Assembly: GCF_006384975.1 (NCBI RefSeq) | Contig: NZ_CP021645.1 | Span: forward strand, 2,260,001 to 2,324,000 | Reading direction: 5' to 3' | From: Pseudomonas oryzihabitans | GTDB taxonomy: Bacteria; Pseudomonadota; Gammaproteobacteria; Pseudomonadales; Pseudomonadaceae | Length of the DNA: 64,000 nucleotides | In this document: piece after piece, positions 1 through 64,000 of the stretch | Layout: each line of letters opens with the position of its first letter | Position numbering within the stretch: position 1 is the first letter of the stretch | Made by a program: the position numbers and the translations under genes | Notes under the pieces: generated by a model | What the model saw: the letters and a program-made list of their open reading frames with translations, nothing else | Told to the model about the DNA's origin: nothing | The model's database searches: none

Positions 1-1196
1 TCGAGCCCCAGGGACAGCGGGATGACGTCCAGCAGCAGCAACTCTTCGCCACCGCGATTGCCGGCCAGGGAGTCGGCCTGCAGGGCGGCACCGATGGCGA
101 CCACGCGATCCGGGTCGATGTCGGTGAGCGGCGTGCAGTCGAACAACTCGCCCACGGCTTCACGGACATAGGGAACGCGGGTGGAACCGCCGACCATGAC
201 CACGGCGGCGATGTCCGCCGGCTCCACCTCGGCGTCGCGCAGGGCGCGGCGGCAGGCCTTGAGGCTGCGCGCGACCAGCGGGGCGATGAGTTCCTGGAAG
301 GTGCTGCGTTCGAGCACGCCCGACCAGTCACCATGGCTGACCTCGACGCGCTCGGCGGCAGAGAGGGCTTCCTTGGCGGCACAGGCACTTTGCAGCAGAC
401 GCCGCTGGGTGCCCGGATCCAGGTCACTGGACAACCCGGCCTGCTGGACGATCCAGCCGGCGATGGCATGGTCGAAGTCGTCACCGCCCAGGGCGCTATC
501 GCCCCCGGTGGCCATGACTTCGAAGACGCCACGGGTCAGGCGCAGGATGGAAATGTCGAAGGTACCGCCGCCCAGGTCGTAGATGGCGACCACGCCCTCC
601 TCGCCCCGGTCCAGGCCGTAGGCCACGGCCGCGGCGGTGGGCTCGTTGAGCAGGCGCAGCACGTTCAGCCCGGCGAAGCGAGCGGCATCCTTGGTGGCCT
701 GGCGCTGGGCATCGTCGAAATAGGCCGGCACGGTGATGACGGCGCCGACCAGTTCGCCGCCGAGGGTCGCCTCGGCGCGCTCGCGCAAGACGCGCAGGAT
801 GTCGGCGGACACCTCCACCGGACTCTTGCGCCCGGCAGCGGTATCGATGAAAGGCATTTCCGACTCACCAGCGACGAAGCGATAGGGCAACTGCTCGCCC
901 AGCTGCTTGACGTCGGCGATGCCACGCCCCATGAGGCGCTTGACGGAGAGGATGGTGTTGAAGGGATCCTGGGCGGCGGCGGCCTTGGCGCTCGCACCCA
1001 CTTCCACGCCGTCGGCGGCATAGCGCACGGCGGAAGGCAGGATCACCTCGCCCTGCAGGTCTGGCAGGGTCTCGGCCACGCCACTGCGCACGGCGGCCAC
1101 GAGGGAATTGGTGGTGCCCAGGTCGATACCTACCGCCAGCTTGCGCTGATGCGGCTTAGGCGCCATCCCGGGTTCGGCTATCTGCAATAGAGCCAT
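1..1196 (-). CDS. hscA: Fe-S cluster assembly chaperone HscA (3' end outside window)
   Basis: Hsp70-class chaperone dedicated to Fe-S assembly; with HscB it acts on cluster-loaded IscU in the cytoplasm. About 398 N-terminal residues are visible, covering most of the nucleotide-binding domain. Hsp70 signatures are plain: IDLGTTNS near residue 24, YDLGGGTFD in the middle and [10 protein letters not shown] further on. The frame stays open to the left edge, so the substrate-binding domain is missing only because of the window. The start is the ATG at 1196, giving [10 protein letters not shown]. It is the last visible gene of the minus-strand isc operon, 45 bp after hscB. Confidence 0.96.
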
Positions 1197-1241
1197 CGGC
1201 TAGTCGGCTTATGGTTGTCGGTGCCTGAGCGACACCTGTGA

Positions 1242-1763
1242 TTAATCGTCCAGACGCTCTTCGAGCTGGCGGATCTCGCTGGCCAGCTTGTCGAGAAACT
1301 GCATGCGACGGACCAGGCGTTCGGCGTGCTCGCGCTGGGCGGGATCCTTCCAGATCGCCGCGAAGGCCTGCTCGATGTCGCGCTGCGCATCCTTGAGCCG
1401 CTGGCGGAAGGCGGGAATGCCCGCGCTGTCGCCGGCGTCCTGCAGGTCTTCCAACTCCTCACGCCACTGCAATTGCTGCATGAGGAAGTCGGTGTCCTGG
1501 ATGGTCGCCTCGAGCGGCATCTCGTGCCCTTCGAGTTCCAACAGGTAGCGTGCCCGGCGCGAGGGCGCCCGCAGCACGTGGTAGGCCTCGTTGAGTTCGG
1601 CCGACCGCTCCAGCGCCTGGCGTCTTTCGCGCTCGGGCGCATCGGCGAAGCGATCCGGATGGACCGTACGGGCCAGATCGCGGTAGCGCGACGCCAGGCC
1701 CGCCTGGTCGATCACGAAGGCAGGCACGAGCTCGAACAGGGCGAAGTGACAGGGCTTACCCAT
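1242..1763 (-). CDS. hscB: Fe-S co-chaperone HscB (J-type)
   Basis: J-domain co-chaperone of 173 residues that brings IscU to HscA and stimulates its ATPase. The N-terminal half is a J domain with the HPD tripeptide (VHPDRF, near residue 36). The C-terminal half is the helical IscU-binding domain rich in Glu, Arg and Gln. The frame is open further upstream, but the start at [10 protein letters not shown] is chosen because it gives the usual family length and leaves only 8 bp after iscA. Confidence 0.95.
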
Positions 1764-1771
1764 GCAAGGCC

Positions 1772-2095
1772 TCAGATGTTGAAGCTTTCGCCGCAGCCGC
1801 ACTCGCCACGCACGTTGGGATTGTTGAACTTGAAGCCCTCGTTGAGGCCTTCACGCACGAAATCCAGCTCGGTGCCGTCCAGGTAGACCAGGCTCTTGGG
1901 GTCGATGATGACCTTGACGCCATGGCTTTCGAACACCTGATCCTCAGCCGCGAGTTCGTCAACGAATTCGAGTACGTAGGCCAGCCCCGAGCAACCCGTG
2001 GTACGAACGCCCAGGCGAATACCGGCACCCTTGCCGCGCCCATCGATGGAGCGCTGCACGTGACGGGCGGCGGACTCGGTCATGCTGATCGCCAT
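1772..2095 (-). CDS. iscA: Iron-sulfur cluster assembly protein IscA
   Basis: A-type Fe-S carrier of 107 residues. The three conserved cysteines that bind iron or a cluster are present at 35 (TTGCSG) and at 99 and 101 (ECGCGESF). The full length matches the family. It sits between iscU and hscB in the usual isc order, 9 bp downstream of iscU, so it is almost certainly co-transcribed and under IscR control. Confidence 0.97.
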
Positions 2096-2104
2096 GGTTC
2101 CTCC

Positions 2105-2491
2105 TTAGAGCAGGCCTTTCTTCTGCTTGTAGTCGTTCACCGCCGCCTTGATGGCGTCTTCGGCGAGGACCGAGCAGTGGATCTTAACCGGCGGCAGGGC
2201 CAGTTCTTCGGCGATCATGCTGTTCTTGATCGACGCCGCTTCCTCGATGCTCTTGCCCTTCATCCACTCGGTGGCCAGGGAGCTGGAAGCGATGGCGGAA
2301 CCGCAGCCGTAGGTCTTGAACTTGGCGTCTTCGATGATGCCCTGCTCGTTGACCTTGATCTGCAGACGCATGACGTCGCCGCAGGCCGGGGCGCCGACCA
2401 TGCCGGTGCCGACATCCGGATCGGCCGCGTCGAACTTGCCGACGTTGCGCGGGTTTTCGTAGTGGTCGATGACCTTTTCACTGTATGCCAT
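2105..2491 (-). CDS. iscU: Fe-S cluster scaffold IscU
   Basis: Scaffold on which [2Fe-2S] clusters are built from IscS sulfur. The 128-residue protein has the three ligand cysteines at 37 (APACGD), 63 (YGCGSA) and 106 (KIHCSV), and the HscA recognition peptide LPPVK at 99-103. Length and motifs are canonical. It lies 28 bp downstream of iscS. Confidence 0.98.
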   Translation of the reverse strand: MAYSEKVIDHYENPRNVGKFDAADPDVGTGMVGAPACGDVMRLQIKVNEQGIIEDAKFKTYGCGSAIASSSLATEWMKGKSIEEAASIKNSMIAEELALPPVKIHCSVLAEDAIKAAVNDYKQKKGLL

Positions 2492-2519
2492 GGTTCAATC
2501 CTCGCTCATCAGGGGGTGG

Positions 2520-3734
2520 TCAGTGGGCTTGCCACTCGACCTGACTCAGGTCTACGCCTTCTTTAAACATATCCCACAGCGGAGACAGCTCGCGTAGCTT
2601 GGTTACGGCCTCGGCGACCTTGCTCGCGGCATAGTCGACATCTTCTTCGGTGGTAAAGCGACCGAAGGTGAAGCGGATGGAGCTGTGTGCCAGCTCGTCG
2701 TTGCGGCCCAGGGCGCGCAGGACGTAGGACGGCTCCAAGGACGCCGAGGTACAGGCCGAACCGGAGGAAACCGCCAGGTCCTTGAGCGCCATGATCAGCG
2801 ACTCGCCTTCGACGTAGTTGAAGCTCAGGTTCAGGTTGTGCGGTACGCGGTGCACCAGGCTGCCGTTCAGGTAGACCTCTTCCAGGCCTTCGAACTGGCG
2901 GTAGAAGCGCTCGCTCAGGGCCTTGATACGGGCATTTTCCTGGGCCATCTCTTCCTTGGCGATGCGGAAGGCTTCGCCCATGCCGACGATCTGGTGGGTC
3001 GCCAGGGTGCCGGACCTCATGCCGCGCTCATGGCCACCGCCATGGGTCTGGGCTTCGATACGTACGCGCGGCTTGCGGCGGACGTAGAGGGCGCCAATGC
3101 CCTTGGGACCGTAGGTCTTGTGCGCCGAGAAGGACATCATGTCGACCTTGAGCTTTTCCAGGTCGATGTCGACCTTGCCGGTGGACTGGGCGGCGTCGAC
3201 ATGGAAGAGCACGCCGCGGGAGCGGGTCAGCTCACCGATGGCAGCGATGTCATTGATGGTGCCGATCTCGTTGTTGACGTGCATGACGGACACCAGGATG
3301 GTGTCTTCACGCAGGGCCGCTTCGACCATCTCGGGAGTGATCAGGCCGTCTTCGCCCGGCTCGAGGTAGGTCACTTCGAAGCCTTCGCGCTCGAGCTGAC
3401 GGGTGGTGTCCAACACCGCCTTGTGCTCGATCTTGGAGGTGATGAGGTGCTTGCCCTTGTTCTGGTAGAAGTGCGCGGCACCCTTGATGGCCAGGTTGTC
3501 GGACTCGGTGGCACCGGAGGTCCAGACGATCTCGCGCGGGTCGGCATTGACCAGCTCGGCGACCTGGCGACGGGCGTTTTCCACGGCTTCCTCGGCCTTC
3601 CAGCCGAACAGGTGGGAGCGCGATGCGGGGTTGCCAAAGTTGCCGTCCACCAGCAGGCACTCGCTCATCTTCTGAGCGACGCGCGGATCGACGGGCGTGG
3701 TGGCGGAATAGTCTAGGTAGATCGGCAATTTCAT
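2520..3734 (-). CDS. iscS: Cysteine desulfurase IscS
   Basis: PLP-dependent desulfurase that supplies persulfide sulfur for Fe-S clusters and for tRNA thiolation. At 404 residues it has the length of the E. coli enzyme, and the key residues fall at the same numbers: K206, the PLP Schiff-base lysine ([10 protein letters not shown]), and C328, the mobile persulfide cysteine ([10 protein letters not shown]). Second structural gene of the isc operon, 31 bp after iscR. Confidence 0.98.
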
Positions 3735-3765
3735 CGGTTACTCCTAATCAGACGGGCGTCTCTGC

Positions 3766-4263
3766 TCAGTCGATGGTGGACGCTTCGATTTTTTCGACCG
3801 CAAGGGGCGATTGCTTGCTGGCACAAACCTTGTTGTCCTGACGCTTGGCAACCTGCTGGATCTCGTTGCGGGCGACCAGATCGGCCAGGGTGATGCCGCT
3901 CAGGAAGGTGTGGATCTGATCGCTCAGATCGCACCAGAGGTGGTGGGTCAGGCAGGTATCACCCTGGTGACAGCCGCCACTGCCCTGGCAGCGGGTGGCG
4001 TCCACGGATTCGTTGACGGCGTCGATCACCTGGGCCACATGGATACCGCCCATGTCACGCGCCAGCTGATAGCCGCCGCCCGGGCCGCGTACGCTGTTGA
4101 CCAGGGAGCCGCGGCGCAGCCGGGCAAACAGCTGTTCCAGATAGGACAGCGAGATGCCCTGCCGCTCGGAAATGTCGGCCAGCGACACCGGGCCCCGCTG
4201 GGCATGCAGCGCCAGGTCGAGCATGGCGGTTACGGCATAGCGGCCTTTGGTGGTCAGTCTCAT
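3766..4263 (-). CDS. iscR: Fe-S cluster regulator IscR (Rrf2 family)
   Basis: Rrf2-family regulator of 165 residues that senses Fe-S status and represses its own operon. It has an N-terminal winged helix ([11 protein letters not shown]) and the [2Fe-2S] ligand set C92, C98, C104 with H107. The frame is open 28 codons further upstream, but that stretch would run across the promoter and the IscR box, so the start at 4263 is used. It is the first gene of the operon. Directly upstream is trmJ; no cysE gene lies between them. Confidence 0.97.
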
Positions 4264-4297
4264 GACGAACTCGAGCGGGTTGCAGCGGATGAGCTCG

Positions 4298-4330
4298 ATT
4301 ATCGGATTCCCGACAAAAAAGGTCAACTTT
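4298..4330 (-). promoter_or_regulatory. iscR promoter overlapped by a type 1 IscR box
   Basis: Reading the minus strand, TTGACC (plus 4321-4326), a 17-bp spacer and GATAAT (4298-4303) form a strong sigma-70 promoter 35 bp upstream of the iscR ATG. Positions 4306-4330 match about 20 of 25 positions of the type 1 IscR consensus (GTTGACC half, T-rich centre, GTCGGG half) and cover the -35 hexamer and spacer. This is the expected geometry for repression by holo-IscR. The match was counted by eye against the remembered E. coli consensus. Confidence 0.8.
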
Positions 4331-4347
4331 AAAACCGAGCAAATCAC

Positions 4348-5136
4348 TCAGGCATTATCTATCGGGGGGATAGTCCGCGGATGGGATTCGCCACGGGCGG
4401 CCTTCTGGGTTTCGGTCAGGATGCCGCGCAGGATGTTCATCTCCAGCTTGCTGATGCCGGCGCGCCCATAGAGCCGGCGCAGGCGACTCATCAGGTGGCG
4501 TGGCTTGGCCGGATCGAGGAAGCCGATCTCCACCAGAGTCTGCTCCAGGTGCTCGTAATAGAGCTCCAATTCCTCCACCGTCACCGGCTGGGTGTTGAGC
4601 ATGGCGGTGGCTTCGACCTTGTTCATCTTGGTCGGCTGGTTCTGCGCGGCGAGCCAGGCCATTCGCACCTCGTACACCAGCACCTGGACCGCCGCGGCGA
4701 GGTTGAGCGAACCGAAGGCCGGATCCGAGGGGATGTGCACGTGATAGTGGCAGCGCTGCAGCTCTTCGTTAGTGAGGCCGGCGTACTCGCGACCGAACAC
4801 CAGGGCCACTTCGCCGCCCTGCTCCACCTGGGCCAGCGAGGTGGTGGCACATTCGCGCGGATCGAGCAGCGGCCAGGGAATCCGCCGGTCGCGGGCACTG
4901 GTGCCCAGCACCAGGCTGCAGCCGGTCAGAGCCTCTTCCAGGGTACCGACGACGATGGCGGCGTCGAGCACGTCATTGGCACCGGAAGCGCGGGCGTTGG
5001 CCTCGCCGCTGGGAAAGTCCTCTGGATCGACCAGGTAGAGGCGCGACAGGCCCATGTTCTTCATGGCCCGGGCGGCACCGCCGATGTTGCCGGGGTGGCT
5101 GGTGTTGACCAGGACGACGCGGATGTTGTGCAGCAC
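4348..5136 (-). CDS. trmJ: tRNA (cytidine/uridine-2'-O-)-methyltransferase TrmJ
   Basis: SPOUT-class enzyme that 2'-O-methylates position 32 of several tRNAs using S-adenosylmethionine. The N-terminus (NIRVVLVNTSHPGNIGGAAR) and the SPOUT knot segment LVFGREYAGLTNEEL are typical, and 262 residues fits the family. The start is taken as GTG at 5136 because translation then begins VLHNIRVV like other TrmJ proteins, with GAGG about 8 bp upstream; the longer frame to 5187 lacks family similarity. Divergent from suhB across 140 bp. Confidence 0.93.
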   Translation of the reverse strand: MLHNIRVVLVNTSHPGNIGGAARAMKNMGLSRLYLVDPEDFPSGEANARASGANDVLDAAIVVGTLEEALTGCSLVLGTSARDRRIPWPLLDPRECATTSLAQVEQGGEVALVFGREYAGLTNEELQRCHYHVHIPSDPAFGSLNLAAAVQVLVYEVRMAWLAAQNQPTKMNKVEATAMLNTQPVTVEELELYYEHLEQTLVEIGFLDPAKPRHLMSRLRRLYGRAGISKLEMNILRGILTETQKAARGESHPRTIPPIDNA

Positions 5137-5276
5137 GTGGCTATCCTCGAGCGGACGCGGGAAATCGGCGCCGTATACTACGCCCACCGAGTCTCGCTGA
5201 CCACGAATACCCCTTCCAGCGCCGCGAAGTCTGCTATCATTGCCGGCTTTCCTTATACAACCCAGGTGATCTATCC

Positions 5277-6092
5277 ATGCAGCCCATGCTGAACATCGCC
5301 CTGCGCGCGGCCCGCAGCGCCGGTGAACTGATTTTCCGTTCGATTGAGCGCCTGGACGTGATCACAGTCGACGAAAAAGGCGCCAACGACTTCGTCTCCG
5401 AAGTGGACCGTGCCGCCGAGCAGACCATTCTCGCCACCCTGCGCAAGGCCTACCCCACCCATGGTTTCTACGGTGAGGAATCCGGTTACCTGGCCGGTGA
5501 AGGCGAAGGCGCCGATTACGTCTGGATCGTCGACCCGCTGGATGGCACCACCAACTTCCTCCGTGGCGTCCCGCACTTCTCGGTGAGCATCGCCTGCAAG
5601 TACAAGGGTCGCCTGGAGCACGCCGTGGTCCTGGACCCGGTGCGCCAGGAAGAATTCACCGCCAGCCGTGGCCGTGGCGCCGCGGTGAACGGTCGCCGCA
5701 TCCGCGTCACCAACCGTCGTAGCCTGGACGGCGCCCTGCTGGGCACCGGTTTCCCCTTCCGCGCCAATGACGTCGATCACCTGGACAACTACCTGGGCAT
5801 GTTCCGCAGCCTGATCGGCCAGACCGCAGGCATCCGCCGCGCCGGTTCCGCCGCCCTGGACCTGGCCTACGTGGCTGCCGGACGCTTCGATGCCTTCTGG
5901 GAAATGGGTCTGTCGGAGTGGGACATGGCGGCAGGCGCCCTGCTGGTGCAGGAAGCCGGTGGCCTGGTGGGCGATTTCAACGGTGGCCATGACTTCCTCG
6001 AGAAGGGCCATATCGTCGCCGGCAACCCCAAGTGCTTCCGTGGCCTGCTGACCCAGATCCAGCCGCACCTGCCGGCCTCGCTCAAGCGCTGA
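5277..6092 (+). CDS. suhB: Inositol-1-monophosphatase SuhB
   Basis: Mg-dependent phosphatase of the IMPase family, 271 residues. In Pseudomonas and E. coli SuhB also acts with the rRNA antitermination machinery and affects virulence gene expression. Metal-binding motifs are GEESG near residue 66, WIVDPLDGTTNF near 81-92, and WDMAAGALLVQEAGG near the C-terminus. Monocistronic: divergent from trmJ and followed within 20 bp by a terminator. Confidence 0.97.
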   Translation: MQPMLNIALRAARSAGELIFRSIERLDVITVDEKGANDFVSEVDRAAEQTILATLRKAYPTHGFYGEESGYLAGEGEGADYVWIVDPLDGTTNFLRGVPHFSVSIACKYKGRLEHAVVLDPVRQEEFTASRGRGAAVNGRRIRVTNRRSLDGALLGTGFPFRANDVDHLDNYLGMFRSLIGQTAGIRRAGSAALDLAYVAAGRFDAFWEMGLSEWDMAAGALLVQEAGGLVGDFNGGHDFLEKGHIVAGNPKCFRGLLTQIQPHLPASLKR

Positions 6093-6110
6093 GTCCATCC
6101 CGGTAACGCA

Positions 6111-6145
6111 AAAGCCCCTGTCGGTGATGCCGACAGGGGCTTTTT
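6111..6145. terminator. Bidirectional Rho-independent terminator
   Basis: A perfect 14-bp stem (6111-6124 with 6130-6143, core AGCCCCTGTCGG) and 5-nt loop, ending in a T-run on the plus strand and preceded by an A-run that serves the minus strand. It lies between the convergent genes suhB and sspB and should end both transcripts. Confidence 0.92.
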
Positions 6146-6187
6146 CATGCCTGCTGCAGAGGTCTCCGCAGCAGGTTCGGCCAAAGG

Positions 6188-6592
6188 TTACTTGACCACT
6201 TTCAGGCTCGGCCGCGCCGGTGCCGGCTTGGGCGCTTCTGGCTTGCTGCCACCGGTATCCGGGCCCTGGTTGTCCGGCGGATTGGGCTCGCTGTCGAAGA
6301 CCATGCCCTGGCCGTTCTCCCGGGCATAGATGGCCAGGATGGCGCCCACCGGAATGTAGAGGTTGTAGGCCACGCCGCCGAAACGCCCGTTGAAGCTCAC
6401 TGCTTCGTTGTCCATGTGCAGGTCACGCACGGCGCTGGGCGAGGCATTGAGGACGATCTGGCCATCGTTGGCGTAGCCCGGCGGTACGCGCACCTCGGCG
6501 TAGTCGGCGTTGACCAGCAGATGGGGGGTGCAGTCGTTGTCCACGATCCACTCGTAGAGTGCGCGGACCAGGTAGGGGCGACTGGAATTCAT
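6188..6592 (-). CDS. sspB: ClpXP specificity-enhancing factor SspB
   Basis: Adaptor that binds ssrA-tagged proteins and delivers them to ClpXP. The 134-residue protein has the folded dimeric domain (MNSSRPYLVRALYEWIVDND and GQIVLNASPSAV) over about residues 1-105, a Pro-rich flexible linker, and a C-terminal tail ending SLKVVK that matches the ClpX-docking XB motif. It lies 11 bp downstream of sspA on the same strand. Confidence 0.96.
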   Translation of the reverse strand: MNSSRPYLVRALYEWIVDNDCTPHLLVNADYAEVRVPPGYANDGQIVLNASPSAVRDLHMDNEAVSFNGRFGGVAYNLYIPVGAILAIYARENGQGMVFDSEPNPPDNQGPDTGGSKPEAPKPAPARPSLKVVK

Positions 6593-6603
6593 GGGGTTCT
6601 CCT

Positions 6604-7218
6604 CTAGCGCATCTCACGCTCGGTGACCGAAAGACTGGATCGGAAACTGTCGCGGGCGAACATACGATCCATGTAGTCCTGCAACGGCTTGGCGGCCCGG
6701 GGCAACTCGATGCCCAGGCGTGGCAGTCGCCACAGGAGGGGGAGCAGGCAACAGTCCACCAGGGAAAAGTCGTCGCTCAGGAAGAAGGGGTTTTCCGCGA
6801 AGATCGGCGCCACACCGGTCAGGCTCTCGCGCAACTCCTTGCGCTTGATTGCGAGATCAGCACCGGGAGCCGCCTGCAGGATGGCGTCCGCCAGGGTGCA
6901 CCAGTCACGACCGATGCGGTGCATCAGCAGCCGGGACTTGCCGCGCGTCACTGGATAGGCCGGCAGCAGCGGCGGGTGCGGATAGCGCTCTTCAAGGTAC
7001 TCCATGAGTACCTCGGTACCATAGAGCACCAGGTCGCGATCCATCAGCGTCGGCACGGTGCCATAGGGGTTGTGCTCGGCCAGTTGCCGCGGGCACTCGC
7101 CACGGCGCACGGCGACCAGGTCGCACTCGACGCTCTTTTCCGCCAGGATCAGACGGATTCTATGGCTGTAGTGATCCTCTGGATCATGGAAACAGGTCAG
7201 GCGGGTTATGGCGCCCAT
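6604..7218 (-). CDS. sspA: Stringent starvation protein A
   Basis: GST-fold protein that binds RNA polymerase and modulates transcription during starvation; it has no glutathione transferase activity. The 204-residue sequence has the thioredoxin-like N-terminal domain (about 1-85, [18 protein letters not shown]) and an all-helical C-terminal domain ([20 protein letters not shown]). It follows petC by 71 bp and precedes sspB, the pet-ssp order known in pseudomonads. Confidence 0.96.
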
Positions 7219-7289
7219 GGGTCCCTCCCCCGGCGGGGGCGAAGCTGTAAAGGGGGATTATCTCGCACCTTACCGCCTCACACCTAGCC

Positions 7290-7958
7290 TCATCGCTCAC
7301 TGTCGGGCAATCGCCGCCAGAATTCGCGCTTGAGCCAGAAGGCCAGGCCGGCGAACAGCACCAGATAGCCCAGTACCCAAGGCGCGAGACGCCAGGCCAG
7401 GCCTCGCTCGGGGGCGGCCGAATAGTTCAGGTAGGCCACCAGATCGTCGACCGTCCGGGCGAATTGCTCCGCGCTCTGGATGCCGCTGCCTGACTCCAGC
7501 CGCAGCACGCAACGCCCCTGGCTGCAATCGCGCTGCTGGCGCCCGCGCAGGGCGGCCAGGACGTCCGGCATGCGGGTACCGGGCGCCATGAGGTTATCCA
7601 CGCCGAGGGGACGGCCAGGCGCCACATAGAAGTCCTGCAGGAAGGCACGCAGCCAGGCGTCGCCACGCACCGCGGCGATGAGGGTGAGGTCGGGCGGCAC
7701 ACTGCCGAAGGCGCGCTGGGCATCCGCAGGCTTGAGCAGGCTGAGCATGGGCGCGCTGGGGGTGCGCCCGGGGGCCCAAAGGGCCAGATCCAGATGGAGA
7801 TCCCGGGCGACGCGGTCGAAACGCTGGTACTCCTGGCCATGACAGGCCAGGCAGTAGCGGCCGAAGGTGATGGCGCCCGCCTGGGGATCGCCCCGCTCGG
7901 CCGCGACGGTCAGGCCGGCGCAGAGCAGCAGGAGGCTCGCCAGCCACCAGCGCCTCAA
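7290..7958 (-). CDS. petC: Cytochrome c1 subunit of the bc1 complex, short form
   Basis: Membrane-anchored c-type cytochrome that takes electrons from the Rieske protein. It has a signal peptide (1-20), a heme site CLACH at 36-40, a likely Met axial ligand in NLMAPGTRMPDV, and one C-terminal membrane helix near 190-210. At 222 residues it is clearly shorter than the roughly 260 I recall for P. aeruginosa. The start is TTG at 7958, overlapping the petB stop in TTGA. No other start precedes the signal peptide, so the weak codon is forced. Third gene of murB-petA-petB-petC. Confidence 0.9.
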   Translation of the reverse strand: MRRWWLASLLLLCAGLTVAAERGDPQAGAITFGRYCLACHGQEYQRFDRVARDLHLDLALWAPGRTPSAPMLSLLKPADAQRAFGSVPPDLTLIAAVRGDAWLRAFLQDFYVAPGRPLGVDNLMAPGTRMPDVLAALRGRQQRDCSQGRCVLRLESGSGIQSAEQFARTVDDLVAYLNYSAAPERGLAWRLAPWVLGYLVLFAGLAFWLKREFWRRLPDSER

Positions 7959-9148
7959 GACCCAGACTCCAGCAGCGTTCGCGGGCGGCCGAGACGGCTG
8001 TACCAGGGCATGCCCAGCAGGCTGGCGAAATACACGCCAGCGGCCAGCCGGGCCAGCAGCAGGCGTTCATCGGTAAGGGCCAGCACACCCAGTACCCCCA
8101 GAGTGGCGAAGGCCAGGCAACCGGCGTACAGCCCCAGCCGCGCCGGCCAGGCCTTGTGGCGCACCGAGCGGACTGCGCTGCGATCCAGCCAGGGCAACAC
8201 GAACAGCAAGGCGATGGCCAGGGCCGCCAGCCCCAGCCCGCCGGCCTTGCTCGGTACCGCGCGCAGCAAGGCATAGAAGGGCGCCAGGTACCAGGGCGGG
8301 GCGATGTGCGCGGGGGTGACCAGCGGATTGGCCATCTGCTGATTGGCCGCCTCCAGCACCAGGCCGCCGAGGGACGGCGCCAGCAGCACCACGCCGACGA
8401 AGACCAGCAGGAAGACGGCCAGGCCGCAGAGATCCTTGACGGTCAGGTAGGGGTGGAAAGGCACCCCGGCCGCGCCACGCAGATCACGATCATCGCCCTC
8501 GGGATTGTTCGAGCCGGTCTGGCGCAGGGCGACGACATGCAAGGCCACCAGCATGAGCAGCAACAGGGGCAGCCCGACCACATGCAGGGCCTGGAAGCGG
8601 CGCAGGCTGGCATCGGACAACACCACCCCGCCGCGCAGCAGGTCGGCCAGGGTCGAGCCGATCAAGGGCACGGCCTCGACGGCGCTGAGGGACACCTGGG
8701 CGCCCCAGTAGGACAGTTGTCCCCAGGGCAGCAGATAGCCGAAGAAGGCCTGGGCCAGCAGCAGCACATAGAGCAACACGCCGAAGCTCCAGACCAGCTC
8801 GCGCGGGGCGCGGTAGGAGCCGTACAGCAGGCCCCGCAGCATATGCAGATAGAGGCAGACGAACAGCGCCGAGGCGCCCACGGCATGCAGATAGCGGATC
8901 AACCAGCCGAAGGGCACCTCGCGCATGAACAGCTGCACCGAGGCGAAGGCGCCCTCGACGGTCGGCTCGTAACCGAACAGCAGCCAGAGCCCGGTCAGTA
9001 CCTGCAGCGCCAGGATAAAGAGCAGCAGGGAGCCGAACAGATAGAAGCCGTTGAGATTACGGGGCACCCGGTAGTCGCTGACATGCCGGCGCCAGAAGGC
9101 GCGCAGTGGCAGGCGGCGCTCCAGCCAGTCGTGCTCGCGGTCTTTCAC
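7955..9148 (-). CDS. petB: Cytochrome b subunit of the bc1 complex
   Basis: Integral membrane quinol-oxidising subunit, 397 residues, about eight helices. Heme ligands are H88/H102 (14 apart) in helix B and H189/H204 (15 apart) in helix D. The Qo-site motif at 284-287 reads PPWY rather than the PEWY of mitochondria. The start is GTG at 9148, in a GTGA overlap with the petA stop; the next Met is residue 75, so GTG is required. The protein looks notably diverged from P. aeruginosa PetB as I remember it, while the motifs needed for function are intact. Confidence 0.93.
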   Translation of the reverse strand: MKDREHDWLERRLPLRAFWRRHVSDYRVPRNLNGFYLFGSLLLFILALQVLTGLWLLFGYEPTVEGAFASVQLFMREVPFGWLIRYLHAVGASALFVCLYLHMLRGLLYGSYRAPRELVWSFGVLLYVLLLAQAFFGYLLPWGQLSYWGAQVSLSAVEAVPLIGSTLADLLRGGVVLSDASLRRFQALHVVGLPLLLLMLVALHVVALRQTGSNNPEGDDRDLRGAAGVPFHPYLTVKDLCGLAVFLLVFVGVVLLAPSLGGLVLEAANQQMANPLVTPAHIAPPWYLAPFYALLRAVPSKAGGLGLAALAIALLFVLPWLDRSAVRSVRHKAWPARLGLYAGCLAFATLGVLGVLALTDERLLLARLAAGVYFASLLGMPWYSRLGRPRTLLESGS

Positions 9149-9717
9149 GCCGCCCCCTCCCCGTCACTGCCGATCACCAGCAGGTTCTCGCCTTTGAAGT
9201 GATAGGGAGGCACAACCAGATTCAGGGGTGCTGGCTGATCGCGATAGACACGCCCGGCGAGATCGAAATGGGAGCCATGGCAGGGGCAGAGATAGCCTTT
9301 GTTCGTCGCGGCGGTATCCAGCGAGGGAATACAGCCGAGGTGGGTGCAGATGGCGGTGACCACGAAGATGTCCGGCCGCCGCGATCTCAGCCGTGGATCG
9401 ACATAGGACGGCTGGCTGGATTCCTTGGAGTCTGGATCGGCGAGGCCGGCCTCGTCGGCGAGCAGTTGCGCCTGATCCGCCGTGCTGCGCCGCAGCACGC
9501 AGACCGGCTGCCCCCGCCACTGCACCGTGAGCTGCTCGTTTTCACGCAAGGCGGAGATATCGACCTGCACCGGTTCCGCCGCCACCTGGGCCGAGCGACT
9601 GGGTCGCAGGGCGCAGACGAAGGGCACGCTGCCCGCCACCAGGCCCAGGCCGCCGACGGCGGAGGTGGTGGCGATCAGTAGGCGGCGGCGTTGGGCATCG
9701 AGCACATCGTCAGTCAC
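9145..9717 (-). CDS. petA: Ubiquinol-cytochrome c reductase Rieske iron-sulfur subunit
   Basis: [2Fe-2S] subunit carrying electrons from quinol at the Qo site to cytochrome c1. The 190-residue protein has an N-terminal twin-Arg-like basic stretch and anchor helix (residues 10-36), then the Rieske cluster motifs CTHLGC (124-129) and CPCHGSH (144-150). The frame continues open far upstream inside murB; the start is GTG at 9717, in a GTGA overlap with the murB stop, because VTDDVLDAQRRRLLIA aligns with other PetA N-termini. Translation is probably coupled to murB. Confidence 0.93.
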   Translation of the reverse strand: MTDDVLDAQRRRLLIATTSAVGGLGLVAGSVPFVCALRPSRSAQVAAEPVQVDISALRENEQLTVQWRGQPVCVLRRSTADQAQLLADEAGLADPDSKESSQPSYVDPRLRSRRPDIFVVTAICTHLGCIPSLDTAATNKGYLCPCHGSHFDLAGRVYRDQPAPLNLVVPPYHFKGENLLVIGSDGEGAA

Positions 9718-10736
9718 GTCAGGCTTCCCGGCTCCATTTCCAACGTTACGCCGAAGCGCTCCCTGACCGAGATGCGGATGCTTTCCGCCAGCGCCAGGAC
9801 GTCGCGACTGCTGGCACCACCGAAGTTGACCAGCACCAAGGCCTGATCGGCATGCACCCCGACGGCGCCTTCGCGATAGCCGCGCCAACCGGCCTGGTCG
9901 ATCAGCCAGCCAGCGGCCAGCTTGACCGAGCCATCGGTCTGGGGATAGGTCGGCAGCCCTGGATAGCCCTCCTTGAGTGCGGCAGCGGCGGCGGCTGTGA
10001 CCACCGGATTCTTGAAGAAGCTGCCGGCATTGCCCAGCACCGCGGGGTCGGGCAGCTTGCTGCGGCGGATGGCGCAGATCGCCGCGCTCACGGCCTCGGG
10101 TGTCGGTTGCGCAACGCCGGCCTCGGCCAGCGCCTGGCGCACCGGCCCGTAGTCCACTACCAGTTGCGGCTGGCGGCTCAGATGAAAACGCACCCGCAGC
10201 ACGATCCAGCGCCCGGCTTCGGCCTTGAAGCGGCTCTCGCGATAGGCGAAGGCGCAGTCCTCCGGCGCCAGGTCCTGGAGTTCGCCGCTGTGGCGGTCGA
10301 GGACCGTCACCCCGGCGCACCTGTCCTTGAGTTCGACGCCATAGGCGCCGATGTTCTGGATCGGCGAGGCCCCCACGGTGCCCGGGATCAGGCTGAGATT
10401 TTCCAGCCCGTACCAGCCGTTGGCCAGGGTGGTCATGACGAAGGGATGCCAGGGTTCGCCGGCTTCGGCTTCCACCAGCAGGGCGTCGCCCTCCTTCGCC
10501 AGCAGGCGAATGCCCCTCGAGATCAGGCGCAGCACCAGGCCCTCGACCCGCTCGGGCAGGACCAGGTTGCTGCCGCCACCCAGTACCCGCAACGGCACGC
10601 CCAGCTCACGGGCCAACGCCAGGGCCTCCTGGACCTCGGCGTCGCTGGCGGCTTCCAGGTAACGATCGGCTGCGGCGATCAGGCCGAAGGTGTTGAGTCC
10701 CTGCAGCGGGACACCCTGCAGGAGTTCAGCGACCAT
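9714..10736 (-). CDS. murB: UDP-N-acetylenolpyruvoylglucosamine reductase MurB
   Basis: FAD enzyme that makes UDP-MurNAc for peptidoglycan. The 340 residues include the FAD-binding GGGSNLVLPE segment, the ENLSLIPGTVGASPIQNIGAYG block and the GNAGSFFKNP motif with the catalytic serine; the terminal glutamate motif is MEPGSL. The ATG at 10736 is preferred over 10757 because GAGGTGG lies just upstream and the length then fits the family. It overlaps the phosphatase gene by 11 bp and petA by 4 bp. Confidence 0.95.
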   Translation of the reverse strand: MVAELLQGVPLQGLNTFGLIAAADRYLEAASDAEVQEALALARELGVPLRVLGGGSNLVLPERVEGLVLRLISRGIRLLAKEGDALLVEAEAGEPWHPFVMTTLANGWYGLENLSLIPGTVGASPIQNIGAYGVELKDRCAGVTVLDRHSGELQDLAPEDCAFAYRESRFKAEAGRWIVLRVRFHLSRQPQLVVDYGPVRQALAEAGVAQPTPEAVSAAICAIRRSKLPDPAVLGNAGSFFKNPVVTAAAAAALKEGYPGLPTYPQTDGSVKLAAGWLIDQAGWRGYREGAVGVHADQALVLVNFGGASSRDVLALAESIRISVRERFGVTLEMEPGSLT

Positions 10737-11199
10737 GGCGGGCAGCCACCTCGGCAACCAGGCCGTCGCAGGCGCTTTCGAGCAGGTCGAGCACCCGTTC
10801 GAAACCGGCCGCGCCGCCGTAATAGGGATCGGGCACCTCGTCCACCGCCAGCCCCTGGCGCGCCAGGAACAGCTCGGGTGCCGCGCCCTCGGCAGGACGC
10901 AACTGCTCCAGCCAGGCGAGATTGTCGTGATCCATGGCCAGGATCAGATCGAAGCGCTGGAAGTCTTCGGCCGTGACCTGGCGTGCGCGCAGGCCACTGA
11001 TGTCATAGCCGCGGCTGGCGGCGGCCTGGATGGCACGGGAATCCGGCGCCTTGCCGCGGTGCCAGTCACCGGTGCCGGCCGAATCCAGCTCTACCGCCTC
11101 GGCCAAGCCAGCGGCTTCGAGCTTGTGTCTCAGGATGCCTTCGGCGGTGGGCGAGCGGCAGATGTTGCCCATGCAGACGAACAGGATACGCAGGGTCAT
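10726..11199 (-). CDS. Low-molecular-weight protein tyrosine phosphatase
   Basis: Cytoplasmic phosphatase of 157 residues. The P-loop CMGNICRS starts at C9, the nucleophile, and the general-acid loop DPYYGG is near the C-terminus. Such enzymes often control polysaccharide tyrosine kinases, but no kinase gene is in the window, so the substrate is unknown. It starts one base after the kdsB stop and runs into murB, so it belongs to the envelope operon lpxK to murB. Confidence 0.93.
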   Translation of the reverse strand: MTLRILFVCMGNICRSPTAEGILRHKLEAAGLAEAVELDSAGTGDWHRGKAPDSRAIQAAASRGYDISGLRARQVTAEDFQRFDLILAMDHDNLAWLEQLRPAEGAAPELFLARQGLAVDEVPDPYYGGAAGFERVLDLLESACDGLVAEVAARHGR

Positions 11200-11964
11200 C
11201 TAGGCTCCCAGCAGGCGCCGCACGCGCTCGAGGTCTTCTATGGTGTCCACCCCAGCCTGGGGCGCTTCCAGGGCGTCGGCGACATGGATACGCACTCCGT
11301 GCCAGAGGGCACGCAACTGCTCCAGGGCTTCGGTCTCTTCCAGGGCACAGGGGCCCCAGCCGACGAAATCGGCGAGAAAGCCCGCGCGATAGGCGTAGAT
11401 GCCGATGTGGCGACGATAGGGAAAGCCTTGGGGCAGCTGCGAGCGGTCGCCGGCAAAGGCATTGCGCGCCCAGGGCAGCGGCGCCCGGCTGAAGGTCAGC
11501 GCCAGGCCGCTCACATCGGTGGTCACCTTGACCACGTTGGGATTGAACAGGCTGTCGACCTCGTGGATGGGCTCGGCCAGGGTGGCCACGGCCGCCTCGG
11601 GGTGGGCGGCGAGATTGTTCGCCACCTGATCGATCACCGCCGGCGGGATCAGCGGCTCGTCGCCCTGCACATTGACCATCAGGGCGTCGTCGGCCAGACC
11701 GAGCAACTCGGCCACCTCGGCCAGGCGATCGGTACCCGAGGCATGGTCGGCGCGGGTCAGCAGCACCTGGGCGCCAAAGCCTTCGCAGGCGCGCAGGATG
11801 TCGTCGTGGTCGGTCGCCACCACCACCCGCTCGGCGCCACTGCGCCGGGCCTGCTCCCAGACGTGCTGGATCATCGGCTTGCCGGCGATGTCGAGCAACG
11901 GCTTGTTGGGCAGCCGGGTGCTGGCGAGTCGCGCCGGGATGACGACGGTGAAGGCGGTGCTCAT
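11200..11964 (-). CDS. kdsB: CMP-KDO synthetase
   Basis: 3-deoxy-manno-octulosonate cytidylyltransferase, 254 residues, activates KDO with CTP for lipid A core assembly. The nucleotidyltransferase start [19 protein letters not shown], the central [11 protein letters not shown] motif and the C-terminal [12 protein letters not shown] are diagnostic. It overlaps the Trm112-like gene by 4 bp (ATGA) and abuts the phosphatase. Together with lpxK it supplies lipopolysaccharide synthesis. Confidence 0.97.
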
Positions 11965-12146
11965 TTATCCAGGCGCTCGTCCGTGGTGATGATGCGCGCC
12001 TCGCTTTCCAGCATCACCGGGATGCCGTCGCGAATCGGAAAGGCCAGGCCGGCGGCCTTGCTGATGAGCTCGGTCTTGTCGTCGCTCAGGATCAGCGGGC
12101 TCTTGGTCAGGGGGCAGGCGAGGATATCCAGCAGCTTGAGGTCCAT
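11961..12146 (-). CDS. Trm112-like zinc-ribbon relic protein (YcaR type)
   Basis: Small 61-residue protein ([18 protein letters not shown]) of the Trm112/YcaR family that travels with lpxK and kdsB in many proteobacteria. Only one cysteine (C11) remains of the usual zinc ligands. The frame is open upstream into lpxK, but similarity begins at [11 protein letters not shown], so this start is used. Function in bacteria is not settled. It overlaps kdsB by 4 bp and lies 14 bp after lpxK. Confidence 0.9.
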
Positions 12147-12160
12147 GGGCGAGGGTTCCG

Positions 12161-13168
12161 TCAGTGAGAATGTTCGGGCAGGAGGCGGTCGAGACGCCCA
12201 TCCAGCCAGGCGACGAAGGCGGCCGAGGGCTGGGCGTCCACCGCCAGGTACCACCAGTCAGCGGCGGCGAAGGGCCGGCACTTGACCGCGTCCTTCTCGG
12301 TCATCACCAGCGGCAGATCGGGCTCGAAAGCCAGGTCCGCGGCGCTGTAGGCGGCATGATCGGCGAAGGCATGGGGCAACGGCTGCCAGTGTAGTCCTTC
12401 GAGGGTGGCGAAGAAACGCCAGGGGTTGCCGATGCCGGCCAGGGCATGCAGGCGCTGCCCGGGCGGGAAAAAATCCAGGGGCTTGGCTTCGCCGCTGCGC
12501 AGGTTGATCAGGGCACTGGGGCTCAGGGTCAGGCCATAGCCAGCGGCGGGGTCTTGGGTGGCGCCGTTATGGATCACGGCGTCCACCGTGGCCAGGCGCT
12601 CCAGGGGTTCACGCAGGGGGCCAGCCGGCAGGCAGCGACCGTTGCCGAAGCCGCGCGTCGCATCGACCATGACCAGTTCCAGATCCCGCGCCAGGCGATA
12701 GTGCTGCAGGCCGTCGTCGCTGAGGATGACATCGAGCTGTTCCTCGGCGAGCAGCTGCTCGACGGCGCGACCGCGGTCGGGATCTATCACCAAAGGAACG
12801 CCGGTGCGCTGCACGACGAGCAGGGGCTCGTCCCCGGCGCTGGCCGCGCTGTCGCTGGCCCGCACCCGCCAGGGCAGGCTCGGCGGCTGGGCGCCGTAGC
12901 CGCGGCTGACCACGCCGACGGTGAGGCCACGGGCGCGCAGATGGCCGATCAGCCAGAGGATCATGGGCGTCTTGCCGGTGCCGCCGACGGTGAGATTGCC
13001 CACCACGATGACCGGGACCGGCGCGCGATGGATGCTGCCCTGCCCCGCCAGGAAGCGTTGGCGCTTGCGCCGGGCGACCCGACGATAGAGGGCTTCCAGC
13101 GGCGCCAGCAGGCGCAGGGCGGGATGGCCCTCGTACCAGGCGCGGACCAGGCGGTCGCCCAGGCTCAC
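12161..13168 (-). CDS. lpxK: Tetraacyldisaccharide 4'-kinase LpxK
   Basis: Inner-membrane-associated kinase of 335 residues that phosphorylates lipid A disaccharide. An N-terminal amphipathic region is followed by the P-loop [13 protein letters not shown] near 57-69 and the [13 protein letters not shown] segment typical of LpxK. The start overlaps the exbD stop by 4 bp. Part of the exbB-exbD-lpxK-kdsB-murB run. Confidence 0.97.
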
Positions 13169-13605
13169 GGGCGTTTCGCCTGGGCCTCGAGGGTGGTGAT
13201 GCGCAGCTGGCTGAAGCCCAGCTTGCCGGCGGCATCCATGGCCATGACCACCGATTGGTGGGTGGCGCGGCCATCGGCGGTGATCACCAGCGGCAGGCTG
13301 TTGTCACCACCGGATTCACGCTGCAGGGCGGTGGTCAGGCCGGTCAGGTCGTTGCGCGCCAGGGCCTGGCCGTTCAGCGCCATCTGGCCATCGGCGGTGA
13401 TGCTGATTTCCAGGGTCTTGCCCTGGTTGGCCGCCGCGGCAGCGCTGTCGGCCTCGGGCAATTCGATCTTCAGCTGGCTGGGCCGGCTGAAAGTAGCGGT
13501 CACCACGAAGAACAGCAGCAGGACGAAGATGACGTCGATGAAGGACGCCAGGTTGATGTAGATCTCTTCGCGAGCGGCGCCCCCGGCGCGACGACGGAAT
13601 TTCAC
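13165..13605 (-). CDS. exbD: ExbD/TolR-family biopolymer transport protein
   Basis: Periplasm-facing protein of 146 residues with one N-terminal membrane helix (about 18-40, [19 protein letters not shown]) carrying the conserved Asp used in proton-driven motors. It pairs with the ExbB-like protein encoded just upstream, with a 4-bp overlap. No tonB or tolA gene is near. The position next to lpxK and comEC is the conserved Pseudomonas arrangement, so the role may be in envelope transport rather than classical siderophore uptake. Confidence 0.93.
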
Positions 13606-14237
13606 GCGGCGGCTCCTTCGCGGAATTCCACCTCGCGATCGCCGTGGATGATGTCTACCAGCTTGACCGCCTCCTGCTCCATGCCCACCACCAGTTCGTC
13701 CACCCGGCGCAGCAGATAGCGATGGAAGAACACCGCCGGAATGGCCACCAGCAGACCGGCAGCGGTGGTGACCAGCGCCTTGGAGATGCCGCCGGCAAGG
13801 ATGGGCGCATTGGCCATGCCGTCGTTCATGAAGGCGCTGAAGATGTCGATCATGCCGAACACCGTGCCGAGCAGACCCATCAAGGGGGCCAAGGCGGCGA
13901 TGCTGCCCAGGGTATTGAGATAGCGTTCGAGGTCGTGCACCACCCGGCCACCGGCTTCCTCGATGGCTTCCTTCATGATGTCGCGACCATGGCGGGAATT
14001 GGTCAGCCCCGCGGCGAGGATGTCACCCAGCGGCGAACCGGCACGCAGCTCGCGCAGGCGCTCGGCGTTGAGTTGCTTGTCCTGGATCCAGCGCCAGACC
14101 TGGGCGAGCAGATTGGGCGGCATGATCCGGCTGCTCCTGAGGGTCCACAGCCGCTCGGCGATGATGGCCGTGGCCAGGATGGAACTGAGGATGATCGGCA
14201 GCATCATCCAGCCGCCTGCTTTGACCATTTCGAACAC
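13602..14237 (-). CDS. exbB: MotA/TolQ/ExbB-family proton channel protein
   Basis: Inner-membrane motor component of 211 residues, three helices, with the family core LNTLGSIAALAPLMGLLGTVFGMI and GGISKALVTTAAGLLVAIPAVFFH (given as two blocks). The start is taken as GTG at 14237, with GGGGGTAA about 8 bp upstream; this gives VFEMVKAGGW like relatives, whereas the longer open frame to 14270 begins with unrelated residues. It forms a pair with ExbD. Confidence 0.92.
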   Translation of the reverse strand: MFEMVKAGGWMMLPIILSSILATAIIAERLWTLRSSRIMPPNLLAQVWRWIQDKQLNAERLRELRAGSPLGDILAAGLTNSRHGRDIMKEAIEEAGGRVVHDLERYLNTLGSIAALAPLMGLLGTVFGMIDIFSAFMNDGMANAPILAGGISKALVTTAAGLLVAIPAVFFHRYLLRRVDELVVGMEQEAVKLVDIIHGDREVEFREGAAA

Positions 14238-14285
14238 GAGATCGTTACCCCCGCCGCAAAATGCCGCCACTCTAGCACGAACGCT

Positions 14286-16526
14286 TCAGGGTGTCGGCGG
14301 AGGCGTCCGCCACCAACGCGCTACCTCACGCTGACCGCGCGGTGCCTCCCATTTACCAAGGGTCCAGCTCAGGGCACCAAGTTCGGCGGTGTCGTAGGCC
14401 AGCACACCGCGCTCGCGATAGCGCTCGACCACCAGCGGATGTGGATGCCCATAGCGATTGTGCTGGCCGCGGGAGATCAGCACGCCACGTGGCTGCACGG
14501 CGTCGATGAAACAGGCGCTGGAGCCGCTGCGACTGCCATGGTGCGGGGCGCTGAGCCACTCAGCCGCGAGCGGCAGGCCGCTGGCCACCAATTCGGCTTC
14601 GCGGCGCTCGTCGATGTCGCCGGTCAGCAGCAGGCGCTCGCCCTGGGCCTCGATCCGAAGCACGCAGGAGGAGGCATTGGAATCCGCGCTGGCATGCCAC
14701 CAGGTGGTGAAACTGACCTCGTTCCAGTGCCAGTTGGCGCCATCCTCGCAGTCCCGTGCCCTCAGGCCCGGTTGCAGGCGACCTGCCTCGCCGCTGAGTA
14801 CCTGACCCGGAGGCAACCCCTTGGCCACGGTCGGAGCACCGCCGGCATGGTCGGCATCGGCATGGCTGAGCAGCAATACGTCAAGCGCCTGAACACCGGC
14901 ACCGCGCAGATTGGGCAAGACCACGCGGGCCCCGCTGTCGTAGCTGCCCTGGCGCGGACCGGCGTCGTAAAGCAGGGTGTGATCCCGGGTGCGTACCAGC
15001 ACGGCCAGACCCTGGCCCACATCCAGCACGGTGATCCGCGCCTGGCCCGGTGCGGGCAGCGGGATCGGCGGAAACAGCGCCGGCAGCATGAGCAGCACCC
15101 CGCAACCACGCAGCGGCACGCCCGCGGGTAACAGGGCGAGCAAGGCACCCAGGCCCGCCAGCCAGAGCGCCCAGGTCGGCGCAATCGCCGGCTGCCAGGC
15201 GGTGGCGAGCTGCGCCAGCCACGCCAGCAGCCAGAGCAAGAGCTGCAGCAAGCCACCAGCCAGCAGCAGCGCCGGCTCGCCGAGGGGCGACCACAGCAGG
15301 GACAGCAGCGTACCCACCAGCGCCAGCGGCACGATGGCCATATCCATCAGCGGTACGGCGACGGCGTTGGCCAGGGGACCACTGATACTCAGGGGCAGTC
15401 CCAGCGCCAGCAACAGGGGCGCCAGGCCCACGGCCATGCACCACTGGGCGCGCCCCAGGGTGAGCAAGGGAGGCAATCGCCCCAGGCGTCCGGCGAAGCT
15501 CCACAGCAGCAACAGCACGGCGCCGAAGGACAGCCAGAAGCCGGGCAGCAGACTGACCAGCGGATTGGCGGCCAGGATCAACACCAAGGCCAGCAGCACG
15601 GCATCGCCCAGCCGGACCTGCTGGCGACCCAGTTGCCAGAGCAGCCCCAGGGTGACCATGACGCAGGCGCGCTGGACCGGCACCTCGAAACCGGCCAGCA
15701 GGCCGTAGCCCAGGGCGGTGGCGATGGCCAACACGGCGGCGGATAGCCGCCAGGGCAGCCGACTCGGCCAGCGACCGCGGCGTGCCAGGGTGACCACCCC
15801 GGCATAGACGCCCAGGGCGACCAGGCCGATGTGCTGCCCGGAAATCACCATCAGGTGCACGGTGCCGGTGTCCTGGAACAGCTGCCACTGGGCGTCGGTG
15901 ATGCCCGAGGCATCGCCCACCACCAGGGCGGCGAGCAGCCCACCCTGCCCGGCCGGATCGCGGGTATGCAGGTATTGCCGAATGCCGTCGCGCCAGGTCG
16001 CCAGGCCACTGGCGGCGCTGAGTCGCTGGCCGTCCTTGACGCTACCGGTGGCGCCGATGCCCTGGGCCAGCAGCCAAGCTTCGCGATCCTGCCCCAGGGC
16101 ATTGCTCAGGCCGGCCGGACTGCGCAACTCCACGGCCAGTCGCCAGCGCTCGCCGGCCAGGGGTCGCGGGCCGCCGTACCAATTCAGGCGTAGCCGCGCC
16201 GGGAGTTTCAGATCACGACGGCTGGTCGGTTGGCTGAGCACGAAGCCGACCGAATCGGCCCCCACCACCGGCAGGCCGCTCACCTGGCCTTCGATCCACA
16301 GCACCCGCTGTTCCAAAGCGGGATCGAGGCGATCGTGCAGGGCCCAGTGGCCATTGAGCACCGCCCAGACCAGGCCGAAGCCAAAGGCCCCCAAGACGAA
16401 CAGGCGCGTCCAGAGCAGCACGACGGCGACCGCGCCGAGGGCGGCCAGTAAGGGCAGCGAAGGCAACGCCGGCAAGGCGCGCAGGACCAGCACACCCAGG
16501 GCGAACGCGAGCAGAGCGGCGCGCAT
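14286..16526 (-). CDS. comEC: DNA internalization channel protein ComEC/Rec2
   Basis: Polytopic protein of 746 residues, the inner-membrane channel for single-stranded DNA in natural transformation. Several N-terminal helices and a soluble OB-like region precede the competence membrane domain (DTGTVHLMVISGQHIGLVAL). The C-terminal metallo-beta-lactamase-like domain has the metal motif SHADADHAGG near residue 555. The ATG at 16526 is chosen over 16553 because GGATGGAG sits 7 bp upstream. No frameshift is visible, so it should be functional. Confidence 0.94.
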   Translation of the reverse strand: MRAALLAFALGVLVLRALPALPSLPLLAALGAVAVVLLWTRLFVLGAFGFGLVWAVLNGHWALHDRLDPALEQRVLWIEGQVSGLPVVGADSVGFVLSQPTSRRDLKLPARLRLNWYGGPRPLAGERWRLAVELRSPAGLSNALGQDREAWLLAQGIGATGSVKDGQRLSAASGLATWRDGIRQYLHTRDPAGQGGLLAALVVGDASGITDAQWQLFQDTGTVHLMVISGQHIGLVALGVYAGVVTLARRGRWPSRLPWRLSAAVLAIATALGYGLLAGFEVPVQRACVMVTLGLLWQLGRQQVRLGDAVLLALVLILAANPLVSLLPGFWLSFGAVLLLLWSFAGRLGRLPPLLTLGRAQWCMAVGLAPLLLALGLPLSISGPLANAVAVPLMDMAIVPLALVGTLLSLLWSPLGEPALLLAGGLLQLLLWLLAWLAQLATAWQPAIAPTWALWLAGLGALLALLPAGVPLRGCGVLLMLPALFPPIPLPAPGQARITVLDVGQGLAVLVRTRDHTLLYDAGPRQGSYDSGARVVLPNLRGAGVQALDVLLLSHADADHAGGAPTVAKGLPPGQVLSGEAGRLQPGLRARDCEDGANWHWNEVSFTTWWHASADSNASSCVLRIEAQGERLLLTGDIDERREAELVASGLPLAAEWLSAPHHGSRSGSSACFIDAVQPRGVLISRGQHNRYGHPHPLVVERYRERGVLAYDTAELGALSWTLGKWEAPRGQREVARWWRTPPPTP

Positions 16527-16639
16527 CAGAACTCCATCCGTGGAGAACCGCAAAGGTCTTGAATGCGCGGATTAGAGCAGTTCGGCAGCAGGAGAGCCAG
16601 GGCTACCGGCGTGAACGCCGCTGTAGCCCGGCAAGGGGA

Positions 16640-17884
16640 TCAATCGTAGCGCAGGGCTTCGGCGGGCGAGGTCCGCGAGGCGCGCCAGGCGGGATAGAGG
16701 GTCGCCAGGAAGCTCATGCCCAGGGCCGCGACGGCGATGAGCACCACGTCTTCCAGCTCCAGCCGCGATGGCAGGTTGCTGATGAAGTACATGTCGCCGC
16801 CAAACAGCTTGTGGCCGACCAGGCGCTCCAGGGCGGCGATCCAGTCGCTGACGTTGAGCGCCGCGATGATGCCCAGGATGCCGCCGATCAGGGTGCCGAC
16901 CAGGCCGATCACCGTCCCCTGCACCATGAACACCGCCATGATTTGTCCGGGGGTGGCGCCGAGGGTGCGCAGGATGGCGATGTCGGCCTTCTTGTCGGCG
17001 ACCACCATGATCAGGGTGGCGATGATGTTGAAGGCGGCCACGGCGACGATCAGCAAGAGCAGCAGGCCGATCATGGTCTTCTCCATCTGCATGGCCTGGA
17101 ACAGGCTGCCCTGGGTGATCGTCCAGTCGCGGGCCTGGTAGCCCGGGCCCAGTGCCTTGGCCACCTCACGGGAAATCTGCGGTGCCTGGAAGAGATCATC
17201 CAGCCCCAGCCGCACGCTTTCCACCTGGTTCGGCTGCCAGCCCTTGAGCACCGCGGCATCGGCCACGTCGATCAGGGCCAGGGAGGCGTCCAGGTCGGCG
17301 CCGACGCGGAAGATGCCCACCACGGTGAAACGTCTCAGCCGCGGGGTGATGCTACCGGTGTCCGAGGTCACCTCGGGGATGATCAGGGTCACCTCGCTGC
17401 CCAGCTCCAGGTTGAAGCGACGGGCCGCGATTTCACCGAGCACGATGCCGAAGCCACCGGGCTTGAGGGCTGCCAGGCTGCCCTGGACCATGTGTTGACC
17501 GACGCTGGACACCCGCGCTTCCTGGGTCGGATCTATGCCGTCCACCAGCAGCGGCTGCATGCGGCCGCGCACCGAAAGCATGCCCTGCAACTGGGTGTAG
17601 GGCACCGCCGCCAGCACATGGGGCTGTTGCTCGGCCTTGGCCGCCACGGGATGCCAGTCGTCCAGCGGCTGGGCGGCGCTGATGAAGGCGTGGGGCACCA
17701 TGCCGAGGATGCGACTACGCATTTCCTCCTGGAAGCCGTTCATCACCGACAGCACCAGGATCATGGCCAGCACGCCCAGGGCCAGGCCGCACATGGAGAC
17801 CAGCGAGAAGAAGGAGATGAACGACTTGCGCCGCTTGGCGCGGGTGTATCTCAGGCCGATGAAGAGGGAGAGCGGTCTGAACAT
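16640..17884 (-). CDS. lolE: Lipoprotein-releasing ABC transporter permease LolE
   Basis: Inner-membrane permease of 414 residues with the LolC/LolE plan: one N-terminal helix, a large periplasmic domain (about 50-270), then three C-terminal helices. It begins MFRPLSLFIGLRYTRAKRRK. With LolC and LolD it extracts mature lipoproteins and hands them to LolA. It is called LolE because it is the last gene of the three on this strand, as in E. coli; LolC and LolE are paralogues and hard to tell apart by eye. Confidence 0.88.
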   Translation of the reverse strand: MFRPLSLFIGLRYTRAKRRKSFISFFSLVSMCGLALGVLAMILVLSVMNGFQEEMRSRILGMVPHAFISAAQPLDDWHPVAAKAEQQPHVLAAVPYTQLQGMLSVRGRMQPLLVDGIDPTQEARVSSVGQHMVQGSLAALKPGGFGIVLGEIAARRFNLELGSEVTLIIPEVTSDTGSITPRLRRFTVVGIFRVGADLDASLALIDVADAAVLKGWQPNQVESVRLGLDDLFQAPQISREVAKALGPGYQARDWTITQGSLFQAMQMEKTMIGLLLLLIVAVAAFNIIATLIMVVADKKADIAILRTLGATPGQIMAVFMVQGTVIGLVGTLIGGILGIIAALNVSDWIAALERLVGHKLFGGDMYFISNLPSRLELEDVVLIAVAALGMSFLATLYPAWRASRTSPAEALRYD

Positions 17885-17891
17885 AACGACC

Positions 17892-18593
17892 TCAGAACTG
17901 CCGGGCCGGCGTGGCGTCGACCAGATGGCCTTCGTCCAGGCGCAGCATCCGGTCCATCTGGCCGGCCAGGGTCTGGTCGTGGGTCACCACCAGGAAGGCC
18001 GTGCGCAGCGAAGTGGAGAGCTCCAGCATCAACTCCTGGATGCCATGGGCGGTGTGCTGGTCGAGGTTGCCGGTGGGCTCGTCGAGCAGCACCAGCTTGG
18101 GTTGGTTGACCAAGGCGCGGGCGATGGCCACGCGCTGGCGCTCACCACCGGACAGCTCGGCCGGCTTGTGCCCCAGGCGATGACCGAGGCCGACCCGCTC
18201 CAGCAGCTTGGTGGCCCGCTCGCGGGCCTCGCCGATGGACGCCTTGCCGATCAGCAAGGGCATGCAGACGTTTTCCAGGGCGCTGAATTCGGGCAGCAGG
18301 TGGTGGAACTGATAGACGAAGCCCATGGCGCGGTTGCGCAAGAGACCGCGGGCCTTCTCGTTCAGCGCCGAGAGTTCTTCGCCGTCGAGCCAGACACTGC
18401 CACTGCTGGGGGTGTCGAGGCCGCCCAGCAGGTTCAGCAGGGTGGTCTTGCCGGACCCCGAGCTGCCGACGATGGAAACGCGCTCGCCCGGCTGCAGGGC
18501 CAGTTGCACGTTGCTCAGCACCTCGACGGTCTGGGGGCCTTCCTCGTAGCGCTTGCCCAGGTCCTGGCAACGCAAAACGGCTCGATCATTCAT
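17892..18593 (-). CDS. lolD: Lipoprotein-releasing ABC transporter ATPase LolD
   Basis: ATPase of 233 residues. It shows Walker [10 protein letters not shown], signature [15 protein letters not shown] and Walker [13 protein letters not shown], plus the [20 protein letters not shown] segment typical of LolD. It sits between the two permease genes, overlapping lolC by 8 bp and 7 bp before lolE, so the three are one unit. Confidence 0.97.
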
Positions 18594-19836
18594 AACGCAG
18601 GGCCTCGGCGGGTTGGGTACGGGCGGCGCTCCAGGAGGGATAGAGCGTGGCCAGGAAGCTCAGGGCGAAGGAAGCGCCACAGACCAGCAGGACGTCGTGC
18701 AGCTGCAATTGCGCCGGCAAATAGTCGATGAAGTACACCTCGGCATTGAGGAACTGGTGACCGGTCACCTGCTGCACCCAGGCCAGCACGGCGCTGACGT
18801 TGAGCGCGGCGATCACGCCCAGCACGCAGCCGATGGCGGTGCCGATGACGCCGATGAAGGTCCCCTGGACCATGAACACCGCCATGATCTGCTTAGGCGT
18901 GGCGCCCAGGGTACGCAGGATGGCGATGTCGGATTTCTTGTCGGTCACCACCATCACCAGGGTGGAGACGATGTTGAAGGCGGCCACGGCGACGATCAGC
19001 AGCAGCAGCAGGCCGATCATGGTCTTTTCCATGCCGATGGCCTGGTAGAGATTGCCGTGGGTGCGCGTCCAGTCGCGGGCGTACCAGTCGTTGCCGGGCA
19101 GTTGGCGGGCGATGCTCCAGGACACGTCGGGCGCCTGGAACAGGTCGTGCAGTTTCAGGCGTACACCCTGTACCGCGCCCGCTGGCCAACGTTGCAGCCG
19201 CGCGGCGTCCTCGATGTCGATGAGGCCCACCGAACCGTCCAGTTCGCCGGCGCCGACGCTGAAGATGCCCACCACGGTGAATCTCTTCATGCGCGGGAAG
19301 ACGCCAGCGGGGGTCACGGCCACTTCGGGGGCGATGTAGGTGACCTTGTCACCCACCTTGACCCCGAGTTTCTCAGCCGCCAGCGAGCCGATGATGATGC
19401 CGAACTCGCCCGGCTTGAGGTCGTCGAGCTGACCCTGGCGCATGAAGCCGCCGATGATCGAGACCTTGGGTTCCTCGGCTGGATCTATGGCGTTGAGCAG
19501 CACGGACTGCACCGCCTTGCCGCGGGCCAGCATGCCCTGTAACTGGGTGAAGGGCGCCACCGCGGCGACCTGGCTGTTCTGCAATGCCTTGTCGCGGACA
19601 CTGCGCCAATCGAGCACCGGCTGGTAGGACTCGACGGTGGCGTGGGGAATCATGCCCAGGACGCGCTCGCGCATCTCGCGGTCGAAACCGTTCATGACCG
19701 ACAGCACCACGATCATGACGATGACGCCGAGGGCCAGGCCGATCATGGAGGTGAGCGAGATGAAGGAGACGAAATGATTGCGGCGCTTGGCACGGACATA
19801 ACGCAGGCCAAGGTAGATCGGCAGGGGTCTGAACAT
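18586..19836 (-). CDS. lolC: Lipoprotein-releasing ABC transporter permease LolC
   Basis: Paralogue of the LolE-type permease, 416 residues, starting [20 protein letters not shown]. It has the same four-helix plan with a large periplasmic domain between helix 1 and helix 2. The frame is open to 19950, but similarity starts at 19836. First gene of lolC-lolD-lolE and divergent from the PilZ-type gene across 106 bp, where the promoters should lie; I could not pick a convincing pair of hexamers. Confidence 0.88.
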
Positions 19837-19942
19837 AGGCTCGCTTGCACGGCGGAAAGACGTAGGCGCCCTGCGGGTTGGACGGCGACACCGTGCCGGC
19901 TCGCCGGCTACACTCGGGGCCATCACCCACGGAGCGGCCCAC

Positions 19943-20494
19943 ATGACCACCCCAGACGCGCGTGAACGGCGGGAATACTATCGCATCACCGACCGCATCG
20001 CACTGCAAATCAGCCCTGCCGACGGCGTCCCCGGCGAGACCGCCCCCCTGTTCGCACTCTTGAGCGAATTGCACCAGCTGGAATTCGAATCCCGTCACCT
20101 GCTGCGCAATCTGGACGAGCGCGACCGCGCCGTCACCGCCTGCCTGCGGTTGGTGCACAAGCGCCTCGACCTGCTTGGCCAGGCCTTCACCTGGAATCTG
20201 CTGCACGACAGCGGCGCCACCCGCGAGGTGGTGCTCTCCGAAGGCGGCCTGGCGTTCGTCGATGCCGAGCCCTATGCCCTGGGCACCCGGCTCGACCTGC
20301 GCATGGCCCTGCCGCCGCAGGGACTGGGACTCCAGGTGCTGGCCGAGGTGACCAGTTGCCAGGCGGTGGCCGGCGGCCATGAAATCGGCACCAGCTTCAT
20401 CGCGTTGGAAGACGCCCAGCGCCAGTTGCTGGCGCGCCACGTCTTGCGACAACAGGCGCGGGTCCGCCGCGCCGACCGCGGAGACGAGGCGTGA
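19943..20494 (+). CDS. PilZ-domain-like protein
   Basis: Cytoplasmic protein of 183 residues. An RxxxR motif lies at the N-terminus (R10 and R14 in RREYYR) and a serine-glycine segment VLSEGGLAF about 80 residues later, the layout of PilZ c-di-GMP receptors. The second motif has Val where the consensus has Asp or Asn, so binding may be weak or lost. A helical insert of about 65 residues separates the motifs. It overlaps the next gene by 4 bp (GTGA). Confidence 0.75.
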   Translation: MTTPDARERREYYRITDRIALQISPADGVPGETAPLFALLSELHQLEFESRHLLRNLDERDRAVTACLRLVHKRLDLLGQAFTWNLLHDSGATREVVLSEGGLAFVDAEPYALGTRLDLRMALPPQGLGLQVLAEVTSCQAVAGGHEIGTSFIALEDAQRQLLARHVLRQQARVRRADRGDEA

Positions 20495-20781
20495 AAGGTC
20501 CCTGGCTGGCCTTCCTGCTGCTCGGCGCCGCCCTCCCCGGCTGGGCCGAGACCCTGAGGATTCCGCTCGGCCAACAGGGTGATCCCAGCGTACCGGTACC
20601 CGCTCGCGGCGAGACCCGCAGCCAGGTCCTGGAGCGCTTCGGCCTGCCCGACGAAGAGCATCCTCCGGTTGGCCACCAGCCCATTCGCCGCTGGGACTAT
20701 CGTGACTTCAGTGTCTATTTCGACAACGATCGGGTTCTGGATACGGTCCGCGAACCGCGTCGCCAGCCCCCCTCACCCTAG
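20491..20781 (+). CDS. Small periplasmic protein, unknown function
   Basis: A 96-residue protein starting at GTG, with a signal peptide (about 1-19, cleavage after GWA). The mature part is short and acidic to neutral: a segment SQVLERFGLPDEEHPPVGHQ followed by WDYRDFSVYFDNDRVLDTV. That pattern resembles small SmpA/OmlA-type envelope proteins, in which an xRFGxPD helix precedes a beta-hairpin; this is resemblance only. Translationally coupled to the PilZ-like gene and followed by the glycerophosphodiesterase. Confidence 0.75.
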   Translation: MKGPWLAFLLLGAALPGWAETLRIPLGQQGDPSVPVPARGETRSQVLERFGLPDEEHPPVGHQPIRRWDYRDFSVYFDNDRVLDTVREPRRQPPSP

Positions 20782-20794
20782 CCCCTCACCCTAG
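20769..20794. repeat. Tandem 13-bp repeat at a gene junction
   Basis: CCCCTCACCCTAG occurs twice in tandem. The first copy supplies the TAG stop of the small periplasmic protein; the second ends in CTAGGAG, the ribosome-binding site of the glycerophosphodiesterase gene. This looks like a replication-slippage duplication. Confidence 0.8.
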
Positions 20795-20802
20795 GAGCCT
20801 TC

Positions 20803-21519
20803 ATGACCCTCATCTACGGACACCGCGGCGCCCGCGGCGAAGCCCCGGAAAACACCCTGGCCGGCTTCGAGCTATGCCTGGAACTGGGCGTCCACCGTTG
20901 CGAGCTGGACCTGCATCTGTCGCGGGACGGTGAGCTGGTGGTGATCCACGACCCGACCCTGAAGCGCACCACGGGGCGCGGCGGCAAGGTCAGCGAGAAG
21001 CTCGTCGCCGACCTGGTGGCCCTGGACGCCCGTCAAGGCGGGCCCGTCTGGCCGCGCCCCTGCCCCATCCCGACCTTGCGTGAACTCTTCGAGAAGTGCC
21101 GCTTCGAGCATTGGCAACTGGAGGTGAAGAGCGCCTCGCGGGTTCGGGCGGCGCAGACCGTCAAGGCCATCGCCCAACTGGTCGAGGAATTCGGTCTGCA
21201 GGACAAGGTGACCGTCACCAGCTCCTCACGCGAAGTCCTGCGCGCCCTGCAGCGGGATACACCGCATCTGGCGCGTGGGCTGGTAGCGGAATATGCCTGG
21301 CTGGATCCTCTCAAGGTCGCAGCCCACTATGGTTGCCACCTGCTGGCGCTGAATTGGACGCTGTGCACCCCGGAACGCCTGCTCAAGGCCCAGCGCCAGG
21401 GCCTGCACGTCTCGGTGTGGACGGTGAACGACGCCAGCCTGATGCGCCGCCTGGCCGATTTCGGCGCGGATAGCCTGATCACCGATTTTCCGAGTCTGGC
21501 GCGGCGGACGTTGGGGTAG
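20803..21519 (+). CDS. Glycerophosphodiester phosphodiesterase (UgpQ type)
   Basis: Cytoplasmic enzyme of 238 residues that cleaves glycerophosphodiesters to glycerol-3-phosphate and an alcohol. Catalytic HR is at 7-8, the metal site ELDLH at 34-38 and the second histidine at 49 (VIHDPT). There is no signal peptide, so it acts on internal substrates. The start ATG at 20803 has AGGAG 8 bp upstream. Third gene of a short plus-strand operon. Confidence 0.93.
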   Translation: MTLIYGHRGARGEAPENTLAGFELCLELGVHRCELDLHLSRDGELVVIHDPTLKRTTGRGGKVSEKLVADLVALDARQGGPVWPRPCPIPTLRELFEKCRFEHWQLEVKSASRVRAAQTVKAIAQLVEEFGLQDKVTVTSSSREVLRALQRDTPHLARGLVAEYAWLDPLKVAAHYGCHLLALNWTLCTPERLLKAQRQGLHVSVWTVNDASLMRRLADFGADSLITDFPSLARRTLG

Positions 21520-21546
21520 GCGCTGGCGCAGGTCGAAGCCCGGGAC

Positions 21547-21580
21547 GTGTTGGGCTTCGCTGCGCTCAACCCAACCTACG
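21547..21580. repeat. Short dispersed Pseudomonas-type palindromic repeat
   Basis: The stretch reading TTGGGCTTCGCTGCGCTCAA then CCCAACCTACG resembles a short intergenic repeat I recall from many Pseudomonas chromosomes. TTGGG and CCCAA form the outer stem. It lies in the 294-bp gap between the glycerophosphodiesterase gene and sthA. Copy number cannot be seen from one window. Confidence 0.55.
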
Positions 21581-21600
21581 AAAGCCAAATCTATCGGCCA

Positions 21601-21662
21601 TCGCGGCCATGGGCCGCTCCTACAGGCACGAACGTTACCGTAGGAGCGGCCCATGGCCGCGA
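21601..21662. repeat. Inverted REP pair
   Basis: A perfect 23-bp inverted repeat: arms 21601-21623 and 21640-21662, each containing GTAGGAGCGGCCCATGG or its complement, separated by 16 bp. The GTAGGAGCGGC core is the usual Pseudomonas REP core. It lies downstream of the glycerophosphodiesterase gene and of sthA (convergent), where REP pairs commonly stabilise or terminate transcripts. Confidence 0.85.
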
Positions 21663-21745
21663 TATGAGCCGACGCAGATCCGTAGCGTGGAAAACGGCGC
21701 AGCCTTTTCCACTGAAAGGCTGCTGCAGGGACACCCTCACCCCAG

Positions 21746-21766
21746 CCCTCTCCCATAGGGAGAGGG
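21746..21766. repeat. CCCTCTCCC hairpin repeat
   Basis: CCCTCTCCC and GGGAGAGGG form a perfect 9-bp stem around ATA, preceded by CACCCCAG. This is another short palindromic repeat of a kind widespread in proteobacteria, third in the cluster before sthA. It has no T-run, so a terminator role is uncertain. Confidence 0.65.
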
Positions 21767-21813
21767 GGCTATCCGAGCGGGCGCTCGTTGCCGTGCGCCC
21801 GACGCAGACCGAC

Positions 21814-23208
21814 TCAGAACAACCGATTCAAACCATCGAAGGCCGCTACCCGGTAGGCTTCGGCCATGGTCGGGTAGTTGAAGGTGGTGTTGACGAAGTA
21901 GCGGATGCTGTTCGCCTCGCCTTCCTGGTTCATGATCGCCTGGCCGATGTGCAGGATCTCCGAGGCCTGGTCGCCGAAGCAGTGCACCCCGAGCACCTGC
22001 AGCGTCTCGCGGTGGAAGAGGATCTTCAGCATGCCCACTGGTTCGCCGGAGATCTGTGCTCGCGCCATGCTCTTGAAGAAGGCCTTGCCCACCTCGTAGG
22101 GCACCTTTTCCTGGGTCAGCTCGCGCTCGGTCTTGCCCAGGGAACTGATCTCCGGAATGGTGTAGATGCCGGTGGGGATGTCGTTGACCACCCGCCCACG
22201 GTTATCGTGCAGGATGTTGTCCGACGCCGAACGGCCCTGGTCATAGGCGGCGCTGGCCAGGCTCGGCCAGCCGATGACGTCGCCAGCAGCATAGATGTTG
22301 GGTACCGAGGTCCGGTAGTTCTCGTCGACGCTGACCTGTCCCCGGCTGTTAACCGAGAGCCCCACGTTCTGCAGCCCCAGGTGATCGGTATTGCCGGTCC
22401 GGCCGTTACACCAGAGCAGGGCATCGGCGCGCAGCTTCTTGCCCGATTTCAGGTGCAGGACCACGCCATGCTCCTGGCCTTCGATGCGCTCGTACTCTTC
22501 GTTGTGGCGAATGAGCACATTGTTGTTCTGCAGGTGATAGCTCAGGGCGTCGGAGATCTCGTCGTCGAGGAAGCTGAGCAACTGGTCGCGGTTGTCGATC
22601 AGGTCGACCAGCACACCGAGGCCGCTGAAGATGGAAGCGTATTCGCTGCCGATCACCCCGGCGCCGTAGATGATCAACCTGCGCGGGGTATGGGTCAGGG
22701 ACAGGATGGTATCGCTGTCATAGATGCGCGGATGGCTGAAGTCCACGTCCACCGGGCGATAGGGACGCGAGCCGGTGGCGATGATGACCTGCTTGGCCAC
22801 CAGGCGCTCCAGGTCACCGCGCAGGTTGACGATCTCGATGGTGTTCTCGTCGGCGAAGCTGGCGGTGCCGAAGAACAGGTCGACGCGGTTACGCGCGTAA
22901 TAGCTGGTGCGCGAGGACACCTGACGGGCGATCACCCGCTCGGCGCTGCGCAGCACGTCGGGAAAGGAGAACCAGCGCGGCTCGCCAATGGAGCGGAACA
23001 TCTCGTTGGTGTTGAACTGGATGATCTGCTTGACCGAATGGCGCAGCGCCTTGGACGGAATGGTGCCCAGGTGGGTGCAGTTGCCGCCGACCACCTGGCG
23101 ATTGTCCACCACCGCCACCCGCCGACCATTCTTGGCGGCGTTCATCGCCGCGCCCTCGCCTGCCGGTCCCGAACCCAGTACCACCACATCGTAGCTATAG
23201 ACCGCCAT
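21814..23208 (-). CDS. sthA: Soluble pyridine nucleotide transhydrogenase SthA
   Basis: FAD enzyme of 464 residues that transfers hydride between NADPH and NAD, chiefly to dispose of excess NADPH. It has the disulfide-reductase fold ([10 protein letters not shown] at 12-21) but only one of the two redox cysteines: C44 with T49 in [13 protein letters not shown]. That substitution distinguishes SthA from dihydrolipoamide dehydrogenase. A separate transcript from gap, since a terminator lies between them. Confidence 0.97.
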
Positions 23209-23350
23209 GCTTTCTCCTTAGAAGGTTAGCCGTCCGCAGGCGACGGCTGGAGCCGGGCAGCCTCGCGAGGCCGTCCGACGTGAGACGCAAGCCCGGGGCT
23301 GCGACCTCTTGTCACGGGTGGCTATTGTGGCGCAAAACCCGACCAAAACG

Positions 23351-23382
23351 AAAACGGGAGCCGTGTGGGCTCCCGTTTTTTC
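23351..23382. terminator. Rho-independent terminator after gap
   Basis: Stem of 12 bp, AAAACGGGAGCC paired with GGCTCCCGTTTT, with a 5-nt loop. On the minus strand it is followed by a T-rich tract and lies 32 bp past the gap stop, so it ends the gap transcript ahead of sthA. A T-run is also present on the plus strand. Confidence 0.88.
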
Positions 23383-23413
23383 TTGCAAGTCAGCCTTGCT
23401 TAGGACGCAAGAC

Positions 23414-24856
23414 TCAAGCCGGGAAGGCCGGCGGGTTGACGCCCGCGATTTCTTCCAGCACCCGGACGACCTGGCAGCTGTAGCCGAACTCGTTGTCGTA
23501 CCAGACGTAGAGCACGACCCGGTTGTCGCTGACGATGGTGGCCCCGGCATCGACCACGCCCGCATGACGGGAGCCGACGAAGTCACTGGACACCACTTCC
23601 GGCGAATTCACGAAATCGATCTGCTTGTGCAGCGGCGAGTGCAGCGCCATGGTGCGCAGGTACTCGTTGATCTCGTCCTTGCTGGTAGCGTTCTCCAGGT
23701 TCAGGTTGAGGATCGCCATGGAGACGTTGGGCGTGGGTACGCGGATGGCGTTGCCGGTCAGCTTGCCGGCCAGTTCCGGCAAGGCCTTGGCCACGGCCTT
23801 GGCGGCGCCGGTCTCGGTGATCACCATGTTCAGCGCGGCGCTGCGGCCACGGCGATCGCCCTTGTGGAAGTTGTCGATCAGGTTCTGGTCGTTGGTGTAC
23901 GAGTGCACGGTCTCGACATGGCCGTTGACGATGCCGTACTTGTCGTTGACCGCCTTGAGGATCGGCACGATGGCGTTGGTGGTGCAGGAGGCCGCAGTGA
24001 CGATGGTGTCTTCGGCGGTGATGGTGTCATGGTTGATGCCATGCACGATGTTCTTCAGATTGCCCTTGCCCGGCGCGGTCAGCACCACGCGGGAAACACC
24101 CTTGCACTTGAGGTGCTGCCCCAGGCCTTCGGCATCGCGCCATTTGCCGGTATTGTCGACCACGATGGCATCCTGGATGCCGTACTGGGTGTAGTCGACG
24201 CTGGTGGGATCGTTGGAGTAGATCACCTTGATCAGGGTACCGTTGGCACACAGGGTGCTGTTGGCCTCGTCGACGGTGATGGTGCCGTCGAAGGAACCGT
24301 GCACGGAATCACGACGCAGCAGGCTGGCACGCTTGACCAGGTCGTTGTCGGCGCCCTTGCGGACGACGATGGCGCGCAGGCGCAGGCCATCGCCGCTACC
24401 CTGGTGCTCGATGAGAATGCGCGCCAGCAGGCGACCGATGCGACCAAAGCCGTACAGGACGACGTCGGTACCCTTGCGCTGCTCGACGCCCTGCTTGCCG
24501 ACCACGGCGGACAGCTCGCTACGCAGGAAGTCCTTGAGGTCGCGACCGGCACCTTCGGCCTTGAATTTCAGGCTCAGGCGGGCCAAGTCGATGGAGGCGG
24601 CACCCAGTTCCAGCTCGCTCAGGGCCTTCACCAGCGGGAAGGTGTCCTGCACCGACAGCTCGACGTTGTCGATCTGGCGCGCGAAACGATGGGCCTTGAG
24701 AATGGAGATCACCGAACGGTTGACCAAACCGCGACCGTAAATGGAGGTCACAACATTGTTGTTACGGTACAGCTGACCAATCAGGGGAATCATGGCCTCG
24801 GCGAGCGCTTCGCGATCGATCCATTCTTCAAGGCACTGCTCAGGCTTCTGACTCAC
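23414..24856 (-). CDS. gap: Glyceraldehyde-3-phosphate dehydrogenase with N-terminal extension
   Basis: At 480 residues it is far longer than the 330-residue glycolytic enzyme. An extra domain of about 125 residues, helical with several charged stretches, precedes the NAD-binding motif YGFGRIGRLL. The catalytic cysteine is in TAASCTTNAIVP and the catalytic domain is intact. This long form is known in Pseudomonas beside mfd and probably works in gluconeogenesis; the role of the extension is not known to me. The start is GTG at 24856, with GAAGGA upstream. Confidence 0.92.
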   Translation of the reverse strand: MSQKPEQCLEEWIDREALAEAMIPLIGQLYRNNNVVTSIYGRGLVNRSVISILKAHRFARQIDNVELSVQDTFPLVKALSELELGAASIDLARLSLKFKAEGAGRDLKDFLRSELSAVVGKQGVEQRKGTDVVLYGFGRIGRLLARILIEHQGSGDGLRLRAIVVRKGADNDLVKRASLLRRDSVHGSFDGTITVDEANSTLCANGTLIKVIYSNDPTSVDYTQYGIQDAIVVDNTGKWRDAEGLGQHLKCKGVSRVVLTAPGKGNLKNIVHGINHDTITAEDTIVTAASCTTNAIVPILKAVNDKYGIVNGHVETVHSYTNDQNLIDNFHKGDRRGRSAALNMVITETGAAKAVAKALPELAGKLTGNAIRVPTPNVSMAILNLNLENATSKDEINEYLRTMALHSPLHKQIDFVNSPEVVSSDFVGSRHAGVVDAGATIVSDNRVVLYVWYDNEFGYSCQVVRVLEEIAGVNPPAFPA

Positions 24857-24897
24857 GACAAATCCTTCCCTATGTAGGAGCTGAAAAAAGGAACTAC

Positions 24898-24926
24898 ATT
24901 ATGACCGCGCCGCCTCTCCCAGGCAA
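24898..24926 (-). promoter_or_regulatory. gap promoter
   Basis: On the minus strand, TTGCCT (plus 24921-24926), a 17-bp spacer and CATAAT (24898-24903) make a good sigma-70 promoter, 41 bp upstream of the gap start. Confidence 0.65.
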
Positions 24927-24944
24927 TCAACGCGCGTCGCTGCA

Positions 24945-24974
24945 CTGACAGCGTGAAAGGCCGGTCGTTACAAT
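24945..24974 (+). promoter_or_regulatory. mfd promoter
   Basis: CTGACA (24945-24950), an 18-bp spacer and TACAAT (24969-24974), 36 bp before the mfd GTG. It lies back to back with the gap promoter. Confidence 0.65.
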
Positions 24975-25010
24975 CCCAACCCTCCCGAAATCCACCGGAG
25001 TTCCGCCCGC

Positions 25011-28000
25011 GTGTCAGTTTTGCGTACCCCGTCAATTCCTGAAACCGCCGGCCGCCAGCAGTGGGGCAATCTGCCCGGCGCCGCGCTAGCCCTTGCCATC
25101 GCTGAAGCCGCCAAGGCCGCGACCCGCCGCTTTACCCTGCTGATCACCCAGGACAGTCAAACCGCCGACCGCCTAGAGCAGGAACTGCGCTTCTTCGCCC
25201 CTGAACTTCCGGTACTGAATTTTCCCGATTGGGAGACGCTGCCCTACGATGTCTTCTCGCCACACCAGGACATCATCTCCCAGCGCGTCGCTACCCTTTA
25301 TCGCTTGCCGGAGCTGTCCCACGGCATTTTGGTAGTCCCTCTGGCGACCGCCCTACACCGCCTGGCGCCGACCCGTTTCCTGCTCGGCAGCAGCCTGGTG
25401 CTGGACGTCGGCCAGCGGCTGGACGTGGACGCCACCCGCGCGCGCCTGGAAGCGGCCGGCTATCGATATGTGGACACGGTTTACGAACACGGCGAGTTCA
25501 CCGTGCGCGGCGCCCTGATCGACCTCTTTCCCATGGGCAGCAGCCTGCCCTACCGGATCGATCTGTTCGACGACGAGATCGAGACGCTGCGCACCTTCGA
25601 TCCGGAGACGCAGCGTTCCATCGACAAGGTCGACAGCATCCGCCTGTTGCCCGCGCGGGAGTTCCCGCTGCACAAGGAAGCCGTGACCGGTTTCCGCGCG
25701 CGCTTTCGCGAGAGGTTCGACGTGGACTATCGCCGCTGCCCCATCTACCAGGATCTGGCCAGCGGCATCACCCCGGCGGGCATCGAGTACTATCTGCCGC
25801 TGTTCTTCGAGGAGACCTCCACCCTCTTCGACTACCTGCCGGCCAACACCCAGGTGTTCTCCCTGCCGGGCATCGAGCAGGCGGCCGAGCAATTCTGGAC
25901 CGACGTCCGTGCCCGCTACGAGGACCGCCGGGTCGATCCGGAGCGGCCGCTGCTGCCACCGGCCGAGGTCTTCCTGCCGGTGGAAGACTGCTTCGCCCGG
26001 CTGAAGAACTGGCCACGGGTGGTGATAGGCGCGGAGGATCTGGAGTCCGGCGTGGGGCGCGAGCGCTTCAAGGCGCGGGCGCTGCCGGACCTGGCCATCG
26101 ATGCCAAGGCCAGTCAGCCATTGGCGGCCCTGGAACACTTCATCACCGACTTCCCCGGTCGCGTGCTGTTCACCGCGGAAAGCGCCGGCCGCCGCGAGAT
26201 GCTGCTGGAATTGCTGGCCCGCCTGAATCTGCGCCCCGGCCAGGTCGAGGGCTGGGCGGCCTTCCAGGCCAGTGGCGAGCGCATCGCCATCGCCTTGGCG
26301 CCGCTGGACGAAGGCCTGGTACTGGATGACGCCGGCGTCGCCCTGATCCCGGAAAATCCGCTGTTCGGCCAGCGCATCATGCAGCGCCGCCGGCGCGAGA
26401 AGGGCCGCGACGCCGGCGACAACGTCATCAAGAACCTCACCGAGCTGCGCGAAGGCGCGCCGGTGGTGCACATCGATCACGGCGTCGGCCGCTACATGGG
26501 CCTGATCACCCTGGAGCTGGATGAGCAGCCCCAGGAATTCCTGCTGCTCGAATACGCCGACGACGCCAAGCTCTATGTGCCAGTAGCCAACCTGCACCTG
26601 ATCGCCCGCTACTCGGGCACCGACGACGCCCTGGCGCCGCTGCACAAGCTGGGCTCGGAAGCCTGGCAGAAGGCCAAACGCAAGGCCGCCGAGCAGGTCC
26701 GCGACGTCGCCGCCGAATTGCTCGACATCTATGCCCGCCGCGCCGCGCGCAAAGGCTATGCGTTCAAGGACCCGGCGGCGGACTACGCCACCTTCTCCGC
26801 CGGCTTCCCCTTCGAGGAGACGCCGGACCAGCAGGCCGCCATCGAGGCGGTGCACCGGGACATGTTGGCGGGCACACCCATGGATCGCCTGGTCTGCGGC
26901 GACGTGGGCTTCGGCAAAACCGAGGTAGCCATGCGCGCGGCCTTCATCGCCGTGCACGGTGGCCGCCAGGTGGCGGTGCTGGTCCCCACCACCCTCCTCG
27001 CCCAGCAGCACTACAACAGCTTCCGCGATCGCTTCGCCGACTGGCCGGTACGCGTCGAGGTGATGAGCCGCTTCAAGTCGACCCAGGAGGTCGCCGCCGC
27101 GGCGCGCGAGCTGGCCGAAGGCAAGATCGACATCATCATCGGCACCCATAAGCTGTTGCAGGGCGATGTGAAGTTCAAGGACCTGGGCCTGGCCATCATC
27201 GACGAGGAACACCGCTTCGGGGTGCGCCAGAAGGAACAGCTCAAATCGCTGCGCAGCGAGGTGGATATCCTCACCCTCACCGCCACGCCGATTCCGCGCA
27301 CCCTGAACATGGCCGTGTCGGGCATGCGCGACCTGTCCATCATCGCCACGCCGCCCGCGCGGCGTCTGTCGGTGCGCACCTTCGTCATGGAGGAGCAGAA
27401 TGCGGTGATCAAGGAAGCCCTGCTGCGCGAACTCTTGCGTGGCGGCCAGGTGTACTTCCTGCACAATGAGGTCAAGACCATCGAGAAGCGCGCCCGCGAG
27501 CTGGCGGAGCTGGTGCCCGAGGCCCGCATCGGCATCGGTCACGGGCAGATGCGCGAGCGCGATCTCGAACAGGTGATGAGCGACTTCTACCATAAGAGGT
27601 TCAACGTGCTGGTGGCCTCGACCATCATCGAGACCGGCATCGACGTGCCCAATGCCAACACCATCATCATCGAACGCGCCGACAAGTTCGGCCTGGCCCA
27701 GCTGCACCAGCTGCGCGGCCGCGTCGGCCGTAGTCACCACCAGGCCTATGCCTATCTGCTCACCCCGCCGCGCAAGGGCATGACGCCGGACGCCGAGAAG
27801 CGCCTGGAAGCCATCGCCGGTGCCCAGGACCTGGGGGCCGGCTTCATCCTGGCCACCCACGACCTGGAAATCCGCGGTGCCGGTGAACTGCTCGGCGAAG
27901 GCCAGAGCGGCCAGATCCAGGCAGTCGGCTTCACCCTCTACATGGAAATGCTGGAGCGCGCGGTCAAGGCCATCCGCAAGGGCGAGCAGCCCAACCTGGA

Positions 28001-28460
28001 GCAACCCCTGGGTGGTGGGCCGGACATCAATCTACGCGTCCCTGCGCTGATCCCAGAAGACTACCTGCCCGACGTCCATGCGCGACTGATCCTCTACAAG
28101 CGCATCGCCTCGGCGGCGGACGAGGAAGCCCTCAAGGAATTGCAGGTGGAGATGATCGACCGCTTCGGCCTGCTACCGGAGCCGACCAAGAACCTGGTGC
28201 GGCTGACGCTGCTCAAGCTGCGCGCGGAAGGCCTGGGCATCGTCAAGGTGGATGCCGGCCCCCAGGGTGGGCGATTGGAATTCGCCGCCGATACCCAGGT
28301 AGACCCGCTGGTGCTGGTGAAGATGATCCAGGCGCAGCCGAAGAAGTACCGACTGGAAGGCGCGACCCTGTTCAAGTTCCAGGTGCCGATGGAACGCGCC
28401 GAGGAACGCTTCAACGTGCTGGAAGCCCTGTTCGATCGCCTGACGCCGGCCGCCAGCTGA
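25011..28460 (+). CDS. mfd: Transcription-repair coupling factor Mfd
   Basis: DNA translocase of 1149 residues that removes RNA polymerase stalled at lesions and recruits UvrA. An N-terminal UvrB-like domain (DWETLPYDVFSPHQDIISQR) is followed by the polymerase-interacting domain near 470-560 (VVHIDHGVGRYMGL) and the RecG-like motor. The motor has Walker A GDVGFGKTEVA near residue 630, IIDEEHRFGVRQKEQLK and the TRG-type RGRVGRSHHQAYAYLL. The C-terminal regulatory domain is complete. It starts with GTG. Confidence 0.98.
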   Translation: MSVLRTPSIPETAGRQQWGNLPGAALALAIAEAAKAATRRFTLLITQDSQTADRLEQELRFFAPELPVLNFPDWETLPYDVFSPHQDIISQRVATLYRLPELSHGILVVPLATALHRLAPTRFLLGSSLVLDVGQRLDVDATRARLEAAGYRYVDTVYEHGEFTVRGALIDLFPMGSSLPYRIDLFDDEIETLRTFDPETQRSIDKVDSIRLLPAREFPLHKEAVTGFRARFRERFDVDYRRCPIYQDLASGITPAGIEYYLPLFFEETSTLFDYLPANTQVFSLPGIEQAAEQFWTDVRARYEDRRVDPERPLLPPAEVFLPVEDCFARLKNWPRVVIGAEDLESGVGRERFKARALPDLAIDAKASQPLAALEHFITDFPGRVLFTAESAGRREMLLELLARLNLRPGQVEGWAAFQASGERIAIALAPLDEGLVLDDAGVALIPENPLFGQRIMQRRRREKGRDAGDNVIKNLTELREGAPVVHIDHGVGRYMGLITLELDEQPQEFLLLEYADDAKLYVPVANLHLIARYSGTDDALAPLHKLGSEAWQKAKRKAAEQVRDVAAELLDIYARRAARKGYAFKDPAADYATFSAGFPFEETPDQQAAIEAVHRDMLAGTPMDRLVCGDVGFGKTEVAMRAAFIAVHGGRQVAVLVPTTLLAQQHYNSFRDRFADWPVRVEVMSRFKSTQEVAAAARELAEGKIDIIIGTHKLLQGDVKFKDLGLAIIDEEHRFGVRQKEQLKSLRSEVDILTLTATPIPRTLNMAVSGMRDLSIIATPPARRLSVRTFVMEEQNAVIKEALLRELLRGGQVYFLHNEVKTIEKRARELAELVPEARIGIGHGQMRERDLEQVMSDFYHKRFNVLVASTIIETGIDVPNANTIIIERADKFGLAQLHQLRGRVGRSHHQAYAYLLTPPRKGMTPDAEKRLEAIAGAQDLGAGFILATHDLEIRGAGELLGEGQSGQIQAVGFTLYMEMLERAVKAIRKGEQPNLEQPLGGGPDINLRVPALIPEDYLPDVHARLILYKRIASAADEEALKELQVEMIDRFGLLPEPTKNLVRLTLLKLRAEGLGIVKVDAGPQGGRLEFAADTQVDPLVLVKMIQAQPKKYRLEGATLFKFQVPMERAEERFNVLEALFDRLTPAAS

Positions 28461-28467
28461 AGCCCAC

Positions 28468-28496
28468 GCCGCTCCCGAGATCCGCTCGGGAGCGGC
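28468..28496. terminator. Hairpin between convergent mfd and mtnP
   Basis: A perfect 12-bp stem, GCCGCTCCCGAG with CTCGGGAGCGGC, and 5-nt loop fills the 47-bp gap between two gene ends. No T-run follows on either strand, so it may work with Rho or only protect the 3' ends. Confidence 0.6.
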
Positions 28497-28507
28497 GCAG
28501 GAGCCGA

Positions 28508-29436
<929 letters not shown>

Positions 29437-30429
29437 TTAGATGAGTTCAGCTTGGCGCAACCGCTGCAGGGCAAGACTCCACTGCGGTTGCTGCCGGTAA
29501 TCGAGATCCACGTGGCGCCGGGCCCTCATGCTGGCCAGCCGTGGCGCGGGCGCGACGCCCAGCTGCTGGACCCGGGTCAGAGCCAGCTCGGCCGCGGCGC
29601 GGTCATTGCAGACCAGTCCCATGTCGCAGCCGGCGGTGAGCGCCGCCTCGACACGCTGACCGGCATCGCCAGCGACGTGGGCGCCGGCCATCGACAGGTC
29701 ATCGCTGAAGATGACACCCTGGTAACCCAGCTCGCCGCGCAGGATGTCCTGCAGCCAACGCCGGGAGAAACCGGCCGGCTGGGCATCCACCGCCGGGTAG
29801 ATGACATGGGCGGGCATGACCCCGCCCAGCGTGGGCAGCAGCGACAGGAACGGGCGCAGGTCGGTGCGCTGCAGGGTGTCTAGATCGCGTTCGTCGGTAG
29901 GAATGGCGTAGTGGGAATCGGCTTCGGCCCAGCCATGTCCGGGGAAGTGCTTGCCGGTGGCCGCCATGCCGGCCTCGTTCATGCCGGCGATGAAGGCGCC
30001 GCCCAGCTCGATCACCTGCTCGGCGCTGCCGAAAGAGCGCGCCCCTATGACCTGGCTGCGTTTATGGTCGACGTCCAGCACCGGGGCGAAACTGAAATCC
30101 AGTCCTACCGCCAGGATCTCGGTCGCCATCAACCAGCCGCAAAGCCGAGCCAGCTCGACGCTGTCTGCGCGTCCGGCCAACTGTCCCATGGCCGGCAGGC
30201 GCACCACGTCGCGCCGCAGGCGCTGGACACGACCGCCCTCCTGATCCACTGCCAGCAGCAGCTCCGGCCGCACCGCGCGAATCGCCCGGCACAGTTCGCG
30301 GACCTGTCCCGGGGTTTCGATGTTGCGGGCGAACAGGATCAGTCCACCCACCTCAGGCTGGCGCAACAACTGCCGATCCTCGGCAGTGAGCCAGGTGCCA
30401 GCGATATCGACCATCAGGGAGCCTTGCAT
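29437..30429 (-). CDS. nagZ: Beta-N-acetylhexosaminidase NagZ
   Basis: Cytoplasmic glycoside hydrolase family 3 enzyme of 330 residues that releases GlcNAc from muropeptides during peptidoglycan recycling; its products influence AmpC induction. The catalytic histidine loop KHFPGHG is at 160-166 and the nucleophile motif FSDDLSM at 241-247. The protein is full length, ending at a TAA that is part of the target duplication of the adjacent insertion. Confidence 0.96.
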   Translation of the reverse strand: MQGSLMVDIAGTWLTAEDRQLLRQPEVGGLILFARNIETPGQVRELCRAIRAVRPELLLAVDQEGGRVQRLRRDVVRLPAMGQLAGRADSVELARLCGWLMATEILAVGLDFSFAPVLDVDHKRSQVIGARSFGSAEQVIELGGAFIAGMNEAGMAATGKHFPGHGWAEADSHYAIPTDERDLDTLQRTDLRPFLSLLPTLGGVMPAHVIYPAVDAQPAGFSRRWLQDILRGELGYQGVIFSDDLSMAGAHVAGDAGQRVEAALTAGCDMGLVCNDRAAAELALTRVQQLGVAPAPRLASMRARRHVDLDYRQQPQWSLALQRLRQAELI

Positions 30430-30509
30430 GGGTACCTCGTCCGAATGCTCCGGCGCACGGCGCCGTGAAAGGGACGCAAGCTTACCCCAGCCACCCTCGC
30501 CCCCGCAGC

Positions 30510-31220
30510 CTAGTAGGTCTCGGCCGCCTCGACGGGAGTCGAGCGCCGTGGCCGATACTGGGCCTGGGCCAGCTCAGGCTCGTGCATCGCAGTGGGCGCG
30601 CGCATGCCGGTGGCGAGGAAGGGCACCATCAGCCGCAGCACTTGCTCGGTATGGGTATCGACGCCGAAATCGTTCTCGCCGATGGCCCGCAGCGCCTTGA
30701 TGCCGGACATGCTGAACACCGCCGCGCCGAGCATGAAGTGGGCACGCCAGAACAGCTCCAGCGGCGGGATCTCGGGTACCGCTTGATTCATCAGCAATAG
30801 GAAACGACGGAAGGCGCGGCCATAGTTCTGCTCGAGATACTTGCGCAAATGGCCCTGGCTCTGGCTGAACGCCAGGCCCAGCAGCCGCATGAACACCGAG
30901 AGATCGTTGCCATGCCGCGGCTTGATGGCGATCGAGTGGTCGACCAGCAGATTCAGCAGCGTCTCCAGACTCATCTGCTCGCCATTCTGCGGCTGCCACT
31001 GATCCAGATCTCGATCCAGATTGAAGAAGAAGGGATCGAGGAAGCGCGAGAACACCGCCTGGATCAGCGCCTTCTTGGAGCCAAAGTGGTAATTGACGGC
31101 CGCCAGGTTCACCCCGGCCCGCGTGGTGATGAGCCGCAACGAGGTTTCGGCGAACCCACGCTCGGCGAACAGCTGCTCGGCCGCATCCAGAATGCGCTCT
31201 ACGGTATCCGACTGCGCCAT
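30510..31220 (-). CDS. psrA: TetR-family regulator PsrA
   Basis: Repressor of 236 residues that responds to long-chain fatty acids, represses fadBA and activates rpoS in Pseudomonas. The N-terminal HTH (TVERILDAAEQLFAERGFAE and LAAVNYHFGSKKALIQAVF) matches PsrA closely, as does the FSMSGIKALRAI segment in the ligand domain. The frame is open 50 codons upstream through the operator, so the ATG at 31220 is used. Divergent from lexA. Confidence 0.95.
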   Translation of the reverse strand: MAQSDTVERILDAAEQLFAERGFAETSLRLITTRAGVNLAAVNYHFGSKKALIQAVFSRFLDPFFFNLDRDLDQWQPQNGEQMSLETLLNLLVDHSIAIKPRHGNDLSVFMRLLGLAFSQSQGHLRKYLEQNYGRAFRRFLLLMNQAVPEIPPLELFWRAHFMLGAAVFSMSGIKALRAIGENDFGVDTHTEQVLRLMVPFLATGMRAPTAMHEPELAQAQYRPRRSTPVEAAETY

Positions 31221-31244
31221 GACCTTCCTCGATAGACGATTGCT

Positions 31245-31266
31245 GTTTGAAACATATGTTTCAAAC
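31245..31266. promoter_or_regulatory. PsrA operator upstream of psrA
   Basis: A perfect 22-bp palindrome centred on ATAT, containing GAAACATATGTTTC (31249-31262), which matches the PsrA consensus GAAAC-N4-GTTTC. It lies 25-46 bp upstream of the psrA ATG, fitting autorepression. Confidence 0.88.
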
Positions 31267-31411
31267 GCTATCCGCGTCAATCGCGCTCCTGCAGATGAGG
31301 TGAAAGAGTGGCAAGCCGAGCGGGCTCCATCGGTCGAATGAACTGGGCAGTGGTGGATGGAACCCATCATCCGCTACCGGTCGCGACAGCCTTGCCTGCC
31401 ACCCAAAGTTA

Positions 31412-31427
31412 CTGTATATAATCACAG
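31412..31427. promoter_or_regulatory. LexA (SOS) box and -10 of lexA
   Basis: CTGTATATAATCACAG matches the CTG-N10-CAG SOS box. TATAAT at 31417-31422 inside it is a good -10, so LexA binding would block its own promoter, 27 bp before the lexA ATG. Confidence 0.92.
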
Positions 31428-31453
31428 CATCATTAGACGACGCGACGTGCATC

Positions 31454-32065
31454 ATGCTGAAACTGACACCGCGACAAGCCGAGATCCTGGCCTTCATCAA
31501 GCGTTGCCTAGAAGCCAATGGCTTTCCGCCCACCCGCGCCGAGATCGCGCAGGAGCTTGGTTTCAAATCGCCGAACGCGGCCGAGGAGCATTTGAAGGCC
31601 CTGGCGCGCAAGGGCGCTATCGAGATGACGCCGGGCGCTTCCCGGGGCATCCGCATTCCGGGCCTGGATACCACGCGCAAGGCCGACGAAAGCCTGCCGG
31701 TCATCGGGCGGGTCGCCGCAGGCGCGCCCATCCTGGCGGAGCAGAACGTCGAGGAGAACTGCGCCATCAATCCGGCCTTCTTCCAGCCCCGTGCCGACTA
31801 CCTGCTCAAGGTAAAGGGCATGAGCATGAAGGACGTCGGTATCCTCGATGGCGACCTCCTGGCCGTGCACGTGACTCGCGAGGTACACAACGGCCAGATC
31901 GTCGTGGCCCGGGTTGGCGATGAAGTCACCGTCAAGAGATTCAAGCGTTCGGGCAACCAGGTCACCCTGCTGGCCGAGAACCCCGAGTTCGCCCCTATCG
32001 AGGTCGATCTTTCCAGCCAGGAATTCGCCATCGAAGGGTTAAGCGTCGGCGTCATCCGCCGCTAA
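31454..32065 (+). CDS. lexA: SOS repressor LexA
   Basis: Repressor and self-cleaving protease of 203 residues. The N-terminal winged HTH ([20 protein letters not shown]) is followed by the Ala-Gly cleavage site in [10 protein letters not shown], the catalytic Ser in GMSMKD, and the catalytic Lys in the VTVKRF segment. sulA follows 175 bp downstream on the same strand, the lexA-sulA order of pseudomonads. Confidence 0.98.
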
Positions 32066-32070
32066 CCTCT

Positions 32071-32091
32071 AGGGCTGACCACGTCAGCCCT
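32071..32091 (+). terminator. Hairpin between lexA and sulA
   Basis: AGGGCTGAC and GTCAGCCCT form a 9-bp stem with a 3-nt loop, 5 bp after the lexA stop. No T-run follows, so it is more likely an attenuator or 3'-end stabiliser than a full terminator. I found no separate SOS box before sulA. Confidence 0.5.
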
Positions 32092-32240
32092 CGCTACCAA
32101 CACACACTAACGCCGAAGTCTTGATCGGGGGGATAGGTTCGCGCTCCAGAAGGCGCTCAAGACCAGGCCGGAGAACAGTGACGTCCCGTATCGGTTACGG
32201 ACGTCGAGTGGATTGATCGAGTCGCCTCCAGGAGGTCACC

Positions 32241-32741
32241 ATGCAATTTCCCCTGATGTTCGATGCACCGCGCTCGTCCGTTCAAGAGCTGGATCTGGCA
32301 CCCACGGTCCTGCTGCAGGAACTGACCGCCTTGCTACCCAAGCCCGGCAAGCCTGCGCGGGAGCTGCCGGTCGCGCCGCTGCCGGATACCTTCAGCGAGA
32401 TGTCCCTGCATGGCAGCCAGGAGCAGTGCCTACAGCTGCTGGCCCCTATCCTGCGGCAACTCAGCGAGAAGGACGATGCCCGCTGGCTGACCCTGGTTAC
32501 TCCGCCTTCACTACTGAGCAATGCCTGGCTGCGTAGTACCCATCTGAACAAGGAGCGAGTGCTACTGCTACAGACACCGAGTTCCGCCAAGACCCTGCAA
32601 CTGGCCTGCGAGGTGCTGCGCAAGGGGCAGAGTCATACGGTGATCAGTTGGCTGCACGACCTGAGCGATGCCGGCAAGCAGCAACTGGCACGGGCGGCAG
32701 CGCAAGGCAATAGCCAGAGTCTGAATGTCAGATTCGCGTGA
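32241..32741 (+). CDS. sulA: SOS cell-division inhibitor SulA
   Basis: Inhibitor of FtsZ made during SOS, 166 residues. The central and C-terminal part (LVTPPSLLSNAWLRSTHLNK, then CEVLRKGQSHTVISWLHDLS) is typical of SulA/ImuA-like folds. The ATG at 32241 has a near-perfect AGGAGG upstream. With no SOS box of its own it probably depends on the lexA promoter. Confidence 0.9.
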   Translation: MQFPLMFDAPRSSVQELDLAPTVLLQELTALLPKPGKPARELPVAPLPDTFSEMSLHGSQEQCLQLLAPILRQLSEKDDARWLTLVTPPSLLSNAWLRSTHLNKERVLLLQTPSSAKTLQLACEVLRKGQSHTVISWLHDLSDAGKQQLARAAAQGNSQSLNVRFA

Positions 32742-32806
32742 TAGGGCGCGGGTGGGACGAAGAGTAGCGACGGCATTCCAGGACAGAATGCCGGACTTTC
32801 AGAGTA

Positions 32807-33043
32807 TCAGTGCAGGACGCGCGGTTGATCGTCGCGCTGGAGGCTATCGCCTTCGGCCAGTCGGCCAGCCATCTGCACGCCCAGGTTGAACATGGCCTTG
32901 GCCACTTCTATCTGCTGTCCGTGCAGGAAATCCTTGGCATCGTTGGAAAACTCCAGGGTGACCAGGGCTTCCTCATCGTCCGCGCGGCGCAACACGATGC
33001 GACCATCGGAGAGTTCAACGATTTCCAGGTAGGCAGTAGTCAT
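32807..33043 (-). CDS. Conserved small protein, unknown function
   Basis: A 78-residue soluble protein (MTTAYLEIVELSDGRIVLRR), acidic, with a beta-rich N-terminal half and a helical segment (QQIEVAKAMFNLGVQMAGRL). It is found at this place, between sulA and topA, in other pseudomonads. No motif suggests an activity. Convergent with sulA across 65 bp. Confidence 0.8.
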   Translation of the reverse strand: MTTAYLEIVELSDGRIVLRRADDEEALVTLEFSNDAKDFLHGQQIEVAKAMFNLGVQMAGRLAEGDSLQRDDQPRVLH

Positions 33044-33177
33044 TCAGTATCTCCACAGCTAAGCGGATAGTGTAACAGCGTGGGGTCTGAGAGGCTGACT
33101 TGCCTTGACCTTTTTCGACGGTCTGCAAGGCTGTCTTCCCTGACGGCCATTCAACGACTGCTTCGGGGTCGCTCGCG

Positions 33178-33696
33178 CTACCACTCCGTCATGGCACCGC
33201 GAAATCTGAGTGCCGTCTGTTTGAGGCTTTCCCGCCAGGCTTCCACCTCTTCGAGGCTCAACTCCGGCTCCGCGGGTTCCAGGCTCACCGCTTCGATCAG
33301 CGGCAGCGTCGGGTCCTGCTTGGGCCGCCGCGGCGCCTGGGGCGGCTGCAGCAGACGCTGGTACTCGGCGATCAGTCGCGCCAGCCAGGTCTCCGAATTA
33401 CCGGCCAGTTCGACCAGCTCGCCCATTTCCGGGCTCGGTGCCTCATCCAGGGCGGCGGGCGCGAGCAGCACCGCCAGCGAGGTGGCCTCCATGGTGGGGT
33501 GTCGGTAGAAACCCGCCACCTCCTGGCAGAGACCGAGCAGCGCGCCATGCAGGTGGAACAGGCAGGCTTCGCGTTCGGCCATGATGCGCCCCTGGCTTTG
33601 CGCCGAGGGCGCGGCCAGGGCTGAGCGCCAGCTGTCCAGCGCCAGGCCGGCGAAGTAGAGCTTCTGGTTGGTCCGGGTGTAACGCTCGTTAGCCAT
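33178..33696 (-). CDS. DUF6586-type conserved protein
   Basis: A 172-residue, mostly helical cytoplasmic protein. It starts MANERYTRTNQKLYFAGLAL with AGGAG 7 bp upstream; the frame is open 8 codons further but without a better ribosome site. Acidic stretches (LSLEEVEAWRESLKQTALRF) dominate the C-terminus. I recognise it as the Pseudomonas family next to topA but know of no assigned function. Confidence 0.8.
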   Translation of the reverse strand: MANERYTRTNQKLYFAGLALDSWRSALAAPSAQSQGRIMAEREACLFHLHGALLGLCQEVAGFYRHPTMEATSLAVLLAPAALDEAPSPEMGELVELAGNSETWLARLIAEYQRLLQPPQAPRRPKQDPTLPLIEAVSLEPAEPELSLEEVEAWRESLKQTALRFRGAMTEW

Positions 33697-33755
33697 GCCC
33701 TTCTCCTGCGACCGGCGCACCGGTCGGCTTGTCTCCCGCTAGCGCCGATCAGGCC

Positions 33756-36362
33756 CTAGCGCTTTTCTTCCACCTGCCACTTCTTGCCGTCGTAGAAGGC
33801 CTTCCAGCCAGTGGGCTTGCCCTCGACCTCGGTCTGCACGTACTGCTCCTTGGTCTTGCGGCTGAAGCGGATCACTGCCGGGCGACCTTCGGCGTCTTTC
33901 ACCGGAGCACTGAGCAGATAATGGTACTTGGGATCGATCTCGTCGCGATGGGGCAGCAATTCGCTGACCAACGGCGCCCGGGTCTCGCGATTCTTCGGGA
34001 AACCGCTGGCGGCCAGGAACAGCCCCGAGGCGCCGTCGCGCAGCACATAGGTGTCGTCGACCTTCTCGCAGCGCAGCTCCGGCATCGGCACGGCATCCAT
34101 CTTCGGCGGGGCCGGCTCGCCGTTCTTAAGCAGCTTGCGGGTGTTCTTGCAGGCCGGATTGGTACAGCCGAAGAACTTGCCGAAGCGACCGGTCTTGAGC
34201 TGCATCTCGCTGCCGCACTTGTCGCATTCCAGCGAGGGGCCTTCGTAGCCCTTGATGCGATAGCTGCCCTCTTCGATCTCGTAACCCGGGCAGTCCGGGT
34301 TGTTGCCACAGACGTGCAGCTTGCGGTGCTCGTCGATCAGGTAGGCGTCCATCGCCGTGCTGCAGATGGGGCAGCGATGCTTGCCACGCAGCACCAGGGA
34401 TTCCGACTCGCCCTCGTCGTCCTCGGCGATCTCGTCGCCCGGGACCAGGTTGATGGTGGCCTTGCAGCGCTCCTTGGGCGGCAGGGCATAGCCCGAGCAA
34501 CCGAGGAAGACGCCGGTGGAGGCGGTACGGATCATCATCGGCCGGCCGCAAACCTGGCAGGGAATGTCGGTCAGGGTCGGCTGGTTGGCTCTCATGCCCT
34601 TCTCGCCGGCCTCGGCGGTCTCCAGCTTCTGCTTGAAGTCGCCATAGAACTCGTCAAGCAGGTTCTTCCAGTCACGCTCGCCCTGGGCAACGTAGTCCAG
34701 GTTGCCTTCCATGCTGGCGGTGAAGCCGAAGTCCATCAGGTTGGCAAAGCTTTCGTTGAGTCTATCGGTGACGATGTCGCCCATCTTCTCGGCATAGAAA
34801 CGGCGATTGTGCACCGTCACGTAGCCGCGATCCTGGATGGTGGAGATGATGGCGGCATAGGTGGACGGCCGACCGATGCCGCGCTTCTCCAGCTCCTTGA
34901 CCAGGCTGGCTTCCGAGAAGCGCGCCGGCGGCTTGGTGAAGTGCTGGCTGGGGTCGAGTTTGATCAGGCCGAGGTCTTCACCCTGCTTCATCTCGGGCAG
35001 GACGTCGTCGTCGCCCGGCTTGCTCTGCTGCGGCAGCACGCGGGTGTAGCCATCGAACTTGAGGATGCGGCCACGGGCACGCAGCTCGAAATCACCGGCC
35101 ACGGCGGTCACCGTGGTGGACAGGTATTCGGCCGGCGGCATCTGGCAGGCCAGGAACTGGCGCCAGATCAGCTCGTACAGGCGCTCGGCGTCTCGCTCCA
35201 TGCCCGACAGGCTGTTGGGCTTGACGTTGACGTCGGAGGGACGGATGGCCTCGTGCGCTTCCTGGGCGCCTTCACGGCTGCCGTAGACGTTGGCCTTCTC
35301 CGGCAGGTATTTCTTGCCGAACTCGCTCTCGATGTAACCCCGGGCCATGGCGATGGCATCACCCGAGAGGTTGGTCGAGTCGGTACGCATATAGGTGATG
35401 TAGCCAGCCTCGTAGAGACGCTGGGCCATCATCATGGTCTTCTTCACCCCGAAGCCCAGGCGATTGCTCGCCGCCTGCTGCAGGGTGGAGGTGATGAATG
35501 GTGCCGAGGGCTTGCTGCTGGTCGGCTTGTCTTCGCGCTTGGCGATGCGATAGCCGGCCTTTTCCAGCTTGGCCAGGGCCGCCTTGGCCTGGGCTTCGTT
35601 CAGCGGCTTGAAGGCTTCGCCCTTCTCGCGCACCACCTCGAAGCGCACCTGGTCCTTCTTCGGCGTGGCCAGGTCGGCGTGGATTTCCCAGTACTCTTCG
35701 GGAACGAAGGCGCGGATCTCGCGCTCACGCTCCACCACCAGCTTGACCGCCACCGACTGCACCCGGCCGGCGGACAGGCCACGGGCGATCTTCGCCCACA
35801 GCAGCGGCGAGACCATGTAGCCGACCACACGGTCGAGGAAGCGGCGCGCCTGCTGGGCGTTGACGCGATTGATGTCCAGCTCGCCGGGCTGGGAGAAGGC
35901 CTCCTGGATGGCCTTCTTGGTGATTTCGTTGAAGACCACGCGCTTGTAGCGCGAGTCATCGCCACCGATGGCCTCGCGCAGGTGCCAGGCGATGGCTTCC
36001 CCTTCGCGGTCCAAGTCGGTTGCGAGATAGACGGTGTCGGCGTCCTTGGCCAGGCGGCGCAGTTCCTCGATCACCTTTTCCTTGCCGGGCAGGATCTCGT
36101 AGTGCGCCTTCCAGCCGTGCTCGGGGTCGACGCCCATGCGGGCGAACAGCTGGCGCCGGGCCTTTTCCTTGGGTGACAGCGCAGGCGCCTCGGCGGCGGT
36201 CTTGCGCGTCTTGGCGGCGGGCTCCTTGGCGGTGCCGGCGCCGCTGGTGGGAAGGTCGCGGATATGACCGATGCTCGACTTCACCACGTACTGGTTGCCC
36301 AGATACTTGTTGATGGTCTTGGCCTTGGCCGGGGATTCCACGATGACCAGCGATTTACCCAT
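33756..36362 (-). CDS. topA: DNA topoisomerase I
   Basis: Type IA topoisomerase of 868 residues that relaxes negative supercoils. The Toprim domain starts [16 protein letters not shown] and carries [13 protein letters not shown]; the active-site tyrosine is in [13 protein letters not shown]. At least three C-terminal four-cysteine zinc fingers follow (CQVCG, CPICS, CDKCG). The start at [10 protein letters not shown] is used although the frame is open 56 codons upstream, because those codons cover the promoter. Confidence 0.97.
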
Positions 36363-36484
36363 GGGAGAGTCAGATTCCTGCTTGAAAGCGATGAGCGAGC
36401 GAAAGGCGAGCGCCATGACGGCGGATGGAGGACCAGCACGTCTTCGTCTGGTGCGCCGGGGGCGGTCGGCCAACGCGGCACCGC

Positions 36485-36514
36485 TATATATAGTGGCGAT
36501 ATCGGCGAGGTCAA
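36485..36514 (-). promoter_or_regulatory. topA promoter with palindromic TATA core
   Basis: On the minus strand TTGACC (plus 36509-36514) is followed, 16 or 18 bp later, by TATATA within CTATATATAG (36484-36493), a palindrome flanked by CC and GG. The long alternating TA core would melt easily, fitting supercoiling control of topA. The -35 lies inside the end of the DUF1653 gene. Confidence 0.6.
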
Positions 36515-36762
36515 GGCTGGGGCGTGGCATCCAGCCCCAAGGGATCGGCCTCGACGCTGATCAGCGAGAAGCGCGGCACCTGCTCGCCGTCCACCTGGAC
36601 GCTCTCGCGAAACATGCTCAAAGGCCGGGCCCAGAGACCGAATTCGCCGTACAGCGCCTGATAGATGACCAGCTCTTCCTCGGTCTCCGAATGCAGGGCC
36701 ACGCCCAGTACCCGATACTGCTGACCTTTGTAGTGCCGGTAGAGTCCCGTCTGCAATGCCAT
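36511..36762 (-). CDS. DUF1653 protein
   Basis: An 83-residue protein that is essentially one DUF1653 domain ([20 protein letters not shown] then [21 protein letters not shown]). Small beta-barrel, cytoplasmic. The function is unknown. Same strand as fadA and topA, with the fadA terminator just upstream. Confidence 0.88.
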
Positions 36763-36770
36763 GTTCCACC

Positions 36771-36811
36771 TCGAAAAAAGAAAACCGGGGCAGCCCTGGG
36801 GGCGCCCCGGT
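36771..36811 (-). terminator. Rho-independent terminator of fadBA
   Basis: On the minus strand, ACCGGGGC pairs with GCCCCGGT across a 12-nt loop and is followed by TTTTCTTTTTT. It lies 21 bp past the fadA stop. Confidence 0.85.
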
Positions 36812-36831
36812 CGGATGACGCACGCCGCGGA

Positions 36832-38028
<1,197 letters not shown>

Positions 38029-40176
38029 TCAACCGAAGAAGCGTTGGCCGGCGGCGGCCATTTCGCGGAGTTTGGGGGTCGGGTGGTACAGCGGCCCGAG
38101 ATCGGCGTACTTGTCGGCCATGGCGACGAATTCGGCCACGCCGAGGCTGTCGATGTAGCGCAGCGCACCACCGCGGAAGGGTGGGAAGCCGATGCCATAG
38201 ATCAGTCCCATGTCGGCCTCGGCGGCGCTTTCGACGATGCCGTCTTCCAGGCAGCGCACGGCCTCCAGGCACAGCGGCACCATCATCCGCTCGACGATCT
38301 CTTCATCGGTGAATTCACGCTGTTCGTAGGTGACCGGTGCCAGCACCTCGGCCACGGCCGGATCGGCGACCTTCTTCGGCTTGCCCTTCTTGTCGGTCTC
38401 GTAGACATAGAAGCCCTTGCCGTTCTTCTGGCCGAAGCGCTGGGCTTCGTAGAGAGCGTCCACCGCGGTCTTGCGGCTTTCCTTCATGCGCTCGGGGAAA
38501 CCCTCGGCCATGACGTCGCGGGCATGGTGGGCGGTGTCCATGCCGACCACATCCATCAGGTAGGCCGGGCCCATGGGCCAGCCGAACTTCTCCATCAGCC
38601 GGTCGACGCGCTGGAAATCGGCGCCCTGGGCCAGCAGCGCGGCGAAGCCGCCGAAGTAGGGGAAGAGGATGCGGTTGACCAGGAAGCCGGGGCAGTCGTT
38701 GACCACGATGGGGTTCTTGCCCATCTGCCGGGCATAGGCCACGGTGGTGGCGATGGCCTTCTCGCTGGTCTTTTCGCCGCGGATCACCTCGACCAGGGGC
38801 ATCATGTGCACCGGGTTGAAGAAGTGCATGCCGCAGAAGTTTTCCGGGCGCTTGAGCGCCTGGGCCAGCAGGCTGATGGAGATGGTCGAGGTATTGGAGG
38901 TGAGGATGGCGTCTTCGCGCACCTGGCCTTCGACTTCGGCCAGCACGGCCTGCTTGACCTTGGGATTCTCCACCACGGCCTCGACCACCAGGTCGACGCT
39001 CTTGAAGTCGCCATAGGACAGGGTCGGGCGAATGCGGTTGAGCGCCTCGGCCATCTTCACCGGCTCCAGACGGCCTTTCTCGACACGCTTGTTGAGCAGC
39101 TTGCTGGCTTCGCTCAGGCCCAGTTCCAGGGCTTCGTCGCGAATGTCCTTCATCAGGATCGGGGTACCCTTGAGCGCGGACTGGTAGGCGATGCCGCCGC
39201 CCATGATGCCGGCACCCAGGACGCTGGCCAGCTTGACCGGCGCGGCCTGCTTCTCCAGCGCCTTGGCCTTGCGCTTGAGCGCCTGGTCGTTGAGGAACAG
39301 GCCGACCAAGCTAGCGGAGACCGAGGTCTGGGCCATCTTGGCGAAGCCGGCGCCTTCCACTTCCAGAGCCTTGTCGCGGCCGTAGTTGGCGGACTTCTGG
39401 ATGGCCTTGATGGCTTCCAGCGGCGCCGGGTAGTGCGGACCGGCTTGGCTGGCGACGAAACCCTTGGCCGATTCGAAGGCCATCATGGCTTCGATGGCGT
39501 TGAGCTGCAGTTTCTCCAGCTTGGGCTTGCGCTTGGCGCGGTAATCCAGTTCGCCGGCGGCGGCGCGGCGGACCAGGTCCAGCGCGGCGTCGAACAGGTG
39601 CTCGGGAGCCACCACGGCATCAGCCACCCCGACCCTGAGGGCGGTGGCGGCGTCGTTTTCCTTGCCGGAGGCGATCCACTCGATGGCGTTGTCGCTGCCG
39701 ATCAGGCGCGGCAGGCGCACGGTGCCCCCCCAGCCCGGATAGATGCCCAGCTTGACTTCCGGCAGGCCGATGCGCGCGGCGGTGCTCAGCACCCGGTAGT
39801 CGGCGGCCAGGCTCATCTCGCAGCCGCCGCCCAGGGCGATGCCACCCACGGCGGCCACGGTGGGTACCGGCAGGTCTTCGAAGTCGTTGAAGATGCGGTT
39901 GATCTCGGCGATGCCAGCCTGCAGCTCTTCGGTCGGCCGGCTGAACATCTCGACGAATTCGGTGATGTCGGCGCCGACGATGAAGACGTCCTTGCCGCTG
40001 GTGACGATGACGCCGCGCAGGCCGGCGTGGGCTTTCAGGGCATCCACGGCCTGGCGGAATTCGCGCAGGGTGATGGCGCTGAACTTGTTGACCGATTCGC
40101 CTTGGAGGTCGAAGCGAAGTTCGGCGATGCCGTCCTCCACGTCGCGCACCGAAAGGGCTTTGCCTTCGAAAATCAT
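38029..40176 (-). CDS. fadB: Fatty acid oxidation complex alpha subunit FadB
   Basis: Multifunctional enzyme of 715 residues. Residues 1-190 are an enoyl-CoA hydratase/isomerase domain ([34 protein letters not shown]). From about 310 it is the 3-hydroxyacyl-CoA dehydrogenase with the NAD loop [16 protein letters not shown] and [16 protein letters not shown]. The start [16 protein letters not shown] at 40176 is used although the frame is open 48 codons upstream. First gene of fadBA, likely repressed by PsrA. Confidence 0.97.
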
Positions 40177-40290
40177 CAGCGGGTCTCCCTTGAGTCCTGG
40201 TCGCGAGGCGGGCGGCGGCTTGAGTGGAAGCCGAGGATCGCCAGCCCCGATATTGTTCTGTGGAGGGCACCGGCCGGGCCGGGGCGAAAA

Positions 40291-40320
40291 TTCATACAAC
40301 CGTTTGAACGGCTCGCACAA
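40291..40320 (-). promoter_or_regulatory. Candidate fadBA promoter with degenerate PsrA site
   Basis: On the minus strand TTGTGC (plus 40315-40320), an 18-bp spacer and TATGAA (40291-40296). The spacer and -10 overlap CAAACGGTTGTATG (40293-40306), one mismatch from CAAAC-N4-GTTTG. A PsrA protein bound here would block the promoter. The leader would be about 110 nt. The hexamers are only moderate matches. Confidence 0.55.
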
Positions 40321-40420
40321 CCTTCTGGCAAAAGCGGGCGCTTGTCAATTGGGACGCAGGGGGAAAGCGCGACCGGGGGTTCCAACGGCCAGCGCTTGAG
40401 CTTGTCGCGCTTCTGTGCAA

Positions 40421-40455
40421 GATAGCCGTGGAGCTATCCCCGACTCCTGGAGTCG
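40421..40455. promoter_or_regulatory. Two adjacent dyads in the fadB/usp intergenic region
   Basis: GATAGC-N6-GCTATC (40421-40438) is followed two bases later by CGACTCC-T-GGAGTCG (40441-40455), a perfect 7-bp dyad. They lie about 130 bp upstream of the universal stress gene, in the 411-bp gap 40177-40587. The rest of that gap shows only the fadBA promoter region and ribosome site. They could be operators or small RNA hairpins. Confidence 0.45.
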
Positions 40456-40587
40456 AAACTACAAGTGGGCGAGCGTCTGCCTGAACAGTTGAGCGCAAGC
40501 CGGTGCTATTCAGTCAGCGCCTGAAGCCTGCGAATCGAGCGTCAGCCACGGTACGGCCTGGCGCCCCATCATGAAGGAGAGATGTGT

Positions 40588-41028
40588 ATGGCCTACCAAC
40601 ACATATTGGTCGCAGTCGACCTGACCGACGATTGCCAGCCGGTGATCCGCCGTGCGGTTGCCCTGGGTCAGTGCTGCGGGAGCAAGGTGTCGCTGGTGCA
40701 CGTGGTCGAGCCCATGGCCATGGCCTTTGGCGGTGACGTGCCCATGGACCTGTCGTCGCTGCAGCAGCAGCAGATCGAACAGGCCCGCGAGCGGCTGGAC
40801 GGTTTCACCACCCAGTATGCGGAGCTGGCCGGCAACTGCGTGCTGGCCTACGGCCAACCGCGACAGGAAATCCACCGTATGGCCAAGGAACAGGGCTGCG
40901 ACCTCATCGTGGTCGGCAGCCATGGTCGTCACGGCCTGGCGCTGCTGCTGGGCTCGACGTCCAACGACCTGCTGCACGGCGCGCCCTGCGACACCCTGGC
41001 GGTGGCCCTGAAGAAAGACAAAGCCTGA
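40588..41028 (+). CDS. Universal stress protein (UspA family)
   Basis: Single-domain stress protein of 146 residues starting MAYQHILVAVDLTDD. The ATP-binding segment VVGSHGRHGLALLLGSTSN has the G-x2-G-x9-G(S/T) pattern, so it is of the nucleotide-binding type. The ATG at 40588 is preferred to the one two codons earlier because AAGGAG is 8 bp upstream. Convergent with uup across 18 bp. Confidence 0.93.
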   Translation: MAYQHILVAVDLTDDCQPVIRRAVALGQCCGSKVSLVHVVEPMAMAFGGDVPMDLSSLQQQQIEQARERLDGFTTQYAELAGNCVLAYGQPRQEIHRMAKEQGCDLIVVGSHGRHGLALLLGSTSNDLLHGAPCDTLAVALKKDKA

Positions 41029-41046
41029 CCTCGCAGCCGGGCTGGC

Positions 41047-42960
41047 TTACTCCAGCTCGGCCCAGCGCTCGATGAGGCGATCCAGCTCGGCCTGCAGCTC
41101 ATCCATGCGGGCCAGCTTGGCGCGGGTGACCTCGGCCGGCAGCTGATAGAAATCCGGCGCGGCGATGGCGGTCTGCAGGGCTTCCAGCTCGATTTCCGCG
41201 GTTTCGATGGCGGCCGGCATGGCGTCGAGTTCGCGCTGCTCCTTGTAGCTGAGCTTGCGCTTGGCCGGTGCCGCCGCCGCAGCCACGGGCGCCGCGACCG
41301 GGGCGGGTTCGACCTTGGCGGCCGGCGCTGTCGGCTTGTCTTCACGGGTCTGCACACCGAGCAGGCGCGGCGAGCCGCCCTGGCGCAGCCAGTCCTGGTA
41401 GCCACCGACGTATTCACGCACCTGCCCTTCCCCTTCGAACACCAGGGTGCTGGTCACCACGTTGTCGAGGAAAGCCCGGTCGTGGCTGACCATCAGCACC
41501 GTGCCCTCGAAACTCAGCAGCACCTCTTCGAGCAGCTCCAGGGTCTCGACGTCGAGGTCGTTAGTGGGTTCGTCCAGCACCAGCAGGTTGGCCGGCTTGC
41601 TGAACAGCTTGGCCAGCAGCAACCGGGCGCGCTCGCCGCCGGACAGCGCCTTGACCGGGGTACGGGCACGCTGGGGGCTGAACAGGAAGTCGCCGAGGTA
41701 GCTCAGCACATGGCGATCCTGGCCATTGATGGTGATGAATTCCCGGCCTTCGGCGAGGTTGTCGATCACCGTCTTCTCCGGCTCCAGTTGCAGGCGCAAT
41801 TGGTCGAAATAGGCGATCTCCAGCTTGGTGCCGTACTGGATGGTGCCGGTGGTGGGTTGCAGATCGCCCAGCAGCAGCTTGAGCAGGGTGGTCTTGCCGG
41901 AGCCGTTGGGGCCGAGCAGGCCGATGCGGTCACCGCGCTGGATCAGCAGGGTCAGGTCGCGGATCAGCGGCTCACCACCGGGATGGGCATAGCTCATGTG
42001 CTCGGCGAGGATCACCTGCTTGCCGGATTTGTCCGCGGTTTCCAACGTGAGGTTGGCCTTGCCCTGGCGTTCACGCCGATCGCTGCGCTCGTTGCGCATG
42101 GCCTTGAGGGCACGGACGCGGCCTTCGTTACGGGTCCGCCGGGCCTTGATGCCCTGGCGGATCCACACCTCTTCCTGGGCCAGGCGCTTGTCGAACAGGG
42201 CGTTGGCGGTCTCTTCCGCCGCCAGCTGCTGCTCCTTGTGCACCAGGAAGCTGGCGTAGTCGCCCTGCCAGTCGATCAGGTTGCCGCGATCCAGTTCGAG
42301 GATGCGGGTGGCAAGGGCCTGCAGGAAGGCGCGGTCGTGGGTGATGAACAGCACGGCACCGGGATAACCGCGCAGGGCGTCTTCCAGCCAGGCGATGGCG
42401 CCGATGTCCAGGTGGTTGGTGGGTTCGTCGAGCAACAGCAGATCGGGCTCGGCCACCAGCGCCTGGGCCAGCAGCACGCGGCGGCGCCAGCCGCCGGAGA
42501 GTTCGGCCAGGGTCTTCTCGGCTGGCAGTTGGAGCCGGCTCAGGGTGCTTTCCACCAGTTGCTGCAGGCGCCAGCCATCGCGGGCTTCCAGCTCCTGCTG
42601 GACGTGCATTAGCCGCTCCATGTCCAGTTCGCCGCTGGTGGCCTGGGTCAGGTGATGGTACTCGGCGAGCAACTCGCCGACGCCGGCCAGGCCCGCGGCC
42701 ACCACGTCGAACACCGAGCGGTCGTCGGCGCGCGGCAATTCCTGCGGCAGTTCGCCGATCTTCAGCGCCGGGGCGCGCCAGACTTCGCCGTCGTCGGCCT
42801 GCTGCTCGCCCTTGACGATGCGCAGCAGGCTGGATTTGCCGGTGCCGTTGCGGCCGATGATGCATACCCGCTCGCCCCGTTCGATCTGCCAGGACACCCC
42901 GTCCAGCAAGGGGGTGACGCCAAAGGCCAGGGATACGTTGGTGAACTTGAGCAGCGCCAT
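41047..42960 (-). CDS. uup: ABC-F ATPase Uup
   Basis: Soluble tandem ATPase of 637 residues. The first cassette has GRNGTGKSSLLRI and LSGGWRRRVLLAQAL; the second has [15 protein letters not shown] and LSGGERARLLLAKL. The C-terminal region after about residue 540 is Ala/Pro-rich, then a coiled coil (YKEQRELDAMPAAIETAEIE) typical of Uup, which binds branched DNA and ribosomes. The start MALLKFTNVSLAFG is used; the frame is open upstream without similarity. Divergent from slt. Confidence 0.95.
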   Translation of the reverse strand: MALLKFTNVSLAFGVTPLLDGVSWQIERGERVCIIGRNGTGKSSLLRIVKGEQQADDGEVWRAPALKIGELPQELPRADDRSVFDVVAAGLAGVGELLAEYHHLTQATSGELDMERLMHVQQELEARDGWRLQQLVESTLSRLQLPAEKTLAELSGGWRRRVLLAQALVAEPDLLLLDEPTNHLDIGAIAWLEDALRGYPGAVLFITHDRAFLQALATRILELDRGNLIDWQGDYASFLVHKEQQLAAEETANALFDKRLAQEEVWIRQGIKARRTRNEGRVRALKAMRNERSDRRERQGKANLTLETADKSGKQVILAEHMSYAHPGGEPLIRDLTLLIQRGDRIGLLGPNGSGKTTLLKLLLGDLQPTTGTIQYGTKLEIAYFDQLRLQLEPEKTVIDNLAEGREFITINGQDRHVLSYLGDFLFSPQRARTPVKALSGGERARLLLAKLFSKPANLLVLDEPTNDLDVETLELLEEVLLSFEGTVLMVSHDRAFLDNVVTSTLVFEGEGQVREYVGGYQDWLRQGGSPRLLGVQTREDKPTAPAAKVEPAPVAAPVAAAAAPAKRKLSYKEQRELDAMPAAIETAEIELEALQTAIAAPDFYQLPAEVTRAKLARMDELQAELDRLIERWAELE

Positions 42961-43178
42961 GGGTTTCTCCGCGAAAAATGGCGACCAGTCTAGCAGAGAC
43001 GACCACCCACCCGGCGTTCGCCGCCGGCCGGCGAAACATCCACGCCGCCCGACGGCAGGCCATGTCCGCCGCTTTCGCCGGCTGCCGCCGACACGTAAGC
43101 TAGACTGCCCCGTGACGGCCGACGCCTCGCTTCCCAGCGTGCCCCGGTCCCTCCGCATCCAGCTTTTACGGAATCCTC

Positions 43179-45107
43179 ATGCGCGGTCGCCTGCTCTGTC
43201 TCCTGCCCCTGCTGCTCGCTCCCCTGATCGCCTCCACCACCTCGCAGGCCGCTCCCCTGGAGCAGCAGCGGCAACTCTACGACCAGGCCAAGGCGGCGCT
43301 GGACAAGGGTGACGCCAGTTTCTACCTGGCCCATCGCGGCGAATTGCGCACCTATCCGCTGGAGCCCTATCTGGCCTATGACGAGCTGATCAAGCGCGTC
43401 CCCGGCGCCAGCGACGCCGAGATCGAGACCTTTCTCGCCGAGCACGGTGACCTGCCGCAGTCCAACTGGCTGCGCCTGCGCTGGCTGCGCAGCCTGGCCG
43501 ACCGCGGCGACTGGACGCGCTTCGAAAAATACTATTCGCCCGACTACAACTTCACCGAGCTGGATTGCCTGCACGGCCAGTACCTGATCGCCCAGGGCAA
43601 TGCCAGCGAGGGCTTCAAGCTGGCGGAAAAGCTCTGGTTGGCGGGCAAGCCCCAACCGACCACCTGCGACGGCCTGTTCCAGGCCTGGGCGGCCCGTGGG
43701 CAGCTCACCGAGGAGCGGGTGTGGGAACGCGCCAAGCGCGCCGCCGACAAGGGCGAGTACGGCCTGGTGCGCGCCCTGATGCCGCAGTTGCCCACCCTCG
43801 CCAGCCAGGCCCAGCGCCTGATCGAGGTGGCGCAGAAGCCGCAGCTGATCACCAATGTCCAGGCCTTCGCCCCGGCCAGCGAAAGCCTCGCCGACGTGGT
43901 CGGCCTGGGCCTGCGCAAGCTGGCGCGCCAGGACCCGGAGCAGGCCATGCCCTTGCTCGAGATCTACAGCCAGCGCATGCCCTTCACCCGCGACGAGAAG
44001 GTCGCCATCGCCCGGCAGATCGGCCTGACCCTGGCGAAGAATTTCGATCCGCGTGCCCTGCCGCTGATGGAGCGCTACGATCCCGAACTGCGCGACGACG
44101 ATGTCAGCGAATGGCGCGCCCGGCTGCTGCTGCGCCTGGGTCGCTGGAGCGATGCCCATGCGCTGATCGAGCGCTTTCCGCCGAGTCTGGCCAAGGCCAA
44201 CCGCTGGGAATACTGGCGCGCCCGCACCCTGGAACTGATGCAGCCGCAGAGCCCCACGGCGTTGCACGAATACGCCGAGGTCAGTCGCGAGCGTGACTAC
44301 TACGGCTTCCTCGCCGCCGACCGCAGCAAGGCGCCCTACCAGCTCAACAACCGGCCGCTGGTGCTGAGCGAGGCACTCAAGCGCAAGGTACGCAACACCC
44401 CCGGCGTACAGCGCGCCCTGGAATTCATCGCCCGCGGCGAGCCGATCAATGCCCGCCGCGAGTGGTTCTACGTCAGCCGGCATTTCAACCGCGACGAGTT
44501 GGTCGCCCAGGCGCGCCTGGCCTATGACATGCAGTGGTACTTCCCGGCGATCCGCACCATCAGCCTGGCCAAGTACTGGGATGACCTGGACGTGCGCTTC
44601 CCCATCGCCTACCGCGAAAGCTTCCTGCGCGAGGCCCAGACCCGCGGCCTGCACAGCAGCTGGGTGTTCGCCATCACCCGCCAGGAAAGCGGCTTCATGG
44701 CCGATGCGCGTTCCGGGGTGGGGGCCATGGGTTTGATGCAGCTGATGCCGGCCACCGCCAGCCATACCGCCAGCAAGTTCGCCATCCCCCTGGCTTCGCC
44801 GCAACAGGCGCTGGCCCCGGAGAAGAACATCGAGCTGGGTACCGCCTACCTGTCCATGGTCAACGCCCAGTTCAACGGCAATCGGGTGCTGGCCTCGGCG
44901 GCCTACAACGCCGGGCCCGCGCGGGTGAAGCGCTGGCTGACCGGTGCGCGCCACCTGGCCTTCGATGTCTGGGTGGAGACCATTCCCTTCGACGAAACGC
45001 GGCAATACGTGCAGAACGTGCTGGCCTATGCGGTGATCTACGGCCAGAAGCTCAATGCGCCGCAGCCGCTGGTGGAGTGGAACGAGCGTTTCTTCGACGA
45101 GACCTGA
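43179..45107 (+). CDS. slt: Soluble lytic murein transglycosylase Slt
   Basis: Periplasmic enzyme of 642 residues that cleaves glycan strands to anhydromuropeptides. Signal peptide about 1-25 (cleavage after SQA), a long helical U-shaped domain, and a C-terminal lysozyme-like domain with catalytic E503 in TRQESGF, then GAMGLMQLMPATA and NIELGTAYL. The products feed the recycling route that includes NagZ. Confidence 0.96.
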   Translation: MRGRLLCLLPLLLAPLIASTTSQAAPLEQQRQLYDQAKAALDKGDASFYLAHRGELRTYPLEPYLAYDELIKRVPGASDAEIETFLAEHGDLPQSNWLRLRWLRSLADRGDWTRFEKYYSPDYNFTELDCLHGQYLIAQGNASEGFKLAEKLWLAGKPQPTTCDGLFQAWAARGQLTEERVWERAKRAADKGEYGLVRALMPQLPTLASQAQRLIEVAQKPQLITNVQAFAPASESLADVVGLGLRKLARQDPEQAMPLLEIYSQRMPFTRDEKVAIARQIGLTLAKNFDPRALPLMERYDPELRDDDVSEWRARLLLRLGRWSDAHALIERFPPSLAKANRWEYWRARTLELMQPQSPTALHEYAEVSRERDYYGFLAADRSKAPYQLNNRPLVLSEALKRKVRNTPGVQRALEFIARGEPINARREWFYVSRHFNRDELVAQARLAYDMQWYFPAIRTISLAKYWDDLDVRFPIAYRESFLREAQTRGLHSSWVFAITRQESGFMADARSGVGAMGLMQLMPATASHTASKFAIPLASPQQALAPEKNIELGTAYLSMVNAQFNGNRVLASAAYNAGPARVKRWLTGARHLAFDVWVETIPFDETRQYVQNVLAYAVIYGQKLNAPQPLVEWNERFFDET

Positions 45108-45327
45108 GCGCCTGCCGGCCGATGCCGGCGCGCCGCAGCGGATTCGAACGCCGGGTCGAGTCCGCTGCGCCAGAGCCGGCGATTCCCTGCGGAGCCGCGC
45201 CCCAGAGCGCCTCGACCTCGGCGCCCGGCTTCCCGCCGCTAAGCAGCGCTCATGACGGGCTGCGCAAAGCCCCGTCACCCCCTATACTGCAGCCCCTTTT
45301 TTTTCCGCTATTGAACCGGAGAAACCC

Positions 45328-46176
45328 ATGCTCAAGCGCTCGCTGGCCCTGGCAGCAGGCCTGGCCCTGTCCCTCACCTCCCTGCTCTCCCATGCCACCG
45401 ACGAGCTGCGCGTCTCGGCCATTCCCGACGAGGCGCCCACCGAGCTGATCCGCAAGTTCAAGCCGCTGGGTGAATACCTGGAACAGCGCCTGGGCATGCC
45501 GGTGAAATTCATTCCGGTGTCCGACTATGCCGGCGTGGTGGAAGCCATGGCCGCGGATCGCCTGGACCTGGCCTGGTTCGGCGGTTTCACCTTCGTCCAG
45601 GCGCAGCGCAAGGCACCGATGATCCCCCTGGTGCAGCGCGAGGAAGATCAGAAGTTCACCAGCAAATTCATCACCGCCGACCCGGCCGTGAAGACCCTGC
45701 AGGATCTCAAGGGCAAGACCTTCGCCTTCGGCTCGGTATCGTCCACCTCGGGCAGCCTGATGCCGCGCTACTTCCTGCAGCAGGACGGTATCGTCCCCGA
45801 GCAATTCTTCTCGCGGGTGGCCTATTCCGGCGCCCATGACGCCACCGTCGCCTGGGTCGCCGCCGGCAAGGCCGACGCCGGGGTGCTCAATGCATCGGTG
45901 TGGAAGAAGCTGGTCGATGCCGGCAAGGTCGACACCAGCAAGGTACGGGTGATCGCCACCACCCCGACCTACTACGACTACAACTGGACGGTGCGCGGCA
46001 ACCTGGACCCGCAGCTGGCTGCCAAGATCAAGCAGGCCTTCCTCGACCTGGACCCGGCCAAGCCGGCGGACAAGGCCATTCTCGATCTGCAGGCGGCCAC
46101 TCGCTTCGTGCCGACCTCGCCGGACAACTACAAGGGCATCGAGGCTTCCGCCCTGGCGGCCGGCCTGCTCAAGTGA
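45328..46176 (+). CDS. Putative selenate/phosphonate-type ABC transporter binding protein
   Basis: Periplasmic PhnD-fold protein of 282 residues with a signal peptide (about 1-23, LLSHA then TDELRVSAIPDE). Motifs WFGGFTFVQAQ and FAFGSVSSTSGSLMPRYFL are typical of oxyanion binders of the PhnD/PtxB group. A subgroup of these transporters is linked to selenium genes and annotated as selenate-type; selA lies right behind this operon, which favours that reading. Phosphite or phosphonate remain possible, but no phn lyase genes are here. A TATACT -10 lies at 45283-45288. Confidence 0.8.
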   Translation: MLKRSLALAAGLALSLTSLLSHATDELRVSAIPDEAPTELIRKFKPLGEYLEQRLGMPVKFIPVSDYAGVVEAMAADRLDLAWFGGFTFVQAQRKAPMIPLVQREEDQKFTSKFITADPAVKTLQDLKGKTFAFGSVSSTSGSLMPRYFLQQDGIVPEQFFSRVAYSGAHDATVAWVAAGKADAGVLNASVWKKLVDAGKVDTSKVRVIATTPTYYDYNWTVRGNLDPQLAAKIKQAFLDLDPAKPADKAILDLQAATRFVPTSPDNYKGIEASALAAGLLK

Positions 46177-46982
46177 GTCTCGCCCTCAGGGGCGTGACGC
46201 TGGTCCACGCCGACGGCTCGCCCGCCCTGGCCGACGTCGATCTGCACCTGGAACAGGGTGAGCAGGTCGCCCTGATCGGCCCCTCCGGCGCGGGCAAGAC
46301 CAGCCTGCTGCGGCTGCTGGCCACCGGGCTGCGTCCGGCTGCCGGGCAGTTGGAGGTGCTCGGCCAGGAGCCCTGGAGCCTGGGCAACCGGGCGCGGCGC
46401 CAGTTGCGCGCGCGCATCGGCCTGATCCATCAGGCTCCGCCCCTGCCGGCGCGCCAGAGAGTCATCACCGCCGTGCTCGCCGGGCGCCTCGGCCAGTGGT
46501 CGCTGGCGCGCAGCCTGGTCAGCCTGGTGCATCCGCTGGACACGGCCGGTGCCGCCGCGGTCCTGGCACCGCTGGATCTAGCCGACCGGCTATACGCCTC
46601 TTGCGACCAGCTTTCCGGTGGCCAATTGCAGCGCATCGGCATCGCCCGGGCGCTCTATCAGCAACCGCAATTGCTGCTCGCCGACGAACCCGTCTCGGCG
46701 ATGGACCCGGTGCTGGCCGGCCATACCCTGGACGTGCTGAGCGACGCCGCGACGCGCCAGGGCACCACCCTGGTCACCAGCCTGCACAATGTCGAGCTGG
46801 CGCTGCAGCGCTTTCCGCGCATCCTCGGCCTGCGCGCCGGCCGGCTGCTGTGGGACAAGCCCGCCAGTGCGGTGAGCGCCGCCGATCTCGCCGAGCTCTA
46901 TGCCAACGAGGGGCTGAGCACCGCCCTGCCGCAGGCGACAGCCGCTGCGGCCGAGACACCCCTCGACCTGCCGCGATGCTGA
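46173..46982 (+). CDS. ABC transporter ATPase, selenate/phosphonate type
   Basis: ATPase of 269 residues with GPSGAGKTSLLRLL, the signature LSGGQLQRIGIARAL and Walker B LLLADEPVSAMDP. The start is GTG at 46173, overlapping the TGA of the binding-protein gene in GTGA, so translation is coupled; the frame remains open far upstream inside the previous gene. The C-terminal tail ends in an Ala-rich stretch. It also overlaps the permease gene. Confidence 0.9.
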   Translation: MSLALRGVTLVHADGSPALADVDLHLEQGEQVALIGPSGAGKTSLLRLLATGLRPAAGQLEVLGQEPWSLGNRARRQLRARIGLIHQAPPLPARQRVITAVLAGRLGQWSLARSLVSLVHPLDTAGAAAVLAPLDLADRLYASCDQLSGGQLQRIGIARALYQQPQLLLADEPVSAMDPVLAGHTLDVLSDAATRQGTTLVTSLHNVELALQRFPRILGLRAGRLLWDKPASAVSAADLAELYANEGLSTALPQATAAAAETPLDLPRC

Positions 46983-48571
46983 ATCCGCCCTATCGGGACC
47001 CCGCCGCCCGGCCCCGCCTGCTGCTGACCCTGCTGGCACTGCTGTTGGCCTGGCCGACGCTGCACCTGGCAGAATTCGATCTCCTTGGTCTCTTCAGCGG
47101 CGACAACGCCCGCACCATGGGTCTCTTCCTCGCCGGCTTCTGGCCACCCGCCCACGACGCCGACTTTCTCGCCGTGCTGGGGCGCGCCACCCTGGAGACT
47201 CTGGCCATCGCCACCCTGGGCATGGCTCTGGCCGCACTCATCGCCCTGCCCGCCGCCCTGCTCGCCACCCGCGCCCTGTCGATCTCCGCCCTGCCCCGCG
47301 CCGGTCGGCCGGGACGGCTACCGCGGCTACTGCGCGGTCTGATCCGCGGTGTGCTGATCGTCTTGCGCAGCGTGCCGGAGATCGTCTGGGCGCTGCTGTT
47401 CGTCCGCGCCGTGGGCCTGGGCCCCACCGCCGGGGTGCTGGCCATCGCCATCACCTATGGCGGCATGCTCGGCAAGGTCTACGCGGAGATCTTCGAATCG
47501 GTCGATCCGCGCCCGGCGCGCGCCCTGCTGCTGCAAGGCGCGGGGCGCTTGCAGGCGTTCGTCTACGGCGTGCTGCCCAATGCCGCCAGCGAGATGATTT
47601 CCTACAGCGTCTATCGCTGGGAATGCGCCATCCGCGCCTCGGTGGTGATGGGCTTCGTCGGCGCCGGCGGCCTCGGCCAGCAGGTCGACCTGTCGTTGCG
47701 CATGTTCGCCGGCGGCGAGGTGGCCAGCCTGTTGCTGACCTTCCTGCTGTTGGTGCTGCTGGCCGATGTGCTGAGCCGCCTGCTGCGCCTGGCGGAGCGC
47801 GGCCAGGGCCGTGGTCGCGGATTGCTAACGGTTGCCGCGATGGGCGTCGCCCTGGTGGCCTCCGTCGGCTATCTGGGCACTGCCTTCGGCGAATTGCTCA
47901 GTGCCCGCGCCCTGGGCCAGATGGGTCGTTTTCTCGCCGACTTCCTCAGGCCCGACTTCTCCCTCGGCCAACTGACCGCCGTGGCCCGCGGCGCCGTGGA
48001 AACCCTGGCGATGTCGGCCCTGGGTACCCTACTCGCCGGGCTGCTCGGACTGTCGCTGGCCCTGCCGGCAGCCGGTCGCCTTGGCCTGGCTGCCCTGGCG
48101 CTGGCCCGACTGCTGCTCAATGCCCTGCGCGCCGTGCCCGAGCTGGTCTGGGCGGCGCTGATGGTCTTGGCGGCGGGACTGGGGCCCAATGCCGGGACCC
48201 TGGCCCTGGCGTTGCACACTGCCGGGGTACTGGGTCGGCTGTTTGCCGAGGCCCTGGAAAACACGCCCAAGGCACCGGCCGTGGCGATCCGCCTGGCCGG
48301 GGGCGGCCCGCTGACGGCCTTTCTCTACGGCACCCTGCCGGCGGTCTGGCCGCAGTTGCTGGCCTATCTGCTCTATCGCTGGGAAAACAACATCCGCATG
48401 GCCAGCATCCTCGGCTTCGTCGGCGCGGGCGGCCTGGGACAGCAGCTGTATTTCAGCCTCAGCCTGTTCCAGCAGGCTCAGGCCGCCACCGTGATCCTCG
48501 GCATGCTGGTGCTGGTGTTGGGCGTGGATGGGTTGAGCAATTGGGCCCGGCAGCGTTGGGTGGTCCGTTAG
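46976..48571 (+). CDS. Fused double permease of selenate/phosphonate-type ABC transporter
   Basis: A 531-residue membrane protein that is two PhnE-like permeases in one chain. Each half ends with the same block: SVYRWECAIRASVVMGFVGA then GGLGQQ in the first half, and LLYRWENNIRMASILGFVGA then GGLGQQ in the second. Each is preceded by an EAA-type loop (LPNAASEMISY; LPAVWPQLLAY). The transporter therefore needs only one permease gene. The start ATG at 46976 overlaps the ATPase gene by 7 bp. It converges on selA with 8 bp between. Confidence 0.9.
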   Translation: MLNPPYRDPAARPRLLLTLLALLLAWPTLHLAEFDLLGLFSGDNARTMGLFLAGFWPPAHDADFLAVLGRATLETLAIATLGMALAALIALPAALLATRALSISALPRAGRPGRLPRLLRGLIRGVLIVLRSVPEIVWALLFVRAVGLGPTAGVLAIAITYGGMLGKVYAEIFESVDPRPARALLLQGAGRLQAFVYGVLPNAASEMISYSVYRWECAIRASVVMGFVGAGGLGQQVDLSLRMFAGGEVASLLLTFLLLVLLADVLSRLLRLAERGQGRGRGLLTVAAMGVALVASVGYLGTAFGELLSARALGQMGRFLADFLRPDFSLGQLTAVARGAVETLAMSALGTLLAGLLGLSLALPAAGRLGLAALALARLLLNALRAVPELVWAALMVLAAGLGPNAGTLALALHTAGVLGRLFAEALENTPKAPAVAIRLAGGGPLTAFLYGTLPAVWPQLLAYLLYRWENNIRMASILGFVGAGGLGQQLYFSLSLFQQAQAATVILGMLVLVLGVDGLSNWARQRWVVR

Positions 48572-48579
48572 GCGTTCGG

Positions 48580-49989
48580 CTAGCGGATCTCCGGCAGCAG
48601 CAACTCCGGCAACTGGGCGAGGAAATTCGCTTCGTCGTCGAGCTGGCGCAGGTCCAGCCAGAGGGCGTCGGCGTCGATCCGGCCCACCACCGGGATGGGT
48701 AGCTGACGCAGGCCCTCTTCCAACTGTCGCAGGGCACGCCCACGCAGCCGCTTGCTGACCTGGGGGCGACAGCGCAGCGCCGCGCCGGGCAGTCGCGCCA
48801 CCGGCTGGGCGCCGCTGCCGATCATGCCCAGGGCCGGCTCCACACTGACCGCGTAGGTATCGCCCAGGACGGCGGCGAAGGTCGGCAACAGCCGCTGGGC
48901 CTGGGTGGTGATGTCCGCAGCCGGGCGCGACAGCAGACGCAGGCTGGGCAGCCGCTCGGCCAGCCGATCCGGATCGCGATAGAGCGCCAGGGTCGCCTCC
49001 AGGGCGGCCAGGGTCAGCTTGTCCACCCGCAGGGCGCGCTTGAGCGGATTCTTCTTGATGCGCTCGATGAGGTCGCGGCGGCCGACGATGAGGCCGCACT
49101 GGGGCCCACCGAGCAGTTTGTCGCCACTGAAGGTGACCAGGTCCGCACCGTCGCGCAGGGCCTGCTGCACCGTGGGTTCGGCCGGCAGGCCCCAACGGGT
49201 CAGGTCCACCAGGGTGCCGCTGCCCAGATCTTCCAGCAGGGGCACCTGGTGGGCGCGGGCAATGGCGGCCAATTCGGGAGTGGCGACGCTGGCAGTGAAA
49301 CCCTGCACGCTGTAGTTGCTGGTATGGACCCGCATCAGCAGCGCGGTGCGCGGGCCGATGGCGGCTTCGTAGTCGCGGGCATGGGTGCGATTGGTGGTAC
49401 CCACCTCCACCAGCTTGACCCCGGCGCGGGCCATGATGTCGGGGATGCGGAAGGCGCCGCCGATCTCGATCAGCTCGCCGCGGGACAGCACTCCCTCCTT
49501 ACGCGCGCCGATGGCGTGCAGGGCCAGCAGCACGGCGGCGGCGTTGTTGTTGACCACGGTTACCGCTTCGGCACCGGTGAGTTCGCGCACCAGCTCGGCC
49601 ACCAGGTCGTCGCGATCACCGCGCTTGCCGGTGGCCAGGTCGAATTCCAGATTCATCGGCTGGCGCGCCGCCTCAATCACCGCGGCGATGGCTTCCTCCG
49701 CCAGCAATGCCCGGCCCAGGTTGGTGTGCAATACCGTCCCGGTCAGATTGAACACCCGGCGCACCCGCGGCCGGCTGCTCAGGGCCAGGCGTTCGCCCAG
49801 CCGCCCGGCCAGTACGCCCTCTTCCACTTCCACGGCGGTGAGGGTGCCGGCTCTCAGGGCTTCGCGCAGATCGTCCAGCAACGAGCGGTAGCCACCGAGG
49901 ACCTGCTCGCGGCCATGGCGCTCCTCCAGCGGACGCGAAGCGGGATGGCGCAGCAGGCGGTCGATGGAGGGCAGGCGGATGGCGGTCAT
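48580..49989 (-). CDS. selA: Selenocysteine synthase SelA
   Basis: PLP enzyme of 469 residues that converts Ser-tRNA(Sec) to Sec-tRNA(Sec) with selenophosphate. The N-terminal tRNA-binding part ([13 protein letters not shown]) precedes the fold type I domain, with [18 protein letters not shown] and the Schiff-base lysine in [14 protein letters not shown]. It is complete. selB and a selenoprotein gene are not in the window, but its presence implies the host makes selenocysteine. Confidence 0.97.
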
Positions 49990-50131
49990 GAAGGCCTCTT
50001 GGGTCGCGTCGATCCCCAGTGTAGCCCGAACTCCCGGCGGGTCGACCCCGCCTCCCGTCGTCCGCCCAGCTTGGCCGGAGCGACGCGGCGCCAGACCTCC
50101 AGCGTCTGGAAATGACCTCCGGGTTCCCGGT

Positions 50132-50160
50132 TTGCCGCGCGCCAGAGCCCGTCCTAGGAT
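50132..50160 (+). promoter_or_regulatory. Candidate promoter of the lipase-like gene
   Basis: TTGCCG, a 17-bp spacer and TAGGAT. Transcription would begin near 50167, which excludes earlier in-frame starts of the lipase-like gene at 49964-50159 and supports the later start. Confidence 0.5.
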
Positions 50161-50245
50161 GGATTTTCAGGCCTTTTGCGCCCCGGCAGTCGAAGGCTTG
50201 GCGACGACCATGCCCACCGTCCACGACAACAACAAAGGTGCCGTC

Positions 50246-51337
50246 ATGTCCAAGAAAGCGTCCCCCTGGGCGAGCGATACCCTGTTCGATAACAGCGACA
50301 TCGTCAGCCTCGGCAACTTCACCTATCTGCACACCCTGCAGACCACCGCCGCGCAACCGACCCAGCAGACCGCCCTGGCCGCCACGCCAACGGTGAGCGA
50401 ATTCCTCAACGGCGCCATCAGCGAATACGTGCTGGGTGGCACCCCGGATGGCATGCGGCCGTTCCTGGTCGATGGCCATCAAATGACGCTGCACAACTCG
50501 CTCAACGGCGCGGTGGCTCACACCTGGGTCACTGCCGAGAACCAGATCCTCATCACCTACGCCGGCACGACTAGAGGCGAGAATCTGCTGATCGATCCCC
50601 TGGCCACGGCGGGCGGCCTGCTCAGCGACCTGCAAATCCTCAGCCAGCAGGTCTCCAGTGCGCAGCGGCAGTCGCTGGGGTTCGCCCATCAGGTCATCGA
50701 GGCGGCGGCCAAGCAGGGCTACGGCACCCAGGACATCTTCGTCACCGGCCATTCCTTGGGCGGCATCTCGGCGGAATACGTCGCCCAGCAGACCGGCCTC
50801 GGCGGCATCAGCTTCGAGGCCTCGGGCATTCCCCGCGATGCCCAAGCCGCGGGCCACGGCGGCAACTTCGTCAATGTGGTCACCCTCGGTGATCCGGTAG
50901 CCAACTACAGCTCCGACATCCGTGGCGAGCAGCCTTTCGCCCCCACCTTCGTCAGCCAGGCCGAGGGTGGTGGCAGCCTGCCGCACTATGGCTCGCTGTT
51001 TTTGATCGGTGCCCAGTCCGACCAGCACGATCTGACCCAGGCCGCGGCCAAGGTGGGCCATCTGTTCAACGGCGACAACGGCGGCCAGGTCAGGCCGGTG
51101 GATGCCGCCCTGCATCCGCTCAGCGTGGCGGCAGGCTTGGCCGAGGCGGTGCGACTGGTCGCCGAATTCCACCTGCCGGCCGCCGAATACACCAACCTGG
51201 GGGTGACGCCCACCGGCGGCTTCCTCGACACCCTGCCCGCCCATATCGGCACGGCCCATGGGCCGGTGCTGATGGTCGGCAACTACAGCGTGGCGGAACT
51301 GCAGGCCTTTGCCGAGACCCACGCGACCTTCGGCTAG
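50246..51337 (+). CDS. Lipase-like alpha/beta hydrolase, no signal peptide
   Basis: A 363-residue protein with the nucleophile elbow GHSLGG (S170). Candidate acid D216 (VVTLGDPVANY) and base H247 (SLPHYGSLF) complete a class-3-lipase-like triad; ITYAGTTRGENLLIDPL resembles the strand before it. It has no signal peptide, lipobox or RTX nonapeptides, so if exported it would need a type I or type VI route. The start could also be 50210. It stands alone, followed by an ankyrin-repeat gene 93 bp on. Substrate unknown. Confidence 0.7.
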   Translation: MSKKASPWASDTLFDNSDIVSLGNFTYLHTLQTTAAQPTQQTALAATPTVSEFLNGAISEYVLGGTPDGMRPFLVDGHQMTLHNSLNGAVAHTWVTAENQILITYAGTTRGENLLIDPLATAGGLLSDLQILSQQVSSAQRQSLGFAHQVIEAAAKQGYGTQDIFVTGHSLGGISAEYVAQQTGLGGISFEASGIPRDAQAAGHGGNFVNVVTLGDPVANYSSDIRGEQPFAPTFVSQAEGGGSLPHYGSLFLIGAQSDQHDLTQAAAKVGHLFNGDNGGQVRPVDAALHPLSVAAGLAEAVRLVAEFHLPAAEYTNLGVTPTGGFLDTLPAHIGTAHGPVLMVGNYSVAELQAFAETHATFG

Positions 51338-51430
51338 CCGCCAGGAAACTTACAGCCTGCCGTCTGGGTCTGCCTCCCTATCGCCCAGGGCCCTCAGGGT
51401 CCTGCTGCCCGTATTGACCAGGAGAGAGCC

Positions 51431-51955
51431 ATGACCGACAACGGCCCCCAGCGCATGACCGACGAAGAAGCCCAGGAATTCGCCACAGAGGTGTTCAACC
51501 TCGCCCGTACCGGCAATGCCGAGATGCTGGGCCTGGTGCTGGACAAGGGACTGACGCCCAACCTGCGCAATCACAAGGGCGACAGCTTGTTGATGCTGGC
51601 CAGTTACCACGGCCATCTGGAGGCCAGTCGTGTGCTGCTGGAACATAAGGCCGATCCGAATCTGGCCAACGACATGGGGCAATCACCGTTGGCCGGGGCG
51701 GCCTTCAAGAACAACCTGGCCATGGCCGAATTGTTGCTGGACCAGGGCGCTGCGGTGGAAGGCGCCATGCCCGACGGCAAGACCGCGCTGATGATGGCGG
51801 CCATGTTCAATCATGTGCAGATGGTGGAGCTGCTGGTCGCCCGCGGCGCCGATCCGCAGGCGCGTGACGCCGCTGGCAACACGGCGCTGAGCGTGGCCCG
51901 GGCCATGGGCGCCCAGGACACGCCGGCGGTATTGGAGCGGCTGGGCGGCGCCTGA
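51431..51955 (+). CDS. Ankyrin-repeat protein
   Basis: A 174-residue soluble protein made of about four ankyrin repeats (NHKGDSLLMLASYHGHLEAS, MGQSPLAGAAFKNNLAMAEL, DGKTALMMAAMFNHVQMVEL, AGNTALSVARAMG) with a short N-terminal helix. No signal peptide, so cytoplasmic. Similar proteins sit beside catalases or act as immunity or partner proteins in other pseudomonads; here the upstream neighbour is a lipase-like gene, which makes a partner role possible but unproven. AGGAGAGAG precedes the ATG. Confidence 0.88.
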   Translation: MTDNGPQRMTDEEAQEFATEVFNLARTGNAEMLGLVLDKGLTPNLRNHKGDSLLMLASYHGHLEASRVLLEHKADPNLANDMGQSPLAGAAFKNNLAMAELLLDQGAAVEGAMPDGKTALMMAAMFNHVQMVELLVARGADPQARDAAGNTALSVARAMGAQDTPAVLERLGGA

Positions 51956-52879
51956 TCAGCGCTTCTGGTAGCGATAAAAGAGGTTGGGTTCGCTGACCAC
52001 ATAGAGGTTGCCCGCCGTATCCAGGGTGACCCCTTCGGGCTGGCGGATACGCCGCGACAGGCCGCCGAAGGGGGCCAGCAGGGAGCGGGTATCCAGGGTG
52101 CGGCCCTCATCGTCGAGTTCGATCAGCATGCGCGATTCGTCGCTGAGCAACAGCAGGTGGCCGGTGCGGCGGTCGACATGGATGGCGGATAGATCGCCGG
52201 TGGCCGGCGCCTGGTCCAGCCAGGCCTGGCGATCGATGATGCGCAGGGCGAAGTCGCCATCGAAGCTCTTGAGCAGGCCGCGGATTTCATAGAGCTTGCG
52301 CGGTGAGTGCTCCTTGACCACGTAGAGGCGATCCCGGGCCGCGTCATAGTCCAGCCCTTCGAAACCCTGGTTGCCGCGGGGGAAGAGATCCAGGGTCAGG
52401 CTGCGATAGTCGCTACGGTGCAGGACATCGTCACCTTCGGGAATATTCACCAGGGTCAGGGCATTGGCGCCCTCTTCCGCCAGCAGCAGGCGGTCGTTGC
52501 CCAGATAGGTGACGCCCTCGACGTCGTCGAAGCCTTCCAGGCGGTGCCGCTCCAGCAGAGCGCCGTCACGACTCAGGGCCAGCAGTTCCGGTGGATTATT
52601 GACCACCGCCCACAGCCGGTCGCGCACCGGGTCGTAGCTGAGATCGGAGAGGTTCTCGCTGATGCCGACCACCGGCTTGGCTTCCACCACTACCCGGTAG
52701 CGGCCGAGTTCCAATGAAGTACGAGGCTCGCTCTGCCATTGCTGGCCGAGCCAGAACAGCAGTTGGCTATCCAGGTGGCTACTGCGCAGCCCCTGGGTGA
52801 GCCCCAGCGCCAGCAGCAGGGCCAGGCCCAGTAGCCAGCCCGTTCGGCCAATCCTGATCCGCCTTACCCATGCCGTCAT
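51956..52879 (-). CDS. SdiA-regulated-domain protein (beta-propeller, membrane-anchored)
   Basis: A 307-residue protein with one N-terminal membrane helix (about 13-32) and a periplasmic SdiA-regulated domain, a calcium-binding-type beta-propeller. Repeating blades are visible: NLSDLSYDPVRDRLWAVVNN, EGVTYLGNDRLLLAEEGANA, EGLDYDAARDRLYVVKEHSP, EGVTLDTAGNLYVVSEPN. The function is unknown. It lies 68 bp downstream of the Pls-like synthetase on the same strand and meets the ankyrin gene end to end. Confidence 0.85.
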   Translation of the reverse strand: MTAWVRRIRIGRTGWLLGLALLLALGLTQGLRSSHLDSQLLFWLGQQWQSEPRTSLELGRYRVVVEAKPVVGISENLSDLSYDPVRDRLWAVVNNPPELLALSRDGALLERHRLEGFDDVEGVTYLGNDRLLLAEEGANALTLVNIPEGDDVLHRSDYRSLTLDLFPRGNQGFEGLDYDAARDRLYVVKEHSPRKLYEIRGLLKSFDGDFALRIIDRQAWLDQAPATGDLSAIHVDRRTGHLLLLSDESRMLIELDDEGRTLDTRSLLAPFGGLSRRIRQPEGVTLDTAGNLYVVSEPNLFYRYQKR

Positions 52880-52885
52880 CGCCTA

Positions 52886-52945
52886 CGCCCCGTCATTGTT
52901 GTACGGGGCGGAGTATCTAGGGCTGTCTTTATAGTTGTATGACAG
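52886..52945 (-). promoter_or_regulatory. Leader hairpin and Pho-box-like repeat before the SdiA-regulated gene
   Basis: On the minus strand, CTGTCAT-ACAA-CTATAAA (plus 52928-52945) resembles a Pho box: two 7-bp repeats 4 bp apart, the first perfect, the second 4 of 7. Downstream, CGCCCCGT and ACGGGGCG (52886-52893 with 52903-52910) form an 8-bp hairpin ending 6 bases before the ATG. The likely ribosome site GGGG/TAGG is inside or touching the stem. Confidence 0.4.
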
Positions 52946-52947
52946 TC

Positions 52948-55900
52948 TCAGCGGCGCGGCTGGACCGGGTTACCTTCCCAGCGCGACCGTGCCGGCAGGG
53001 TTTCGCCCTTCATCACCAGTGACAGCGGGCCCAGCTCCACGTTGTCGCCGACCTGGGCGCCATAGAGCACCACGCTACGCGGCCCCAGGTTGACGCCCTT
53101 GCCCAGCTCGACTTCACCGACCTTCATCACCCGGTCTTCGAACAGGTGGGTCTGGGGCCCGGCCAGGGCGTTGAGTTCGCCATGGTCGCCGAGGCGCACG
53201 CAGTCGAATTCGGTGAGGTCGGTGGTATCCAGGTAGGTACCGCGGCCCAGGCGCGCGCCGAGCAGGCGCAGGGCCAGCGGCAGCCAGGGCGTACCGCGCA
53301 GGGGAGCGAGCAGGTTGGGCACCGCCAGGGTTTCGTAGAGGCTGGTGATGGCCTCGCTACGCCAGACGAAGAAGGTCCACATGGGCGCCGAACGCGGACG
53401 ATAGCGCCCCACCACCAGCCATTTGAGCGCCAGCACCACCCCGAAGCTGGCCAGGGCGAAGAGACTACCGGCCGCCAGGGTCTCGCCCAGCAGACTCAGC
53501 CAGGCGCCCTGCTGCCACAGCGGCACCAGGGCTTCGGCGATGGCGCAGCCGGCGGCCACGGTGAAGCCGGTGGGCAGCACGATACGCAGGGCTTCGATCA
53601 GGCCGCGGACCAAGCGGCGCCAGGGCGCCGGGCGGAAGGTCAGGCTTTCCGGGTAGCCCGTGAGGGTTTCCCGCGCCGGCAGCCGCACCGCCGGCGAGCC
53701 GAGCCAGGTCTCGCCCTGGCGCAGGGGCACGCCTTCGTCGAGGCGTCCCAGCACACCGACCAGGGCATCCTCGGGGATATGGCAGCCATCGGCCACGTAG
53801 GCGCCATTGCCGACGAAGCTGCGGCGGGAGACGGAGGTTCTTTTGAGAGTGATCCAGCCCTGGGCGATCTGCTCGTCCCCCAGCATCACGGCATCGGCGA
53901 TAAAGGTCTCGTCACCCAGCTCCAGCAACGAGGACACCGGCCCTGCGGCGGTGGAGATCTCCGCGTCACGCCCGACCCGGGCGCCCAGCAGACGGTACCA
54001 AAGGGACGAATAGACCGTGGCATAGAGCCCCTGCAGACTTTGCAGCGCCGATTCCTGGATCAGGTTGGCCAGCCACTTGCGCCAGTAGAAGAGACTGTCG
54101 ATCGACCACTGGCCTTCTTCCAGGCGCGGCAGGATCAGCCGACGCGCCAGGGCGCAGCCGAGCAGGGTCAGGGCGACACTGACCACGCCCAGCGGCAGGG
54201 CCAGCACGCCGTACTGCACGGCGTCGAGCACCAGCGAAGAGGTGTGCCACCAGGGTAGGCCACCGAGGTTTTCCAGCTGGTCGATCAGCAGCGCCAGGGG
54301 GAACAGCGGCATGAAGAACAGTACGGATACCGCCAGGCCGCTCACCGCATAGAGTCCGTTCAGCAGACTGCGCCTGGCCCGGGAGCTGGCCGCCGGCGGG
54401 ACGATGCGAGCGCCCACGGCGCCCTGGTCATGGGCCGGGGCACCGCCCCAGTTACGCCCCGCCGGGACGCTCTGCCCGGCGCGCAGCGCGGATTGGGCCT
54501 GCAGCCGACCCCTGTCACCGATGGCGGTGTCGCCTTCGAGGATGGCATAGGAGCCGACCTGGGCTTCCTGGCCGAGGGTCACGGCGCCGAGCAGCAACTC
54601 ACCACGCAGCACCCGGGCGTTCTCGAAGTTGACGCCGTTGCCCAGGCTGACGCCCTGCCCCAGGGTCAGCAACTCGGGCACGCGCAGGGTGATGGTGCCG
54701 ATGAACGCCTGGTCACCCACCTTGGCCCCCAGCAAGCGCAACCAGCCACGCGCCAGCGGCGAGCCGCTGAGCAGATAGGCCGGTGCCATAGCCAGGAAGC
54801 GCTCGCCGAGCCACCAGCGGTAGTAGGTCAGGCCCCACAGTGGATAACGTCCAGCTTCCAGGCGACCGGTCAGGCGTTTACCGACCAGGGCCACGGCGAA
54901 TTCCAGGCCGATGGCTAGGACGAACAGCCCCAGGGCGGTCAACATGGCCAGCGGCAGCGCCGTGCCGGAATGGATCAGCAGGGGGAAGGCCAGGAAGGGC
55001 GCCAGCCAGCGCCCCAGGCGCAGGGTCAGCAGCGGCGGCAAGGCTACCGCCTGGGCCAGCCCACAACGCCAACGCCGCCAGCGACTGGGCGGGGCCCAGG
55101 CCTCGGTGGCCGTGGCCTGGCCCGCTTGCTCAGCATCGGCTTCGAGGGCCTCGGCGATGGCGCCCAGGGTCCGGCCGGCATAGACCGCCTTGACCGTGGC
55201 GCTGGCATAGCGCGGGTCCTGGCGCAGCCGCGAGACCAGGCGGGCGGCGAACAGCGAGTGGCCACCCAGGTCATCGAAGAAATCCAGCTCGGTCTGCAAG
55301 GGCTGGCCGGGGAACAGCTCGGCGGTGGCCGCCAGCACCGCACCCAGCGCGCCGCTGGCCGCGGCAACCGGGGCCACGGCGGCGATGGCCAGCGGGCGGG
55401 CGCGCAGTTGCTTGCGGTCGATCTTGCCGGAATTCAGTCGCGGCATCTCGCTGAGCCACTCGAAGCGACTCGGCACCATGTACAGCGGCAGGCAGCCGGC
55501 CAGTTCGGTCCGCAAGAGATCGCTACGCGGCGCCGGGCCGCCATCGCCGACCATGAAGGCCACCAGTTGCTCCACGCCACCCTCTTCGCGGAGCACCACG
55601 GCCACGGTGCCCACGCCGGGTTGGCGGGCCAGGGTGGCTTCGATCTCGCCCAGTTCGACGCGATAGCCGCGGATCTTCACCTGATCATCGACCCGGCCCA
55701 GGCAATGCACCTGACCCTGGGCATCGACCCGCGCCAGGTCACCGGTGCGATAGAGCTTGAGGTCGTGGCTGCCGCTGCTCCAGGGATTGGCGAGGAATTT
55801 CTCGGCGGTCAAATCCGGCCGGCCCAGGTAGCCATCGGCAACACCCGGACCGGTGATGCAGAGTTCGCCCACCTGCTCGCGCGGCAGCAGCGCCAGCGGC

Positions 55901-56943
55901 TGGCTGGCATCGGCAGGCACCACCAGCAGGCTGTAGTTGGGCAGCGGACGACCGATGGTCACCGGCTCGCCCGGCTGCAATGGCGCCAGGCTCGCCGAAA
56001 CGGTGGCCTCGCTCGGCCCATAGGTGTTGAACAGCCGTCGCTGGGGTCGGCTCCAGCGCGCCACCAGCGGCTCCGGGCACATCTCGCCGCCGAGGTTGAT
56101 CAGGCGCAGGCTGGGCACGTCTTCCGGCAGCAGCGCCAGCAGGGTCGGCACCACGTGCAGGACGCTGATGCGATTGGCGGTCAGCGCCCGGGCCAGGGCC
56201 TCGGGATCGGCGGTGATTTCCCGCGGGGCCAGCCAGAGGGTGGCGCCTACCAGGTAGCTGATCCAGATCTCTTCGAAGGACATGTCGAAGGCCACCGAGA
56301 AGCCTTGGTAGACCCGGTCGCCGGCCTCGATGCCGAGCAGCGCATTCTCGCTGCGCAGGAAGTGGCAGATGCTGTCCTGGCGGATACCGATGCCCTTGGG
56401 CTTGCCGGTGGAGCCGGAGGTGTAGATGAGGTAGGCCAGATTGTCCGGCGACACCTGACCGCGGCGGCGCAGGGTCTCGTCGGCCGCCAGGGGCGCGCTC
56501 AGCAGATCGGGGGTCCAGCACTGCAGGCCGGGGCGCGCCAGCAGGTCGGCGAAGGGCGCCCCGGTGATCACGCCCACCGCCTGGGCATCTTCCAGGCACA
56601 GCGCCACGCGCTCGACCGGGGTCTCGGCATCGCAGGGCAGCCAGGCGGCGCCGGTCTTGGCGATGGCCAGTTGCATCACCAGCAGCTCGATGCCGCGCGG
56701 TAACCAAAGGCCCACTACCCGACCGGGCCCGGCACCGGCCGCCAGCAGCCGCGAGGCGGCGCGATCGGCCCAGGCGTCCAGCTCGCCGTAGCTCAGGCTG
56801 CGCTCGCCTTCGAGCAGGGCGGGCCGCTCCGGCGCACGGGCCGCGGTGGCCTCGAACAGATCGGCGAGGACTTCATCGCGGCACAGGTCGGGACGGGCAG
56901 CGCCTTCGACCAGACTGAGGGAGAGTTCGGCAAGCGCTTCCAT
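52948..56943 (-). CDS. Pls/PosA-type membrane non-ribosomal peptide synthetase
   Basis: A 1331-residue enzyme with the plan of epsilon-poly-lysine synthetase. Residues 1-520 are an adenylation domain (YLIYTSGSTGKPKG at 171-184, NTYGPSE at 306-312, YRTGDLA near 398, catalytic K507 in LNSGKIDRK). Residues 535-605 are a carrier domain, with the pantetheine serine S563 in GGHSLFAA. Then come three repeats of two membrane helices plus a left-handed beta-helix: helices near 640-686, 860-932 and 1112-1178; beta-helices near 735-835, 985-1085 and 1225-1330. There is no condensation or thioesterase domain. By-eye specificity residues are D220, M221, E224, H263, I282, L284, T307, V315, S316, K507; Glu at the third place suggests a basic amino acid. 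Confidence 0.9.
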   Translation of the reverse strand: MEALAELSLSLVEGAARPDLCRDEVLADLFEATAARAPERPALLEGERSLSYGELDAWADRAASRLLAAGAGPGRVVGLWLPRGIELLVMQLAIAKTGAAWLPCDAETPVERVALCLEDAQAVGVITGAPFADLLARPGLQCWTPDLLSAPLAADETLRRRGQVSPDNLAYLIYTSGSTGKPKGIGIRQDSICHFLRSENALLGIEAGDRVYQGFSVAFDMSFEEIWISYLVGATLWLAPREITADPEALARALTANRISVLHVVPTLLALLPEDVPSLRLINLGGEMCPEPLVARWSRPQRRLFNTYGPSEATVSASLAPLQPGEPVTIGRPLPNYSLLVVPADASQPLALLPREQVGELCITGPGVADGYLGRPDLTAEKFLANPWSSGSHDLKLYRTGDLARVDAQGQVHCLGRVDDQVKIRGYRVELGEIEATLARQPGVGTVAVVLREEGGVEQLVAFMVGDGGPAPRSDLLRTELAGCLPLYMVPSRFEWLSEMPRLNSGKIDRKQLRARPLAIAAVAPVAAASGALGAVLAATAELFPGQPLQTELDFFDDLGGHSLFAARLVSRLRQDPRYASATVKAVYAGRTLGAIAEALEADAEQAGQATATEAWAPPSRWRRWRCGLAQAVALPPLLTLRLGRWLAPFLAFPLLIHSGTALPLAMLTALGLFVLAIGLEFAVALVGKRLTGRLEAGRYPLWGLTYYRWWLGERFLAMAPAYLLSGSPLARGWLRLLGAKVGDQAFIGTITLRVPELLTLGQGVSLGNGVNFENARVLRGELLLGAVTLGQEAQVGSYAILEGDTAIGDRGRLQAQSALRAGQSVPAGRNWGGAPAHDQGAVGARIVPPAASSRARRSLLNGLYAVSGLAVSVLFFMPLFPLALLIDQLENLGGLPWWHTSSLVLDAVQYGVLALPLGVVSVALTLLGCALARRLILPRLEEGQWSIDSLFYWRKWLANLIQESALQSLQGLYATVYSSLWYRLLGARVGRDAEISTAAGPVSSLLELGDETFIADAVMLGDEQIAQGWITLKRTSVSRRSFVGNGAYVADGCHIPEDALVGVLGRLDEGVPLRQGETWLGSPAVRLPARETLTGYPESLTFRPAPWRRLVRGLIEALRIVLPTGFTVAAGCAIAEALVPLWQQGAWLSLLGETLAAGSLFALASFGVVLALKWLVVGRYRPRSAPMWTFFVWRSEAITSLYETLAVPNLLAPLRGTPWLPLALRLLGARLGRGTYLDTTDLTEFDCVRLGDHGELNALAGPQTHLFEDRVMKVGEVELGKGVNLGPRSVVLYGAQVGDNVELGPLSLVMKGETLPARSRWEGNPVQPRR

Positions 56944-56996
56944 GGGGACAGCCTCTGGTTGTTTAGCGCAGTGTGTATCTCTCCGGTTACGCGCTC

Positions 56997-57024
56997 CTTA
57001 AGGCGGGCTTAGGGTTTGCTTAAG
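56997..57024. promoter_or_regulatory. Triple CTTAAG repeat, PmrA-box-like
   Basis: CTTAAG (56997-57002), CTTAGG (57008-57013) and CTTAAG (57019-57024) recur at exactly 11 bp, i.e. hexamer-N5-hexamer-N5-hexamer, the geometry of PmrA boxes. On the minus strand the nearest copy sits where a -35 would be: GATACA follows after 17 bp. The array is 54-81 bp upstream of the Pls-like start and directly after the porin gene. Confidence 0.65.
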
Positions 57025-57039
57025 GCGAGGTGGCGTGGC

Positions 57040-58275
57040 TTATAGAAGGCTCAAGGGATAGCTGACGATGACCCGATTCTCGTCGTAATCGAGGTTACTG
57101 AAGTCACGCCTCACGCTGGCGTTGCGCCAGCGCAGCGACAGATCCTTGAGGGCGCCGCTCTTGAACACATAGGCCAGCTCGGACTCACGCACCCATTCGC
57201 GGCCATCCCGCACTTTGGCCAGGCGCACGTCGTCGCCCCTGACGTAACGGGTCATGAGCGACAGCCCAGGCAGGCCCAGACCGGTGAAGTCATAGTCGTA
57301 CCTGAGTTGCCAGGAGCTTTCGTGGGGGTTGTCGAAGGCTGTGTTGAAGGTATTGTTGGCCAGGTAGATCCCGCCCGTGCCGTTCACCCTCATCCAGCCA
57401 GTCGCGCCCTGGTTGAGCTGGCGCCCCAGGCTGAAGACCTGCGCGCCGCTGCGCAGCGACACCAGCAACGAATAGGTGGTGTTGTCCAGATCTCCCGCCA
57501 GCGCCCGCCCCGTCTCCCGACCGCGATAGACGCCGAGGTTGGCGTCGAGCCGCCGGTCGCCGCCCAGCGGTAGGCTCTGGATCACCCCCAGATAGTGCTG
57601 TCGATAGACATCTTCCAGTTCGCCGCTCCAAAGGCGCAGGGTGGTCCTGGTCGCGGCGATCTCGTAGTCGGCGCCGACGAAGTCGAAGCTATCCGCGGCG
57701 ATCTTGCCGTATCCCAGCTTCTCCAGACTGTCGTCGCTGCGCAGGCTGGTGCGCCGAAAGCGGCCGAGTTGGAGCTTTAGATCTTTGATCTCGGTCGAGG
57801 TCAGTTGCATGCCCTCGAAGGTCTGCGGCAGCGCACGGAAGTCGTCGGCATTGAGCAGCGGTAGATTGGGCATCCACTCGCCGTACTTGAATTCGGTCTT
57901 GGCAAAGCGGGCCTTGGCGGCCAGGCCAAGTCTGCCGAAATCCGCGGCGGGCTCACCGTCGCTGTGGCGCGGCAGCAACAGGGCGCCATAACGTCCGGCT
58001 CCGCCATCGAGCTTGACCGCGTACTTGCCCAGCACATCGACGCCAAAACCCACGGGGCCGGGCGTGAAACCCGAACGGGCATCGAGGATGAAGCCCTGGG
58101 TCCACTCTCGCGCCTGGTCGAGTGGATAGCTCTGCTGGGTGAAGTCGCGCTGGAAAAAGAAGTTGCGAAAGGTCAGGACCGCACGGGAATCCTCGAGGAA
58201 ACCGGCTGCCTCGGCCTGACCAGTCAGGACGGCGAGGCTCAACAGCAGGAAGCGCTGGGCAAGACGAACGACCAT
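57040..58275 (-). CDS. OprD-family outer-membrane porin
   Basis: Substrate-specific porin of 411 residues. A signal peptide (about 1-23, cleavage after AEA) is followed by GFLEDSRAVLTFRNFFFQRD, the hallmark start of mature OprD proteins, and alternating beta-strands through the length. The C-terminus is IVSYPLSLL, ending in Leu instead of the usual Phe. Placement after the DHDPS-family and MFS genes suggests it admits the acid that they transport and degrade. AGGAG precedes the ATG. Confidence 0.93.
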   Translation of the reverse strand: MVVRLAQRFLLLSLAVLTGQAEAAGFLEDSRAVLTFRNFFFQRDFTQQSYPLDQAREWTQGFILDARSGFTPGPVGFGVDVLGKYAVKLDGGAGRYGALLLPRHSDGEPAADFGRLGLAAKARFAKTEFKYGEWMPNLPLLNADDFRALPQTFEGMQLTSTEIKDLKLQLGRFRRTSLRSDDSLEKLGYGKIAADSFDFVGADYEIAATRTTLRLWSGELEDVYRQHYLGVIQSLPLGGDRRLDANLGVYRGRETGRALAGDLDNTTYSLLVSLRSGAQVFSLGRQLNQGATGWMRVNGTGGIYLANNTFNTAFDNPHESSWQLRYDYDFTGLGLPGLSLMTRYVRGDDVRLAKVRDGREWVRESELAYVFKSGALKDLSLRWRNASVRRDFSNLDYDENRVIVSYPLSLL

Positions 58276-58427
58276 GGCAAGTACTCCTAATTATAATTGT
58301 CGAGTCGTTGCGAACGGGTACGGCGCTGCCGTCCGCAGGGCAGTCGGCAGTTGCAGAAATGAGCGAGGGTGCCAGGAGTGCAACTTGGCGCCGCGTCCGG
58401 ACAGGAGAACCCGGTCCGGGCGGGCGA

Positions 58428-58451
58428 CCCGCGCCGAGGACCCGGCGCGGG
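58428..58451. terminator. GC-rich hairpin after the DHDPS-family gene
   Basis: CCCGCGCCG and CGGCGCGGG form a perfect 9-bp stem with a 6-nt loop, 10 bp past the gene end, in the 185-bp gap before the porin gene. There is no T-run, so partial termination or mRNA-end protection is likelier than full termination. Confidence 0.5.
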
Positions 58452-58460
58452 CGGTAACGG

Positions 58461-59381
58461 TCAGATCAAGCCGGCGAATTTGAGCGCCTCGGCGATCTCG
58501 CGATCGGCCCCCTCCTGCAGCGGCAGCAGCGGCGAACGCACGGTGGCGTGTTCGAGGATGCCGCGCGCGACCAGGCCATGCTTGAGCGCCACGGTGCCTT
58601 CCATGTGCGATCCGCGGTGATAGACGCTCTTGGTCAGCGGCAGCAGGCGATCGTGCAGTTCGCGCGCCCGGGCATAGTCCTTGGCCTTGCCGGCGGCGAT
58701 CAGCTCGATGAGCAGTTCCGGGGCGATGTTGCCGTAGCCGACCAGGGCGCCATCCACGTCGAACATGGTGTGCAGCAGGTATTCGTCGTGGCAGGTCAGC
58801 ACCGGTACATTCGGCCGCTCCTTGCGGAACACCGGGATCTCGGTGTCCCAGCGACGCATGTTGCGCACCCCGTTCTTCATGGCGATGACGCCCGGCTGGG
58901 CGGCGATGTCGAGCAGCGTCTGCAGGTTGTAGGTGGCCTTGGTGACATCGGGGTACTGGAACAGGATCAGCGGCAGGCCGCTCTCTTCGTGGATGGCCTT
59001 GTAGCGATCCTGGGGGGCGCCGTCCTGGTAGCCGAAACGCAGCCAGCCGTGGGACGGATAGACCAGCCCGGCCGAGGCGCCGGCGGCCACCGCCCGCTTG
59101 GCTTCCAGGGCCGCTACCTGGGTCCCTTCCCCGGTGATGCCGGCGATGATCGGCAGGCGGTCACCGACCGACTCGCGGAAGCTGCGAATCACCGCGCACT
59201 GTTCGTCGGCGGTGAGGAAGGTGCCCTCCCCGGCATGCCCGAGGATCACCAGCCCCTTGACGCCCTCGAAGCCGGCCAGCCAGGAGCCGAGTTTCTGGAT
59301 GGCGGCATGATCCACTTCGCCGTCGCGGGTGAAGGGAGTGACGGGGGCCGGAACCAAGCCTTTCAGATCGAAGTTTTTCAT
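58461..59381 (-). CDS. Dihydrodipicolinate synthase-family aldolase/dehydratase
   Basis: A 306-residue TIM-barrel lyase. The Schiff-base lysine is K169 (GVIAMKNG), the catalytic tyrosine Y143 (LFQYPD), and the substrate loop GHAGEGTFLT lies at 48-57. It is not the biosynthetic DapA: the loop has HAGEG rather than TTGE. Catabolic relatives split or dehydrate keto-sugar acids or aromatic pyruvate adducts. The start MKNFDLKGLVPAPVTPF is used; the longer frame reaches into the transporter gene. Confidence 0.88.
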   Translation of the reverse strand: MKNFDLKGLVPAPVTPFTRDGEVDHAAIQKLGSWLAGFEGVKGLVILGHAGEGTFLTADEQCAVIRSFRESVGDRLPIIAGITGEGTQVAALEAKRAVAAGASAGLVYPSHGWLRFGYQDGAPQDRYKAIHEESGLPLILFQYPDVTKATYNLQTLLDIAAQPGVIAMKNGVRNMRRWDTEIPVFRKERPNVPVLTCHDEYLLHTMFDVDGALVGYGNIAPELLIELIAAGKAKDYARARELHDRLLPLTKSVYHRGSHMEGTVALKHGLVARGILEHATVRSPLLPLQEGADREIAEALKFAGLI

Positions 59382-59454
59382 CTTGTTCTTCCTTTTGCTT
59401 GCACAGGGGGTTGTCCGCATTTGGCGTATGCGGGGACGCGGTAAAACGGATCGT

Positions 59455-60888
59455 TCAGGGCGACAGCTCTTCCAACACCTTGCCCTTGGTCTCGATGGCG
59501 AACAGCGCGGCCACCCCGGCAGTGGCCAGCAGCACCCCGGCGAAGGCGGCGAACACCAGGTGCACGCCGTAGCCGCCGATGATGAAACCCACCAGGATCG
59601 GGCCAGTGGCCGAGCCCAGGCGCAGCCAGGCACTGCCGACACCGGTACCGATGGCGCGCAGCCGGGTGGGATAGAGTTCGGCCGAATAGAGGTACAGCGA
59701 GAAGGTCACGGTCTGCACCGCGGCATAGGCCAGCGCGGCCAGCACCAGCACCTGGGTAGCGGAAGTAGCGCCGAGGGTGGCCAGGGCCAGCAAGGGCACG
59801 CAGGCCACCAGCAACGCCAGTACATACCAGCGCTTGCGCCCGACCCGGTCGATACAGAGGGCGCAGATCACCGCGGCGACCACACCCAGGGCCGAGGTCA
59901 TGAAGCCGTAGGACAGACTGGTGTGCAGCGGCAGCTTGAAGGTCTCGCGATAGAGCGTCGGCAGCCAGGTGATCAGGCCGTTGGCGACCATGTAGGAACC
60001 GAACCAGAGCGCCCAGATGACCAGGGTGCGGCGGCAATAGACCCGGCTGAAGAGCTCACGCCAGTTGCTCTGTCCGGACGTGGCCACGGCCTTGACCGGT
60101 ACCGGCTCCGGCAGGGCTTTGCCACTGGCCAGGACGCTGCGCTCCAGCCGCGCAACGATTTGATCCGCTTCCGCGTAGCGCCCCTTGGACGCCAGCCAAC
60201 GGGGGGATTCCAGCAACAACAGACGCAGCGGAATCATCAGGATGGCGGGGATCAGGCCGACGACGAACATGGCCTTCCAACCATACAGGGGCACCAGCAG
60301 GTAGCCGATCGCCCCGGCCCCGACCAGGCCGAACAGGAACATCACCTCATAGAGCAGGAAGAACCGCCCGCGCTTCCTGGAGCCTATGTATTCGTTGATA
60401 TAGGCGCTGGCGACCGGCACCTCGCCGCCCGTGCCTATTCCCTGCAGGAAACGGAACAGCATCAGCGAGCCGGCGCTCCAGGCGAACAGGCAGGCCAGAT
60501 CCATGGCGACGAACAGCAGGATGGTGAAGGTCAGAACCCGCAACCGCCCCACCCGCTCCGCCAGCCAGCCGAAGCACACCGCGCCGATCAACTGCCCCAG
60601 GTAACCGAACGCCAGGATCATGCCGATCTGCGCGGGGGTCAGACTCCATTCCTTCACCAGTACCGGCATGGCGTAGGCGATGGCGATCACCGTGTAGCCA
60701 TCGAAGAAGGTAGCGGCACCTATGACGTTGCGGGTCCAGAACACCCGCCGGGTAATGGGCAGGCGTTCGATGCGCGCACTGATATCCGCCTGCTCGGCGG
60801 CGAGGGTTGGAGCGGCGACGGCTGCCGCGGGATGCGTCGTCGCCGCGGACTGCGAATGGGGGCCTAGGGCCGAAGGTTCGGTCAACAT
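59455..60888 (-). CDS. MFS transporter, sugar/organic-acid:H+ symporter type
   Basis: Twelve-helix carrier of 477 residues with a long cytoplasmic N-terminus (about 50 residues). Conserved loops are GWLAERVGRLRV between helices 2 and 3, FLQGIGTGGEVPVASAYINE in helix 4, and ESPRWLASKGRYAEADQIV after helix 6, a sugar-porter-like PESPRWL signature. It stands between an IclR regulator and the DHDPS-family gene, and presumably imports the substrate of that pathway. Confidence 0.92.
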   Translation of the reverse strand: MLTEPSALGPHSQSAATTHPAAAVAAPTLAAEQADISARIERLPITRRVFWTRNVIGAATFFDGYTVIAIAYAMPVLVKEWSLTPAQIGMILAFGYLGQLIGAVCFGWLAERVGRLRVLTFTILLFVAMDLACLFAWSAGSLMLFRFLQGIGTGGEVPVASAYINEYIGSRKRGRFFLLYEVMFLFGLVGAGAIGYLLVPLYGWKAMFVVGLIPAILMIPLRLLLLESPRWLASKGRYAEADQIVARLERSVLASGKALPEPVPVKAVATSGQSNWRELFSRVYCRRTLVIWALWFGSYMVANGLITWLPTLYRETFKLPLHTSLSYGFMTSALGVVAAVICALCIDRVGRKRWYVLALLVACVPLLALATLGATSATQVLVLAALAYAAVQTVTFSLYLYSAELYPTRLRAIGTGVGSAWLRLGSATGPILVGFIIGGYGVHLVFAAFAGVLLATAGVAALFAIETKGKVLEELSP

Positions 60889-61020
60889 GGAGCGTCCTCT
60901 TGTTGTTATGTGAAATCTGCTGGAACAGCGGTCGTTGAACCTCTTTCTCGGGGTGTAGCGACCCGCGCCCCTGCCCGAGGCAGGAACGAAGGCGTGAATC
61001 CGTAAGGGCGGCGGCCGGCG

Positions 61021-61854
61021 CTAGAGCGTGAAACCTATGCTGCCGCTGGCCGCCACGGCACCGGCGATCTGGCGGGCCGCCGCACTGGCCATGTCCAGGG
61101 CCCGCTCGCGCAGGTCGTCCGCCGAGCAGCGGACCATGGGTGCCGCGATGCTGATGGCGCCAATCGGATAGCGCTCGGTGTCCAGCACCGGCACGGCCAG
61201 GATCAGCAGGCCCTCGGTGAACAGCGAAGGCGACAGGGCATAGCCCTGAGCGCGAATGCCGGCGAGCCGTTCGGCGAGGTCGGTCGGCTGTTGCGCTGGC
61301 TGCCAGGCGGGTGCGCTATCGCGGTTCTGGGCCTCGATCTTCTGCAACTCGGCGGGTGGCAGGAAGGCCAGCATCGACTGACCAATGGCGGTCTGGGTCG
61401 CGGGTACGGTGGTGCCAATGCGGATATCCACCCCCAGACGGGTGATGCCGGCGCGGACCCGCTCGATGTAGAGCACATCGACGCCATTGAGCACGGCGAA
61501 ACTCGCCGCCTCCTGGGTCTCGCTGACCAGGCCCTTGAGGATGGGTCTGACCAGGCTCCGCAAGTCACGGCGCGCGATGGCGTGGAAACCCAGGTCCAGC
61601 ACCCGCAGCGTGAGGCTGAAGCGACGACTCTCCGGCAGGCGCGCCACATAGCCCAGGTCGACCAGGGTATTGAGCATGCGGAAGGTGGTGCCCGGGTCCA
61701 ACTCGGCCGCCTGGGCGATCTGCGACAGGGTCATTTCCTCCTGCTCGCTGGAAAAGGCCTCCAGCACCCGGAAGCCCTTGGCCAGGGACTGCACGGTATT
61801 TCTCAGGCGCTTGTCGTCGCCATCGAGGATCGTCTCCGAAGTCTTGGTCGCCAT
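61021..61854 (-). CDS. IclR-family transcriptional regulator
   Basis: A 277-residue regulator with an N-terminal winged HTH (VQSLAKGFRVLEAFSSEQEE, LSQIAQAAELDPGTTFRML) and the IclR effector domain (GTTVPATQTAIGQSMLAFLP, PIGAISIAAPM). The ATG at 61854 is chosen; a GTG two codons earlier is nearly as good. Family members bind carboxylic acid or sugar acid effectors. It heads the MFS, DHDPS-family and OprD genes, with 132 bp before the MFS gene. Confidence 0.92.
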   Translation of the reverse strand: MATKTSETILDGDDKRLRNTVQSLAKGFRVLEAFSSEQEEMTLSQIAQAAELDPGTTFRMLNTLVDLGYVARLPESRRFSLTLRVLDLGFHAIARRDLRSLVRPILKGLVSETQEAASFAVLNGVDVLYIERVRAGITRLGVDIRIGTTVPATQTAIGQSMLAFLPPAELQKIEAQNRDSAPAWQPAQQPTDLAERLAGIRAQGYALSPSLFTEGLLILAVPVLDTERYPIGAISIAAPMVRCSADDLRERALDMASAAARQIAGAVAASGSIGFTL

Positions 61855-61878
61855 GGTCACCTGCCTGATATTTTTTGT

Positions 61879-61904
61879 TTTTTCGGATTGCGAAAAATAT
61901 TTCG
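61879..61904. promoter_or_regulatory. Candidate IclR operator
   Basis: TTTTTCG-N5-CGAAAAA (61879-61897) overlaps CGAAA-N4-TTTCG (61891-61904), so three alternating half-sites lie 25-50 bp upstream of the regulator start in an AT-rich stretch. This suits autoregulation by the IclR-type dimer of dimers. The remainder of the 215-bp gap to katG holds only the katG terminator. Confidence 0.5.
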
Positions 61905-62023
61905 TTCTATTAGGATAACACTATCCCTCCCTGCGGCCAGCTATCTTTGGTTATAGATGGCTAGCTTTTAATTACCTCAATTTGCTTACTCACCGCTGCC
62001 CTGCCAGCGGTTTTTGCTCCAGG

Positions 62024-62051
62024 CAAAAAAAACGCCTCCCGAAGGAGGCGT
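62024..62051 (-). terminator. Rho-independent terminator of katG
   Basis: On the minus strand ACGCCTCC-TTCG-GGAGGCGT is an 8-bp stem with a stable TTCG tetraloop, followed by a run of eight T, 18 bp past the katG stop. Confidence 0.92.
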
Positions 62052-62069
62052 CTCATTGCCGCGTGGCGA

Positions 62070-64000
<1,931 letters not shown>

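Follow-up and report, generated by a model that had tools for sequence, protein, structure and literature searches.

The posA-like gene and its domain plan

The window, by which we mean the whole 64,000-nucleotide stretch of Pseudomonas oryzihabitans DNA that was analyzed, holds a single, intact minus-strand open reading frame for a synthetase of a family already named Pls/PosA in public annotation. The features of this gene and of its surroundings are collected in Table 1.

Table 1. Positions in the window of the posA-like gene, its encoded domains, and adjoining features.
Feature	Position	Strand	Remarks
SdiA-regulated (YjiK-like, PF06977) gene	51956..52879	minus	68 bases downstream of posA-like gene
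posA-like gene, Pls/PosA-family synthetase	52948..56943 (including stop codon)	minus	1331 aa
C-terminal repeat 3, ~residues 1107–1331	52951..53625	minus	carries Q1264 and H1266
C-terminal repeat 2, ~residues 855–1091	53671..54381	minus	repeat analysis and fold model
C-terminal repeat 1, ~residues 621–851	54391..55083	minus	two long helices and left-handed beta-helix
Carrier (thiolation) domain, residues 545–600	55144..55311	minus	PF00550; phosphopantetheine site S563
Adenylation domain, ~residues 26–515	55399..56868	minus	code DMEHNGTVSK; A10 lysine K507
Predicted BqsR/PmrA-class operator CTTAAG-N5-CCTAAG-N5-CTTAAG	56997..57024	minus	54–81 bases before ATG
OprD-family porin gene	57040..58275	minus	upstream of posA-like gene

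Residues 630–1327 of the synthetase matched TIGR02353 ("Pls/PosA family," NCBIfam; NRPS_term_dom) with 687.7 bits against a cut-off of 423.1. The carrier domain, with GGHS at residues 560–563, matched PF00550 only when that piece was excised from the synthetase. Domain searches confirmed the adenylation-thiolation order and found no condensation or thioesterase match in the synthetase. Together with a fold model, they confirm the original prediction of an adenylation domain, a carrier, and three helix/left-handed beta-helix repeats with neither of those two domains.

Adenylation pocket and phylogenetic position

The best PDB match was the adenylation core of PosA (8g95, 525.7 bits), the delta-poly-L-ornithine synthetase of Acinetobacter baumannii (Patel and Gulick 2023, PMC10522769; PDB 8G95–8G98), to which the adenylation core here is ~59–60% identical. 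The epsilon-poly-L-lysine synthetase of Streptomyces, Pls (PDB 7WEW, A domain), reached 250.9 bits. Pls had been proposed as the pattern for this enzyme, and both the family and the domain plan are indeed shared with it, but the closest model is PosA, which has 1332 aa against 1331 aa here and resembles the synthetase in domain plan, specificity code, and side of the tree.

By alignment, the code DMEHNGTVSK equals the published code of PosA at 10/10 positions (PMC10522769). An earlier reading by eye, DMEHILTVSK, was rejected, as a slip of one residue had given I-L in place of N-G; the other eight residues stand. All ten are retained in 8/8 aligned rows from the genus. Apart from the window and 8g95, the homologue alignment had 204 rows, duplicates included; 8 of these were incomplete at the second code position, and the remaining 196 all carry Met there. 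In PosA, mutation of D217 or E221 abolished activity, while mutation of T304 or S313 cut it 33-fold or 183-fold, respectively (PMC10522769); as the code identity covers these activity-critical residues, it counts for ornithine. In lysine enzymes of the family, Pls among them, the second code residue is Ala (PMC10522769); the synthetase has Met221 instead. The case for ornithine over lysine is made mainly by this adenylation-domain code.

Over the full length, A. baumannii PosA (L123) and the synthetase share 49.1% identity; the adenylation core of L123 matches 8g95 at 100% over 403 residues. In an unrooted tree of 35 rows (rooted only for drawing, with Pls itself absent), the synthetase falls on PosA's side of a branch with 100/100 support, a side that holds 25 of the 35 rows. 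The other side includes L129 and L130 with the lysine-type code DAESIGTVVK, L127 and L132 with DFECLS[AV]VTK beside diaminobutyrate transaminase genes, L133 with the arginine-type code DSECYGGVTK, and others. The lysine-type L130, whose gene adjoins an M1 metallopeptidase gene, is 34.5% identical to the synthetase. Code and clade do not fully coincide, because a Sphingomonas row outside PosA's side (L125) has the near-identical code DMEHNGTVTK.

These data bear on whether a synthetase of this family might, like Streptomyces Pls, build its cationic homopolymer from a basic amino acid other than ornithine, such as lysine or diaminobutyrate. Membership of TIGR02353 is common to Pls and the synthetase, and PosA itself uses Lys weakly and diaminobutyrate at a low level, with D-Orn used about half as well as L-Orn (PMC10522769). 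Such a choice of substrate is nevertheless improbable given the complete agreement of the code, the tree position with PosA, and the pocket residue M221, which is replaced by Ala in lysine enzymes (PMC10522769) and by Phe in the two rows by diaminobutyrate transaminase genes. The cationic isopeptide homopolymer originally predicted, from a membrane-bound A-T-(helices/LbH)x3 enzyme, is the best reading, with code and tree both pointing to PosA.

The literature searched, mostly at listing level, yielded no product assigned to a Pseudomonas family member, and within that scope the original prediction stands on this point also. For Pseudomonas viridiflava, the available part of one report gives 142 NAPAA clusters (an antiSMASH class) predicted over 225 genomes and names no product for them (PMC13387001); these are alike by class name and Pseudomonas host.

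The C-terminal three-repeat domain

An AlphaFold2 model (pTM 0.87) gives the ~700-aa C-terminal domain three beta-helix segments and three pairs of long helices; hydropathy by itself gave only five stretches, against the six helices of the model. Fold comparison, in rows that span mainly the first beta-helix and do not address the helices, places the domain in the hexapeptide-acyltransferase-like left-handed beta-helix class. Residues R709, R984, D1017, N1046, R1113, T1218, Q1264, and H1266 are invariant in 35/35 aligned family rows, 8 of which are near-identical, and are putatively catalytic.

An acyltransferase-like domain might attach a short ornithine oligomer to lipid A, a lipid, or another scaffold in place of releasing a free polymer. 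We regard this as improbable also, since a common fold says nothing on function, and PosA in detergent yields free polymer from ornithine (PMC10522769).

Distribution and neighboring genes

Ten of 13 genus genomes carry the synthetase as an uninterrupted frame. Outside the genus the gene is sporadic, with 5/390 genomes of the order matching at 1e-180, two of the five being in the genus. The SdiA-regulated gene follows the last sense codon by 71–217 bases in 7/7 named genus loci, and is perhaps co-transcribed with the posA-like gene. As a pathway partner it was rejected in favor of lineage synteny: it was found at none of the 73 other synthetase loci (at 1e-20, in the stretch available, with some loci ending at contig ends), and homologues of at least 51% identity are common among pseudomonads (best 120 of 743, taken without genomic context).

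Upstream of ~57026, the window strain differs from 7/7 named relatives owing to a 5-kb insertion, which includes the OprD porin gene and ends just upstream of a conserved, operator-bearing stretch. Because this block is absent at the site from all seven relatives, the porin was rejected as an exporter and is unlikely to be part of the synthetase system. No dedicated phosphopantetheinyl transferase (PPTase), exporter, or polymer hydrolase was recognized beside the synthetase gene, and PF01648 (PPTase) had one match in the whole genome. PosA likewise has no recognized biosynthetic partner gene adjoining, though its neighbors are other genes. Least probable of all is that the gene is a silent or non-functional relic, as its altered upstream region and sporadic occurrence outside the genus might suggest, given the uninterrupted frames, the intact code residues in the genus, and an insertion that halts short of the operator stretch.

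Operator-like repeats upstream of the gene

Three pentamers, TTAAG-N6-CTAAG-N6-TTAAG, lie just upstream of the posA-like gene. The same triple layout, with CTAAG or CTAAT in the middle (CTAAT in 4/8 aligned upstream sequences), is present in 10/10 genus genomes carrying the synthetase. The genome to which the window belongs has just one further match to this arrangement, which precedes a bqsPQRS-like operon; bqsP and bqsQ genes encode PepSY-like proteins. With 0 mismatches, the triple occurred at posA in all 10 synthetase-carrying genus genomes and nowhere else in 16 genomes searched. Because the search pattern derives from the promoter in the window, it scores perfectly there by construction. 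The 0-mismatch triple was absent from the three synthetase carriers outside the genus (G062, G353, and G372), and shuffling the 300-bp upstream region 20000 times never produced it.

According to the available text of PMC4682146, the operator of Pseudomonas aeruginosa BqsR is TTAAG-N6-TTAAG, with a 6-bp spacer and overlapping operators. The repeats here resemble it in pentamers, spacing, and overlap, with one or two mismatches per pair at posA; unlike that regulon, in which the available text does not name posA, the middle pentamer here deviates. Its position 1 is C in place of T, and the corresponding substitution in the upstream pentamer lowered BqsR-dependent expression nearly 10-fold (PMC4682146, available text). 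Genome-wide, CTTAAK-N5-YTTAAK with one mismatch occurred 25 times forward and 17 reverse against 11 and 14 for a reversed control, and exact TTAAG-N6-TTAAG 2 and 5 times against 1 and 3, none at posA. Single pairs thus barely exceed chance; the triple alone is distinctive. At the three places examined, the genes after other single sites included nothing linkable.

A terminator scan flagged the operator stretch on the plus strand (56996–57014), with 2 found in the region and 2.5 expected, and a sigma-70 scan around the gene was uninformative (0 sites, 0.8 expected). For A. baumannii posA, a PmrA-type box at −119 (HTTAAD-N5-HTTAAD) was rejected; in contrast to the repeats here, the box-like pair upstream of that gene does not exceed chance, with 281 and 129 of 2000 shuffles equaling it, the former count being for this box.

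The genome encodes a BqsR homologue (G000:C1:1123033-1123683) that matched the "CarR" receiver 8gc6 with 205.5 bits and the "CarR" DNA-binding domain 9yfa with 147.3 bits, chains that we take to be from P. aeruginosa; BasR reached 148.0 bits over its full length and PmrA receivers at most 93.9. PmrA-like and QseB-like regulators, both below curated cut-offs, are also encoded and may recognize similar sites. In P. aeruginosa, bqsPQRS is PA2656–PA2659, and BqsRS is also called CarRS (PMC12666569, available text). As the triple resembles the BqsR operator and its other match precedes a bqsPQRS-like operon, posA is tentatively predicted to answer to an Fe(II)/cationic-stress two-component system.

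Proposed function and significance

The best explanation, to which we assign a probability of roughly 0.87, is a PosA-type poly-ornithine synthetase that is probably induced through a BqsR/PmrA-class regulator. Very probably, the enzyme makes a short, positively charged ornithine polymer, like PosA of Acinetobacter. The domain plan and fold class, the code identity, the place in the tree, and the conserved operator-like repeats are computational results; in the following scheme, we infer substrate, linkage, chain length, catalytic residues, regulation, and biological role. The adenylation domain would activate L-ornithine with ATP, with D220 contacting the alpha-amine, M221 capping the pocket against lysine, and the delta-amine bound by E224, T307, and S316. 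Ornithine would then be loaded onto the phosphopantetheine arm at S563, which a PPTase from another genomic locus would have installed. In the C-terminal domain, membrane-embedded and modeled as three hexapeptide-acyltransferase-like left-handed beta-helices on six helices, each delta-amine would be coupled to the carboxyl of the following unit, and a chain of ~10 residues would be freed. Transcription would probably be turned on by a BqsR/PmrA-class response regulator upon Fe(II) and cationic stress.

On sequence grounds, this is a known kind of enzyme whose product is likely known, here in a member of the P. oryzihabitans group. Outside the actinomycetes, PosA was the first bacterial enzyme of this kind whose product was proven (PMC10522769), and the only one met in the literature covered here. 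Cationic isopeptide homopolymers are antimicrobial and are used in food preservation. The novel part is the operator-like triple upstream of posA and its conservation in the genus. Tentatively, and at somewhat less than even odds, the synthetase of the P. oryzihabitans group may belong to the BqsR (or PmrA-class) regulon, so that the polycation would be made upon exposure to Fe(II) or cationic antimicrobials and would shield the surface, modulate metals or biofilm, or work as an antifungal. An orthologue in 10/13 genus genomes, with the same pocket and a conserved predicted operator, offers a concrete induction condition, namely Fe(II) and cationic stress. Should the operator prediction fail, an ordinary further member of a described family remains; if the regulatory reading is true, this would be a Gram-negative polycation synthetase with an identified regulatory signal.

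Domain organization of the synthetase

The posA open reading frame lies on the minus strand and exactly fills positions 56943 down to 52948, encoding a protein of 1331 aa. Family searches gave the matches listed in the table, and no condensation or thioesterase families were found among the Pfam matches. The carrier domain fell below the 1e-3 limit in the whole-protein search, and the excised piece passed the Pfam cut-off (23.9 vs 20.8 bits). The original prediction of a Pls/PosA-type synthetase was sound both as observation and as inference. The enzyme belongs to a known family and is nearer to a characterized relative than that prediction knew.

Family matches in the protein encoded by posA
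Feature	Residues	Source	Score
AMP-binding	30-373	Pfam	
AMP-binding_C	433-507	Pfam	
Hexapeptide repeats		Pfam	
Adenylation subfamily TIGR01733		NCBIfam	
TIGR02353, Pls/PosA family non-ribosomal peptide synthetase	630-1327	NCBIfam	687.7 bits (cut-off 423.1)

Substrate code

The top PDB match was the A core of PosA, the δ-poly-L-ornithine synthetase of Acinetobacter baumannii (8g95, 525.7 bits), whereas Pls, the Streptomyces ε-poly-L-lysine synthetase, scored 250.9 bits (7wew). When aligned to 8g95, the ten specificity residues (D220, M221, E224, H263, N283, G285, T307, V315, S316, and K507) spell the same string as the published PosA code, DMEHNGTVSK (PMC10522769). The code had previously been read as DMEHILTVSK; eight positions of that reading hold, and for positions five and six it took neighboring residues, I and L, in place of the true N and G. 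In PosA, mutants D217A and E221A had no activity, T304A and S313A lowered activity 33- and 183-fold, respectively, and lysine use rose nearly tenfold in M218A (PMC10522769).

As a calibration of the code, rows from plasmid records carry different strings: DFECLSAVTK and DFECLSVVTK at two loci adjoining diaminobutyrate transaminase genes (L127 and L132, respectively), and DAESIGTVVK at L130, adjoining an M1 metallopeptidase gene. We also surveyed 204 homologue rows in addition to the window protein and 8g95; 196 of the 204 were complete at the nine tested positions. Met occupied the second position in all 196, and 173 were identical to PosA across the nine, in a sample that was not de-duplicated and was drawn with the window protein as query, so biased to near kin. 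Separately, a Streptomyces sp. NBC_00060 synthetase (L133 1913-5932) has DSECYGGVTK, the code of a Bdellovibrionales enzyme with modest arginine activity (PMC10522769).

Phylogeny and distribution

We placed 35 rows in an unrooted maximum-likelihood tree, in which a branch with 100/100 support separates 25 on the side of PosA, the window genus included. Of these 25, 8 come from the window genus and 11 from betaproteobacteria; the others are A. baumannii PosA, L121 and L122 (two genomes of the same order), Pseudomonas sp. CCI1.2 protein P0121, L120 (a genome of the same family), and one contig labelled Eremiobacterota. That the A. baumannii row is genuine PosA is shown by its A core, which is identical to 8g95 over 403 residues. 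Because P0121 and L120 branch with the betaproteobacterial rows and apart from those of the window genus, the synthetases within the family appear to have separate histories. A Sphingomonas parapaucimobilis enzyme (L125 2078-6085) has the code DMEHNGTVTK, matching 9/10 of that of PosA, yet falls outside this side of the tree, so the match between code and clade is not perfect. At that locus, a phosphopantetheinyl transferase (PPTase) gene adjoins the synthetase. The synthetase on the contig labelled Candidatus Eremiobacterota (L114 3547-7509) was placed among betaproteobacterial rows, reflecting either a misbinned contig or transfer.

The window genome is a single contig of 5.36 Mb, and its synthetase shares 92-96% identity with the proteins in P. 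oryzihabitans, P. rhizoryzae, and other Pseudomonas records. Of the 194 genomes searched, 11 have a TIGR02353 match above the cut-off, namely 10/13 of the window genus (its own included) and 1/181 others; matches under the cut-off in 174 more genomes were excluded from this count. A wider draw of the order gave a synthetase match at 1e-180 in 5/390 genomes, or 3/142 genera. Within the genus, a peroxidase gene (PF00141; katG by eye), the synthetase, and an SdiA-regulated gene are present as a block in the same 10/13 genomes, and all three are missing from the same 3/13 at the limits used. In the window, a 5-kb block of OprD porin, DHDPS family, MFS, and IclR genes (57027-62023, ending at about position 57026) is inserted between the katG-like gene and posA; it is absent from this site in 7/7 named relatives.

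Elsewhere in the window, phosphonate-type ABC transporter genes occupy 45328-48571 (binding protein PF12974; ATPase and permeases by eye), and selA follows on the opposite strand (48580-49989, PF03841). The gene at 49964-51337, with an alpha/beta-hydrolase match under the cut-off and, by eye, a GHSLGG motif like that of lipases, is retained near posA in 7/7 named relatives.

Across 80 related loci, genes that belong to one cluster lie downstream and on the same strand as the synthetase in 42 (L059 12370-12945 and 41 further loci), as the nearest downstream ORF in 40 (at -28 to 35 bases) and at 1.5-1.7 kb in the other 2. The one member tested is a PPTase (PF01648), and records of Sphingomonas, Rhizobium, and Shinella likewise annotate a PPTase at this downstream position. 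The 7 Pseudomonas loci among the 80 contribute no member to the cluster. The window genome has one PF01648 match, located away from posA, which probably serves both this enzyme and the genome's other synthetases.

A predicted operator upstream of posA

The region before the posA ATG is conserved in 8/8 aligned sequences and includes a predicted operator, CTTAAG-N5-CCTAA[GT]-N5-CTTAAG, at -81 to -54. The published operator of BqsR, a regulator of the Fe(II)/cationic-stress response, is TTAAG-N6-TTAAG, whose 11-base period matches that at posA; operators that overlap through shared pentamers, with additive effect, are also known (PMC4682146). The triplet was read at posA first and searched for afterwards; its perfect score there proves nothing, because the pattern was derived there. 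Independent support comes from the shuffle result, conservation, and the identity of a second site. When the 300 bases upstream of posA were dinucleotide-shuffled 20000 times, the triple never arose (0/20000). The two-box pattern with one mismatch occurred 4 times in the whole window vs 0.12 expected, these being two overlapping sites at posA, each counted on both strands. Among 16 genomes searched, the 0-mismatch triple was found at posA in 10/10 synthetase-carrying genus genomes and nowhere else, including 3 genus genomes without the synthetase and 3 synthetase-carrying genomes outside the genus. None of the other related loci scanned had the looser pair pattern within 400 bases, and the pair that precedes A. 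baumannii posA was at chance level.

Allowing ≤2 mismatches, the triple occurs at only two places, one at posA and one at G000:C1:1124349-1124387 in the window genome; its reversed control gave no match. At the second place (L137 5350-5388), four tandem TTAAK pentamers with an 11-base period stand just 5′ of an operon for a PepSY protein (PF03413), a second small protein that by eye resembles it, a response regulator, and a histidine kinase. The best PDB matches of this regulator are the two domains of "CarR" (205.5 and 147.3 bits), and it matches BasR over its full length (148.0 bits). CarRS is an alternative name of BqsRS, and bqsPQRS is an operon of four genes (PMC12666569). The operon resembles bqsPQRS, and it looks autoregulated.

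A terminator scan flags the stretch with the posA triple on the + strand, with 2 found vs 2.5 expected, and CTTAAG is its own reverse complement. The genome also encodes PmrA-like and QseB-like regulators, both below curated cut-offs, with similar single sites 5′ of their genes. PmrA-class boxes look much like the posA pentamers. Single pairs genome-wide were little above the reversed control, and the genome search did not find the exact consensus pair TTAAG-N6-TTAAG at posA. The middle pentamer of the triple starts with C, and the same change in a tested upstream pentamer cut BqsR-dependent expression nearly tenfold (PMC4682146). BqsR is our first choice as the predicted posA regulator, with no certainty.

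NAPAA clusters have previously been counted in Pseudomonas: 142 were predicted across 225 genomes of P. viridiflava (PMC13387001). In agreement with the original prediction, our literature search yielded no product for any Pseudomonas member. The part worth following is the predicted control element and the induction condition that results from it.
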